Of a DNA stretch of 64,000 nt, positions 1 to 64,000 are shown piece by piece. Within the stretch, counting starts at the first letter, position 1. Each line of letters opens with the position of its first letter. The notes under the pieces are model-generated. The model saw only the letters and a program-made list of their open reading frames with translations. It had not been told where the DNA came from and searched no databases. The DNA comes from Amaurobius ferox (taxonomy: Eukaryota > Arthropoda > Arachnida > Araneae > Amaurobiidae), in the NCBI GenBank assembly GCA_951213105.1, contig OX578139.1:68941754-69005753 (forward strand), read 5' to 3'. The position numbers and the translations under genes are program-made.

Positions 1-59
1 AAAATATAATGGAGATGTCAAATTTTAATCCCAGGTCACAAGAAAATCAAAATATGCTC

Positions 60-470
60 CAATTTTTTCTCAAATTTTTACTCAAAAATGTTTAGAAACA
101 TTAATATAAAACAGCATGCAACACAATAAGGATGTTAGTGAGAAACCCGAAGTAGTAACACATTTGAAATACTTTCAAACTGTTGTTGAAAAGACGAAAA
201 TTTTCAGAAAGTTTTGAATAAAATAGCATGTAATACAATAATAAAAGTATCAGTGAGAAACTCAAAACAGTATCACATTTGAAGTCAAACTGCTACTCCA
301 AAGGCAAAAATTCTCAGAACGCTTTATATAAAACATATACTACATTGGCAATTTATTCAGCGAGAAACATAAAGCAGTAATACGTGTTATATGGGCTCAA
401 ATTACTGCTTAAAAAATTCAAAAATGCACAGGAAGCTTTGTATAAAACAGCATGACCGCAGCAAAAATAT
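60..470. repeat. Degenerate tandem repeat, ~110-bp unit
   Basis: Three to four diverged units each carry an 'ATAAAACAGCATG'-like stretch followed by 'GTGAGAAAC' (near 138, 253 and 360) and a CACATTTGAA stretch. Unit spacing is about 107-115 bp. No open frame or known motif is seen. Confidence 0.6.
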
Positions 471-775
471 TCCAAAAAATGTATATATTTTATCTAGAAG
501 ACGGAATATTGCCAAAATAGTTAGCTCCTCGTAATCCCAAACATCACTGAAGCAATTTGGACCAAATTTAGGTGATATGTTGCATGTATTGTCAACATGT
601 GAACATGATAATAATAATAAAAATAATAATAACCAAATAATTCAAAAAATGTATATAGTTTAACTATAAAACGAAATTTTTGCAATATCAGTGAATCTTT
701 TTAATCTCAAAAACCATTGAAGTGATTTAGAGCAATTTTGGATTATATACTGTTAATAATATAAACACCTGGATT
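466..775. repeat. Two diverged ~170-bp direct repeats
   Basis: The segment starting near 476 (AAAAAATGTATATA) recurs near 644 with similar following sequence (a 'TAATCCCAAACATCACTGAAGC'-type stretch in altered form). A short TCTG/TCTA microsatellite lies at about 775-800. Confidence 0.5.
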
Positions 776-786
776 TATCTGTCTGT

Positions 787-1370
787 TTATCTATCTATCT
801 GTAGGTGCTTGGCGAAATTTTAGTGTCGAAATTGGCGGAATATAGCCAACGTAGGGTCTCTTAATGATGCCAAATTGACGAAAATGTTGCCAAACTGATA
901 AAAATGTGGCCAAATTGTTAAAAAATGTAACTAAATTGGTAAAAATGAAGACTAATTGATGAAAATTCAGTATCTTGGAAAAAATATTCGAATCTACTAT
1001 AAGAATAACCTTTTTTTCCCGTCTGTAACGCTTGACGAAATTCTAGCGACGAATTTTGGTGACATATCGCCAACTTAACAAGTCCTTTTAAATGCGGCTA
1101 AATTGACTCCAAATTGATAAACTTGACGTTAAATCAATGAAAATGACGACTAATTGATGAAAATTCAATATCTTGGAAATAACACAGCAAACGACTATAT
1201 GAATAACCGAGTTCTCCACCCGTCCGTAATGCTTGGCGAAAAATTTGGCGGATGTCAAAAACGTGGTAACTTTTTTTAATACACTGCCAGATTGACGAAA
1301 ATGTCGCCAAATTGATAAAAATGTCAGCAAATTGATAAGAAAATAACGCTAAATGGGAAGCAGTGCTTTG
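787..1370 (-). repeat. Family A internal module, three tandem relics
   Basis: Three units of ~215 bp each run 'GTAAYGCTTGGCGA ... CGCCAAATTGATAAAAATG ... GACTAATTGATGAAAATTC ... ATCTTGGAAA'. This is the internal module of family A (compare 39300-39480). No A termini are present, so only the interior survives. The same three-fold amplification is seen inside the copy at 19400-20944. Confidence 0.7.
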
Positions 1371-1390
1371 CAAACTTTTAATTCCATCAT

Positions 1391-2500
1391 ATGACGGGCG
1401 TACCTTCTAGTGTGCATTATTTTGATGCGATTGCAGAAAAGAAATTTTTAAAAATGTATATAATTTGGCTCAGAGTTCGAATGCTTGCTTGCTTAGCATG
1501 GGGAGTTTCGAGTTTACCCCGATCTTTTAGTTTACAAGAGATATCCTGCCCATTGGCTTGTGGTCAGACAGACAAGATGCGCAGATCTCGGGAGATATAA
1601 TTCACTCGTATTCATGGATGTTCCAAATATATAAATGCATCAACATATGAAAGTCGGATTTATTACTCCAACACAAAACTTTACCTTTGCATATTACAAT
1701 AAAAGTATAAAGTTCGGAAACATTTATTAGAACTGTTTTAATTGCACATAAGAAATAAACTAATTAGTGGTCAATTTCCATTTATAAAAGGCAATTAATT
1801 AATTAAAAGCACAAAATTATTTTATTAGATTGCATACCAAAATAAAATATTAATATGAAAGAATAATATAAAATAATAAAACAATAATGTTTACGGTATA
1901 GAATCGTGTTTTATAAACTAATTACCTGATCTTTATTTACACATTGAACTCTAAAAACTTATATCTAAGTGTCACATTCTTCAACTTCTTACAGACCAAA
2001 AATTTGATATATATCTAATAAGGCGAAACAAGAGATTTTAACTCTGCTGTCAATTTGTGGTTACCAACGCAATCTAAAAATAGAGCAAAACTTTCGAACT
2101 TTTTTTCACTGACCATAAAAAAATATTCTTTTAGAATCTCAAGATAAACGTCATTGCTACATTTTTTTTTAGCAGAACAATCGAATTTATTTTAATATAT
2201 TGTTCTAAGAATTGAATTTAACTTTTATGTATGCTTAACATTCCGAAAAAAGTAATAGTTTGGAAATTTAATCCAAAAAATGTTTATCAGATGCGCGCTA
2301 TATATCATTAAAAAGCTCAAAATGTCCTACATTTGAAAATAATAATTTCAATATTAGTATATAATTAGAGAAAAACATAAAACTGCGTAATGAAATGACT
2401 TATATTAAATTTATATCTGCTTATAAGCTGTCTACAGCAATCAAAAATTGCTTTGTCAAAGCAATTATGTTACATTGTTTTACAGAAACTAGTGGGCTCC
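1391..2500. other. Unassigned AT-rich sequence
   Basis: I see no convincing gene, terminal repeat or tandem structure. The short open frame at 1391-1600 begins inside repeat sequence and looks random. Confidence 0.5.
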
Positions 2501-3165
2501 TTCCACTGCTCCACCAGCGAGCGTTAGCGAGTAGAAGGCGAAGCGAATCACGGGTGTTGCATAGCGAGCAAGGGATGAAACGTCAGCGAGTACAGGACAC
2601 GTAGGAGGTCGTGGAACCAGCCAGTTTGAAATAGCTCGCGAAGCGAGTTCCAGGGCTGGTGAATGTCAGTTAATAAATGACAGTCCCCAACATGCGTATT
2701 ACGCCTGCTTAGCAGATGGCACTAAAACGTTTGCAAGGGAACGTTAGCGAGTCGAAGAAGAATCCTTCCGACTTGCGAAGCGAGTTACAGGGCTTGGCGA
2801 GCATACTGAGCAGGGGACGGACCCCAACTGGCATATTACGCTTGCTCTAACAAGTGTATTACGTCTGCGTAACAAGTGGCACTAAACTGCTCTCGAATGG
2901 AGCTTAACGATCCTTTGCGAGTCGGAGGAGAAGCCTCCTGACATGCGAAGCGAGTTACGAGGGTTGGCGAAAAAGGCAAATAGGGGGTTCCCAACGGACA
3001 CATTACGCCTGCTCCAACGGGCGTATTACGCCTACGTAACAGATGGCACTAAAATGCTCCTGAAGCGAGCTCAGCGAGCGTTAGCGAGTTGGAGACAATG
3101 CGAGTTACGGAGGTTGTGAGGTTGGCGAGCGTAGCGATCAGGGGGCGGAGCCCCCTCGTAGATCA
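2500..3165. repeat. GC-rich tandem array, ~165-bp unit
   Basis: About four units are strikingly richer in G and C than the flanks. Each contains GCGAGCGTTAGCGAG or GCGAAGCGAGTT words, a TATTACGCCTGC stretch and GGCACTAAA (at 2717, 2877 and 3045). Units end in a G-run/C-run hairpin. The last is intact, AGGGGGC-GGA-GCCCCCT at 3140-3156; earlier ones are degraded (for example AGGGGACGGACCCC near 2812). Flanks are ordinary AT-rich DNA. No protein is evident. It could be an independently acquired element or a locally amplified structured repeat. Confidence 0.65.
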
Positions 3166-3649
3166 AAATTTCATAAAATTTTGTAAATATGTCACTTGTG
3201 TGTTACCCTGGTGGTGATTATACTTTGGAAGAAAAGAACCTGCCTTTTTTGCGAAATGGCCCGACAGATTCGTATGTATTTCTCAAAAGTTGGTAGATAA
3301 ATCCCTTATGAGCCTTGGTGCTAATTACATTTTGGTACGAGTTAGAACAAAAAAATCTGTTTTTTTTGTTTGTTTTTTTGCAAAATATCCTGCAAAAATC
3401 ATTAAAATCTAAAATAAAAGATTATATATGCTCATATGTTTCAATTTAATGCTGGTTCTACGCAATTTTTAACGATGAATAGAATGAGACTAACAACATA
3501 CCGCTAGCTCTCATTGTTCTAGAGTTAATTTAATTTTTTACATTTTTTCCAACGTCGCATTTTTCTAGTCTCCAATGAAAACAGAAATTGAATTAAAATT
3601 GTAAATTCAGAGTAATTTCAACTAGAGCAGAAAAGAGCAAACAAATTTT
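3166..3649. other. Unassigned AT-rich sequence
   Basis: Nothing recognisable was found between the GC-rich array and the family A fragment that starts at 3650. Confidence 0.5.
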
Positions 3650-3685
3650 TGTCTGTAGAGAATGTCATGTGCTGCCCACATCAGA
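3650..3685 (-). repeat. Family A 5'-tip fragment
   Basis: The reverse complement begins TCTGATGTGGGCAGCACAT, the 5' hairpin of family A, followed by GACATTCTC in place of GACTTTCC. Nothing further of the element is detectable. Confidence 0.7.
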
Positions 3686-4189
3686 TTTTTTTTTATTCGG
3701 CAACAGCTGAATATATTTAAAAGCTTTGTGCGATTAAAATATATATTAATAATTATAGTATTTTGTATCAAATTAAATATTATTGAGATTCTCTGCATAT
3801 ATTAGAAATTATTTTAAGTTATGTTGTTTAATTAATAAGTTTAAAACAATTTGTGAAATTAAAAAAATGCGCTAATGTCATTCAATGTTTTAATGCAGTA
3901 CGCATGTATCTGTTGGTAATTTAAAAACCGTTAGTCGAAGAAACATTATAGAATTTCTAATTGAATCATTAAACAAGTAGAAATTGATAATTGAAAATAC
4001 ATTTTTGTATGATTCGAATGATTTTCACCCAACTTTGCGAAGAAAATTAATTTGCGTCCCCGAGGGCACTATATTTCCTATTTCTAAAAAACCTCATTTA
4101 ATATTAATATATTGATGATTAAAAATGTCATATACGTTGTTCCTAAAATTCACGGGTTCTGGACCCCACCAGCATTTTGATAAAATGTT

Positions 4190-4410
4190 TTTGTAGAGAA
4201 TGTGCCATACACATAAAATATAGAAAATTGTTTCTGTAGAGAATGTGCCATACTAAGGAAATGGAAAATATATTTTTGTAAAGAATGTGCCATACCAACG
4301 AAATAAAAAAAAATGTTTTGGAAAGAATGTGCCATCCCAACGAAGAGGAAAAAATATTTTTGCAAATAATGTGCCATATCAACGAAATAGAAAATGTATA
4401 ACTGTAAAGT
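4190..4410. repeat. Minisatellite, ~42-bp unit
   Basis: Five units carry AATGTGCCAT near 4199, 4242, 4284, 4326 and 4368. Because 42 is a multiple of three, the minus strand stays open and gives a repetitive 103-codon frame that should not be read as a protein. Confidence 0.8.
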
Positions 4411-4485
4411 ATGAGTAATCTAAAATTTGCTATCTTAAATAAGCAGTCTGACACTGATTTTTTTTCGTATTATTGTTTAGAATTA

Positions 4486-4580
4486 CACACTAATTTAAAT
4501 GTACTGCCGGCCATACACTTAATTGCCATTAACCCCTGGGTTGGCTGTATGGTCTGGGCCTTTCACACTAATTTAAATGT
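4486..4580 (+). mobile_element. Mini-retroposon E (copy E5) with 17-bp target duplication
   Basis: A 61-bp insertion (4503-4563) lies between perfect direct repeats CACACTAATTTAAATGT (4486-4502 and 4564-4580). The insert folds into a hairpin: GGCCATAC (4509-4516) pairs with GTATGGTC (4547-4554), 8 bp with one G-U. It then runs into TGGGCCTTT. This matches the 3' hairpin domain of the SINE family (GGCCGTCC...GGACGGTCTGGGT) in layout, with paired changes in the stem. The perfect flanking duplication shows a genuine insertion made by target-primed or staggered-cut integration. Confidence 0.75.
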
Positions 4581-5188
4581 TGTATAATATCGATCTGTAT
4601 ATATCGTGATAGCATAAAAAGTGGGTGTCGCTATTTAAATGAGCAATTAAATATGAAGACGACATATTATGTAAATTAAATGCACATTTATGTGCAGCAG
4701 ACATTATTCAGGGAATGATACTTCTACATACGACCCGAAGGGCCGCAATAACGATCAGTGTTAGGCTTTTCATTTGGCCTACAGTACGTTTTTAACACTT
4801 TCCAACATACACTGGCGGAAAATAAAATCCAAACACCAAGAAGAAATTAGTTTGGAGGAATGAAATTTAGCCAAAGCAATTGTGTAGGTAGCATACTTGT
4901 TTGATTAAAGTTTCAAGGTCACATGTTAAAGTATGCACGAGAAGAGCCATTTCAAATGTGAAATGTTGGTACATTAATAACCGCTGTAATCACCACGATT
5001 TTGAATGCGAGCATGCAAACGTACATGCATTGTGTCGTACAGGTGCCGTATGTCATTTTGTGGGATGGATTTCCATGCCTGTTGCACTTGGTCACACAAA
5101 TCAGCAACGATTAATGCTGGTTGTGGATGATTCTTCCAATAATGTCCCATACGTGTTCGATGGGAGAAAGATCTGGTGATCTCGCAGG

Positions 5189-5656
5189 TCAAGGCAACAT
5201 GTCGACACTCTGAAGAGCACGTTGGGTGACAGCGGGTTGAGCGTTGGGTGACAGCGGGTGACAGTTGGGGATAGCGGTATAAGGACGAGCGTTATACTGT
5301 TGGAAAACACCCTCTTGAATATTGCTCATGAATGGCAGCACAACCGGTTCAATCACCAGTCTGGTGTACAAATTTGCTGCCAAGGTGCTTGGGATAACGA
5401 CGAGAGTGCTCCCGCTGTCATAGGAAATGACACCCCAGACCATAACTCCTGGTGTAGGCCCAGAGTGTCTACCCCGCAGACAGCTTGGTTCCAAACGCTC
5501 ACCTGGCCTCATTCTTACTAACATACGACCATCACTGGCACCAAGACAGAAACGGCTCTCATCTGAAAATACAACAGATCTCCACTCTGCCCTCCAATGA
5601 GCTCTAGATTGATACCCCTGACTTCGCAGATGGCAGTGATTCGGAGTTAGTGGCAT
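5189..5656 (-). pseudogene. Tc1-type transposase, DDE catalytic region (broken)
   Basis: A 155-codon open stretch contains 'VVFSDESRFCLG', the region of the first catalytic aspartate. A GVMVWGVISY block follows, as is typical of Tc1 transposases, then 'VFQQYNARPYTA', which aligns with the usual FQQDNARPHTA. There Y replaces the second catalytic D, which alone would abolish activity. The C-terminus then runs into a short local repeat (GCGGGTTGAGCGTTGGGTGACA, about 5230-5262 on the plus strand) instead of the third acidic residue region. The N-terminal part lies upstream in another frame (5745-6011). The enzyme would cut and join transposon ends in the nucleus; this copy is a fossil. Confidence 0.85.
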
Positions 5657-5744
5657 GAACGCTGCAGGCCGTCTGGCTCGGAGCTGTCCCTCAAGTAATC
5701 GAATTCTTACAGTTCACTGTGTCACTCTGGGGCCAACAGAAGCA

Positions 5745-6011
5745 CTAATTGCTGCTGCAGATGCAGTACGACTCGCCACATGCGGCGGTCTTCCCTCCCA
5801 GTAGTGGTCCGTGTCCGGCCGGACCCCGGTCTTCTTCAGACAGAGCCTTCCTGTGACTACTGCTGCCAACAATCATGCACACTGGATACACCCTGGCAAG
5901 TCTTTCTGAAATATCGCGGAAAGAAAATCCACCTTCTCGTAGCCCTATTATACGGCCTCGTTCAAATTCACTAAGCAGCTGATACTGCCTTATTCGTCTC
6001 CTTAAAGGCAT
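5745..6011 (-). pseudogene. Tc1-type transposase N-terminal DNA-binding region (broken)
   Basis: The open stretch starts MPLRRRIRQYQLLSEFERGRIIGL and continues 'REGGFSFRDISERLAR', a helix-turn-helix pattern typical of Tc1 transposases. The M at 6011 is the likely native start because it lies a plausible distance inside the right terminal repeat. After about residue 50 the sequence is frame-shifted; an arginine-rich linker can be read in another frame before the catalytic part at 5656. It belongs to the element at 4810-6242. Confidence 0.75.
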
Positions 6012-6867
6012 TCTTGACTCAAACCTAGCTCACAACGGCCCAGTCTGGAAGATAAATAACGCTCACGAAGTTTACACAGATAATTTGAAGCAGACGTGAT
6101 TTGCGTGATCAGAGTGGCGCTACTAGCGCCACTCTTATTCCCCTAGCTCGAAATTTGAATAAGAGTCATCTTTCGTATGTGCAAACGAGCCTTCCAAATT
6201 TCGTTTATCTAGCACAACTCCTTCTTGGTGTTGGGAAAAGTGTATATAATATATAACTTATTTGGTCTGTCTGTCTGTCTGTTTGTCCCTTTCGCACGAT
6301 ACCTGCCATGAAAATGACTTTATAAAAATGAAATGTTAGTGTGTTGTTCAGACGGTCTGTCGGACATTAGGGAATGTAAATTAATAATACATACTACCCA
6401 ATTAGTTTTGAATTGAACCCGGGTGAAATACATTGAATTAAAGTGAAATACATTGAATCCTATGGGACCTAATTTTCAAAAATTTTTTAAACAAAGTTAA
6501 AATTCACAAATTCCCTTGAAATATTTAACAAATATTCAAATTATCTTATAAATTTTATAAAAAAATGTGAGTAAAATATTTTAGTAGTTATTTAAATAAA
6601 AATTAAAACAAAAATTACATCACTTCAAAATAAACCACTTCAAAATAAAATGACCCACATCAAAATAAAGTGACCCACTTAAAAATAAAATATACATCCA
6701 TCTTTTTTCCCAGTGTTAAAATCGTGATTTTAAACGTTCTTTTAAATTTATATTTAGTGTTACATCAGTCCTAAAACCGCTTTATTTTTGCGTATTTTCT
6801 GTGCACGGCGTACTCTCTTGAGTAAAGCGTAACTTTATACACTGATAAGCAAACCTACATAATATCA

Positions 6868-8140
6868 AACAAGAAAGATCAATCATGCTTAAAGCATTGA
6901 TTATGAAACACTTTCCAACTTCAATGCAATTTTATTTATACATGTCGAAAATGCAATACATTCCTCGGTAATATTTTAAAACTTATCACAATACTACATT
7001 AATTTATTATATTCGAAAACTTAAACCTGCATAGAAAAAAATGAACTTCATTCAAATGACGGCATTGAAATAAAAATTGCCTGGTTTAAACATCTCTAAA
7101 ATGTGATACATTCCTCGTTAATAATTTTAAAATTATCATAATACTACGATAATTTATTATATTTGATAATTTCATCGAAAACAACTGAAATTCATTCAAA
7201 TGACGTCATAGAAAAAATAACAGGCCTGGTTCTCTCTATAAAAGCAGCATTTCATTCATAAATAATTTCCCATTCATGTCATTCATCACAATACTATAAT
7301 AATTTATTTTATTTAAAAATTAAGGCCATGGAGCTACAAGTAATTAAACTCTATGCGTAAAACTTCATCAAAAAAAATTGTCCTTCTCTTTGTAAAATCA
7401 ATGAATATTTTATTTATATCAGCTACGCAGACTCCATGAACTAAATGATATTGTGTTAAAGAAATACAACACTTCTACTGCAACTCATTCTACATATTTT
7501 GCTGTTTACATTTTACATAGGGGAAAAATAGGCTTCGTTGTAGAAATACTCAAATTTAGATGAACATTTAAACTCAAATATATTGTAATTGCGTTGTTTC
7601 AGTATGTAGATGCACAGAATTTAAGCAAAAATAAAGTGGTTTTAGGACGGATACAACACTCAATATGAATTAAAAAGAGCTTTAAAAATCACGATTTTGA
7701 GACAAGATGGATGCCATATATTATTTTGAAGTGGGTCACGTGATCTTTTCATATCATGGTCACGTGATCGTTTCATATAAGAGGTGTTTTTATTATTTTA
7801 ATTTTTATTTAAAAAATCACTGAATGTATTTCGCTGAATTTTTTTTTATATATTTTATGGAACAATTTGAATATTACCTAAAATTTTCGAAGCAATTTGT
7901 GAATTTTAAATCCGCTTAAAAAATGTTTGAAAAATTAAGTCCCATAGGGTTCAATGTATTTCATTTTTCAACCCGGGTTCAATCCAAAACTAATTGGGTG
8001 ATATTATTCATTTATATTCCCGTAGATCCTACAGACGGTCTGAACAACATACTGAAATTTCATTTTGATAAATTGAATTTCATTTTGACAGACAGAATGA
8101 ACGAAGTCATAAACACTTTTCAACTTTGTTGTAAAGTGTT
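6868..8140 (+). mobile_element. Family B repeat (B1), near full length
   Basis: Starts AACAAGAAAGATCAATC, followed by an imperfect palindrome (TCAAT-C-ATGCT..AGCAT-TGA) and AAACACTTTCCAACTT. Ends with the hairpin AACACTTTTCAACTT...GTAAAGTGTT, so the 5' motif equals one arm of the 3' hairpin. Internally there are three ~155-bp tandem modules (TGCGATACATTCC...AATTTATTATATTTGAAAAC type), a TGACGTCA palindrome (7201-7208) and two TCACGTGA boxes (7736-7743 and 7760-7767). No open frame, so it is non-autonomous. The same family recurs at 21160-22440 and 58742-60082. Confidence 0.8.
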
Positions 8141-8145
8141 AAAAA

Positions 8146-8195
8146 TCTGATGTAAGCAGCACATAACTTTCTGTACATAATGCATTGACTCTGAT
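8146..8195 (+). repeat. Family A 5'-tip fragment abutting B1
   Basis: TCTGATGTAAGCAGCACATAACTTTC begins within the A-run that ends B1. It matches the family A 5' hairpin and start motif with a few changes, then fades by about 8195. Confidence 0.65.
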
Positions 8196-8597
8196 TGTTT
8201 CCCAGTTTAAAAAAAATGTACAATGCACATGGCACAATGTTTTAACTTTGAAATATATATTAATATTTTCGTTTTTCTGGGAGGCAACATGTAAAACGAT
8301 TCCGAAGTACCCAAATAACTGTGCAAATTAAACTTAGCAATTAAAAATATAGTCTGCATCAGCTAAACATTGGTGTTCATATATTAAACGATTATAATCA
8401 TTTGGAGCAAATATATAATTATATAAAAACCGGTTATTTACGTTCCAATCAACAGATTCTTAAAATTGAAATTGCCATTATAATATTTTTCGTATGTCAA
8501 TACCGTATTTAACATTTCGTTATTTAATTTGGAAAAGGTGAATCTCTCATTAATATGACAACGACAACCATATAGATTCATCCCTAAATGATTGAAC

Positions 8598-9530
8598 CAA
8601 AAAAAGATCAATCATGCATAAAGAATTGACTGTCAAACAATTTTCAACTAAAATGCAATGCCATATATGTTATATGTCAGCGGTTATATGTTTTTAATTA
8701 TCAGAGAATTACAATAATATATTTTACATTAAAACTTAATCCATGGGGGTAAAAGTAGTTTCTAACTCCATGCTTAAAACTTCATCGAAAAAAGCAATGT
8801 TATGGAATCGTCTGCTTCTTTACGTAAAATCAAGGAATATATTATTCATATACCCTATATTCCAGCCTGCAGAGCTAAGTACTTTTGTGTTGAAAAATTT
8901 AGCAATTCTTAAACAAATCATCTTACAGCTTGATGTGTTTACATTCGGCATACGTTAAAATTAGGCTTCGTTGTAGAAATAATCAAAGTTTGAAGATCAT
9001 TTAAAGTCAAAAATATTATAAATGCGTTGACGCAGACCATAAATGTACAGAAAATACGTAAAAATAAAGCGGTTTTAGGACAAATGCAGCACTGAATATA
9101 AATTTAAAAGAACTTTAAAAATCGCGATTTTGACAATCTGAAAAAAGATGGATGCCATTTATTTTGAAGTGGATCACGTGATCTCTTCATATAATATGGG
9201 TGTAATTAATATTTTAATTTTGATTTAGAACTATCCAACATATTTTTCTCAAATTTCTTTATATATCTAATGGGATATTTAATGGGATAATTTGAATATT
9301 TCCTAAAATTTTCAAAGCAATTTGTGAAATGTAACTTGAGATAAAAAATGTTTGAAAAATTAGGTCTCATAGGGTTCAATGTATTTCGTAGGTCCCATAG
9401 GTCCCACAAACCGGCTGAACAACATTCTAAAATTTCATTTTGATAAAGTCATTTTAAGGCAGTTATCTTGCGAACGGACAAACAGAATGACCAAAATCAT
9501 AAAAACTTTTCAACTATGTTGAAATGCCTA
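8598..9530 (+). repeat. Family B relic (B4), internally deleted
   Basis: Begins AAAGATCAATCATGCATAAAG and ends with ACAAACAGAATGACCAAAATCATAAAAACTTTTCAAC. The first internal modules are missing and the 3' hairpin has lost its second arm. One ATCACGTGAT box remains (9173-9182). Confidence 0.7.
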
Positions 9531-9539
9531 TATTGAAAA

Positions 9540-10200
9540 CTAGCCGAAAAGATCATCATACTGAGTAATTCCTATACGATACCCTATTGCCCCCCTATAC
9601 CCCATATTTAGACGTATATGTCCTAAAAACCGTGAAACTCACTATATGTCAAACCAAGTATATTAATATCCCTAAAGCGACAGAAATGATAAATGATAAA
9701 TGGACCAATTCAGATGGACGGCTGAAACGGTTTACATTTCGCCATACATCCATTTAAGCATACAGGTTCACATTGCAAATACAGAAGAAAACACACATTC
9801 CAAGCGAGGAATGTAAATATTATAAAAATATTTCATATATACATAAAAATTATAGTAAAATTTTCAAAAAATTAACTGCAGTGCGGTTAAACTCGACTTT
9901 CTTGAACAAGAATATATTTTCTTTTTCACATTTAAAAAAACAAATTTAAATAATCGGTATCATGGGTCCAAAGTATTACAATTGTAACGTGTCATCCGTC
10001 CCTTTAAAGGGCTTGAAATTATTTTTCGATTGATATCATGATTGGCAATGTAACCCCAAATGGCAAAATTCGTATTAGGCAGTGTTTAATATATGTTTTG
10101 TACGTCTTTTAGGATGTGTTAAATAAAGGCCTTTCGTTTTAAAAACGCTTTGTCCTCGATTTTATTTATTGAATGTAGACGTGACTTCAATTTCGATTAT
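9540..10200. other. Unassigned AT-rich sequence
   Basis: No gene, repeat border or RNA gene could be supported. Confidence 0.5.
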
Positions 10201-10201
10201 T

Positions 10202-10917
10202 TGAATCTATAATTTAATTTGTATCTTTATCTCTTCGCTCAGTTTGTCACCAATTCTATAAAAATTTAATAAACAGACTTCATTATGAATTTTACTATTT
10301 TTCCAAACATTGAGTTCACTGTTTTCATCTCAACTGTTTAACATCTCAACTGTTTTCTAGCTTTTACAGTACTACTTGGAAAACAATTTAACTTTCTTGG
10401 TATTTAAAACAACTAGAAGCTTTACCCAAGCTTGCTAATCTCTCCAACCCCAGTGATCTTATCTGCGTGTATCATGATTTACATACCTTGATAACAACGT
10501 GATCTTGATAACAACTTACATATCTTGATCTTGTCTTGAAGCAAGCATGACCGTTCTGTCCTTCCTGCAACCATTTAAATTGCTGAACTCCTCATCGTTG
10601 GCATTTGTCATCCAGTTTTCCAATTGTGAAATTCACTACATGTATTTAAGCTCCAAAAGTTATCTCTAATGTATATGTTTCTAACAGCATACCAGCAGCT
10701 TTGGAGCGTTTTCGATTTTTATATCCAGTTCGATAAGATCATTGTTCCTTGGTGGCTTTTTATAATAATAAAGAGCCGAGTCTGAGCTGTACTAATAACC
10801 CAGTACATATTTAGTTCGGGATCACGAAAATTGAGTTTCCGTTATCACCTCTTTTTATGATTTAAAAATTATATATGTCTAAGATCAATATTTAAGGAAT
10901 AAAAGCCGAGGTCAATG
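10202..10917 (+). repeat. Duplicated repeat H, copy 1
   Basis: Runs from 'ACCAATTCTATAAAAATTTA' (about 10251) through 'GGAATAAAAGCCGAGGTCAAT' in parallel with copy 2 at 12524-13756. Copy 1 lacks the 544-bp insertion found in copy 2 and so serves as the empty site. Confidence 0.75.
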
Positions 10918-10933
10918 TTTTTGGGACATCCTG

Positions 10934-10994
<61 letters not shown>

Positions 10995-11000
10995 ATTATT
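10934..11000. repeat. Compound TA / TG microsatellite
   Basis: (TA)n is followed by CATATA units and (TG)n. The plus-strand open frame across it (10915-11271) starts in the microsatellite and is not supported as a gene. Confidence 0.85.
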
Positions 11001-11014
11001 CCTCATCATAAGGA

Positions 11015-11750
11015 GACAAATCCTACTGGCGCCTGGAGATCTAACTCATACTCTAAATCTCGTAATATTTTTTAAATATCTTACAAGAATGATATTCTCG
11101 GCCGGGAAAACAGATACTCTAAACTGCAAGATGAGCCCCCGGTCAGGGAGTAACAATGGTGTTCATATCACCTTTACTCTAAACAAACTGCACCTAACTC
11201 AAAGGACTTCAAGAGCTAATGAAAAGGTTAAAATTAAATTTGGCCCTGGACGGGTTACCCGATTGGATTGAAATTCTAATGAATTTAAATGCACCACAAA
11301 AGACAACGACGCGTCAAATTTCGTGTTGCTACATACAATGGAATTTGGCTTGTCAGGGCTTCAAATAATTGAAATACGACAAATACGTATGTATACTTTA
11401 TGTGAAGTGAATATGGTTGTAAAAATAATATCCAATAAAACAGAAGGAATTCTGAAAAATGTGAAATAAATGGCAACAGTTTTAAAAACTTCAAATGCAT
11501 TTTAGAAAACTAAAGTTTCCAAACAACACTATTTTTCTAGCTGACGACTGCTAGAGTTTTTTTCTGAACCACTTTAAGTTCAGGAATTTCTTAACAAAAA
11601 TAATATTATGAAAGTTAACTTTTGTATTTTAAAAGTTTGTTTGGAAACGAGTTATATTATCAGAAAAGTGAGTTCCTTTTAAAACAAACTAAACTATCGC
11701 AGTTCTAAACCTAAAATACACTATTGATCAAATAATTATGAATGCTTTTT
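11015..11750. other. Unassigned sequence
   Basis: Nothing recognisable apart from ordinary AT-rich DNA. Confidence 0.45.
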
Positions 11751-11844
11751 GCAGTTTTTACATTCTCCCTCCCACTACCGGTTCTTAGTATAGCTTCCGT
11801 CATAAATGAAAACTAGTCGAAAAATATTTTTTTAGCCAATTATT

Positions 11845-12290
11845 TCGAATAAAATTAATCACAGCGCCCTTAGCGGAGAATTAAATAAAGTTATGATAAT
11901 GAATATTGCAAGAAAATGAAAAAATGAAAATTCCCTATTACGAAGTTGAAAAGTTTTATGTAATTATTAGGAATCTGTAAGTAAGATTCAGATAGCATTT
12001 GCTTCACACAATGTTATTGGCGAATTGCTGTTCTATTTATTATTGCGTACTTTGACAAGCTTTACAAGAATCACGTATTAATTAATAAAGTTCAACAGAT
12101 ATTTATCGCCTTTGATATGCATGTTTAGTACATTTCTGATGTCGATTGATACCAATTAAACTATTTTCTATAACTTTATAATTGAAATTTTTCTTTTATT
12201 TTGCGTTGTTGCTGTATTTCTTTTCCTAACTTTTTAAATTATCCGTTAAGGGCGCTGCAATCACTTTCATTAGATAAGTTATTACTTTTC
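11845..12290. repeat. Possible old inverted-repeat element
   Basis: CAGCGCCCTTAGCGGAGAATT near 11863 is mirrored by AATTATCCGTTAAGGGCGCTG near 12237, with partial similarity extending outward. Related sequence without the mirror arm occurs around 15985-16090. Ends and target duplication are not resolved. Confidence 0.4.
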
Positions 12291-12523
12291 TTTTAGCAAC
12301 TCAATATGTACAGTTATGAATATTTTCTTTCAAAATTATTGGGATTCATAAAGGCTTTCAGAGGAGCCCTGTATATTTTAAAATAAAGTATATTTTTATT
12401 TTTAAAATATTATTTATTATTTAGTATTTTTATTATATAGTTCAAAATAAAGTATATTTTTAAGATGATGTAATAAGTAATTTTATAAATATTGCGTAAT
12501 ACTTCAAGCTTATGAAAGTCAAA

Positions 12524-13756
12524 TTTGAATCTAAAATTTCAATTGCTTCTTTATCTTTTCGTCCAATTTGTAACCAATTCTATAAAAATTTAGTAAACAG
12601 ATTTCATTATAAATTTTACTATTTCTCCAAACATTGTGTTAATAGAACTTTCATCCGTCTATCTCAACTGTTTTATATCTTTTACAATACTACCTGGAAA
12701 AAATTTTAACTTTCTTGGTATTTAAGAAAATTAGGAGCTTCACCCAAGCTTGCTAAGCTTATCATGATTTACACATATTGATAACAACTAGGGATTGCAA
12801 TCCCGGGATCCCGATTGAAAAATGAATACCTTCATACCGGGATTGGTGACGCCAGAATCCCGATATTGGGGTATTTTTTCAGATTTACATGCACGTGCTA
12901 AACACCAGTGTCCATGCTTACTAAATTAATTTTTTCCCGAGTTTATTAAAGTAAAACATTCATTTTGAAATTGAAGCACATTTTGTGAAAACTTACTTAT
13001 TAGTTAGAAGTAAATGACTTGAAAAAAGGTGCTCTCAGCCTGAAATCTGTTTCGGTCAAGTGTCTAACGCCGAAATATCTGGTGATTTTGCGGAGATAAG
13101 AGTTTCGCATTTTCATATGTTAGGTTTTTTTTTCGCTCCAAGTCATATATATAAATTTTACAAAGATTATATTTCTGTTATTAAACAAATATATATAAAA
13201 AAATGAAACATTACATTTTCTTCAATTAATAAAATAATACTAAATCCGGCGGGATACCGGGATCTCGAGATTGAAGATTTTACGATCCCGTAATCCCGGG
13301 GTTGAAAATTATCTAGGGGATTGCAATCCCTAATAAAAACATTATTTTGATAGCAACGTATCTTGATCTTATCTTGAAAAAAGCATGAACGCTCTGTCCT
13401 TCCTGCAACTGTTTAAACTGCGGATCTCCTCGTTGTTGGCATTTGGTATCCAGTTTTCCAATTGTGAACTTCACTACATGTTTTTAAGCTCCAGAAGCTA
13501 TCTCTAATGCATATATTTCTAGAAGCATACCATCAGCTTTGAAGCGTTTCCGATTTTCATTTCCAGTTCGATAAGATCATTTTTACCTTGCTGGCCTTTT
13601 AAAATAATAAAGAGCCGTGTATGAGCTGTACTAATAACCCAATACATATTTAGTTCGGAATCACGAAAATTTAGTTTCCGTTATCACTTCTTTTTATGGT
13701 TTAAAAACTATATATGTCTAAGATCGATATTTAAGGAATAAAAGTCGAGGTCAATT
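12524..13756 (+). repeat. Duplicated repeat H, copy 2, split by a MITE
   Basis: Colinear with copy 1 (10202-10917) on both sides of the insertion at 12789-13332. For example, AAGCTTGCTAA precedes it and 'TATCTTGATCTTRTCTTGAA' follows it in both copies. Confidence 0.75.
12789..13332. mobile_element. hAT-like MITE
   Basis: 544 bp with terminal inverted repeats TAGGGATTGCAATCCC at both ends. The flanking 8-mers ATAACAAC (12781-12788) and ATAAAAAC (13333-13340) match at 7 of 8 positions. The 8-bp duplication and TAGGG-type end fit the hAT superfamily. GGGATCCCG-type words recur near each end. There is no open frame, so it would need a transposase in trans. The paralogous repeat at 10202-10917 shows the unoccupied site. 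Confidence 0.75.
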
Positions 13757-13761
13757 TAGAA

Positions 13762-13807
13762 AGTTTACCAGATTTGACATCGTTCTCGGTGCCAAATCTG
13801 GTAAACT
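13762..13807. repeat. Perfect 15-bp inverted repeat hairpin
   Basis: AGTTTACCAGATTTG (13762-13776) is mirrored exactly by CAAATCTGGTAAACT (13793-13807) with a 16-bp loop. It sits at the junction between repeat H copy 2 and a partial third copy. Confidence 0.8.
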
Positions 13808-13885
13808 CATTACGGTACACATTTAGTTCGGGATCACGAGAATTTAGTTTCCGTTATCACATCGTTTTATTGTTTAAAAAATAAA
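13808..13885 (+). repeat. Repeat H, partial third copy
   Basis: 'CACATTTAGTTCGGGATCACGAGAATTTAGTTTCCGTTATCAC'-type sequence matches the 3' part of copies 1 and 2. It is separated from copy 2 by the hairpin at 13762-13807. Confidence 0.65.
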
Positions 13886-14504
13886 CAGCAAGAAATATAA
13901 CTGCTAACTTCATTTTATTTTAATCGTAATTGTTCCTTACAAGCAGAGTTGCGAAACTCTCTGGTTACAAGAATCAACAATAAGTTAACTGCATTACTTA
14001 TTAAATTATAATCGTAATTGTTCATGACAATCATAATTGAGAAAAATTTTTTAAGTAATGAACAATTAAACATATAAGTGCTTAGTCCTTGGCCATCTTT
14101 GTGACGTTTTTGCCAGCAGCCAATCACGTGTGCAGCTGGCTCGACCCATTACATTCTTGGCCGTATTGGCATTGCTAAGTTCTATATTAATCAATATTTG
14201 ATTAACAAAGTTATAAATCAGAATTCCAATCACATCTTTCACATCTACGAATTCATATTAATATTTTTGCAAAATTGCAAACCTGCGCATTTTTTCATCT
14301 GTTCGCCACGCAATTGCAAAACTTCACAAATTTTTTTTTAATATAAAGAGAACCGCTACCACATTTGTAAATACTTTGCAGTACATGCTGTACTATGACA
14401 CCCAAAAACATCATTACATTAAAAACTATTCAAACATAAGTGCATTTTACACTGCACAGCTAGTTTAAAAAAAGATATAACGAGAAAAGTATCTCGGTCT
14501 TTTC

Positions 14505-14700
14505 AATCGTGTCGAATAACGAAGCTTAGATATTTCCCATCAGATGTTCCTTAATGTCACTGCAGTGAACAGCAAATATTCCAACAAAACTGCTCTTCTC
14601 TGATGGGGTCGGGAAATAGAAAGCCGTAAAAGGTAATGGAACCCGAAACGGAAGTCTAACCTATAAACTACTGTTTTGCGATAGGATCTGCATCACATTC
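14505..14700 (+). repeat. Dispersed conserved unit I, copy 1
   Basis: Contains CATCAGATGTTCCTTAATGTC, AACAGCAAAT, CTGCTCTTCTCTGATGGGG and TAAAAGGTAATGG ... CGAAACGGAAGT. The same ordered blocks recur at 18960, 41840, 43985 and 51060, all in the plus orientation. The unit is not openly coding in any frame I followed. Confidence 0.6.
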
Positions 14701-17150
14701 AAAGGATGATACATTTTTACTTTCACATACTATCGTATAGAGAAAGAATTATTTCCTGAATGTTTCTCTAAATTGAGACGTTGGCAGAAACGTGGCACGT
14801 TAAAATAAAACATGGGCGTATTTGGAACACTTTCAGTAAGATGTCCGTCTGTGGATGTACAGATAGTTCCTAGAAAAATCCTTAAGCACCCCTCAACAAC
14901 TTCGGAATAAAATGTCTCTAAGTGTTCACATTAGGCCTATGCATATTAAAGTAATCATGCCCGAACGAATAAAAGTATTTAAGGCACCCCTAGAGCGAGC
15001 TTAAAAAATTATTCGGAACCAACTAGCCAACAAAGTCAGACAGAACAGAAATATTAATTAAAAAGTTGTAGAGCATTAGAAAAACAATAATGGAGCATGC
15101 AACTGTTTCGAGGATACACATCCCTTTCATCAGTGCTTGAGAACCAACAAATACAAAATAAAATAAAAAGTAAATGAACACAAACAGAAGAATCAGAGGG
15201 TTTTTTATACCCATGTCCTGGATTAAGAGTCCAGCTGAGAGAGCCAATCAAAAAAGATAATAAAGTACAGTATAACCAATCCAAAACAAGAAGTAACACA
15301 TAAGATTAGCGTGCACTAAAAACGCAACATGAACATCCCAACAAGACGAGTCAAGTTGAAAAAAATGAATGAGTCCCAATAAAATAAAATTAGTCAAAAC
15401 GATAGACAAGGATATGCAATGGAACAAAAATAAAATAAATGTAAAAAATCACAGGCACTCTTTTAGACCGAGGACAAAAATGAAGTACTGGATAAGTCAT
15501 TAACTAAGTTAATCGAATTTTTTCAGGATATGGCAGACTTTACAAAAAGTCAAGACGATAGAAAATCGTACATTTTTGTATGATCCTTGCAGACGGAAAG
15601 TCAAAACAGGGGTTCAAATTAAATCAATATTGAGGACTTGAAGATTTATTAAATCCCTATTTTTTGACACAGTTATCATGTTCCTGAATATAAAATTTTA
15701 ACACACGTTCGGTTTGTTATTTTAACAAGCGCGAGATGGACAGAGGATAATTATAAGTAATTACAGTTAAATATTCTTTCTGGAATTCATATGTGTATTA
15801 TCAATGGTGGAAGAGATTTAAACAGATTCTACACTGGATTTTTGTGCCAGTTAGTTTATTATACATTTCTTAATCTAGCAGCAATTTATCTATAAAAATA
15901 TTGTGTCCATTACACGCCTCCTGTAATCAAATGAGCGACGATTTTTTCGACTTAAGCAGTGGTTTATGACTTTGCAATTGGCATTTTTCTTTTATCTCAC
16001 TTTGTTACCCAGTTTGAGTTCCTAATTTCTTCAATTATACTCTAGGAACGCTGAAATTGCCTTTATAATATCGAGTATGATCACTTTACTATAGATAGAC
16101 CTGGGACTTTTCATTCAGAAGTTGTTAGAGCGGTCATTTCTAGGAACCCTCAATGTGTGTATGTGTGGTTTCCAGGTGTGAAGGAGAGAATTATAAAAAA
16201 AACACAATAACAAGAATGAATATACATTTCATTGTGAAAATATGTGTATATCTAATATATAAAAGAAAATTCGAATTGACACTAAAATAAAATATCTCCT
16301 TAACCACGCTGGAAAATTTTGAAGATTTGTTTCAGGTAAATGAGACTGGCTCCACGTAGTATTTTGATTTAAATTTTATCACTCTACAGTGAAGTGCGGA
16401 AAAACTAAAAATCAAAACCTGTTTATCTCTGTTTTTCATGAACGCTTATAACTTGAGAACGGATCAAACGATTCTGCACACATTTTCAATTGTTTGTTAA
16501 GCTTAATAAGGATCAGGTATATTAGACAAAAATATTTCAGATTCTATACAGCGTTCATTTATAAAAGGGCGAATTTAATATTCGTTTTTAAGCTAAATAT
16601 ATATTATAAAATACGCAATTAATTTCAGTGAAACTTTTTTAAGCAACTGCTGTCAGCATTTTATCACTAATCCATGAAATAACATTTTAGATCGTTTAGT
16701 TTTCTTTGGAGAATTTATTAAATACATCTGAATGTACACTAAAAACAGTGGAGTACTGCCAAGAAAAATAGTACCGTAACGGTTGTCGATTAAGTACAAA
16801 GAGTTACCTACGCTTTTTACATTTGCAAAAATAAATGTCAAAGATTAGAATATTTGACAGACTGTTAAGAAAAATTTCAAAAGGAACAGACAAAGACAAA
16901 ACATTTTAAAAAATGAGAAAAATAAAAAGTAAAACAAGAAATAGTGTTCAGAAGAGTCATATAAACTAGTATGCAAGATCAATTACGTATTATGCGCAAT
17001 TGAATAATCTGCGACTATGCATTTCGTTTGTAGCACAACAGAACGATGCGACTGCATTAAGTGTGGAAATAAAAATTTGAATTCCATAATTCTAATGATG
17101 GAACAATTGATAGATTAATAAACAACAAATTTAATACATGCAATAAATAG
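14701..17150. other. Mostly unassigned AT-rich sequence
   Basis: Open frames at 15023-15247 and 15054-15299 (minus) are overlapping and hydrophobic without a recognisable family. A hammerhead-ribozyme-like core is noted separately at 15097-15136. Otherwise nothing is supported. Confidence 0.4.
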
Positions 17151-17167
17151 CAAGTTTTGTATTAGCA

Positions 17168-17214
17168 ACATGTAGCAAATTTGTTGTTTAATAAACAACA
17201 AACTTGCTACATGT
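17168..17214. repeat. 23-bp-arm near-perfect palindrome
   Basis: ACATGTAGCAAATTTGTTGTTTA (17168-17190) is mirrored by positions 17192-17214 with one mismatch and a 1-bp centre. Such a structure can extrude a cruciform. Confidence 0.85.
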
Positions 17215-17520
17215 TTGATAAGAGCACGGAATGTTTTCTGAGTTAATAATATGTCCATGCTGCAGAAGAGACGCACACATTCAAAATAAATTCCCGCTAT
17301 AATTTGTAATACTTTTGTCATTTGCAAATCTGTGAGCATCCTACGACCACCACTAGCTAAGTAATCCCTGCAAGCATTCCAACATTTTGAGAAAAATAAA
17401 TTAAAACGTTTACAGAGAGATTACATTTCTTTTTCCCAAATCCAAGATCAATTTCTGATGGCCGTTCGCTTTATTAAAGAATTCGCAACAGTTTTATAAT
17501 ATACAAAGACCAGCTCATAC

Positions 17521-18190
17521 AGCGTGTCCCAGAAAGGACTCCCGAAATTTAAAGATGAATATCTCGGAAACGGTTACAGATAAAAGGGTGAAATAAAGTG
17601 TCAGTTATATATTAAAATTTGCATACTATGGTTTACAAACTATAGTTGGAAATTTTGTCAACAGATGGCGCTGATAGCCATATATATATTAATAGCTGTA
17701 TATATATATATATATATATAGTCAAATCAGCTTCCTGTCCTTTCAAATTTTGTGAAAAATATTGAATTTTTTCCCCAGAACCTTTCGATACTTGAAATCT
17801 ACTCGTACGTTGAAAACTAGTCTTGTCGCGTGTCGGGCTGCGATTCAACCGGTGGTATTCGAGCACAATGAAAATTATTTGCTCCAACGAGTACAATTCT
17901 CTTCCAATGTTTGTGCCAACCTCGTTCACTGCATAAAATATCCTTTCATATTTCGACAGCGAAACACAAAGAAGACTAAATGAACAGTAGAACAGACCAC
18001 AATTTAAAGAAAATTTAAACGCCGCCTGCAGCGCCATCTATTATCAAGTATTTGAACTCTTCTTTGAAAACCACTGTGTGTAAATTTTACTGGCTGTCCA
18101 ATAAACATACACTTTATGTGACCCTTTTATCTGTAACCGTTTCCGATATATTCGTCTTCAAAGTTAGGGAGCCCTTTTCGGGAAAGTGTG
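17521..18190. mobile_element. Deleted mariner-type element with ~65-bp terminal repeats
   Basis: The left end GTGTCCCAGAAAGGACTCCC and the right end are inverted repeats over about 65 bp, including CGGAAACGGTTACAGATAAAAGGGT. The total is about 670 bp. The interior keeps a minus-strand stretch (about 17820-17905) reading LEQIIFIVLEYHRLN, like the N-terminal helix-turn-helix (DUF4817-like) region of a Tc1/mariner transposase group. The rest of the transposase is missing. A TA microsatellite lies at 17676-17720. It would be non-autonomous. Confidence 0.7.
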
Positions 18191-18207
18191 TGCAGCTCAG
18201 TTATACA

Positions 18208-18910
18208 TAGTCCAGTAAAAGAGGATTAAAAATTTATCAATTTAAAAAGTAAATATTTATCACAAAAATTTCTATAATGCGTAAAAATTCCAAAATATCT
18301 TTAACAAGGAATATTTCAACTTTCGCGAGATCTTGTATATAAAATAACCCTTTCTTAGAAAATGAAAACACAGAAAGCATGTCTACTATTATTAATTACA
18401 CTAAAAGCACTAAACATCTAAAAATAAAATTCCTTCAGTAGAAAATCTATAATTTCATAAATTATTGTTTACACTAAAGCCATTGTTTCATAATAATAAG
18501 TATATAAATTAAATGATTTTCTTTTGGCATTTAGAAAAAAGTTTTGAAACGCTTTCCTCCTCTGCAAAATGTACCGAAACGTAGTTCCGGTCCAAATGCA
18601 CCAGTGATGAAAGATAATCCTCCAGTCTTACATGAAATCATCCATTCGTCAAGCCATGATTTCAGAAGAGGGGATTTTTTTATATCCATTTATATATAAA
18701 TAAAGCCCAGTAAGAGTGGGTTAAAATTTAGCAAATTAAAAAATACATACTTCTCAAATATTTCTATAATGCATGGAAATTCCAAAATATCTTTAACAAC
18801 GAATATTTTTAATTTCGAAAATCTTATATACAAAACAACCCTTTTTTAAAAGAATAGAAACACAAAAAACGTATGTACTATGAATTACACTAAAAGCAGT
18901 AAATAGAAAT
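18208..18910 (+). repeat. Two diverged ~210-bp direct repeats
   Basis: The segments at about 18208-18420 and 18707-18910 share 'TTTCTATAATGCRTGRAAATTCCAAAATATCTTTAACAA' in pieces and 'ATTACACTAAAAGCA'. A unique ~290-bp spacer lies between them. Confidence 0.65.
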
Positions 18911-18959
18911 ATTTCAAGAAAAGTCTGGATTTTAAGAGAAACAACACATAACGCAAAAG

Positions 18960-19165
18960 GTATCATGTACCTGTGGTATAACAGTACTCAGCTGTTTGCT
19001 ATCCAATATTCTTTAACGTCAATGCAAAGCATAGCAAATGTTCCAACACAAATGCTCTTCTCCGATGGAATGGGGAAGTAGGGAGATATAAAATGCTATG
19101 ACGCTGAAATGAAAGCAAAAGTTTTTACTTCAATTTCGCTACCATCACGCTATTGGATTTGTGTC
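18960..19165 (+). repeat. Dispersed conserved unit I, copy 2
   Basis: CAGTACTCAGCTGTTTGCTA, ATTCTTTAACGTCAATGCA, AAATGCTCTTCTCCGATGG and ACGCTGAAATGAAAG align with copies at 14505, 41840 and 51060. Confidence 0.55.
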
Positions 19166-19399
19166 GCGCACACGCACATATTATCTTGTAATAGATTTTT
19201 ATCTTTTGCGAAAAGAAAAAAAAATCGTTAGTATGGTAAATAAAGCATTTTCTTTTCTTCAAACGAAGTTGAAAATAAATACCTCACGGTTACAACCCGT
19301 TTCTGAGACATAAAATATCACTTTTTTGGGAGGATAAACGGGGAGAGTGGTAACAGCTGCAAAAGCAGGAAGAATGTCTGCCCTGTTTTTACGCATTAT

Positions 19400-20944
19400 T
19401 ACTTTCCTTGTATACATAGTATAATGTATAAGGAAAGCATTGTGACGGGGTAAAAAATTTTAATTCGCGTTTTCGACGAGCACGTTTCAAGCATCCCTGA
19501 ACACGAATTAAACGTTTCTGAGGTAATGTCTGTGTGTGTGTGTGTGTGCGTGTGTGTGTGTGCGTGTGTGCATGTGCGCGCGTGTGTGTGCGTGTCTGTA
19601 TGTGCGCATGTGAGTGCGCGTGTGTGTCAGTGAACCTATGGAGACGATATCTCACAAACGAATAGAGCAATTTGAATGAAATTTAGTACAAACATTACAA
19701 TTCGTGAATACTGGAAGTCTGCTGTTTTTAAATGTAATCGAATGTTCACCCCCCCCCTAAATTTTCGAGTGAAATTTTGAAAAAATCATCAAAAATAAAA
19801 ACCTTTAATAGTGTTACGAACATAGTCATTTCTTATGTAACTTTTCCTTAGAAAACGATTGACATAAACGTTAGAGCGCTAGCATGAACCGTTCTCAAGA
19901 TATTGCACATATTTTAAATAAATGTATAAAAAATAATATAAAATAAAAAAAATATTAACTATTGTGAAATATGTTCACTTTTCGTATGTAATATCATGCG
20001 ATAAATTTAGTGACATCATTCTCGAGGATCTAACTCGTTCTATTCATATGAAAAAATACTGTAGGTAGTACTTTTGTATTTGAACCCCATTAGCCATTTA
20101 TCTATTGTAAGAATGCCTTATTTCTCCGTCCATAACGCTTGGCGAGATTTTGGCGACGACTTTGGTGGAATGTCACCAACTTGGCGACTTTTCTAAATAT
20201 AACCAAATTAACAAAAATGTCGCCAAATTGATAGAAATTAAACTAAATCAATGAAATAAAGACTAATTGATGAAAGTTCAATATCTTAGGAAAGAGCATA
20301 AGAGTAGACTATAAGAATAACCCATATCTCCATCCATCCGTAACGCTTGGCGAGAAATTTCAAATCGAGAAATTTTGGACGTCGCCAAATTGGCGACTTT
20401 TTAAATGCTGCCAAAGTAAAATAATGTCACCAAATTGATAAAATTGACGCCCAATGAGAAATCATGTTTCGCAAATTTTGATTTCCGTCATATGACTGGC
20501 ATACATTTTAGTATATACCAAATGCTCTTCTCTCCGTTAGTCTGTAACATTTGGTGATGTATTTGCAAACTTGGCGAATAATCTAGCAAAGTATCACCAA
20601 CGTGGCGATATTTCGCCCCAAATAGACGAAAATTTCCTCAAAATTGCAAAAATGACGCCAAATTAATGAAAATGGCGTCTAATTGATGAATTAATTATTA
20701 AAATATTTTAATATATGGACTATATCACTTACTGAAGATCAATATTGATAATTGTTAATTTGGAGTTGTATGAAATATTTGTGTAAGTTATTTGTGTACT
20801 TTGAAATAGTATTACATGATATTATCCGAAAAATCGCCAAATGTGAAATTCAACGTTAAAAACACAGTACCTTATACATTAGTTTTTGACTCTAAAAGAA
20901 GTAAATTCATTATATAAGGAAAGCCATGTCTTGCCCACATCAGA
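19400..20944 (-). mobile_element. Family A repeat, expanded copy (A8)
   Basis: Minus-oriented. The 3' hairpin lies at 19400-19438 (TACTTTCCTTGTATA...TATAAGGAAAG) and the 5' end is TCTGATGTGGGCAAGACATGG (reverse complement, ending 20944). It is about 1.5 kb because the TTGGCG-rich internal module is present three times (20124-20700). A TG microsatellite at about 19530-19628 opens a spurious 93-codon frame. There is no coding capacity. Confidence 0.8.
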
Positions 20945-21159
20945 TTTTTTAGTAGTGGGCTGTCGAGCCATTAATGATAATGAGATATAATATGTGCTCT
21001 AAACTGTAATTTATTTTCGTATAAACTGAAATATTGATAAATTAATATACGAAATTTGATATTAAATTAAGGAATTAATTTAATATCAAATTTCGTACAA
21101 GTCCATGCTGCTAATAAGGACAAACACTGGAAAGGCTAATAAGGGATTAAATAAAATAA

Positions 21160-22440
21160 AACAAGAAAGATCAATCATGCTTAAAGCATTGAGTATGAAA
21201 CACTTTCCAACTTCAATGCAATTTTATTTTAAAAAGTCGAAAATGCAATACATTCCTCGGAAATATTTTAAAACTTATCACATTCAATTATATTTGAAAA
21301 CTTAAACCTTCATTGAAAAAAATGAACTTCATTCAAATGACGGCATTGAAATATAAATTGCCTGGTTTAAATATCTTTAAAATGCGATACATTCCACGGT
21401 AATATTTTTAAAACTATCATAATACTACGATAATTTATTATATTTGAAAACTTCATCGAAAACAACTGAAATAATTTCAAATGACGTCATAGAAAAAATA
21501 ACACGCCTGGATCTCTCTATAAAAACAGGATTTCATTCATAACTTTCTCCCATTCATTTCATTCATCACAATACTATAATAATTTATTTTATTTAAAAAT
21601 TAAGACCATGGAGCTACAAGTAATTAAACTCGATGCTTAAAACTTCATCGAAAAAAATCGTCCTTATCTTTATGAAATCAATTAATATTTCATTCATATC
21701 AGCGATGCAGACTCCATGGACTAAATTATTTTGTTTTAAAGAAATAGAGCTAATACAACTCATTCTACATATTTTGCTGTTTACATTTTACATAGGTGAA
21801 AAATAGGCTTAATAGTAGAAATAATCAAATTTGGATAATCATTTAAACTCAAATATATTGTATTTGCGTTGTTTAAGTATGTAGATGCACAGAATTTAAG
21901 CAAAAATAAAGTAGTTTTAGGACGGATACAACACTCAATTTGAATTAAAAAGAATTAAAAAATTCGCGATTTTGAAACAAAATGGATGCCATATATCATT
22001 TTGAAGTGGGTCATGTGATCGTTTCATATCATGGTCACGTGATCGTTTCATATAAGAGGTGTAATTATTATTTTAATTTTTATTTAAAGAACTACTGAAT
22101 ATAATTCGCTGAATTTTTTTTTATATATTTTATGGAACAATTTAAATATTACCTAAAATTTTCGAAGCAATTTGTGAATTTTATATTTGCTTAAAAAATG
22201 TTTGAAAAATTAGTTCCCATAGGGCTCAATGTATTTCATTTTTTCAACCCGGGTTCAATCAAAAACTAATTGGGTGATATTATTCATTTATATTTCCATA
22301 GGTCCTACAGACCGTCTGAACAACATACTAAAATTTCATTTCGATTAAGTCATTTTTATGGCAGTTATCGTGCTAATGGACAGACGGACAGACACAGTGA
22401 ACAAAGTCATAAACGCTTTTCAACTTTGTTGTAAAGTGTT
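21160..22440 (+). mobile_element. Family B repeat (B2), full length
   Basis: AACAAGAAAGATCAATCATG start, three ~155-bp internal modules, TGACGTCA (21482-21489) and TCACGTGA (22035-22042). A GACAGACGGACAGACAC stretch precedes the terminal hairpin (AAACGCTTTTCAACTTTGTTGTAAAGTGTT region, 22411-22440). No transposase is present. Closely similar to B1 and B3. Confidence 0.8.
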
Positions 22441-22567
22441 AAAAATGAAAGCAAAACCAATTAAAAATAGAGTATTAATCCTCGTTCTACTTTCTCATAA
22501 ATTTGTACTCTATGCTATTTACTATAGCATGTTTACTTTTAGCATGTCTTGGGACAATACATGGGCT

Positions 22568-23296
22568 CTTTGCATAAAGTGACTAGTAGTAAAATAAACA
22601 CAACGTTTTACTTTATTTATATATTTTGTACATTTACATAATGATAACAACCATAAATGAAATAATAATCAACTATGTCATCCAAACAGCAAAAAGGTCC
22701 ATAGGGTTGATTTCGACCATTTTTAGATATTAAGTGGTTATTATTAGTGTGACATAAAGTGTCTAGTAATAAAGTATATATAAAGTTCTACTTTATTCAT
22801 ATACTATATAAATTTACATAAGGAGAACAACTATAAGTGAAATAATAATGAATTGTGTCATCCAAACATCAAAATGGGTCCACAGGGTTGATTTCGCCCA
22901 TTTTTAGATATTAAGTGCTCATTATTAGTGTGACATAAAGTGACTAGTAATAAAGTATACATAAAGTTTTACTTTATTTATATACTATATAAATTTACAT
23001 AAGGAGCACAACTATAAATGAAATAATAATGAATTATGTCTTCCAAACTTTAAAATGGGTCCATAGGGTTCATTTCGACCATTTTTCGATATTAGATGCT
23101 TATTATTAATGTGACTTAAAGTGACTAGTAATAAAGTATACATAAAGTTTTACTCTTTATTTATATACTATATAAATTTACATAAGGAGCACAACTATAA
23201 ATGAAATAATATTGAATTATGTCATTCAAACATCAAAATGGGTCCATAGGGATGATTTCGACCATTTTTACATATTAAATGCTTATTATTAGTGTG
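22568..23296 (+). repeat. Satellite-like array, 181-bp unit, four copies
   Basis: GTGACATAAAGTG...CTAGTAATAAAG recurs at about 22570, 22746, 22927 and 23108, giving periods of 180-183 bp. Each unit also carries ACTATATAAATTTACATAAGG and TTGATTTCGACCATTTTTA. Units are well conserved. There is no protein or promoter signature. It begins soon after B2 ends. Confidence 0.85.
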
Positions 23297-23299
23297 ATT

Positions 23300-24015
23300 T
23301 TTGTGAAATCTGAGCTGAAAACATAAATCTTTAACTGTTTTTATCTTTATCTTCTTTTTTTATCTTCTAATCTTTAACTTTTCAAGTTACAAATTTTTCT
23401 ACACAAACCTTTTGAGATTGTGTAGGAAATCACACTAATGTATTGAGTCTGACTAATGCAAGACTAAAGCTAGAGAACTTTTAACTTCACCTTGAAATTT
23501 CTCAGAACATCGATTTCACCATCTTTTTGATATTTCAATTACATATATGAAACCATGGCCGCTATACAACGAGTAACAACTCTCTATTTATTTGAATTTT
23601 TAAACATTAAAGTAAACTTTTACAGGTTAGTTATTAACAATGATATTGAATAGAAATACCACATTTGTATTCATTTTATACTGCAATTTATAGTATTTTA
23701 AAGCTTATGCTGTTAACACTATAAACTGTGTTTTTCTTCTAAAAGTATAATCTACATTAAATGTATGAAGAACTACATGAAATATATATATAGGGAAACA
23801 GGTATTAATAAATTTACTCAGGCATAATCAGAGTTTTGCAAATAAGGGGGGGGGGGGGAATAGCCAAATGAGAGGGTTAAAATGCTTGATTATGTTTTCC
23901 AATATGAACTCTGTGGTGAAAGAATTAAAATATGCAAAGCTCATATTTGTGAAATTGGCGTACATAAACATGGTCGTAAATAGTAAAGCCGTACGTTACA
24001 TTGTGCCGCATCATA
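23300..24015. other. Unassigned sequence with a 13-bp G run
   Basis: A homopolymer of 13 G lies at 23846-23858. Nothing else is recognisable. Confidence 0.55.
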
Positions 24016-24017
24016 AC

Positions 24018-24706
24018 CCATCATTATTTCTGTGAGATCAGGAATTAGGTTCACACCAGATTTAGGCGAGACATTTTTATGTGCAAGATTTATGAGGGTC
24101 AGCAATATCAAACAATGCAGTAGACTTAAGGACAACAGCTGCCTTGACCCGAGAGGTCAGCTAAACCATAAAATCTGAGATGCTGAGGTGAAGCCACGAG
24201 AGTGGGACTCTGCTGCCGTTGCTTCTGCATATTAGGACTGCATTGTGGACTATTTATGGACTACCCTGTGGAACACATTCTTAAGAGATCATCTTGGCAT
24301 TCTGATCTCTGGCTGGAACTCAAGCTTTGCAGCACTTTCGCTCTGCAGCTCTTAATCCAACCTAGCTCACTGCTATCTCATTGTATATTCTCAGATATAT
24401 CTTGAACTTTCCATATGTCGCCACCTATTTTCGCCTGAGGTCTGACGCGCCTCTTTGGCTCTGATTGGCCGACCTTGGGCAATGCGCCCAGACATCTTGC
24501 CATTATTAGCATCTTTAACTACTCTCGTGGCTTCACCTCCACATCTCAGATTTTATGGTCTAGCTGATCTCTCGGGTCAAGGCAGCTGTAAACTGTCGTC
24601 TTAAGTCTACTGCAATGTTTGACATTGCAGACCCTCATAAATCTTGCACATAAAACTGTATCATCTAAATCTGGCGTGAACTCAACTCCTGGTCTCACAA
24701 TTTCTT
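24018..24706. mobile_element. Long inverted-repeat (foldback-like) element
   Basis: The arms are about 185 bp (24018-24203 and 24525-24706). For example, GTGCAAGATTTATGAGGGTC and CTTGACCCGAGAGRTCAGCT on the left are mirrored on the right. The ~320-bp centre contains a CGCCTGAGGTCTGACGCGCC block. No open frame. Target duplications were not resolved. Confidence 0.7.
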
Positions 24707-25080
24707 TGTGCGAGTTCCTGGAATAAAATTATTAATTATACTACACAATTAACTTCACAAATATTGACTTTAAAATAAACATTATTTATTAAACCCATTA
24801 TAATTATGATTAAATTACAATAATTATACTTATATATTCAAGGAGAAGATCGGGTATGTAAGACGAGGTATATTAATAAAACATCCTTATGACCTTTTAT
24901 AACATCTGATAGGTACATACCTCCTTTATTGTCTTTAGACGTTTGTTGGTCAATAGTTTTTGCACCACCTTATATATCTGCACACTGACTGCTAAAACAC
25001 TGTCTGGGCCCGCATAGCCTCTCACTTTTTGTAGAAGACTCCGAATGTGACCCTTCACACCGGTTCTTAATATCGACTCT

Positions 25081-25495
25081 TCATTGAATACATGTTGTTG
25101 TTGTTGAGACCCAGACCGTCCGACCTACCAGAAAGGTGTAAGGTAACTGTATGGACGGCCGGGAAGTGCCACCCAATTTAGACCGGAACCCAGTGGGGGA
25201 GGCATCCACAGGGACCGTACCCTCCTTCCCCTACCACCAACCCCTCGGAAGGACTTACGGACCCACATGTTTAACGTGATCGTACTCCGCATGAACACGG
25301 CGGCATTTGTGGTAGCGTGCAAATCTAGCGCGCAAACCACGGGGGTACCGCACCCGAGATGGCCAACAGCACGCGGTGTTCCGAGGTGGTCACCCACCAA
25401 GTACTAACCGCGCCCGATGCTGCTTGACTTCGGTGATCTAACGAGAACCGGTGTTTTCAGCACGGTACGGCCGTTGGCCCTCATTGAATACATGT
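25081..25495 (-). mobile_element. 5S-headed SINE, full length, with 15-bp target duplication
   Basis: The element (25096-25480, minus) is flanked by perfect TCATTGAATACATGT repeats (25081-25095 and 25481-25495). In order on the minus strand: a full-length 5S rRNA-derived head (25478-25361), then a tRNA-like stretch with A-box flavour (GCGGTACCCCCGTGGTTTGCG) that lacks the B-box segment. Next comes the shared body (CCGTGTTCATGCGGAGTACG...), then a terminal hairpin GGCCGTCC...GGACGGTC, TGGGTCTC and an (AAC)n tail. Transcription would be by RNA polymerase III from the 5S-type internal promoter and mobilisation by a LINE. The perfect duplication implies a fairly recent insertion. Confidence 0.9.
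25361..25478 (-). promoter_or_regulatory. 5S rRNA-derived SINE head (type 1 Pol III promoter)
   Basis: 118 nt from GCCAACGGCC to GCTGTTGGCC match 5S rRNA along the whole length. Landmarks are CACCGGTTCTCGT, ATCACCGAAGTCAAGCAGC, CGGGCGCGGTTAGTACTTGG and GGAACACCGCGTG. Complementary termini are retained. As part of a SINE it is a promoter module and not a functional rRNA gene. Confidence 0.9.
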
Positions 25496-25499
25496 GTAA

Positions 25500-25870
25500 C
25501 TTACTGAATATTTTATCATGGTTGAACTGTATGAGTAACTCGATGCATATTCGATCTCATCTGTTTAGCCTTCTCTATGTGAATCGAACTCTTGAATGTT
25601 TTTCCTTCTGCCTGTTGCCATCTCTTTTTGCCTGAGGTCCAGATAAGCCTATTTGGCGATCATTGGTTGACCTCAGGGCGATACGGTAGCACTTCTCATT
25701 GATTAAACCTTTTTCCAATCCCATGGTATTTATGACTTTCATGACCTCTCGGATCAAGGCTGCTGTAAACTGGCGCCTACCAGTCTAGGTCTTTGTATGG
25801 CTTGTTATAAATCATAAATATTTGTATATAAACCTGTCTAAATGTCTCCTGGTCTCCACAGACTCTATGG
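25500..25870 (+). repeat. Diverged relative of the foldback element
   Basis: CGCCTGAGGTC... relatives ('TTTGCCTGAGGTCCAG'), CTCTCGGATCAAGGCTGCTGTAAACT, 'CATAAATATTTGTATATAAACCTG' and 'CTCCTGGTCTCCAC' follow the same order as the centre and right arm of the element at 24018-24706. The mirrored left arm is absent. Confidence 0.55.
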
Positions 25871-25964
25871 AGAAATAATGTATTCGTTCAACCATTGGAT
25901 GAGGGGGTAAAGACCCACCTACCTACCTCGCTGACTACTGCAAAGTTGATTTCGGAAATATCAT

Positions 25965-26045
25965 GCAATTCCGTCCAAGTAGTTGAATAGCAGATCGTCG
26001 GCTGACCAGTTCGAAGATCCGTGTTTCAATTCCCCGTTGGGGGAG
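25965..26045 (+). repeat. Possible tRNA-derived SINE head
   Basis: CCAAGTAGTTGAATAGCAGA resembles a weak A box. CGTGTTTCAATTCCCC lies at B-box distance (canonical GGTTCGANTCC, here TTTCAATTCC). No acceptor-stem pairing was established. It is unrelated in sequence to the other SINEs here. Confidence 0.3.
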
Positions 26046-26059
26046 TAAGGTTCTTTACA

Positions 26060-27486
26060 CTGGCACCCGAATGAATTAACTATGCAGTTAAGTACAGTGA
26101 TGCTGGGGGTCTGATTATAACCTTAGCACGATTCGAACAGATTCGATAGACTCTGAAATATTGGGTGCCGATGATTTTAAATTCGGTGATCAACGACCAC
26201 GCATTAAAAATTTAGTAATAATTAGTAATATTAGGAGGGAGTTAAAGTAGAACTCCTAGGGAAAAAACTTCGTTTTTCACTAAAATCTCAACAACCCCTG
26301 GTCTTAGAAACTCGAAACTTGGTCTAAATTTAAGGAAAGCTACTTCAAGGCTACTCACTGTGGTGAGGTGAATTATACACATATAAATACAAAAAACTAA
26401 AACACATAAATACACTACTGTTACTCACCAATAGTCCCACCCGGCTCAACCGCGTTATGTAGAGTGAGGTCCGATTGGACCTAGTACATTGCATTTGCTA
26501 AAATAAATAATCACTCCCTTTTTTTGTGGCCATCTAACAATTTTATTTACAGAACACATGAAATCTCAATTAACATTAAATAACAATATACACAATTACA
26601 AATGAGTTCCCAATTTACCTAAGCTTGACCTCGGGGTGCACAGTTTATTTTGCATTAATTTGTATATTTTTTTTATTATCCAAACTTGTAATTAATTACT
26701 TTTTTTAAGGAAAACAAAAATATAATTTCATTTTGGCAAATATCCCATTTAGCATAAAGTTGCCCTTAACACTGTGGATCACATCAATTAAGTTTAAACA
26801 TTCATATAAACATTTTAAAATCAATATATAATTTTCATACCTTCGTTACATAAGAAAACTCTCACTGAGTGCTGGTGGCTATCTCTCTGCACATTGGAAT
26901 GGGTGGCACGATTAAATTGAAGATTAGTTCATTATTTTGACGGTTCATGAAAAACACTACCAGTCTGAGAAGCTCGGTAGAGTATCATCAGCTGACGAAA
27001 GTTTAGCCAAGTATTATTTTGGAGATGGGCACACTGTCCACTTTCCTTCTCCTCCTCTTAACGTCGGCTTATGCCCAGCGGATCGTGAGAGAGCTGTGTA
27101 CAGGCTTTACCAAAGAGTTAAGATCAGATACGTTTTCGCAGAGATTGTCTGCTGCTTAGGAGCCCGGGTTTGATGCTCCGCAAACACTCCGTACATGCAG
27201 TATCACAGTTACCACGGCTTAAATGCAGCTAAGGGAGCAAGGGTCCCACACCACGCCGTTTTGGAGGCAGAGCTGTGTTGAAAAATCTGTTAAACGCGCG
27301 TCATAGACAACATTAACTGCATATGGACAAAATAAGTATGATTAGTATAAATTCAATCGGGAAATACATGCCCATGTGAAGCTATAAAAGATTAGAATTA
27401 TTACAGGAATTAATTATTCGTGGTGATCGTTAATTAGAAAATGCTTGTGTAAAAACCAATTTGCAATCCTCTCTTTGAGGTGATCT
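26060..27486. other. Mostly unassigned sequence
   Basis: The stretch 26290-26350 (AACAACCCCTGGTCTTAGAAACT...) resembles 35300-35360 near the end of family C, so a C-derived fragment is likely. The open frame 26937-27173 has no recognisable domain. Confidence 0.35.
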
Positions 27487-27490
27487 CTGA

Positions 27491-27502
27491 TTTATTTTTT
27501 TT

Positions 27503-27556
<54 letters not shown>
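27491..27556. repeat. Long poly(T) tract
   Basis: An almost pure T run of about 65 bases with a single A near its start. On the minus strand it would be a poly(A) tail, but no retroposon body was identified beside it. Confidence 0.85.
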
Positions 27557-27560
<4 letters not shown>

Positions 27561-28750
27561 AAATAATCAATCTGAGAAAATAAAATCTTATTTTATCTCA
27601 TAAATATTGAAGAGAAAAAATATTTAAAATGACAAAACCTTTGCTATAGAAAACTTGGATTTCCAAAGGCGTAATATCAACTACAGGTTACAGAAATTTC
27701 AATATTAATTTTAAATCAATAAAATATTTTATTATGTGAGGTAATATTTATTATACGTAAGGTATTAATATTTGCCTTCTTGCAGTTCTTTCCCGTAAAT
27801 TAATCATTATAGACGTTTGTGAGATAAAGTTTATCATGCACAAGTAACAAAAATGTGTCTTCCTGGAGCTATTTCCTGTAAATAAATCATTATAGACATT
27901 TCGGTGAAAATGGAATACAGGGTGCATTAGTTTTTTAACTCACCAAACTATATTGGGATGACGTTTTATCGCAGAAAAAGATTATATTTCTTTGAAAAGT
28001 TAATCAAAAGGCAACATTTTGTTTCTACTCCTAAACCAAACAGGATGCAATTTTTCGTATTTTCCGCCCTATCCTATTGTATCAGCTAAGAATGAAAGAA
28101 AACATACATCAATCATCGCAATGCAAATGAAATGTATATTATAAATTGGTATATGTTCCTTTCAGTTTAATTATTAAGCTTCAATCTTCAGCCTTGATGC
28201 GTGATTAATTTAAACAGTTCGGTGCAATAATTCATTTTGACAATATTAATGGAAACAAAGATTTTGATTTTTACCACACCAATTTATTTGACTTCGCTCT
28301 ACCTCTTTTAGTCTGTACTTTCATACAGTGTTTTTCATTCAAAAGGCTCGTTCTTGGTCCCCAGAACATGTTGAGAGCTGAAACTTGGCACATAGTTTCA
28401 TCTCACAGAACATATTTTAATCTATCAAATATTTACGTTATTACGCTACATTGTTACGTCATTTACGTATATCTTGTCTGTTTTTCCTTTTTCACGCATT
28501 TCTTTTACAAATTACAGTTTATTCTCTTCAGGTGAAAAGGTCTTAAGTTCTAACGCCATAAAACATGTATAATACTACCTAGATTTGTACGTAAATTGGA
28601 TGTACATGGCGAATGAGAGAGATAAAAACTAAAACTGGAAATGGAAACTAAAATACAAAAAAAAAAAGATTTCCCATATCCTTCCTTGCACGACAATTAA
28701 TCACACACGGAATTAAACCAAATTGGGGATGCAAGCAGATGAAGTTCGAA
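27557..28750. other. Unassigned AT-rich sequence
   Basis: AATTAATCATTATAGAC-type words recur twice (about 27798 and 27881) in a weak direct repeat. Nothing else is supported. Confidence 0.4.
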
Positions 28751-28756
28751 ACAATT

Positions 28757-28892
28757 CTATATATATATCTTATCATTATCCAAAAATTAAATTATGCGAA
28801 ATTGTCAAAGGGAAATGAGGTGTAAGCAGATAAAATAATTTTGACAATTTTCCGCAATATCAATTTCAGATAATGATAAGATTTATATAGTA
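28757..28892. mobile_element. Small MITE-like inverted repeat
   Basis: CTTATCATTATC near 28770 and GATAATGATAAG near 28870 are mirrored. The similarity extends inward (GCGAAATTGTCAAA / TTTGACAATTTTCCGC) for about 50 bp per arm. The total is about 135 bp. Confidence 0.6.
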
Positions 28893-28894
28893 TT

Positions 28895-29487
28895 GTTTTC
28901 AACTGAATCTATATTGTTTTCAACTTTCAGAAAAATCCTTAGAAAGGTTTCCACTTTTGCTGCTAAGGCTAGGATATATCATATAGTCACCCAGGCCTAC
29001 TTGAATAGTTACTTGAATACCAGGCACCTAGCTGACTCCAACAAGTGTCTTGTTTACTCTGCAGAAGAGGAGACCGTGGAACACAACTTGTTCTTCTGCA
29101 CTAAAGAGAACATTTTTTGAACTGTTTTAACAAAAGTTTGTGTTCCTCTGTCTATTTTATCTATCCTGTCTAATGTACGTTTTATGTGTATTACTGTTTT
29201 GATCTATAGAAAGCATCTTGAAATCGGTCGCTAATGCATCGGACTCACGTATCAAGTTATCTGTATGTATGTATGTATGTTTTCAACTAATTCTACGTAC
29301 AGTCTCAATTTAATTCTATTTTGTATATGATTAAACTTTTAAACAGGATAATGTCATCTGTCCGGTATAATGTACGTTTTATGTGTATTACTGGTTTGGT
29401 CTATAGAAAACATCTTGAAATCGGCCGCTAATGCATCGGACCCACGTATCAAGTTGTCTGTATGTATGTATGTTTTCAACTGAATCT
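28895..29487 (+). mobile_element. 5'-truncated LINE tail with target duplication
   Basis: GTTTTCAACTGAATCT occurs at 28895-28910 and 29472-29487, bracketing the insertion. Inside are the C-terminal end of a reverse-transcriptase ORF (about 28923-29120), a 3' UTR and a (TGTA)n tail at about 29261-29280. A second UTR, TAATGTACGTTTTATGTGTATTAC, starts at about 29372 and ends in its own (TGTA)n at 29459-29471. After each tail the same flank TTTTCAACT(A/G)A(A/T)TCT... follows. The tail plus flank was therefore tandemly duplicated, or the site was hit twice. Confidence 0.7.
28923..29120 (+). pseudogene. LINE ORF2 C-terminal fragment
   Basis: The frame reads STFAAKARIYHIVTQAYLNS, then HLADSNKCLVYSAEEETVEH and NLFFC. 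The pattern of a tail rich in 'L..Y....C..' followed by EEETVEH.LF.C is typical of the region after reverse transcriptase in jockey/R1/I-type LINEs, where the C-terminal Cys/His residues may bind RNA or DNA. Only about 65 codons remain, starting at the 5' truncation point. The stop at 29118-29120 leads straight into the UTR, so the native C-terminus is likely present. Clade cannot be fixed. Confidence 0.65.
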
Positions 29488-30209
29488 GCTTACAGTCTCA
29501 ATTAAGTTCAATTTTGTGTATGATTAAACTTTATTTCCCACTTTTCTATGATCAACTGTTATGTAGTGGAGGGCACTGAAAAACTTATTTTTCTCATGAT
29601 TTATTTATAGGTAATCAACAAAATAATAGCTACATCAAGTAATTTTCAAACGTGTTCCTACTAGACATAGAAATTTTCTTCTAAATGACATTTTACATAA
29701 TCTGAAATTACTGTTGTAAAGTAAACAATAATAATCTACTTAAGTAGCGGAAGTTAATTTCTCATTTGGCAACATCAAAAACAGTGATTTGGGAAGTTCT
29801 GTCAAAAATATGTTAATCTCAAGTATTAAAAAGAAAAAGCTTTATGTTTTAGTTATTTAGTGCGTTAAAATGTTTTAGTTATTTAATTATGAGCCAACGA
29901 AATGATTCTCAATAATAGTCCTATCAAAATTTTACTTTCGTGTCGTTTTCCTACGACGCACGTTAATGTAATCAGAGCCCGTATATTATTACCGGAAACC
30001 TCAAAGATATTTTTAGTTCTCGTAAAGTAAACCATTTTGCGCAAAGAATAAGAGAAGAAATAGTGAGTAACTTGTTATAGATGGATGTGAAACATAATTC
30101 TTTTCACATAATTCGAACAGGAAAAGGTTGATGTGAAACATCACTCGTTTCACGTAATTCGAACAGGAAAAGGTTGATGTGAAACATCACTCTTTTTACA
30201 TAATTCGAA

Positions 30210-30621
30210 TGGGAAAAGGTTGGTTGTTGTTGAGACCTAGACCGTCCGACCTACCAGAAAGGTGTAAGGTAACTGCTTGGACGGCCGGGAAGTGCCACCC
30301 AATTTAGACCGGAACCCAGTGAGGGAGCCATCCACAGGGACCGTACCCTCCCTCCCCTACCACCAACCTCTCGGAAATACTTACGGACCCGCATGTTTAA
30401 TGTGATCGTACTCCGCATGAACACGGCGGCAGTTGTGGCAGCGTGCAAATCCAGCGCGCAAACCATCGGGATACCTCGCCCGAAATGTGCCAACAGCACG
30501 CGGTGTTCCCAGGTGGTCACCCCTCCAAGTACTAATCGCGCCCGATGCTGCTTGACTTCGGTGATCTAACGAGAACCGGTGTTTTCAGCACGGTAGGGCC
30601 GTTGGCTGGGAAAAGGTTGGT
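30210..30621 (-). mobile_element. 5S-headed SINE, second copy, with 15-bp target duplication
   Basis: TGGGAAAAGGTTGGT flanks the element at 30210-30224 and 30607-30621. The organisation is that of the 25.1 kb copy: 5S head (30606-30489), a tRNA relic without the B-box segment, body, terminal hairpin and AAC tail. Sharing the same internal deletion marks these two as one subfamily, since two independent fusions are unlikely to produce it. Confidence 0.9.
30489..30606 (-). promoter_or_regulatory. 5S rRNA-derived SINE head, second copy
   Basis: 118 nt from GCCAACGGCC to CGTGCTGTTGGC, colinear with 5S rRNA and with the head at 25361-25478. The element starts exactly at 5S nucleotide 1 next to the target duplication, as expected for a polymerase III transcript start. 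Confidence 0.9.
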
Positions 30622-30688
30622 CGAAAACCCAGGCCGTCCGACTCATCTGAAGATATAGAGCAGCAAAAATGGGCGGGAAAAGGTTGGT
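30608..30688 (-). mobile_element. Mini-retroposon E (copy E1)
   Basis: About 53 bp (30622-30674) lie between GGGAAAAGGTTGGT repeats (30608-30621 and 30675-30688). That target is the same one used by the neighbouring 5S-headed SINE. The minus strand ends GGACGGCCTGGGTTTTCG. The opposite arm of the stem is degraded (CCGCCC). Confidence 0.65.
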
Positions 30689-31327
30689 GTGAAACATCAC
30701 GCTTTTCACATAATTCGAATCAGAAAAGTTGATGTTAAACATCACTCTGTGCACATACTTCGAATGGGAAAAGGTTGATGTTTGTTATGATGTGTGACGA
30801 AGGTACAGAGTACCTAGGGAAAGGTTTCGATATGTTTAGAATTTAGTTTTTATTATTTATTTATTTATTTATTTTAAAAACTCTATAAAGTTTCGATAAA
30901 TTAATAGAGGCAGTTTATTTCGTTCGAATCGAATCGCAAATGTCCAAGTTACCGACGGTGAAACGTTTGAATGTAACGTGTGCTCACTCCCCGAGCGAGT
31001 GTGCCGTCGGAGCAACTGGTTAAGTGCATAGTAGCATACAGCTCAGTTGTCGATACATAGATGTCACCAGATTCAAAATGTAGTTTATTTACACTTTTCT
31101 AGTGTCGCATATATATTGAAATGTTTGACTGCTCATTGGCCTGCTACCTTCACAGCCTTGAGTCCGCAACCATCATGTGACATGAAGGAACACCATAAAT
31201 CGTTGTTCGAATATTGAATCAAGTCTGTTACATTCTTGTCGCTTTGGTATTTATTAACAAAAAACTACCACCTTTTAATCCTGTATCACACCTACTAAAA
31301 TTATTTTATAATACATTTTAAGTGATA

Positions 31328-31385
31328 TCTAGCCGTCCAAACGTAACTTACACCTTTGGGTAAGTCAGATGGTCTGGGTAAGAAA
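31328..31385 (+). repeat. E-like / SINE 3'-end fragment (E6)
   Basis: GCCGTCCAAACGTAACTTACACC followed by GATGGTCTGGGTAAG is the SINE 3' hairpin domain alone, plus-oriented. The stem GCCGTC/GATGGT can form with G-U pairs. No target duplication was found. Confidence 0.55.
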
Positions 31386-31554
31386 GCTTAAGGGGCGTAT
31401 ATAATCAGAAGAATAATTATCTATCGTGTTCTGTATAGTATTGATTTCGGCAGATACTTTTACACGTATAACGTCAACAATCCAACTGAACGATAGTGAT
31501 TTGTGTAAAGTTCTAGGAAACAACACGTAACTCGTGAAGTTCTTTGCCAGACTT

Positions 31555-31645
31555 CGAAATTTATGACGTGTTCAAAACTCTCCCAAATGTTGCCAAGTTG
31601 GCGATATTTTTCTAACTTTGGACCGAGGTCAACTAATTTATCGCC
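31555..31645 (+). repeat. Family A module relic
   Basis: GTTGCCAAGTTGGCGATATT and 'AACTAATTTATCGCCAGAATC' resemble the palindromic TTGGCG module of family A. No A ends are visible. Confidence 0.4.
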
Positions 31646-31678
31646 AGAATCAAGTGACACGGATTTTCAGATTCCAAC

Positions 31679-31979
31679 AATGGCTTTCTGTCTTCTTCTT
31701 CTTTAACACAGACTGTCCAACTTACCCGAAGGTGTAATGTATGTGTTTGGATGGCCGGGAAGCGCCACTCAATTCAGTCCCGAACCCAGTGGGGGGCCGT
31801 ATCCACAGGGACCGTATTCTCCCTCCCTTATCTGCAACTTCTCGGAAGGACTTACAGATCCACTTATTTAGGGCGTCCGTACTCCGCGTAAACACAGGGA
31901 CAGTTCGCAGATCTCAAGTCATCCGAGTGCAATCCCTGATCGCTAATATCCGGGCTGTCCCCAGTAATGACTTTCTGTC
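31679..31979 (-). mobile_element. Old tRNA-headed SINE
   Basis: AATGRCTTTCTGTC at 31679-31692 and 31966-31979 flank a diverged copy (31693-31965). The body and 3' hairpin domain are recognisable (GGCCGGGAAGCGCCACTC, AGTGGGGGGCCGTATCC). The tRNA head near 31910-31960 has a damaged B box. It drives a spurious 101-codon plus-strand frame. Confidence 0.7.
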
Positions 31980-33175
31980 AGCTATTCCTAACAATATGAC
32001 ATCACTTCTGTTTAATACTTACAATTCGTCCCAATCACTTTCATGATTTACTCTGTTCCCAGAGCCCTAAGAAGTTTCACATCAAAACAATTAAACAACG
32101 CCATTGCGCCTTAACTTAGATACAATGAGGCATACGACTTTTTCGAGGATATATTTCATCTTCTCCGCCAGGTACAACCTAGAGGATAATTAAAACTCGC
32201 TCCTCCAGAATTGACAAAATACAAATAAAATGATATCGTTGGGAGGTAACGGAAATGGAAAGATATATTTAACGTAATTTAGAATAATGAATAATTCAAT
32301 ATTATAGGAACGGAAAATGCATTTTTTTTTATGAAATACATTTTCTGAAATGCATTTTCTCCATACTTGCATTGCATTCAAGTATGGAAAACACAATCTA
32401 TAAATATTTCAATATATTTTTAGCAAAGATTACAAATTTAGTAAAATGTCTTTATTTAAAAAACATGATTGATGTCGTACACGAAAATTTACAAGAGTGA
32501 CAAAGCGCTTCCAAGAGTGCTTGGCTTGAATTATTTATATACTTATTTTGTAAATGTAAATTATTGTTGGCTTGAATTATTTATGTATTTATTTGTAACT
32601 AGTAGTATACCCGTTCTTCGTACGGAATATATAATATAAAAAAAACTTTAAATTCATGTGCAAATTCCTATAATATTCTAAAATACATTATTATTCAAAG
32701 CATTCTATTAAAATATTTAAATCAGTGTTCCTAAAACGAACTTTAAGAATATCTTTTCTGGCTATACAAATATTATTTTCACAGGACGATATGAAGAATG
32801 AAAAATCATGGTCCAACTTGTAAACAAATTTACAAAATATGACATTAAATCAATATATGTCAAAATAAAAGCTATGAAATTGTATAGGAAGATATATACC
32901 CGTACTACTTATATTCTCGAATATTAGAAGATATATCCGAGTATTAGTAGAAGAATAGTCGTCTACAATATATGAGTTTCAAAAATATTTGCCAAATATA
33001 TGCCAGATATTTATATACCAATTATTTGCCAAAATATTTGCCAGACAATTTAATAAATTTAAAATATCATTAATCCCCGTTTATCTTTCTACCTGAAGGC
33101 TGTAATCGATTCCAATACATTCCAAAATGAAAGCGCTAAAATAAAATACACCTACTACTTATATTCTCGTAGATT

Positions 33176-33265
33176 AGAAGATGTACCCGTCGAAAACCCA
33201 GACCATCAGACTCGTCCAAGGACTAAGAGCAGCAAGATGGATGGTCGGGAAGAAGATGTACCCGT
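33176..33265 (-). mobile_element. Mini-retroposon E (copy E2) with 15-bp target duplication
   Basis: 60 bp (33191-33250) lie between AGAAGATGTACCCGT repeats (33176-33190 and 33251-33265). Neighbouring family C units supply the uninterrupted site (AGATATACCCGTGTATTAG). Stem arms GACCATC (33201-33207) and GATGGTC (33240-33246) are perfectly complementary and differ from the SINE stem at paired positions. Confidence 0.8.
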
Positions 33266-33682
33266 GTATTAGTAGAAGATTCCTGCACTACGGTATAAAT
33301 TTTAAAATTAATTGCCAAAATAAAACTGATAACGCAATAAATTGAAAATACCGATAATACCCATCATCTTTAAACCCGAAATCCGCAATTGATTCCAATG
33401 TAAGCCAACATGAAAGCGCTAAAATTGTATGTGAAAATATACCCGTACTACTTATATTCTCGTAGATTAAAAGATATACTCGTGTATTATTAAAACATTA
33501 CCCGTACTACATAGCTGTGCTTCGTATGGATGATATAATGAAAAGAAACATAAAATTTACAACCATGAGCAAATTCCTATACCACTCTAAATGACATTGT
33601 TATTGAAAACAGTCTATTAAAATATTTAAATTAATGCTTTTAAGAAGAAGGTTAAGAATCTCTGTTCTCGCTATACAAAAAA

Positions 33683-34593
33683 TCTGATGTGGGCAGCACA
33701 TGACTTTCCTTATATATTGCAATGTATTTACTACTTTTACAGTAAACACAAAATAGGTTATTCTTATAGTATATACTTATATTTTTTCCAACATATTGAA
33801 TTTTCGTCAAACAGTCGTTATTTTAATTAATTTAGCGTCATTTTTTTCTATTTGGCGAGATTTTCTTTGATTTGGTAATATTTAAAACAGTCGCCAAGTT
33901 GGCGGCATTCCGCCAAATTCGTCGCCAAAATCTCACCAAGCCTTATGGACGGAGAAATAATTTATTCTTATAGCAGATAAATGACTATTGGAGTTCAAAT
34001 ACAAAAGTATTACTCAAAGTATCTTTTTTCATGAATGAAACGAGCTAGATCCACGAGAATGGTGTCACTAAATTTATCGCATAATGTTACATATGAAAAA
34101 TAAACATGTTTCTCAACAGTTAATATATATTTTTTTTATTTTATATAATTTTTTGATATTTTTTTTAAATGTGCAATATCTCGAGAACGGTTCATGCTAG
34201 TTCTAAAATTTATGGCAATCGTTTTCTAATGAAAAATTACATAAGAAATGAGTATTTGCATAACTTTATTAGATGTTTTGATTTTTTGATGATTTTATCA
34301 AAATTTCACTCGAAAATTTAGGGGGTTCTGAACATTCGATCGCGTATAAAAACAATAGGCTTCCAGTATTCATGGAATGTAATTTTTGTACCAAATTTTG
34401 TTCGAATCGGTCCATTTGTTCGTCAGTTATCGTCTCCACAGACTCACTGACACATACACAGACACACACATAGACAGACATCATCTCAAAAAAGTTTGAT
34501 TCGTGATCAGGGATGCTTGAAACGTGCTGTCCCGTCGAAAACTCGAACCCGTCACAATACTTTCCTTATACATTATTGTATATAAGGAAAGTA
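33683..34593 (+). mobile_element. Family A repeat (A1) inside family C
   Basis: TCTGATGTGGGCAGCACATGACTTTCC start and ACTTTCCTTATA...TATAAGGAAAGTA end. The near palindrome GTCGCCAAGTTGGCGGC is at 33890-33906 and a degraded CA stretch at 34441-34475. Family C paralogues near 32765 and 35655 show the site without the insert and only an A-run at the junction. Confidence 0.85.
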
Positions 34594-35477
34594 AAAATTA
34601 TCTTTACATGCAGCTTATCTTCACATATCTTCACATATCTTGACATGGACAAAACAGACTGGTCCCGTTTGTAAACAAATTTACCAAAAATATGAAATGA
34701 ATTAATATATGCAAAATAAAAGTTCTAAGGTTGTATGAGAAGATATATATATTTTATCCTGAATATTAGAAGATATAGTCGTGTATTAGTAGAAAATTAC
34801 CCGTACTACAATATATGAATTTAAAAAAAATTGCCAAAATAAAACGGATGACGTAAGGAAGTGAAAATATCAATTATCCCCACAATCTTTAAACTTGAGG
34901 GCCGTAACTAATTCTAAGATATGCCGAAATGAACGCACTCACATTGTAGGGAAAGATATCACCGTCCTACTTATACTCTCGCAGATTAGTAGATATATCG
35001 GTGTACTAATAGAAGATTACTCGTACTACAATATATGAGTTTTAACAGTTTTTGCCAAAGTAAAAAATATAACGTAATAAATTGAAAATATCAATTATCC
35101 TAGTAATCTTTAAGTCTGGAGGCCGTAATTGATATAATCCAGTCAAAAATGCAATTTCGATAAAATTTATTTTATATATATATCTTTATTATTTAAAACG
35201 GAAAATATTTACTAAAAGATTTACTGGAAAAAAATTTCGTCTGTATAATGCCATGTCTATGGAAGGTTTAACTATGGGTTTATAATTAATTTTTAAACAA
35301 CCCCAGGTTCTAGAAAGTGGAAAAATAGACTAAATTTTAAATGGGGCTGATCCAAGGCTACCTACAAAATTTCATGAAATTCAGTTCAGCCGTTCTTCCG
35401 TGCTGATGAGATAAGCATACAGACAGACAGACAGAAAGATAGAGAGACGGACAGATTTTCAATTTTATTTGTATAGA

Positions 35478-36540
35478 CTAGTAGTATATCCATATGGAAA
35501 ATGTCTTTGTACGAAAAATATAATATAACAAACTTAACATTCACAATTATGTGTAAATTACTATAGTATTCTAAATGACTTTGTTATTGAAGATATTCAA
35601 TTAAAATATTTAATTTAATTTTTCTAAAAAATGTATGGGAAACTCTGGGCTCGATATGCAAAATTATCTTCACAGGCATATCTAAAGAATAAAGCATCTT
35701 GGTCCAGTTTGTAAATAAATTTATAAAAAATTGTTTTGAATTCTCACAAAACGACAGAGAAAATCGTACCTAATTATGCAAAATATTGAATTTTCATCGA
35801 TTTGGTGTCACTTTGATAAATATAGCGTCATTTTATAAATTTGGCGACAGTTTCGTCAATTTAGTGACATTTTAAAAAATTGCCAAATTTATCTTCAAGT
35901 AGGACTGTAGAATTGACTGTCTCACTTGGCGACAAATTGTCGAAACATCATCACAATACTGTCCCCTAACAAAACACAAATAATTTCATTGATTTAGCTC
36001 AATTTTATCAATTTCAAGATATTTTTATGGATTTAAAAACATTTTTATCAATTTGCCGACATTGTTAAAATTCGATAATGTGTTACAAAGTAGGACGGTT
36101 GATCTGACGGACAAATGCTACGGAAACATCATTTCAGTATTCTTTTCTAACAAAACAAAATTAATTTTATTGATTTAGCGTCGGTTTTATCAATTTGGCA
36201 ATATTTCCGTCAATTTGGCGACGTTTAAGAAAAAATGCAATGTTAGCGATATCCCGCCAAATTCGTAGATCTAAATTTGAGGACCTGAAGAATCAAACAT
36301 CCTGATCCTGTGTGTACAAACTAAAAGAAAACACTAAAATTATATTAGAAGATATACCAGTTCTACTCTTATTCTGTTTCAATAATCGGCTAAATGAGTT
36401 TATTGGCTAAACGCAATATATGAATTTATTGGCTAAACACAATATATAATTTTGAAAACTCTTTGCCAAAATAAATGAAAGTGATATACGCTGTCTGTAA
36501 TTAATATAATTAAAAAAAATCAAACCGTACACTTATAAGA
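35478..36540 (+). repeat. Second family C copy with family A module relic
   Basis: ACTAGTAGTATATCCATATGG restarts immediately after the preceding C end, in direct orientation. Within it, 35780-36265 is a long run of TTTGGCGAC / TTTAGCGTC words at ~20-bp spacing, an expanded relic of the family A module without A termini. Confidence 0.55.
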
Positions 36541-37113
36541 TATATACATATATGTACATTTATATATGTACAGCCGCTGAAAAAAAACGCCCCAACCTCT
36601 GTTTATCGAGCATCGTTCATCGTAGAAAAAATTGAATGATACCATTCGATTAGGAATAACATCCTCTTCAAATTAATGCGCGTAAAATTTGCATAAGGGG
36701 TCGTCTTCATATCTAAACGCGCACAAACTTTGAAATTTCCAATGGCAACACCCAGTTTTGACGTCACCCACAAGTTCTAGACCCCCAAATTAGTCCAAAT
36801 TCGAATTTTCACGACGTTTCTATCTTTATATCCGAAAATATTCAATACTCCGGAATGTGCAATTTTAGGGGATCAGCTCCATAAACCGCAATTTGAAGGG
36901 CGATGTTTCGTTGATTGACCACAACACTGTTGCAATAATTGTGCCCTTAGCCGTCTCGTCAAGAACCGAAGCATACACACAATATACAGTCGAAGCATAC
37001 GCATTTATAACAAACCCGACTTTCAAACATATATACCGCAGTAAAACTTTAAATAAGAATGTTATTAAGTGTGATAACTCTGCTTTGTAATACAGCTAAA
37101 TAAGTGAAAAAAA

Positions 37114-37985
37114 TCTGATGTGGGCAGCACATGACTTTCCTTATATAATGCAATAAATTTACTACTTTTACAGTAAAAAAAAAATCTGATGTGGGCAACA
37201 CATGACTTTCCTTATATAATGAAATGAATTTACTACTTTTAGAGTAAAATAAATAGGTTTTTCTTCTAGTAGATACTAATATCCTTTCCAAGATATTGAA
37301 TTTTTGACAATTAGTCGTCATTTTCATTGATTTAGCGTCATTTTTATCCATTTGGCGAGATTTTCGTTAATTTGGCAACATTTCGAAAAGTCGCCAAGTT
37401 GGCGACATTCCGCCAAATTCGTCGCCAAAATTTCGCCAAGCGTTATGGACGAAGAAATAAGTTGTTCTTACAGCAGATAAATGACTATTGGCGTTCAAAT
37501 ACAAAAGTATTACTCAAAAATATTTTTTTTCATGAATGGAACGAGCTAGATCCACGAGAGTGATGTCATCCAATTTATCGCATGGTATTACATATGAAAA
37601 GTGAACATGTTTCTCAATAGGAAATATTTTTTTTTCATTTTATATGACTTTTTAATAATTTTTTTGAAAAATGTGCAATATCTCGAGAACGGTTCCTGTT
37701 AGCGTTCTAAAATTTATGTCAATCGTTTTCTAATGAAAAATTACATAAAAAATGTCTATTTGCGTAACTTTATTAGTGGTTTCGATTTTTTGACGATTTT
37801 TTCAAAATTTTATTCGAAAATTTAGCGGGGTTCTGAACATTCGATTACGCATAAAAACAATAGGCTTCCAGTGTTTATGGATTGTGATTTTTGTGCCAAA
37901 TTTGGTTCGAATCGGTCCATTCGTTCGTCAGTTATCGTCTCCACAGACTCGCTGACACACACACACACACACACACACATACTTT

Positions 37986-38016
<31 letters not shown>

Positions 38017-38153
38017 ACACACAGACATCACTTCAAAAATGTTTAATTCGTGATCAGGGATGCTTGAAACGTGCTCTCCCGTCGAAAACTCGATTTCGAA
38101 TTTTCGACCCCGTCACAATACTTTCCTTATACATTATGTATATAAGGAAAGTA
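37114..38153 (+). mobile_element. Family A repeat (A2) with duplicated 5' tip
   Basis: The first 71 bp (37114-37184) are repeated in tandem at 37185, after which the element continues normally. The perfect palindrome GTCGCCAAGTTGGCGAC is at 37390-37406, a CA microsatellite at 37964-38022 and the 3' hairpin ACTTTCCTTATA...TATAAGGAAAGT at 38119-38152. Antisense open frames across the CA run are spurious. Confidence 0.85.
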
Positions 38154-38563
38154 ATAAATTGAGAAAAAAATTATAGAATCATTTTACCTTTGAATAAGAT
38201 TTAATTATGCAAATTCGTCTTTTGATGTAAAGCTACGCGTTATGGTGTTTAGTATCACATAACTTTATAATTTGTTATTGTTTTATATAAATAGTTTTTA
38301 GTATAAATTATCACATTTTGGGGGCGATTTCAACTCGCAGTAGCTCCGGAACTGTAACTCCTCGACAGTAACATACGCAGATCTCATTTATAACAATACA
38401 AGTTTTCACCCTTCAATACAGTAGCAGAATTACGTTGATTAGTTTGCATCTATATAACACTGTTTATACAAAATTTTTATTAAAATTGGGTAAACATAAA
38501 TCCCCGTTTTCTTAAATAAAGATAAACTTACAATTAATATAACTTTTTCAAATTAGTCATTTT

Positions 38564-38716
38564 TACTTTCCTTATATACATAATGTATATTACTTTCCTT
38601 ATATACATAATGTATAAGGAAAGTATTGTGACGGGGTCGAAAATTCGAATTCGAGTTTTCGACGGGAGAGCACGTTTCAAGCATCCCTGATCACAAATTA
38701 AACATTTTTGAAGTGA

Positions 38717-38752
<36 letters not shown>

Positions 38753-39563
38753 TATGTGTGTGTGTGCGTGTGTGTGAGTGTGTGTGTGTGTGTGTCAGTG
38801 AGCCTGTGGAGACGATAACTGACGAACGAATATACAGATTCGAACCAAATTTGGTACAAAAATCACAATCCGTAAACACTAGAAGTCTATTGTTTTTATA
38901 CGCAATCGAATGTTCAGAACCCTCCTAAATTTTCGAATGAAATTTTGAAAAAATCGTCAAAAACTCAAAACCACTAATAAAGTTACGCAAATAGACATTT
39001 CTTATGTAATTTTTCATTAGAAAACGATTGACATAAATTTTAGAATGCTAACATGAACCGTTCTCGAGATATTGCACATTTTTCAAAAAACTTATCAAAA
39101 AGTCATATAAAATAAAAAAAATATATTTCCTATTAAGAAACATGTTCACTTTTCATGTGTAATACCATGCGATAAATTGGGTGACATCATTCTCGTGGAT
39201 CTAGCTCGTTCCATTCATGAAAAAAGGTACTTTGAGTAATACTTTTGTATTTGAACGCCAGTAGTCATTTATCTGTTGTAAGAATAACTTATTTCTTCGT
39301 CCATGACGCTTGGCGAGATTTTGGAGACGAATTTGGCGGAATGTCGCCAACTTGGCGACTTTTTGAATTGTTGCCAAATTAACGAAAATCTCGCCAAATG
39401 GATAAAAAGGACGCTAAATCAATGAAAATGGCGACCAATTGTCGAAAATTCAATATCTTGGAAATAATATTAGTATCTACTATAAGAAAAACCTATTTTT
39501 TTACTGTAAAAGTAGTAATTTCATTTCATTATATAAGGAAAGTCATGTGTTGCCCACATCAGA
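38564..39563 (-). mobile_element. Family A repeat (A3) with duplicated 3' hairpin
   Basis: TACTTTCCTTATATACATAATGTATA occurs at 38564 and again at 38591, so the 3' hairpin arm is doubled. The palindrome GTCGCCAACTTGGCGAC is at 39343-39359. Four 20-bp phased repeats start at 39373, 39393, 39413 and 39433. The 5' end is at 39563. The TG run is at about 38720-38796. Confidence 0.85.
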
Positions 39564-40199
39564 TTTTTTTAATTAATATACGACCCCTAAAATTATCGTG
39601 AAGCTGAATATTTAAACATTTCGAAAGAACTAGTGGAAGGAAACATCTGGAATTTTATATAAACATATAAAAACTCTTTGTGAATCGATTTTTATCAAAA
39701 CGTGTCCAGGTTTGTATTCATATTTTTTCGATTATTGATTTCATAATTAATATTTCATATAAACTATTTATTCTACAAAAATAAAAATCACGTAAATGTG
39801 TTTGGGTTGTTTAGTAGTAACGTCATACAAATAATCAGAGTGAGCAGATAATTATTACAGAAGATATAAATGGAAGTCTTGGAAACTAATTTAACATTAG
39901 GAGCTCAAAATTTAACATACTCACAACTCAGAAAAGCTTCACCCAAATGACTTGAAATTTGGTATCACAGGTTGAATTTTGCTCTAGTTTCGAACTATGT
40001 TGTCAAACTTGGTTGTTGCCATTTAAAATTTCAAAGTTTGTGCGAGTTTAGATATGAAGACGGCCCCTTATGCAAATTTTACGCACATTAATTTGTAGAA
40101 GATGTTATTCCTAATCGAATGGTATCATTCAATTTTCTCTACGATGAATGATGCACGATTAACAGAGGGTGGGGCGTTTTTTTTTTCCGCGGCTGTACA

Positions 40200-40725
40200 T
40201 TTATAAGATACGTGTGAAAAGTTTTTACTCAGAAATATAAGCGGCCATCTACATTAACATAACAAAATGGCCAACCCTAGTCTATGATAAAAAAGTCAAT
40301 AAAGTTAAAGTCAAATAGATTAATTCCATTTCGCCTTTTTGACTAGAGTTTGCTGTTTTTTTATCACTAAAGATGGAGATTCAACTTCCTCTCGAAATCT
40401 TTGCCGATTTTAATATTTCCTAATTTCTATGTAGTTACACTGCTTAATTCTGCTCATATATTTCACTTCGCAGAAGTGCAATCAGAATAAATATTTCGGA
40501 TTAGATCCACCAAACCCCTCGAAAATGTACAAAACATAGCGAAAACCAAGTCGCTAGATTTAGAATAAGTAATGTGATGCTTTTTTTTATTTCAAGAAAT
40601 GGAATTTTGTGGCAACACCACCAACGAAAAAATTATGCCAAATAACTTCTAGTCATAAGAAAGGTGCTGTAACAGCAAACAAAAATACGTAAACATCTTA
40701 TTTAGTATCATATTTAAGGAAAAAA
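40200..40725. other. Unassigned AT-rich sequence
   Basis: Nothing recognisable between the 3.6 kb element and family A copy A4. Confidence 0.5.
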
Positions 40726-41633
40726 TCTGATGTGGGCAGCACATGAATTTCCTTATATAGTGCAATGAATTTACTACTTTTACAGCAAAAAAATGGTTAT
40801 TCTTATAGTAGAAACTTATATTCTTTCCAAGATATTCAATTTTTGTTAATTAGTGGTCATTTTCATCGATTTAGCGTCATTTTTATCCATTTGACGAGAT
40901 TTTCGTTAATTTGGCGACTTCTAAAAAAGTCGCCAAGTGGGCGATATTCCGCCAAATTTGCCTCCAAAATCACGCCAAGCGTTATGGACGGAGAAATAAG
41001 TTATTCTTATAGCAGATTGCCTTTCAAATACAAAAGTATTACTCAAAGTATCTTTTCTCGTGAATGGAACGAGTTAGATCCTGGAGAATGGTGTCACCCA
41101 ATTTATCGCATAATATTACATATGAAAAGTGAACATGTTTCTCAACAGTTAATATATTTTTTTTAATTTATGGAATTTTTTTGTTAATTTATTTGAAAAA
41201 TGTGCAATTTCTCGTGAAGTGTCCATGCTAGCGTTTTAAAGTTTATGTCAATCATTTTCTATGGAAAAATTAGATAAGAAGTGTCTGTTTGCGTAACTTT
41301 ATTAAAGGTTTTGATTTTTTGATGATTTTTTTCAAAATTTCACTCGAAAATTTTGAGAAGTTCTGAACATTCGATTGAGTTTAAAAACAATAGACTTCCA
41401 GTAATCACGAATTGTGATTTTTATACCAAATTTCATCGAATCGCTCTATTCGTTCGTGAGATATCGTCTCCACTGACACACACACACTTTCACACGCACT
41501 CACAGACATCATCTCAAAACTGTTTTATTCGTAATCAGGGATGCTTGAAACGTGTTCTCCCGTCGAAAACTCGAATTCGAATTTTCGACCCCGTCACAAA
41601 CTTTCCTTATACATTATGTATATAAGGAAAGTA
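40726..41633 (+). mobile_element. Family A repeat (A4)
   Basis: The 5' hairpin TCTGATGTGGGCAGCACATG is intact, though the following motif reads AATTTCC instead of ACTTTCC. The palindrome is damaged (GTCGCCAAGTGGGCGAT). A short CA run lies at 41474-41505 and the terminal hairpin ends at 41633. The 133-codon open frame at 40765-41166 only reads through module repeats. Confidence 0.85.
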
Positions 41634-41839
41634 ACGAGTCAGAAACCAGGATCAAATTAGAGACTATATTTTGCAATAAAACTGCAGAAAGTATATAAGA
41701 ATTCCAAGCGCTGTAACCTTCTTATCATCCTGCCCATTGCTTATTTTGATATTTTAAACGATATGTATACTATTAATATCTCAGCAACCTCGTTAGAATA
41801 AATTGAAATTGAAACTCGTCCGCATTTTACGCACGAAAA

Positions 41840-42020
41840 CTGTAGATGACAGAGCTCAGCTGTTTCGCATCAGATGTTCTTCGACATCTTTGCGACGAAT
41901 AAATAGAAAGTGCTTGAATGAAATATATCTTCTCTTATGGCCCCAAGAAATGGAGAAGCATATAAAGCAATCGACGCTAAAACGAAAATGAAACCTCTGA
42001 ACTGCCTTCGCATGATGGGC
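41840..42020 (+). repeat. Dispersed conserved unit I, copy 3
   Basis: GAGCTCAGCTGTTTCGCATCAGATGTTCTTCG, TATCTTCTCTTATGG and AACGAAAATGAAACCTCTGAACTGCCTTC follow the block order of copies 1, 2 and 5. Confidence 0.55.
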
Positions 42021-42496
42021 GTACGTATCACAGTCGTGGAACTATGCCCTTTGCATTTTTAGTTTCTCCTACCATTATTAATAACGGATGATTTTTAGAG
42101 AAATTTCACATAATCTTGAAATCGCAAAATGACAATTCAAGAAAGAATTCTCGTATCGAAATGGCATTTTATATGTGTAAATTATATGCTAAAATATCCG
42201 TGATCTAAATCTCCACTCCAATGTCTCACTTTTTAATCTGATACTATTTCTGTCTACTTCGATCATAATCAGTATCATAATGCTTATATTTTTATCAGCT
42301 TTTGCTGGCAAGGCATTTTTAAAAATTATTTTGTAAAAATTTGTAAAAAATAAAATACATTCTCAAGTTGGCAGCAGATCTGACATGCCAATGAAAAAGA
42401 AGAATTTGACTGGCTAGTCCGACAAAGAATAGGACATCTTTACTTTAAACGCTTGATATTTTTTTAAATAATGTCCTAAATTATTTTAATATTTAT

Positions 42497-43470
42497 TACT
42501 TCCCTTACATACGTAGTATAATGTACATATCAGGAAAGTACTGTGACAGGGTCGAAAATTCGAATTCGAGTCTTCGACGGGAGAGCACGTTTCAAGCATC
42601 CCTGATTACGAATCAACATTTTTGAGGTGGTGTCTGTGTGTGTGTGTGTTTGAAAGTATGTAAGTGTGCGTGTCCGTGAGAGTGTGTGTGTGTGTATGTG
42701 TGTCAGTGAGTCTGTGGAGACGATATCTCACGAACGAATGGAGCGATTCGAATGAAATTTGGTACAAAAATTACAATCCGTGAATACTGGAAGCCTATTG
42801 TTTTTAAACACAATCGAATGTTCAGAGCCCCTATATTTCCGAGTAAAATTTTGAAAAAATCATCAGAAAATCAAAATCTTTAATAAAGCTACGCAAATAG
42901 ACATTTCCTGCGTAATTTTTCCTTTTAGAAAACCATTGACCTAAACTTTAGAACGCGAGCATGAACCGTTCCAGAGATATTGCACATTTTTCAAATAAAT
43001 ATATCAAAAAAATCCCATAAATTACAAATAATATTAACTGTTGAGAATCATGTTCAGTTTACATATGTAATATCATGCGATGATTTTGGTGAGATCATCC
43101 TCGGGCATCTAGCTCATCGTTCCATTTATGAGAAAAGATACGTAGAGAAATACTTTTGTATTTGAACGCCAATAGTCATTTATCTGCTATAAGAATAACT
43201 GATTTCTCAGTTCATAACGCTTGGCGAGATTTTGACGACAAATTTGTTGAAATGTCGCCAACTTGGCGATTTTTAAATGTTGCCAAATTAACGAAATTTT
43301 CGCCAAATTGATAAAAATGACTCTTAATCAATGAAAATGACGACTAATTGACGAAAATTCAATATCTTGGAAAGAATATAAGTATCTACTATAAAAATAA
43401 CCTTTTGTTTACTTTAAAAGTAGTAAATTTTTTGCATTACATAAAGAAAATCATGTGCTGCCCACATCAT
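42497..43470 (-). mobile_element. Family A repeat (A5)
   Basis: Minus-oriented, with an eroded 3' hairpin at 42497-42540 and a TG run at 42633-42706. The palindrome GTCGCCAACTTGGCGAT is at 43254-43270, phased repeats start at 43282, 43302, 43322 and 43342, and the 5' end CATGATGTGGGCAGCACATG (reverse complement) is at 43470. Confidence 0.85.
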
Positions 43471-43984
43471 GTTTTTTGTATATGCAATTTGGTAGTTAAA
43501 CTCGAATATCTCCTATACAGGACGCAAATATTCTCGGTTTTTGACATATAAGAAATTTTAGATCTATAATGTAAAAAATAGATAGGAAAATTATTACTAA
43601 ATGAGTCTATGTAAGTTCTTTATAATAACTACTGTATGAGTTAGTTATTTCTATATTATCTAAATCAGAAATTAAATGAAACTATTTTAAGAGTTACCTC
43701 GAGTTCCTGCGATATTAGAAAGTGTACTTTCCCCTTCAAAGAACGTGAATTCCCTTATACTATTTGAATCGTCAAATACTTTTATACTATTTGAACGTTC
43801 TATACTTTTCGGTTTTAATCAATAAAAATCACAAAATTATAAAATTTCAGAGATATCGACTTATAAAAACGATTAATTTGCATTGATTTTCCTAGAAAAT
43901 TGAAATTTGTTCGTTTTTAGGAAAATAATTGGATACATTAAGTTCATTTTATATGCTACAGCAGCAGAAATCGAGAACACTTTC

Positions 43985-44072
43985 ACGGACTTTCCCATCA
44001 TGTAGAATAACAGTGTTCAGCTGTTTCCGGCCATTGAAGTGCGCGCCGAATGTTCAAACAAAAGTCTTCTTA
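43985..44072 (+). repeat. Dispersed conserved unit I, copy 4 (truncated by A6)
   Basis: AGAATAACAGTGTTCAGCTGTTTCCGGCCATTG and 'GAATGTTCAAACAAAAGTCTTCT' match the first half of unit I. The second half is cut off exactly where family A copy A6 begins, so A6 probably inserted here. The distal half is not visible after A6. Confidence 0.5.
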
Positions 44073-44197
44073 CTTTCCTTATACGCATATGAAGTATAAA
44101 GAAAATATTGTGACGGGATCAAAAATACGAATTCGAGTTTTCGACGGGAGAGCACGTTTCAAGCATCCCTGAACACGAATTAGACGTTTTTGAGGTG

Positions 44198-44232
<35 letters not shown>

Positions 44233-44997
44233 AGTGAGTCTGTGGAGACGATATCTCACGAACGAATGGAGCGATTCAAATGAAATTTGGTACAAAAATT
44301 ACAATCTATGAATACTGGAAGCCTATTGTTTTTATACACAATCGAATGCTCAGAACCCCTAAATTCTCGAGTAAAATTCTGAAGAAGTCGTCAAAAAATT
44401 AAATCCTTTAATAAAGTTACGCAAACAGACATTTCTTATGTAATTGTTCCTTAGAAAACGATTAACACACACTTTAAAAAGATTGCACGAACGGTGCTAG
44501 AGATATTGCACATTTTTCAATTAAATTTATCATACTATCCCATAAATTATAGAAAAATATTAATTGTTGAGAAACATGCTCACTTTTCATATATAATATC
44601 ATGAGATAAACTTAGTGACATTATTCTTACGGGTCTAGCTCGTTTCATTCCTCAGAAAAGATACTTTGAGTAATATTTCTGTATTTGAACGCCAATAATC
44701 ATTTATCTGCTATAAGAATAACTTATTTCTCCGTCCATAATGCTTGGTGATTTTGGCGACGAATTGACGGAATGACGCCAACTTGGCGACTTTTTAAATG
44801 TTGCCATATTAATGAAAATCTAGCCAAATAGATAAAAATGACGCTAAATCAATGAAAACGACAACTAATTTTAAAAAATTCAATATCTTGGAAAGAATAT
44901 AAGTATCTACTATAATAATAACCTTTTTTGTTTTTTACTGTAAAAGTAGTAAATTCATTGCATTATATAAGGAAAGTCATGTGCTGCCAACAACAGA
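44071..44997 (-). mobile_element. Family A repeat (A6)
   Basis: 3' end TACTTTCCTTATACGCATATG at 44071, pure TG run at about 44200-44232, phased repeats at 44803, 44823, 44843 and 44863. The 5' end is TCTGTTGTTGGCAGCACATG (reverse complement) at 44997. Confidence 0.85.
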
Positions 44998-44999
44998 TT

Positions 45000-46145
45000 T
45001 TTTTGTATCAGAACCAGGTAATGAAATCAACAACAAACTAAATTTTTTAAATGAAATAATATAACAACAGCAGTATTGGTGGTTCATCATATATATGGTT
45101 ATCTTTATTTTCTCATATTATGTAAAATAGCACAGAGAAAGTACTGTTTACACGAAAATTTCAGAATTCGACATTTTGATGCCAATACATGTTTTATGAC
45201 CTCCTGAATACGTTTGGACTATTTTTGGAGTGTTATTGACTATAATATCAGTCTGCTTATGGTCGATTTCTTGTGCAGACTATAGTCACTAAAAATATTA
45301 TTGAATTTTCAAGCAACTTTGCAACTGGCTTTATTAAAAAAAATATAGGCCCAGACATTTTTTTTCAATTCGAGCGAAAACTTTGAAATTTATTCGAATT
45401 TTTTTATTTCTTAACATAGCCGCCTAGGACAAAATTTAACATAATCATGCATAAAAGGGGTTTATTTATGGCTTAATGAGAACAAGACTTTTCTTTAGAT
45501 CGAGACATAGTTTTAATCATTGTTGTGAAAAATAGCTGCGACATAACTTTTTTCGTTCGTGGCGTCATTAGTACCTCTAAGGGAGAAGGGAAGTTGCCTC
45601 CTCAGGGGGTACAATGTCAAGTATGATACCAATCTAAACAGCGCCGACTTCGGGATTTCGAGACACTTTTTGAACTTCCAATAATTTTGTTGTGGATTAC
45701 TCGAACCCTTGATATTTATGTGCGTATCAAATGGGGAAAATGTAGTCATATATGCAAAAGTTTTGTTTTCATTATCAATTCTTCAAGTTTTCATTATTCA
45801 TTCTATATATAAGGCGTAAATATAAATTTATTCCTCAGACTGTTTATTGTGTTCTGAATACAATATTTTATCTCGGAAATGTTTTGAAGAGAAATTTGCT
45901 GCAATTGTAACATTGATAAATATACCTAAAAAAGTTTTTATACTTTTTGTTACTTTTATGTAGATAATTGAGTTCACATAGAATCTGTATATTGTATATA
46001 GTAATGTGTGTATAATATTGAGTATAACAATGTGCCTCCAAAAGTAAAATAAATTAAATAAATAATTATCTAGAGGAAAAAAAATATTTTAGTGTTCTTA
46101 ACTACATTTTGCTTCATTTCAGCATTTCAGACGTGTTATTGTGCC
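45000..46145. other. Unassigned AT-rich sequence
   Basis: No supported gene or repeat. The minus open frame 45513-45749 has no recognisable family. Confidence 0.45.
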
Positions 46146-46149
46146 TAAT

Positions 46150-47013
46150 AATCTAACTGAATGAAATCTAAATGAAATGCGAAACATTCAGTGGTGATAT
46201 TTTTAAAATTATCACAATACTATAATAATAATTATATTTAAAAACTTCTTCAAAAACAAATGAACTTTAATCAAATAACGTCATCACAATATCAATTGCC
46301 TGGCTCTCTATATAAAAGCAGTGAATATTTCATTCATAAACATTTTCCATTGCATTCATTCAGCGGAGATATTTTTAAAATTATCACAATACTACAATAA
46401 TTTATTTTACTTAAAAACTTAAAACAATGGAGGTACAAGTACTTTCTATCTCCATTCTTAAAACTTCATAGAAAAAGGCAATACTATAAAATCTGCTGCT
46501 TCTCTATATAAAATCAATAAATGTTTCATTCATATAAGCTATATTGCAGACTCCAGAGCTAAATAATTTTACGTTAAAGAATTTCAGCAATTTTTAAACA
46601 ACTCATCTTACAGTTTGTTCTCCATTGGAAAAATTAGGCCTCGTTGCAGAAATAAGTTTGATGATCATTTAAACTCCAAATTATTGCAATTGCGTTGCGG
46701 CAGTATATAGATGCACAGAAAATATAAAAATAAAGGGGTTTCAGAAGGGATGCAACACTAAATATAAATTAAAATGAACTTTAAAAATCACGTTGTTGAC
46801 ACAAGATGGATGCCATATTTTATTTTGAAGTGGGTTACGTAATCTCTTCATATAATATGGATGTAATTACTATTTTAATTTTTATTTAAAAACTACCGAA
46901 CATATTTTGCTGAAATTTGTTTATACATTTCAACGGATAATTTGAATATTTCCTAAAATTTTCAAAGAAATTTGTGAATTTTAACTTCGCTTAAAAAATC
47001 GGAGAAAAAGCTA
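46150..47013 (+). repeat. Family B relic (B5), truncated
   Basis: Contains the ATTATCACAATACTATAATAA modules, TATAAAAGCAG, 'GATGGATGCCATATTTTATTTTGAAGTGGG' in pieces and AATTTGTGAATTTTAACTTCGC. It stops before the (ACAG)n stretch and the terminal hairpin. The TCACGTGA boxes have decayed to TTACGTAA. Confidence 0.7.
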
Positions 47014-47299
47014 ATTTACTAGGGTACAAGCTTCTCTGTGAGATCTAGTTGTAATGCTTAAGTTGTTATATTCGCGAATTTTTATTTCTGAAAGCTTCAT
47101 CAAACTAGAATTTAATTTCACTGATCCGTTGAATGGAGCGACGAATAAGTTACTAAACAAATTTCAGACATGTGAAAAAAACAGACAAATAATGTTTCAA
47201 AAATTATTAATTTTACAAATGTTTATTTACTTAACATATATTCATATAACTATGCACTGAAATTTTGAAGAAACTAACTATAATACAAATCAACTCAAA

Positions 47300-48920
47300 C
47301 ACGGTGTCCCGTTAAGAAGGCATTAAATACTGCAGAGCGAAACTCCTCGCTCATAGTACATAAAAAATGACCCATGAACAATACCTCTATGACCTATAGT
47401 TTTCGAAAAAAATGCGAAAGAAAAAGTATGGCATCACATGCGGTATACGGAAAATAAGCTTTATTGGAAACATGACCATCGATACTTACATATGCCATTA
47501 TATTTACATAAGATACTCAAAATGACCACCGCGCATATCGAGGCACCCATTCGCGTTCTGTAGAATGACTGACTGCCCACTATCCAGCATCGTTTTATAC
47601 ACAAAAGTGAGACGAGCAACTAAGTCGCTTTCTGCAGTATGGGATTCGATATACCAATTCCTTCAAATAGCGTGTAGAAAGAAAGCCAAAGAGTCAGATC
47701 TGGCGACCGTGGTGGCCACACAACCGGACCCCCACGTCTAATCCAGCGACTAGGGTATTCCATATCCAACCAATAACGTACAGGAGAGCTGAAATGCGCC
47801 GGTGCTCCATCATGCTGGAACCATAGGCCACATATTGCCGATGATCGAGGAAATCAGTTAGTACACCATGGAGAAATACCAGTATGAATGTCCGTTCAGG
47901 TAGTAGATACGGCCCAATAATGCGATTGCTGAGTACGCCGAATCACACATGTACAGATCAGCGGGCCTGGTGTCTCTGCGGGTAGATTGCATGAGAATTG
48001 GATTTTGACCACATACGACTGTTGTGACTGTTGAAGACCCCGTCACGTATGAAACATGCTTCATCCGTCCATAAGATATGTACAATTGTCGGCTTCATAC
48101 TTCATGTTGTTGCAATAGTCATTCGCAAATTCGATGCGTGAGTGCACGTCATCTGGATGCAGCCCTTTCACGTTCTGTAGTGAAATGGGTATAGCCTATC
48201 TGCCTGTACTATCCTATGCACAGTGCCGCTACTTGCATTAAACTACCTGGCTAGTGCATGTGTGCTTAACTCCGGATTTGCTTCAATCCATCGCAGTATC
48301 GCATCTTCCTATGATAGCGTTAGCCCGTCGTGAGTATTTCCACCAACATCGCTGAGAGTTTCTGCCAGGTGAACGCTTCCAGTATTTCTCAGTCTGCCAT
48401 CCAACCTGCGGATGATATTGGCATCGAGATGATGGCGTAGTGGATAGCGACGGGTATACTTTCCAGCAGTTTGTAAGGCATTACCATTACTTTGACAGAA
48501 CATAAAATACATGTCAGAATATTCTTCAGTAGGATACATTATCAGCACGAAAAGAATACCGGTAGTTTCCAGATGCCGCTTTTATATGAGCCATACGACG
48601 ACTGTTTATTTGCACAACAGACATGCACTTATCGTCAGTCTTTTATTATGTTACTTTTCCCCTTTCGCCAGCATAATGAGGGGGTGACATTTTTTAAAAA
48701 AAAAATTTAATATTGTATTCTCATCCGTTGTGCAGTTTCGCATGTTTCCATTGAAGCTTATTTTCAGTGCACCGAATGTGACATCATACTTTTTCTGTCG
48801 CATTTTTTTTTCGAAAACTATGGGTCGTAAAAGTATATGGCTCTCGGATCATTTTTTATGTGCTCCGAACGAGCATTCTCGCTATGCATAGTTTATGCAA
48901 TCTTGGCGGGACACCCTGTG
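47300..48920 (-). mobile_element. Mariner-type transposon, decayed
   Basis: About 1.62 kb with ends GGTGTCCCG (47303) and CGGGACACC (48915). Further mirrored blocks lie inward (ATAAAAAATGA..., CTATAGTTTTCGAAAAAAATGCGA..., GGAAAATAAGCTT...). The interior is a minus-strand transposase broken into at least three open stretches. The GTGTCCC end style is shared with the deleted element at 17521-18190, although the internal terminal sequence differs. Confidence 0.85.
47530..48548 (-). pseudogene. Tc1/mariner-group transposase with DUF4817-like N-terminus (broken)
   Basis: N-terminus (48548-48309): EEYSDMYFMFCQSNGNALQT, then a basic stretch and IIRRLDGRLRNTGS, the helix-turn-helix part seen in this transposase group. 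Middle (48085-47858): a stretch starting with a first-aspartate-like 'LFTDEACF' pattern partly out of frame, and ALLGRIYYLNGHSYW. C-terminal part (about 47830-47690): HDGAPAHFSSPVRYWLD, then 'RRGGPVVWPPRSPDLT', a classical second-aspartate and PP.SPDL block. Frames change at least twice, so it is inactive. In life it would excise and integrate the element. Confidence 0.85.
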
Positions 48921-49532
48921 TATAACGAATGTGTAATAATGGAAAGTAATTAAGATATCTGTACTGATAAAAATCGAATAATTACTAGGGAACTGCTAAA
49001 ATAAATGCATAAATAATGACCAATAATGCATAAAAGTGTCACCCATTGAATAAAACATTTTATACTAAAAAATTCCAGACGATTTTGAGGACCTATCATG
49101 TTCGGTGGATGAGCCAGGAAGAATGCAAATAAGAGTTTGATTGAAGAAAATTGAAAAATCAATGCATATTAGGAAATATTTTGAAAACTATTTTTTCTGA
49201 ATAAAAAACATGAACGAGACATCACTTTTACGGACAATTTTAATACGCAATGAAAATATTCTAAATTTTGAAAACTGGAAACTCGCCTGGATTTTCGGAT
49301 TAAAATAGTTACCAAAAATCTATTTAAGAACACAAATGAATTATATTTTCTCTATAATTCACTTTTTACTTCAGAAATCACTTTTGATTTTCAATTCCAT
49401 GACTTGTAAACGGAATTTCACTTAGACGAAAAAGTTCATGCAATATAAGTATAACAAAATAAGTATATCAAGAAGTAGAACAAACTTATAATATCAAAAA
49501 TTTTCACTGAAGTATTACTACAATTTAAAAAA
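48921..49532. other. Unassigned AT-rich sequence
   Basis: Nothing recognisable. Confidence 0.45.
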
Positions 49533-50439
49533 TCTGATGTGGGAAGCATATGACTTTCCTTATATAATGCAATGAATGTACCACTTTTACAGTAAAAGAA
49601 AATAGGTTATTCTTATAGTGGATACTTCTATTCTTTCCAAAATATTGACATTTCTTCAATTAGTCGCTATTTTCATTGATTTAGCGTCCTTTTTATCCAT
49701 TTGACGAGATTTTCGTTAATTTGGCAACATTTAAAAATGTCGTCAAACTTGTTGCCAAAATCTCGCCAAGCGTTATGGACAGAGAAATAAGTTATTCTTA
49801 TTATTCTTATAGCGGATTGCCGTTTAAGTACAAAAGTATGACTCAAAGTATCTTTTCTCGTGAATGGAACGAACTAGATTCACGAGAATAATGTCTCCAA
49901 ATTTATCGCATGATATTATATATGAAAAGTGAACATGTTTCTAAACAGTTAATATTTTTTTTTATTTATGGGATATTTTTATAAATTTATTTGAAAAATG
50001 TGCAATATCTCGAGAACTGTTCATACTAGCGTTCTAAAGTTTAAGTCAATCGTTTTCTAACGAAAAATTACATAAGAAATGTCTATTTTCGTAACTTTTT
50101 TAAAGGTTTTGATTTTTTGATGAATTTTTCAAAATTTCACTCGAAAATTTAGGGGAGTTCTGAACATTCGATTGTGTTTTAAAACAATAGGCTTCCAGTA
50201 TTCACGGATTGTAAATTTTGTACCAAATTTCATTCCAATCGCTCCATTTGTTCGTGAGATATCGTCTCCAGAGACTCACTGATACACACACACACACACG
50301 CACAGACATCACCTCAAAAATATTCGATTCGTGATCAGGGATGCTTGAAACGTGCTCTCCCGTCGAAAACTCAAATTCGAATTTTCGACCCTGTCACAAT
50401 ATTTTCCTTGGACATTATACTATGTTTATAAGGAAAGTA
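49533..50439 (+). mobile_element. Family A repeat (A7)
   Basis: 5' TCTGATGTGGGAAGCATATGACTTTCC, a shortened TTGGCG module lacking the 17-bp palindrome, a CA run at about 50282-50300 and the terminal hairpin ending AAGGAAAGTA at 50439. Confidence 0.85.
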
Positions 50440-50583
50440 ATACGAAAGTGAAGAATAATAGCTATCATCGGAAGAAATTTGAGTAAAATTTTAATACCAA
50501 ACAAACATATTTACATAGTAGAATACGAGCACCTTTACATAGAAGAACACAAGCACATTTACATGGCAGCTTTTATGCTTAAA

Positions 50584-50823
50584 ATTCCAAAACATTCCCT
50601 TTCATGGTGACTAAAGCCGCCTTCGAGCCATAATAACCGTGGCCCTTTTCATTTACTTCGGAGGCGTTAATTAGATCCTCACAGAAAATCATATATTTCT
50701 TCTTCTAAGCAGACACATCGTTAAAGCGTTGTTCAATATGTTCAGATGTAATTTTAATCAAATCTTTGCATCTTAAGTCTCGAACAACGCCGAGTATTTC
50801 TTCTAGATAAATGTAGAACAAAT
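50584..50823 (-). pseudogene. Exon-like open stretch with one in-frame stop
   Basis: After an acceptor-like TTTGTTCTACATTTATCTAG (minus strand, exon side near 50805), the frame reads EILGVVRDLRCKDLIKI then TSEHIEQRFNDVSA. It meets TAG, and stays open afterwards (KKKYMIFCEDLINASEVNEK, GHGYYGSKAALVTMKGN) to a TAA. Composition changes from the AT-rich surroundings to codon-like. I do not recognise the family. It may be a pseudogene exon with a nonsense change, or two unrelated chance frames. Confidence 0.3.
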
Positions 50824-51059
50824 GCAATACCAAAAGTAACAAACACGTCTAAGATATTTCATAATGAGGCAAACTTTTAAAATATAATTTTTAATAACGT
50901 AGGACATCTTATCACACATACAGTCACTTTTAAATATAGCCAGAATTGCATATCTACTGTCAATTATAGCAACAGTATTAAGATTTAAATATTTAGAAAA
51001 TCGTCCACATATTTAACATAAATAAACACATTACGTGAAAAGTTTCTCTGGTATGTTTT

Positions 51060-51250
51060 TATCGTGTCGCATAACGGTGTTCAAGTTCTTTGCAATCAGA
51101 TTTTCTTTGATGTTATTGCAGCTCACAGCAAATGTTTAAACAAGCCTGCTCGTTCGTCTCTTGTGGATACAGGAAGTAGAGTGGCATAAAAGGTAATGGC
51201 AGCCAAAACGGAAGTAAAACCTGTGAATTACCTTCTCATAATAGCATTTG
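51060..51250 (+). repeat. Dispersed conserved unit I, copy 5
   Basis: ATCGTGTCGCATAACGGTGTTC, TGCAATCAGATTTTCTTTG, CAGCAAATGTTTAAACAAG, ATAAAAGGTAATGGCAGCC and AAACGGAAGTAAAACCTGTG. It is the most complete copy together with copy 1. Confidence 0.6.
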
Positions 51251-51259
51251 TATTATATT

Positions 51260-53880
51260 TATATGGTGACATATTTTGGTTTTTAAAGGGAAAAAAATGT
51301 AAGAGGTGGTTTACAATTCACTCTGTTTTTTAACAGAAAAATAAAATCCTTTATGGCACGAGATGCTTATTTACAACAAACAAATTCCCATACATTACAT
51401 AATTACGTAGGATTGGAATCACAGTAAAAATGATATATTTTGTTTTTCGCAGACAGAACTAAGTACTAATTGAGATAAACACATTTTTACGGATAATTAG
51501 TAATTGTATAAAACTTTGTCTAAAGCATCGCATGTAAGTTTTCAAATGGAAATTTCATTTAACGAAATTCAATTTTTGTATTACCCCTAAAATCTGTTTC
51601 CACTATCTCTTTTGATCTAGCCAAAGTTGATTAAATCCTATAATTTTGACAAATATTTTACACATTAGAAATTCAGGATATTTCTTCAAACGATCTTTAG
51701 ATGAATAAAGAACAATTTACTAACTGGAACCATATGAAAAGTTAAATTTTGTTACTTTTTTAACCAAGAAATACCACAATGTCAAAACTCGTAAAAAGTT
51801 TATTTACTCGTTGAAAGTTTATTTTATTTAAAGCATTTCTTAAATCGGAGCTATTGGTTTGCGATCAATTGCTCAAATCATATTTAATCGTGCAATCTTT
51901 TTTAAACACTCTGTATTACTTGGTATCTCTGCAACTTATTTGTTGTGATTAGCAATCCGCGCTTGCTTTCGACACATACTCTTTGATTATTTTTAAATGA
52001 CGATTCCCCAATTATCAGTATAATTAATCTGTATATTTTTACAGTTGTAGGACAGAGTTCAGAATACACGGAGATAAAAATAAATTGAAAGTAAAATAAT
52101 TTTAAATGCATAGGAATATTCCTTATTGTGTCAATTCTCATTTACATTGCGTTACTAATTTATTTCTACAAAATTGGCAATTTAAATAAATATTTTAAAC
52201 CTTGCAACATAAAAATATATAAAATGAAAGCGCTTATCCTATCGCAGCGCCACTTGAATTAATGTCTCAAAAGACTTTTGCCTCAGTGCAACTATTTTAA
52301 TTTCTTATAAGCCGTAACCATACTAGACAGATAACGATTTTGAACAGTAAAAATGCAGGAATTCCAAAGACAACGTACGATTAAACGAATTTTATTTTAT
52401 TTACATGCTAAAAAAATATTTACGGTAGATAAACATACCATTTTAAAATCGGGTCTAATATACAACAGTGGTTTTCAACCAACGATAAGCTTACTACTTG
52501 TGATACAAGGAAATGTGACTAATGGTACGTGGATAATATAAAGTACACAAATTTTACCATCCAGAAGTAGTGCTTGTTTTCAATATTATTTATTTTTAAT
52601 ATCTGCATGTGCGGTTATCGCAACCCCAAGTAAGCAGCGTAGATTTGGAAAACTATAAGTTTTCCTTTGCGATTCAAAATGTGAATTAAGAAATAATGTC
52701 TTTGATATGGATGGTTAGATTAGCATATTTAGCTGATATTTTTGAAAGTTTAAATGATGTGTATTCAAGTTTTATAGTAAATATTTTAAACCTCTCACCA
52801 TAGAAATTCATACAATGCAGGGGCTCTTATTTTGTCGTAGCGCCATCTGAATTATTGTCTTAAATGATATTTGCATTTTCCAAGAACAGAGTTTTGGCAC
52901 CTTGCCTTTACCTGTATGCTCCTAACAAATTCAAAAGTAATGAAAGTACTTCTTGATCACCTTGTTAAAGATTTATCAGTTTTCATCAATCAAGATTGAT
53001 TTGAATCTCTGCAATGCATATTGACAAGTTTTAATACCAGATATGAGAGTTCATAGATTATCAAGGAAATATTAAGTAAGGCACACTGTAATGATTACCC
53101 TCTCTATGACGTTATAAATCTACAAATGTTTGTTACTGATTTCATACACCTATTTAAAATCGACTGTTGAATCCAAATTAATAATACATTTGATGAAATG
53201 AATTATTCAAGAATCAATCGTATTCAGAATCACTTGATTTACATTTTATGAATTGAAAACCTTATATTGAATATTCAATGTATCGTAATATACTAAAAGT
53301 CACTAGACTGCATTGACACTAAAGCAGAAAACTGAGGTTTGTTATGTATGCTCAATAACCTTGACTTTTAATGATGTCTGCGAATGATGAATACAATAAC
53401 AGTCTCTGATTGTTTCCTACATAAATGCGCGAGGTGAAATTTTACATTTCACTGACTTTTGAAACGTCTTGCAGAGATTTATCTTTTGGATATAGGGACA
53501 CGCCTCCTAATAAGTTTCATAATACTGCAGTTTTGAAGATCCATCTGTATGTAAAAACTATTTAAAGAAATGAAGTAATATTTTGCACATCCCCCATCTG
53601 TTGGTCGAAAGCATGCTTTATCGAACCGTCGAAAAGTAACCACAGGGCCTCTCAACGCGAAGTTGACAAGAACGTGTCGTGTTCATAGCATCTTTCGGCA
53701 AGGGGAATGGAAGCCTTGAGAGTTTGTGTTTTTGTGTTGTGTGGTGCTACAATATGGTGTATGGCCTTGCGATCACCTCACGTTTAGTGATCACCACTTA
53801 CGGGAACAGCTTCGGCGGCCATGAGAGTAGGACATCAGAGCAATGTATATCATGTCTTATTATCTAATTCAAGATATATT
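51260..53880. other. Mostly unassigned; one duplicated ~95-bp segment
   Basis: The segments near 52190-52290 and 52790-52880 both read TTTTAAACCT...CA.CATA.AAAT..ATA.AATG followed by 'GCAGCGCCA/GTAGCGCCA' and GAATTA.TGTCT. The stretch 53580-53870 is somewhat richer in G and C (CTTCGGCGGCCATGAGAG) without recognisable coding. Confidence 0.45.
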
Positions 53881-54286
53881 TCACACAGGGCCTGACTAAT
53901 GCAGGGGCACTCGGGGCACCTACCCCTAGTCCCCGAATTAGAGGGGGCCCCTCAAATTAAGCTATTGCATCATCGAAAAGTTAACCATTGCTTTCAAAAA
54001 ACAAATCTAAGCCATCGGAATAAGTTCGCCCAGCGAAAAGACTCATTTTGGGGATGTATGCGATCGAACTAAATATCTAGAGTATGTTGGCTACTTGAAG
54101 TTGCTAATAATTTAAATTCCATTAAAATATGTAAAAGCTTCATTTTTTATATATTTTTCTAAAATGCAATTATGTTTCTGGAAAAAGTATTTTTGTTCAT
54201 TTCATATGTATTGAGAGATGGGTAGGGCCCCCAGATGTGTGTTTACCGCGGGACCCAATTAGGCTAAGTCGGGCCCTGCTTTCCCA
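53878..54286. mobile_element. hAT-like MITE
   Basis: 53886-54278 (about 393 bp) begins CAGGGCCTGACTAATG and ends in TTAGGCTAAGTCGGGCCCTG, inverted over about 15-20 bp. Flanking 8-mers ATTTCACA and CTTTCCCA agree at 6 of 8. The CAGGG termini plus an 8-bp duplication fit hAT. The interior holds G/C-rich runs (GAGGGGGCCCCTC) and no open frame. Confidence 0.6.
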
Positions 54287-54499
54287 GCGAAAGTTGCACC
54301 AGTCACTTGTCGGCTGGAATGGCGTGGGAGTAGTTCGTCACAGATGTTTGAAAATTGGATTTTTGACACCGGGATTGGCATGAAGTATGTTGAAAGAATA
54401 ATACTGCAAGTCAGAAAAACTGCTAAATTTGGTACATTAAACAAAAATAACCATTTGTAAACACGAATTTCGGAGATTCAGATAGAAACTAACTATTAG

Positions 54500-55075
54500 T
54501 TTGTGGGGTTTAAATAACCTTTCGATTAATATTTCCTTCAGTTTGCATTATAATTTATGTTTCTTTAAACTAACTATTCTTATTGGTTCGGTTCTTAGAC
54601 CAATCGCAGAACTAATCAGCATTTTCTGCGTTCCTGAGGTGAAATAGGAATAAATTTCGGATCGTGAGAGATTCAGAGGTAGAAAGGAGGAAGGCCGACG
54701 GATTCTAGTAAAAAGGAGGAAGGATTGGAGCAAGTAGAAAGGTTGAATGATTCCAGTAAGAATCTGACGTGGGTGCGTGGCAGTGCCGGAAAGGGCACAA
54801 TATAGATGTGGATGAGTGCGGAATTTGGCCTGCAGCCTAGTGGAAGGAAATCCAATTAGATACCACTATGACTAGTAAGAATCTAATATCCGGGGATTGG
54901 CCCAAATACGCGGCGAGGTAAAAAATGCCTGGGATAAACATAAATGCTTGTCAATGCGTATCATGTAAGTTTTATCACCATACCGCGCAAAGTTATAGTA
55001 TCTGATATATTTGCATTATCATTATGACCGTGATAATTACAATTAATTAATTATGTATTCAGTTTCGAAATATAA
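54500..55075 (+). repeat. Left LTR
   Basis: Starts TGTGGGGTTTAAATAACC and is colinear with 60570-61190: CAGTTTGCATTATAATTTATG, GTGAAATAGGAATAA, ATAGATGTGGATGAGTGCGG, CAGCCTAGTGGAAGGAAATCC, ATACCACTATGACTAG. The direct orientation relative to the right copy supports an LTR pair. The 3' border is uncertain. Confidence 0.75.
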
Positions 55076-55287
55076 CAGCTGTTTTAGTAAGAATTGAAAT
55101 TGAGAGGTGTCTGTGTTCATGATAAGAATTGGAAGTGCATATACAACCAAGTGCCAACAACACAAGAAAGTTGTATTTCATAATAAAATTATTTAAAGAA
55201 ATTAGAAATGGAAAATATTTTGGAAGAGTTAATCGCGACGCTAGCGATGTCAAAGAAGCTGGAATTCAGTTTTGATGGTCGAGGATC

Positions 55288-55608
55288 AGCTAAAGAATAT
55301 GTTGTTGTAGAGACCCAGGCCGTCCGACCTACCAGAAAGGTCTAAGGAAAGGTAAGGTGTTTGGACAGCCGGGAAGAGTCATCCAATTTAGACCTAAACC
55401 CAGTGGGAGAGGCAACCAGAGGGACCCTGCCCTCCTTCCCCTACCACCAATCTCTTGAAAGGACTTATGGTCCCCCATGTTTAACGTGATCGTATTCCGC
55501 GTGAACACGGCGGCTGTTTTGGCCGGGGCGGGAATCGAACCTGGGTCTACCGAGTGCAATTCCCGAGCGTTAACCACTGGGCTACCGCGCCCTTGAGCTA
55601 AAGAATAT
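55288..55608 (-). mobile_element. tRNA-headed SINE in gag
   Basis: Target duplication AGCTAAAGAATAT at 55288-55300 and 55596-55608. The minus strand starts GGGCGCGGTAGCCCAGTGG (A box) with B box GGTTCGATTCCCG nearby, then the body and 3' hairpin (stem GGCTGTCC/GGACGGCC, one U-G), ending in a degenerate AAC tail. Confidence 0.85.
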
Positions 55609-55694
55609 ATGAAAAACTTCAAAAAGTTATTTCAAAAACCAGTCAAAAGAGAAAAAGCATAAGTTAGCCGTAATAGTAGATACACAAAACTGCG

Positions 55695-56007
55695 AGCTAA
55701 AGAATATGTTGTTGTTGAGACCCAGACCGTCCGACCTACCAGACAGGTGTAAGGTAACTGTTTGGACGGCCGGGAAGAGCCACCCAATTTAGGCCAGAAC
55801 CCAGTGAGGAAGATATCCATAGGGACCGTACCCTCCTTTCCCTACCACCAACCACTCGGAAGGACTTACGGACCCACATGTTTAACGCGATCGTACTCCG
55901 CGTGAACACGGCGGCAGTTTTTGCAGCGGAGGGAATCGAACCCGGGCCTACCGAGAGCAATCCCGCTAGCTAACCACTTGGATACCGCGCTCTCCGCTAA
56001 AGAATAT
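55695..56007 (-). mobile_element. tRNA-headed SINE in duplicated gag segment
   Basis: The element is about 55708-55995, with GCTAAAGAATAT on both sides (starting 55696 and 55996). B box GGTTCGATTCCC is intact; the A-box region reads GGTATCCAAGTGGTTAGC. It has inserted at the same host word as its neighbours. A 34-bp 3' SINE fragment follows at 56008-56041. Confidence 0.8.
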
Positions 56008-56041
56008 GTTGTTGTTGTTGAGACTCAGACCGTCCGACCAT

Positions 56042-56125
56042 CTAAAGTATATGTGAAAGACCCAGGCCACCCGACGCACCCTAAGGTATGAGCAGCTGGT
56101 TGAGTGGCCGGAGCTAAAGAATTTG
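56042..56125 (-). mobile_element. Mini-retroposon E (copy E4)
   Basis: 60 bp (56054-56113) lie between CTAAAGTATATG (56042-56053) and CTAAAGAATTTG (56114-56125), an imperfect 12-bp duplication. Stem arms GGCCACCC (56065-56072) and GAGTGGCC (56102-56109) pair on the minus-strand RNA with one U-G. Confidence 0.6.
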
Positions 56126-56489
56126 ATATTGTTGTTGTTGAGATCCAGACCGTCCGATTTACCAGAAAGGTGTCGAAAGCCCAGGCCACCCGACTCATCC
56201 GAGGACATAGAGTAACAAAGTGGATGGCCGGAAACAGAAAGGTGTAAGGTAACTGTTTGGACGGCCGGGAAGTGCCACCCATTTAGACCGGAACCCAGTG
56301 GGGGAGGCATCCACAGGGACCGTACCTTCCTTCCCCTACTGCCAACCTCTCGGAAGGACTTACGGACCCACATGTTTAACGTGATCGTACTCCGCGTGAA
56401 CACGGCGGCAGTTTTGCCAGTGGCAGGAATCGAACCCGGGAAAACCGAGTATAATTCCTGCGCGCTAACCACTGGATTTGCGCGCCCTG
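56126..56489 (-). mobile_element. tRNA-headed SINE with a nested E insertion
   Basis: Full-length SINE body with B box GGTTCGATTCCTG and an AAC tail. It is split inside its 3' hairpin domain by copy E3. Host word AGCTAAAGAAT lies on both sides (56112 and 56488). Two further plus-strand SINE-derived words in the same stretch come from E3. Confidence 0.8.
56163..56245 (-). mobile_element. Mini-retroposon E (copy E3) nested in a SINE
   Basis: 61 bp (56174-56234) lie between CAGAAAGGTGT repeats (56163-56173 and 56235-56245). The SINE consensus in other copies reads straight through this word once, giving an exact empty site. On the minus strand the stem GGCCATCC...GGGTGGCC forms with one U-G. 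Confidence 0.8.
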
Positions 56490-56713
56490 AGCTAAAGAAT
56501 ATGTGAAAAACTTCAGAAAGTTATTTCAAAAACCAGCCAGAAGTGAAAAAGCGTAAATTAGCCGTGATAGTAGATACACAAAATTGCGAAGATAACCGGT
56601 GGTGGAATATTACAGCAGAAGAGAAGTGCAAAACATGGGCGGAATTTAAAGAAAAAATAAAAATTAACTTCCGTGAGGGATTTTATAATGAGGAAAGCCG
56701 AACTGATGAATAT

Positions 56714-56800
56714 ATTAGAATTGTAAACCCAGACCGAGGGAGCTCACCCTAGAGTATAGAGCTCATGGATCCCCGATCTGAGATAGATTAGAATTAGAAA
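56714..56800 (-). mobile_element. Probable mini-retroposon E (copy E7)
   Basis: 59 bp (56728-56786) lie between ATTAGAATTGTAAA and ATTAGAATTAGAAA (12 of 14 identical). The minus strand ends CGGTCTGGG and can pair CAGATCG with CGGTCTG, plus an inner GAGCTC/GAGCTC stem. It is more diverged than the other copies. Confidence 0.45.
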
Positions 56801-57420
56801 TACGTGGGGACAGCATGGTTGAGCTAGTCTATGAGAGACTGGGAACACCACTCCAATATTTTTTTTCTTTGGAAGAGTGCCGAGATCTTTTGATGAGTTT
56901 TATGAAGTAGCAAGTAAGTACGAAGTAAGTACGGAGTAAGTACGGAGGAAACTAAGCAGAGGTAATTCAAATCAAGGATTTAGAAACCAGCAAAGACCAC
57001 AAGCAGGTTCAAATAGCAGATATGGACTATAAAGAATGTTGGGATCACAGGACACCCAAAGAAATGTATTGCAAGAAAGAGGTGATCATAGAAGGAATTT
57101 TAGAGGATGGCAATTTAAAAAGATAGGAAGGCCATCTAACCCATACACGTAGTGAAAATGAAAGATAGTAAGCTTCAGCATGATTAAAAAAAGGTGGGAA
57201 AAGTACGTGTTGAGAATTTAAGATTTTCTCAACCAGATAATTCAGAAGAAAAGTGAGTGAAAGAAGGGTCAATAAACGACTATTTCAATTGAAAGAAATT
57301 AGCAAAAAAACGTGCTGAAAAAAGCTGCAATCGCACGAGGAATGGAAGTAGACGCAAATATTTGAAACAGAGGAAATAATATTAAAAACTGAAGTTAAAA
57401 ATCCGGTTAAGGTAGAAAAG

Positions 57421-57909
57421 GTGAAAGTCAAGTTAAAAGGTGATTTAGAGGTTCAACAGCCAGTTGAAAAGAAGTGGGATCAAGCATCCAAGTTGAATAG
57501 AAGTGCAGAAGAGGTCCGACAAGGGAAAACGGAAAAGAAATCTGGAAGTTTAAAAAAGACTGGCGACTCGAAATATCGCGCCACCTGGCCAAAGTGGATG
57601 GACAAAATGTAGTCAGCAGCGACTAAGAGAATGGACAGAATGGAGACCGAGAGAAAGGACAGACAGAAGGATGCCTAACCAGGACCAATCCCAAACAGAA
57701 CTTCGATGGAGGTCAGAATGGGTACGTCAACGATTACAAGAGCGACCAGGGAAGGACAGGCCCCCAGGAAGAAGAAAAAAGTGAACCCAGGAGCCAAGAC
57801 ACCGACAAAAATCCAGAAAAGACGATTTAGAGACCCAGACTGGCCGGCATGGACGCTGACAAGAGAAAAATATATAAGTGAAGTACAAATGGTTAAAACT
57901 AAATTTTAA
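57421..57909 (+). pseudogene. Basic C-terminal gag-like remnants
   Basis: Two short open frames in different registers are lysine- and arginine-rich (for example 'RKKKKVNPGAKTPTKIQKRR'). They end at TAA 57907-57909. They follow the zinc-knuckle remnant and lie before the family B insertion. Low-complexity basic composition fits a nucleocapsid-like tail, but the identity is unproven. Confidence 0.35.
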
Positions 57910-58741
57910 ATGTAGCTTGAGTTTGAAAAGTGCATGAAATGTAGTTTTTAAAGCATTGTATTGCTATGATTTGAAATAATTTAATTAAATTGTATTGAAA
58001 TGTTTGACATAAGTTTTAAAAGTTCAAATTGCATTGAAATGTTTAACGTAAGTTTTAGAATTAAAATTGTATTTTAAGGTGATTTGAAGAAGTTTTAGAT
58101 ATTAAAAAACAGTATTAATATATGTTGAATAAGTTAGAAAGTAAAGTTATATTGATGTGTTTTAAGTAGTATTTAGAAGTTAAGGATTTGAAATTCAAAC
58201 GAATGTAGCAATATTGTAATTGATGTGATGTCTTAAAGTAATTGAAATTGAATTGGATGTAAAAAATTTTTAAAGTAGTTGAAACTGTATAATAATGTAG
58301 TTCGTTTCTACAGTATGAAAGAAGAATGACTGCAGTTTTGGTTTAGATCGGATAAACGTTTGCTTGATCAAGAAGATGGAGAAACATTGAGGTTAGAACG
58401 CGAATCTAAGGGTTTTTTGTTAATGGTTTAAATTGAAAAATGTTAAGAATGGGAAGTTCATACATTACGAAAAAATCTTGATCAAAGGGGATCGGATTAG
58501 GTGAGTGCATAATTTCATGATTGAAATCACCTGAGGCAGAAAAAAAGAGATTTATGTTTTTAAAGTGAAATAATCATAAAAATAGATGCATGTAATTTGA
58601 TTTTGAAGTAGATGATGTCAAAGAATATTGGAAATAAAAACAATTCTAGGTTCTCAATATGTATTTTATAATAGAAAATGTTTAAAATATTTATAAAAGT
58701 GTGGAAAAATTTATTTCTAGTTGTGGATTACGCGAAAGAGT

Positions 58742-60082
58742 AACAAGAAAGATCAATCATGCTTAAAGCATTGATTATGAAACACTTTCCAACTTCAATG
58801 CAATTTTATTTAAATAAGTCTAAAATGCAATACATTCCTCGGTAATATTTTGAAACTTATCACAATACTGCATTAATTTATTATATTTGAAAACTTAAAC
58901 CTTCATCGAAAAAAATGAACTTCATTCAAATGACGGCATTGAAATATAAATTGCCTGGTTTAAACATCTCTAAAATGTTATACATTCCTCGGTAATAGTT
59001 TTAGAATTATCATAATACTACGATAACTTATTATATTTGAAAACTTCATCGAAAACAACTGAAATTAATTCAAATAGAATTAATTCAATTAGAATTGAAT
59101 TAATTCTGAAATTAATTCAATAGAAAAAATAACACGCCTGGATCTCTCTATAAAAACAAGATTTCCTTCATAACTTTCTCCCATTCATTTCATTCATCAC
59201 AATACTATAATAATTTATTTTATTTAAACATTTTGTTTAAGACCATGGAGCTACAAAAAATTAAACTCTATGCTTGAAACTTCATCGAAAAAATCGTCCT
59301 TCTCTTTATGAAATCAATTAATATTTCATTCATATCAGCCATGCAGACTCCATGGACTAAATTATTTTGTGTTAAAAAAATACAGGAATTCTAATACAAC
59401 TCATTCTATATATTTTGCTGTGTACATTTTACATAGGTGAAAAATAGGCTTAGTGGTAGAAATAAGCAAATTTAGATGAGCATTTAAACTCAAATATATT
59501 GTCATTGCGTTATTTCAGTATGTTGATGCACAGAATTTAAGTAAAAATAAAGTAGTTTTAGGACGGATACAACACTCAATATGAATTAAAAAGAACTTAA
59601 AAAAATCACGATTTTGAAACAAGATAGATGCCATATATCATTTTGAAGTGGGTCATGTGATCGTTTCATATCATGGTCACGTGATCGTTTCATATAAGAG
59701 GTGTAATTATTATTTTAATTTTTATTTAAAAAACTACTGAATATATTTCGCTGAATTTTTTTTTATATATTTTATGGAACAATTTGAATATTACCTAAAA
59801 TTTTCGAAGCAATTTGTGAACTTTAAATCCGCTTAAAAAATGTTTGAAAAATTAGGTCCCATAGGGCTCAGTGTATTTCATTTTTTCGACCCGGGTTCAA
59901 TCCAAAACTAATTGGGTGATATTATTCATTTATATTCTCATAGGTTCTACAGACCGTCTGAACAACATACTAAAATTTCATTTTGATTAAGTCATTTTTA
60001 CGGCAGTTATCGTGCTAACGGACAGACAGACAGACAGAATGAACAAAGTCATAAACACTTTTCAACTTAGTTGTAAAGTGTT
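58742..60082 (+). mobile_element. Family B repeat (B3), full length, inside the LTR element
   Basis: AACAAGAAAGATCAATCATGC start; TCACGTGA at 59677-59684; (GACA)n at 60020-60037; terminal hairpin AACACTTTTCAACTTAGTTGTAAAGTGTT at 60054-60082. A local ATTCAATTAGAATTGAATTAATTC rearrangement (about 59080-59120) replaces the TGACGTCA box of B1 and B2. Confidence 0.8.
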
Positions 60083-60569
60083 AAAAAGAATAAAATTGTC
60101 AATTGATGCTATTTGTATAAAAAATTGTTATTTATGTGCAAATTGTTGTTTTATCTTTCGCGATCATTTTTAGAAGATCGTCTAATGTACTGTTCTTTAC
60201 CCAGTGTCAAGTTAAAAACGCTAATTTTGTATGGTATTGAGACAGGTTTTTTCCCCTAAGATGATTTCAAAGTTTAAGAAATGTTCGTATTGGATCTTTA
60301 AGCAACCACTAAAGGGTTGATTGCTCAGAGTGGTTATGGAGGAAGTGATGCCCATCTTAGATCTAATACTCTGCTCTTTAAAACGAACCTGGTGATAATT
60401 GGGGTCCAGCAGTCAAATCTCACTCCGATCGGGAGTAAGCCGGACGGAGTCGAATATGTAGGCATTTGTCTTTTGACTATTAAGGAATGGGGCAATTTGA
60501 GGTAATTGTGCACGATCGATTCCATTTAAAGGGATCTCGCGGGCAAAATTTTGTGTTGTTTGGGACATT

Positions 60570-61200
60570 TGTGAAGTCTAAATAACCTTTCGATTATTAT
60601 TTCCCTCAGTTTGCATTATAATTTATGTGTCTTTACGCTAACTATTCTAACTGGTTTGGTTGTTAGACCATTCACCGATTTAATCAGCATTTTCTGCGTT
60701 CCTAATGTGAAATAGGAATAAGTTTCGAATCGTGAGAGATTCGGGAATAGCAAAGAGTAAGGTTGAAGGAAGTTTGGAGAAAATGTAGGATTCTAGTAGA
60801 AAGGCAGAAGGATAGGATTGAGTAGGAAGGGTGAATGATTCTTGTAAGAATTTGACGTGGGTGAGTGTGAGTGCTGCATATGACAGGATATAGATGTGGA
60901 TGAGTGCGGAATTTGGCCGGCAGCCTAGTGGAAGGAAATCCATTTATATACCACTATGACTAGAAATAGTCTAGTATCCGGGGTTTGTCCGCAATACGGG
61001 ACGAGGTAAATAATAACAGTGGTAAGCTTAAAAGCTTTAGAATCGTCTCCATTTCAGAGTTATCACCAGGTAAAGGAATTGTAGTATATTGTATATTTGT
61101 AAATTATTTTGTCCGTGTGCAATAATAAGTACGGTATATGTTATTAGTTTCTTTAAACAGCCAGCTGCTGTAATTTTTGCGACATTTACAATAAAATTTG
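60570..61200 (+). repeat. Right LTR
   Basis: Starts TGTGAAGTCTAAATAACC and is colinear with the left LTR. It ends somewhere after AACAGCCAGCTGCTG near 61170; ACAATAAAATTTGATT near 61190 could be a polyadenylation region. Confidence 0.7.
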
Positions 61201-61656
61201 ATTTAAAACAGTGCCGTCCTATGTTATTACCATTGAACCGAAAGGTCTGAATATCTAGTGCATTAATTAAGAATTAGGTCACATTTTACAAATCGAAGAT
61301 CCATCGTCGAAAAAGTACTAATGTTTGTCAAACATAAATTAAAAGTTTTGTGCTATAAGCATATAACTCTCCCAACAGACTGAAAATCATATTTCCATTC
61401 TTTCTTTCCTTCGTATGTTAATTTATATAGAATTTCACGAATAGCATCAAATTAATAAGCTGCATCAAATTTATAGTTATAAAACTATTTCCATTTGGCG
61501 TCATTTCCATTTTTTTATTTGTCAACTTGACATATTTAGAAATAGCGCGAAGTATCTCAAATTAAATAATAATAAATATTTCAATAGCGGCTTAATTTAT
61601 CGAAATGGAAGTAGTTTAATTAACTTTGTCGTAAAAAATTACGTGTAAAACAAGTA

Positions 61657-61676
61657 TTTATTAAATATAATCAAAC

Positions 61677-61749
<73 letters not shown>

Positions 61750-61757
61750 CTATGTAT

Positions 61758-61789
<32 letters not shown>

Positions 61790-61808
61790 ATATATACATA
61801 TATATATA

Positions 61809-61871
<63 letters not shown>

Positions 61872-62031
61872 CTTTTATTTGTGTTTTTATTGATGTTTAA
61901 GGGCAATTTCGAATGTATTCTATTTTGCCAATTGTGTCAAATTCTACTTAACATCAGGGTAACGCATACATGACTTGACAGACACATTAAATAAAATATA
62001 TTTGAATAGATTTTATTAAATATAATCAAAC

Positions 62032-62106
<75 letters not shown>

Positions 62107-62114
62107 CTATGTAT

Positions 62115-62159
<45 letters not shown>

Positions 62160-62175
62160 TATATATATATATATA

Positions 62176-62216
<41 letters not shown>

Positions 62217-62366
62217 CTTTTATTTGTGTTTTTATTGACGTTTAAGGGCAATTTCGAATGTATTCTATTTTGCCAATTGTGTCAAATTCTACTTAACATC
62301 AGGGTAACGCATACATGACTTGACAGACACATTAAATAAAATATATTTGAATAGATTTTAAATTCC
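61657..62366. repeat. Tandem duplication of a ~355-bp AT-microsatellite unit
   Basis: TTTATTAAATATAATCAAAC starts at 61657 and again at 62012. The unique part of each unit (GGGCAATTTCGAATGTATTC ... GACACATTAAATAAAATATA) is nearly identical. Long (TA)n runs make the two tyrosine/isoleucine-rich open frames here meaningless. Confidence 0.9.
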
Positions 62367-62370
62367 TGCA

Positions 62371-62650
62371 TTGCATACTATATGTGAAGAGGTACAATAC
62401 ATACCCTATGCATTTTATCGGATGTGCATTTTTTTAGCATACCTGAATATGAATCAAAATGGTTTTCAATGATATCTGTGTATCTGTTTGTCAATTTAGG
62501 AGACTATTGCCACGAAAGGTCTCCAACAAACTGAGCAAATCGAATGGAGTTTATTACGAACATTTTCATTCTTGCAGATCTATTGATTTACAAATTGAAT
62601 GGATCAGAGGAAATCTTTTATTTCAATAAAAATTCTCAATAGTTTCATCG
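62371..62650 (-). repeat. Distant relative of family A
   Basis: Order of blocks: GCATACCTGAATATGAATC, a TGATATCTGTGTATCTG stretch, 'GGAGACTATTGCCACGAAAGG', 'GAGCAAATCGAATGGAGTTTATTACGAAC'. This follows the 3' half of family A (GCATCCCTGATCACGAATT, TGTSTGTGTG, GGAGACGATATCTCACGAACG, GAGCGATTCGAATGAAATTTGG). The CA run is not expanded here. Confidence 0.5.
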
Positions 62651-62862
62651 GAAATGAATTGTAAGAAGTACTTGCCACCACATGGGGGTTCCTTCATAAA
62701 TTTCTTGTTTATATATCAAGAGCGCTCAAATGCATCTGGCATCTGCAGTAGGGCAGGTTGAAAAACTGTTATGAATAAGATGCATTTCTTTTCATTTAGA
62801 TGACGAATTTGAGAAAATTTTAGATTTTTATGTCTGTTTAATTGCTTGTGCATTATTTTTAG

Positions 62863-63050
62863 ACGCATTGAAATGCGCTGCAGAATCCACTTTAACCATA
62901 ATAGATAATAATTTTTTCCCAGTAACTAATTGGATATCTATTTATCAGAATAAAATTTCCAAATTCAAAACGGACGACGTCTATCTAGCCGTTGCTACCG
63001 AGATAGTCGAGAAGGAAACGTACCAGCTCAAAGATCGTTGGTTTCGATAT
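62863..63050 (+). CDS. Exon-like coding stretch, unknown protein
   Basis: After TGTGCATTATTTTTAG (acceptor-like, ending 62862) the frame reads ALKCAAESTLTIIDNNFFPV, TNWISIYQNKISKFKTDDVY and LAVATEIVEKETYQLKDRWF without stops. The second half has codon-like, higher G+C composition (GACGACGTCTATCTAGCC). Possible donors are GTTTCG at 63041 or GTTTAC at 63053; without splicing the frame ends at 63104. No known domain comes to mind and no other exon is evident nearby. The stretch is the best candidate for host coding DNA in this window but is unproven. Confidence 0.4.
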
Positions 63051-63117
63051 CGGTTTACACTACAGTTATTTACAGCATATTTAAAAATTTACAAATTTTA
63101 CTGAAATTATTTGTTTA

Positions 63118-63426
63118 GAACTCTAATATCCTTCTTTGACCCAGACCGTACGACCTACCCGAAAGTGTAAGGTATTTGTCTAGACAGCCGGGAAGAGCCA
63201 CCCAATTTAGACCGGAACCCAGTAGGTGCGGCATCCACAAGGACCATACCTCCTTCCCAACAACCAACCTTTCGGACGTACATACGGACCCGCATATTTA
63301 ACGTGCCCGTACTCCGCGTGAACACGGGTACAGTTTGGGCAGAACCGGGAATTAAATTAAATTGGGTCGTTCGAGTGTAATCCGCGAGCTAATAACTGGG
63401 CTGTCCCACACCTGGAACTCTAATAT
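63118..63426 (-). mobile_element. Diverged tRNA-headed SINE
   Basis: GAACTCTAATAT at 63118-63129 and 63415-63426 flank the element (63130-63414). The body is recognisable but a short ATTAAATTAAATT insertion lies where the B box should be, and the 3' stem has mismatches. It is an older copy. Confidence 0.75.
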
Positions 63427-63523
63427 TCTAGAAACACATTTGTGTGAAGTCATTTCTCTTGGTGTAAGGAGGACCTTTGATTGCTTCGGGCACCGAAATT
63501 TTGTAGGCCCATCCCTATCCCCT

Positions 63524-63840
63524 TCAAATATAGAAAGTTGTTGTTGTTGAAACCCAGACCGTCCGACCTACCAGAAAGGTGCAAGATAACTTCTTGGACG
63601 GTCGGGAAGTGCCACCCAATTTAGATCGGAACCCAGTGGGGGTGGCATCCACAGGGACCGTACCCTCCTTCCCCTACCACCAACCTCTCGGAAGGACTTT
63701 CGGACCCACATGTTCAACGTGATCGTACTCCGCATGAACACGGCGGCAGTTTTGGCAGTGGCTGGAATCGAACCCGGGCCTACCGAATGCAACTCCAGCG
63801 CACTAACCAATGGGCTACCGCGCCCTCAAATATAGAAAGT
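63524..63840 (-). mobile_element. tRNA-headed SINE, full length, with 15-bp target duplication
   Basis: Perfect TCAAATATAGAAAGT duplications (63524-63538 and 63826-63840) flank a 287-bp element. The minus strand has GGGCGCGGTAGCCCATTGG (A box 63817-63807), GGTTCGATTCC (B box 63774-63764), the body, then the 3' hairpin with a perfect 8-bp stem GACCGTCC/GGACGGTC (63603-63596 and 63564-63557), TGGGTTTC and an (AAC)n tail. Pol III would transcribe it; a LINE would mobilise it. This is the best reference copy of the tRNA form here. Confidence 0.9.
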
Positions 63841-63910
63841 AAAAGAAGTCACCTGGCCAGACGGAGAACGATGGCCCCTAATGAGACGCAAGTTTTTAAA
63901 AAGTTTTATA

Positions 63911-64000
63911 TCACTTTCCCTACAATACAAGTTAATGTAGGGAAAGTATTGGAATCGTGTCGAAAATCTGAACTTCAGTTTTCGACAGATGAACACATTC
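63911..64000 (-). mobile_element. Family A relative running off the window
   Basis: The terminal hairpin ACTTTCCCTACA (63913-63924) / TGTAGGGAAAGT (63936-63947) is perfect. It differs from the usual ACTTTCCTTATA/TATAAGGAAAGT by paired changes. It is followed by TCGTGTCGAAAATCTGAACTTC, the diverged family A 3' sequence. The rest lies beyond 64000. Confidence 0.7.

Follow-up and report, generated by a model that had tools for sequence, protein, structure and literature searches.

The window, the whole 64-kb stretch of DNA that was analysed, carries six ultra-short inserts that a sequence-only reading had picked out, and all six were found where that reading had placed them. They are retroposed, uniform in length (~61 nt) and flanked by target-site duplications (TSDs). 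In the sense direction each runs as a hairpin, CTGGG and a T-rich tail; this corrects the order first described, a hairpin followed by TGGGT. The inserts and related features of the window are as follows.

4486..4502, strand not assigned: one 17-bp TSD copy; the second copy lies at 4564-4580
4503..4564, plus strand: hairpin-only insert of LINE-A type; core with tail at 4507-4567 (CCGGCC...CTTTCACA), the last four bases being common to the TSD
11095..11154, plus strand: weak, possibly old hairpin copy, a marginal covariance-model match (20.4 bits)
25104..25478, minus strand: 5S-headed SINE with the same 3' hairpin, a (CAA)n tail and a 15-bp TSD
30230..30606, minus strand: second 5S-headed SINE with the same 3' hairpin
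30608..30621, minus strand: 14-bp target ACCAACCTTTTCCC, with more copies at 30675-30688 and 30211-30224
30622..30679, minus strand: hairpin-only insert with a 3-nt gap and the tail TTTTCG/AC
31326..31380, plus strand: old hairpin-only copy, a clear covariance-model match with no TSD seen
31705..31990, minus strand: SINE whose hairpin is followed by a (GAA)n tail; the script detected no TSD, and the 5' end is approximate
33191..33251, minus strand: hairpin-only insert with a 15-bp TSD, from the repeat scan and the covariance model
55308..55597, minus strand: SINE whose head looks tRNA-like by eye, also ending in this hairpin; 5' end approximate
55715..55996, minus strand: SINE whose head looks tRNA-like by eye, also with this 3' hairpin; 5' end approximate
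56055..56114, minus strand: hairpin-only insert with an imperfect TSD (CAAATTCTTTAG / CATATACTTTAG)
56174..56234, minus strand: hairpin-only insert within the loop of a SINE 3' hairpin, 11-bp TSD
56722..56786, minus strand: divergent hairpin-only insert with an imperfect TSD
63138..63415, minus strand: SINE with the hairpin, a different tail and a 12-bp TSD, 5' end approximate
63547..63826, minus strand: SINE with a tRNA-like head (by eye), the same hairpin and a 15-bp TSD, 5' end approximate

Exact flanking repeats were found at four of the six inserts, with lengths of 17 bp (4486 and 4564), 14 bp (30608 and 30675), 15 bp (33176 and 33251) and 11 bp (56163 and 56235). The two imperfect TSDs, read by eye, match at 10 of 12 positions (56054) and 12 of 14 positions (56728). 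The window was scanned for exact direct repeats with a start distance of 60-85, which gave 14 repeats of at least 11 nt; apart from these four, all are either tandem repeats or lack the hairpin. Twenty first-order Markov simulations yielded a mean of 0.75 repeats of at least 11 nt per window and none of at least 13 nt.

Five of the six inserts lie on the minus strand, and in five the tail is followed by AC, which is common to the element tail and the target. The 30622 insert is real and longer than the 53 nt first read: covariance models place it at 30622-30679, and its length was underread because its 5' end has TCCC in common with the TSD. Of the uninterrupted paralogous targets that had been described for three inserts, those of the 56174 insert were read at 25129 and 30255, in SINE hairpin loops. 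The target of the 30622 insert adjoins 45/46-bp tandem repeats with similar unbroken units. Rfam and ARAGORN found no tRNA or 5S part in the short inserts (ARAGORN also misses the tRNA-like SINE heads). Elsewhere in the window, a Tc1/mariner-like transposase fragment was recognised by eye at 5189-5713 (minus strand).

Covariance models were built first from the six inserts and then from 14 hairpins, and were run on the window. We found 14 clear hairpins, namely seven short inserts (the six and 31326-31380) and seven SINE 3' ends. The same hairpin thus ends seven SINEs, and also an eighth that two short inserts interrupt, a relation absent from the sequence-only reading. TSDs were detected by script for six of the seven SINEs. 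Rfam identified complete 5S rRNA heads in two of them (25361-25478 and 30488-30606), and most of the others have a tRNA-like head by eye, where ARAGORN reports none. In length, the seven short copies stand against seven SINEs of ~280-390 nt with none intermediate; besides these, the window holds a ~22-nt remnant at 56018-56040 and the interrupted eighth SINE. We also observed by eye that one SINE body occurs with two heads, either a complete 5S rRNA plus a tRNA-like part (25104-25478, 30230-30606) or the tRNA-like part alone (55308-63826).

From base to tip, the hairpin comprises an outer and a middle helix, a ~3-nt bulge and the apical helix. Among the 14 window hairpins, 93.9% of cells pair, both sides change in 9 of 18 pairs, and 23 cells are two-sided; none of 500 shuffles reached any of the five observed values. 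Slid controls were 25-49% paired, a comparison in which they are at a disadvantage because the structure was derived from the same 14 sequences. A second set comprised 44 distinct hairpins hand-chosen from 100 of the 100,643 pattern matches in the genome, and only pairs that the search pattern leaves free were counted. Here 90.4% of cells pair, and two-sided cells number 101 versus 32.9 in shuffles (0/500). One pair, for example, is C-G in 21 hairpins, A-U in 7, G-C in 6 and U-A in 5. For these 44 hairpins, pairs with two-sided change and further pair types were not clearly above shuffles (369/500 and 33/500 reach them, respectively). The predicted fold of the 61-nt form has a 5' end flush with the stem and a single-stranded 3' tail of 10 nt.

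At E up to 1, Rfam gave nine matches in the window: the two 5S genes, and seven weak ones of microRNA- or snoRNA-like type, each under its gathering score. A hammerhead or HDV-like ribozyme, prompted by GATGAGTC, was rejected, as no ribozyme family is among these nine matches. In 75 viral-contig stretches with a 16-letter motif, 9 places matched the model at E up to 1, the strongest with 20.5 bits (E 0.007) over just 37 nt, and these were taken as chance because the stretches were picked for that motif. A 24-mer pattern had no matches in viral contigs, nor did one pattern scan of prokaryote contigs.

The assembly of 3,564,777,782 bp (3.56 Gb) contains 100,643 occurrences of the strict pattern CCGGCCN{34,50}GGYCTGGG, with 80 for the reversed control. 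This pattern undercounts because most window hairpins escape it (it recovers 5 of 14, and 3 of the 7 short ones). From the first 43 listed places, all within the first 2 Mb of one contig, three were removed for visible duplication, and the remaining 40 were inspected with sequence fetched to 130 nt upstream. Nine were SINE ends. Thirteen, as a raw count, were hairpin-only with a TSD by a script that allowed up to one mismatch, and L219 and L224 were hairpin-only by eye. The other 16 were joined to long non-SINE upstream sequence, as seen over those 130 nt. Naive scaling from these 40 places gives an estimate, not a count, of ~38,000 hairpin-only copies among the strict-pattern matches, and by estimate the 61-nt repeat class has 10^4 to 10^5 copies. 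CCGGCCATACAYYWWAYTGCC itself has 1102 occurrences in the assembly, clusters included. Dense match clusters were considered as LINE arrays and rejected as such: in the one piece read of each, the first proved to be a 177-bp satellite in which a hairpin insert has been amplified, and the second showed repeated LINE 3' ends. In the satellite (L261, C2:200193300-200196000), occupied monomers reading CCAC-GT-hairpin-ACTTG stand beside unoccupied CCACACTTG, and the amplified insertion has no TSD.

Copies identical to the 4503 insert are dispersed in the genome. The 29-base 3' end of its family has 358 exact occurrences in the assembly (control, 0), and the first 90 of 100 listed places formed a length sample from one young subfamily, picked by 3' sequence only. 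By script, 73 of the 90 were hairpin-only with an exact TSD of at least 11 nt, 6 had a TSD at another distance, 9 had none, and 2 were LINE copies; with L130, one of the 9 and recognised by eye, three of the 90 run into a LINE 3' UTR. With mispaired flanks, 3 of 1781 pass as hairpin-only with a TSD. Of the 73 copies, 52 are 60-62 nt long (60 nt in 8, 61 in 32, 62 in 12), 6 are 66 nt, and the other 15 span 55-72 nt. Their TSDs measure 11-22 nt, and 14-17 nt in 60 copies. A broad spread grading into longer SINEs, the outcome that would have made these inserts ordinary truncated copies, was not found in this 90-copy sample.

The 5' end falls 0-1 nt from the stem base in most copies, and ~5 nt upstream of it in a minority; most 66-nt copies begin with TTCTC, the LINE sequence directly upstream of the hairpin, and short extra bases are present at some 5' junctions. 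The script rejected the TSDs of L181 and L209 (only two kinds of letter; one mismatch), and a looser earlier script had found some TSD in 80 of 90. The six copies with a TSD at another distance include lengths of 37 nt (L150) and 41 nt (L196); the others show a run of T at the junction (L142), part of a second hairpin (L162), a palindromic form (L147) or an unclear structure (L145).

Some unusual arrangements were seen in this sample. L162 has a complete hairpin preceded by a second copy of roughly its first 16 nt. L135 and L147 (2 of 90, by eye) are palindromic insertions, with the hairpin 3' end inverted along with inverted flanks. Four more loci form two inverted pairs, L132/L133 and L143/L144 (contigs C1 and C2), each counted as two places among the 90. 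The palindromes look as if they came from fold-back or double target-primed reverse transcription (TPRT).

The inserts are not a stand-alone, autonomous micro-family: they are the terminal hairpin of LINEs with almost nothing upstream, and long LINE copies carry the same variants letter for letter. Four of the first matches to the 4503 3' end, L085-L088, have a long upstream sequence in common, and L085-L087 are long LINE copies with the exact 4503 hairpin variant. This LINE, LINE-A, carries the tail of the 4503 insert, and its ORF2 is broken in the copies read (8.9-kb regions around these four matches). A second LINE-A hairpin variant has 78 exact copies of the hairpin 5' part; 4 of these have TTTCTC upstream, and the 4 agree with one another over ~190 nt of upstream sequence resembling LINE-A and in their 61-nt end.

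A related element, LINE-B, is ~7.4 kb long (L124, sense strand, ~398-7805) and lies within a LINE-A 3' UTR, between two ACAACTTCATTTC copies, with 13-bp TSDs; its boundaries were read by eye in the single copy L124. ORF1 is open (623 aa) with no Pfam match. ORF2 is open as well (1189 aa) and contains Exo_endo_phos_2, RVT_1 and RNase_H domains (EN-RT-RNase H); by sequence, its PDB relatives begin with L1 ORF2 and another reverse transcriptase, followed by the TRAS1 and R1Bm endonucleases. With both ORFs open and TSDs on its flanks, this copy is apparently young. Its 3' end is a SINE-type hairpin with (CAA)n, and a second, nested hairpin of another type lies near that end. The open ORF2 in L124 was considered as the parent of 4503-type inserts and rejected, since it belongs to the LINE-B copy inserted in the LINE-A 3' UTR. 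The coding regions of LINE-A and LINE-B have ~67% nucleotide identity. The structured hairpin is thus common to the ends of two related LINEs, further long upstream sequences, and SINEs.

Across 76 insertions whose exact TSD is at least 12 nt long, the target logo is approximately TTTA/CACAC, with A, C and A in 75, 75 and 76 of 76; the choice of copies with a TSD adjoining CACA may sharpen it. In the 4503 family the tail has the same letters, CACA, as the target, and window SINE TSDs mostly begin with AC too. The 14-bp site at 30.2-30.7 kb was used by both the short insert (30622) and a 5S-headed SINE, and ATATTCTTTAG variants recur between successive elements at 55.3-56.5 kb. This recurrence suggests that one site was used repeatedly, though the 55.3-56.5 kb region is also partly duplicated. 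Along 55290-56502 (minus strand) lie a SINE, a short insert, the ~22-nt remnant with (CAA)n and a SINE, with near-copies of one 11-nt target between them. In the long copies L085-L088, L130 and L257-L260, CACA is often followed by a similar C/T-rich stretch (CTCCTTA, CTTA), unlike in hairpin-only copies; long LINE-A copies may be more selective in their target, or their RNA may end further on.

What the data establish is the product, hairpin and tail copied into DNA and inserted at CACA between TSDs, as expected of TPRT. The reason why copying ends at the stem base does not follow from them, and for the formation of the 5' end we infer a route. The hairpin-only copies are probably retroposons made by TPRT of a putative ~61-nt RNA, consisting of the LINE 3' recognition hairpin and a short single-stranded tail. 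The LINE ORF2 protein would bind the hairpin, nick at CACA, prime on the tail and copy the RNA to its 5' end. That end would usually lie at the stem base, the rest of the LINE RNA having been trimmed off, and a candidate trimmer is a 5'-to-3' exonuclease that would halt at the folded, protein-bound hairpin. Such trimming would account for the flush end with its few-nt scatter and would suit any parent RNA. In zebrafish, a LINE ORF2 protein is reported to bind its own 3' stem-loop, whose deletion abolishes retrotransposition (PMC4176376), and for an R2 system template degradation from the 5' end has been suggested to limit insertion (PMC11331408). The hairpin-only copies seem to have no promoter and are presumably dead on arrival. 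Hairpin-only products are not dominant in every family, because 16 of the 40 sampled places join long non-SINE sequence.

In 16 of 20 long loci, the 128 nt before the hairpin contain AATAAA (mean in shuffles, 0.34), and in the other 4 that interval lacks it; the 20 are not independent cases because many are related. The signal lies 59-119 nt upstream in 12 loci and just 10 nt upstream in the remaining 4, which belong to one family. A poly(A) signal so placed in most long copies would supply downstream fragments. An extended version holds that the poly(A) site splits the LINE transcript into a translatable mRNA lacking the hairpin and a piece that is trimmed to the hairpin and serves as the main integration substrate, so that the 61-nt class outnumbers its parent and competes with it. 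We regard this version as unlikely. The poly(A)-site route is weakened by the 4 loci that lack AATAAA in that interval and by the family with AATAAA 10 nt before the hairpin, where cleavage would cut into the hairpin itself. SINE-type hairpin-only copies also exist (L230 and L249, whose TSDs differ at one position); should these derive from Pol III SINE RNA, cleavage at a poly(A) site cannot be the sole route.

Against trimming stands a serious rival, which we judge somewhat improbable: TPRT on full-length LINE or SINE RNA, in which an anchored ORF2 protein lets go prematurely after the hairpin and so gives a fixed length. A reverse transcriptase letting go at the stem base leaves identical junctions. 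Long copies bear the same hairpins and tails, and the shorter TSD-flanked copies of 37 nt (L150) and 41 nt (L196) indicate that incomplete copying happens. However, folding should hinder an enzyme entering from the 3' side, not one that has already copied the 5' strand of the stem, and by our own reading the single case of L162 fits copying that reached the 5' end of one hairpin RNA and then jumped onto another.

A true micro-SINE, in which a distinct 61-nt RNA gene driven by an external promoter of its own feeds the copies and LINE RNA processing plays no part, would suit the uniform lengths and the many dispersed copies identical in sequence, yet we consider it quite unlikely. Long LINE copies carry hairpin variants with the same letters (4 of 78; L085-L087), the 5-nt extensions (TTCTC) equal the LINE sequence directly upstream, and hairpin-only copies occur in many subfamilies, including the SINE type, so that many source genes would be needed. 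Ordinary random 5' truncation of LINEs and SINEs, seen through a biased pick of short examples, is very improbable. Such truncation is described as the usual fate of LINEs (PMC2861651), but the 90-copy sample contradicts it, with its cluster at 60-62 nt and no LINE-derived lengths between ~70 nt and the three long copies, as does the gap between short copies and SINEs in the window. A hairpin DNA transposon (MITE or foldback-like), suggested by an insert that is largely one inverted repeat, is already contradicted and has next to no chance of being right: the TSDs vary from 11 to 22 nt where terminal inverted repeats with a fixed-length TSD define that class, the stem is interrupted and covaries as RNA, the 3' tail agrees with the target, and the same hairpin ends LINEs and SINEs.

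Among known systems, the closest likeness is to stringent-type LINE/SINE pairs such as eel UnaL2 and zebrafish ZfL2-1 and ZfL2-2, which are described as likewise combining a LINE and a SINE with a common 3' hairpin and a short tail (PMC4176376). Recognition of the hairpin by the ORF2 protein is reported there and is putative here. A conserved structured 3' stem-loop common to LINE and SINE was found in our case too, as the LINE-B and SINE hairpins are alike and the structure covaries. Unlike in those pairs, the hairpin also occurs alone, in great numbers and at a fixed size, has three covarying helices, and belongs to a LINE whose ORF2 has an RNase H domain.

Like 5'-truncated, dead-on-arrival LINE copies, the inserts have a LINE-identical 3' end with little or no foreign sequence, are flanked by TSDs and show no promoter. 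They differ in that a single 5' end, at the stem base, is preferred: among the 90 of 358 copies inspected from one subfamily, truncation points were not scattered over the element. With SINEs, including the 5S- and tRNA-headed ones of the window, they share a non-autonomous nature, the 3' hairpin common to a partner LINE (LINE-A and LINE-B ends), TSDs of variable length (11-22 nt in 73 of 90) and a tendency of TSDs to begin with AC. Unlike SINEs, they lack a Pol III-derived head or body, and at ~61 nt against ~280-390 nt their length leaves no room beyond the hairpin for a promoter head of tRNA, 5S or 7SL type.

R1-clade LINEs (R1Bm, TRAS) resemble the present LINEs in an AC-rich target, TSDs of ~15 nt and an endonuclease with TRAS1 and R1Bm matches in PDB, behind L1 ORF2, a likeness that rests on the EN-RVT_1-RNase_H architecture and these endonuclease matches. 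In contrast to them, the insertions are dispersed and not confined to one repeat. Waldo and Mino are R1-clade LINEs found at AC-rich repeats. No description of fixed-length hairpin-only LINE copies was found among the titles and abstract openings listed from open-access papers.

These results suggest that the LINE tail alone is enough for copying and insertion, and the tail is probably the part that the copying enzyme recognises. Natural insertions would thus point to a minimal TPRT template, maybe one ~50-nt structured hairpin with a short target-matching tail. Ordinary repeat annotation is expected to miss the 61-nt class because of its small size. The genome of this spider holds very many natural variants of one RNA recognition element, with both LINE and SINE users, and these provide a rich covariation set for ORF2-RNA recognition. 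The question of what sets the 5' end of the short copies bears on the fate of LINE transcripts.
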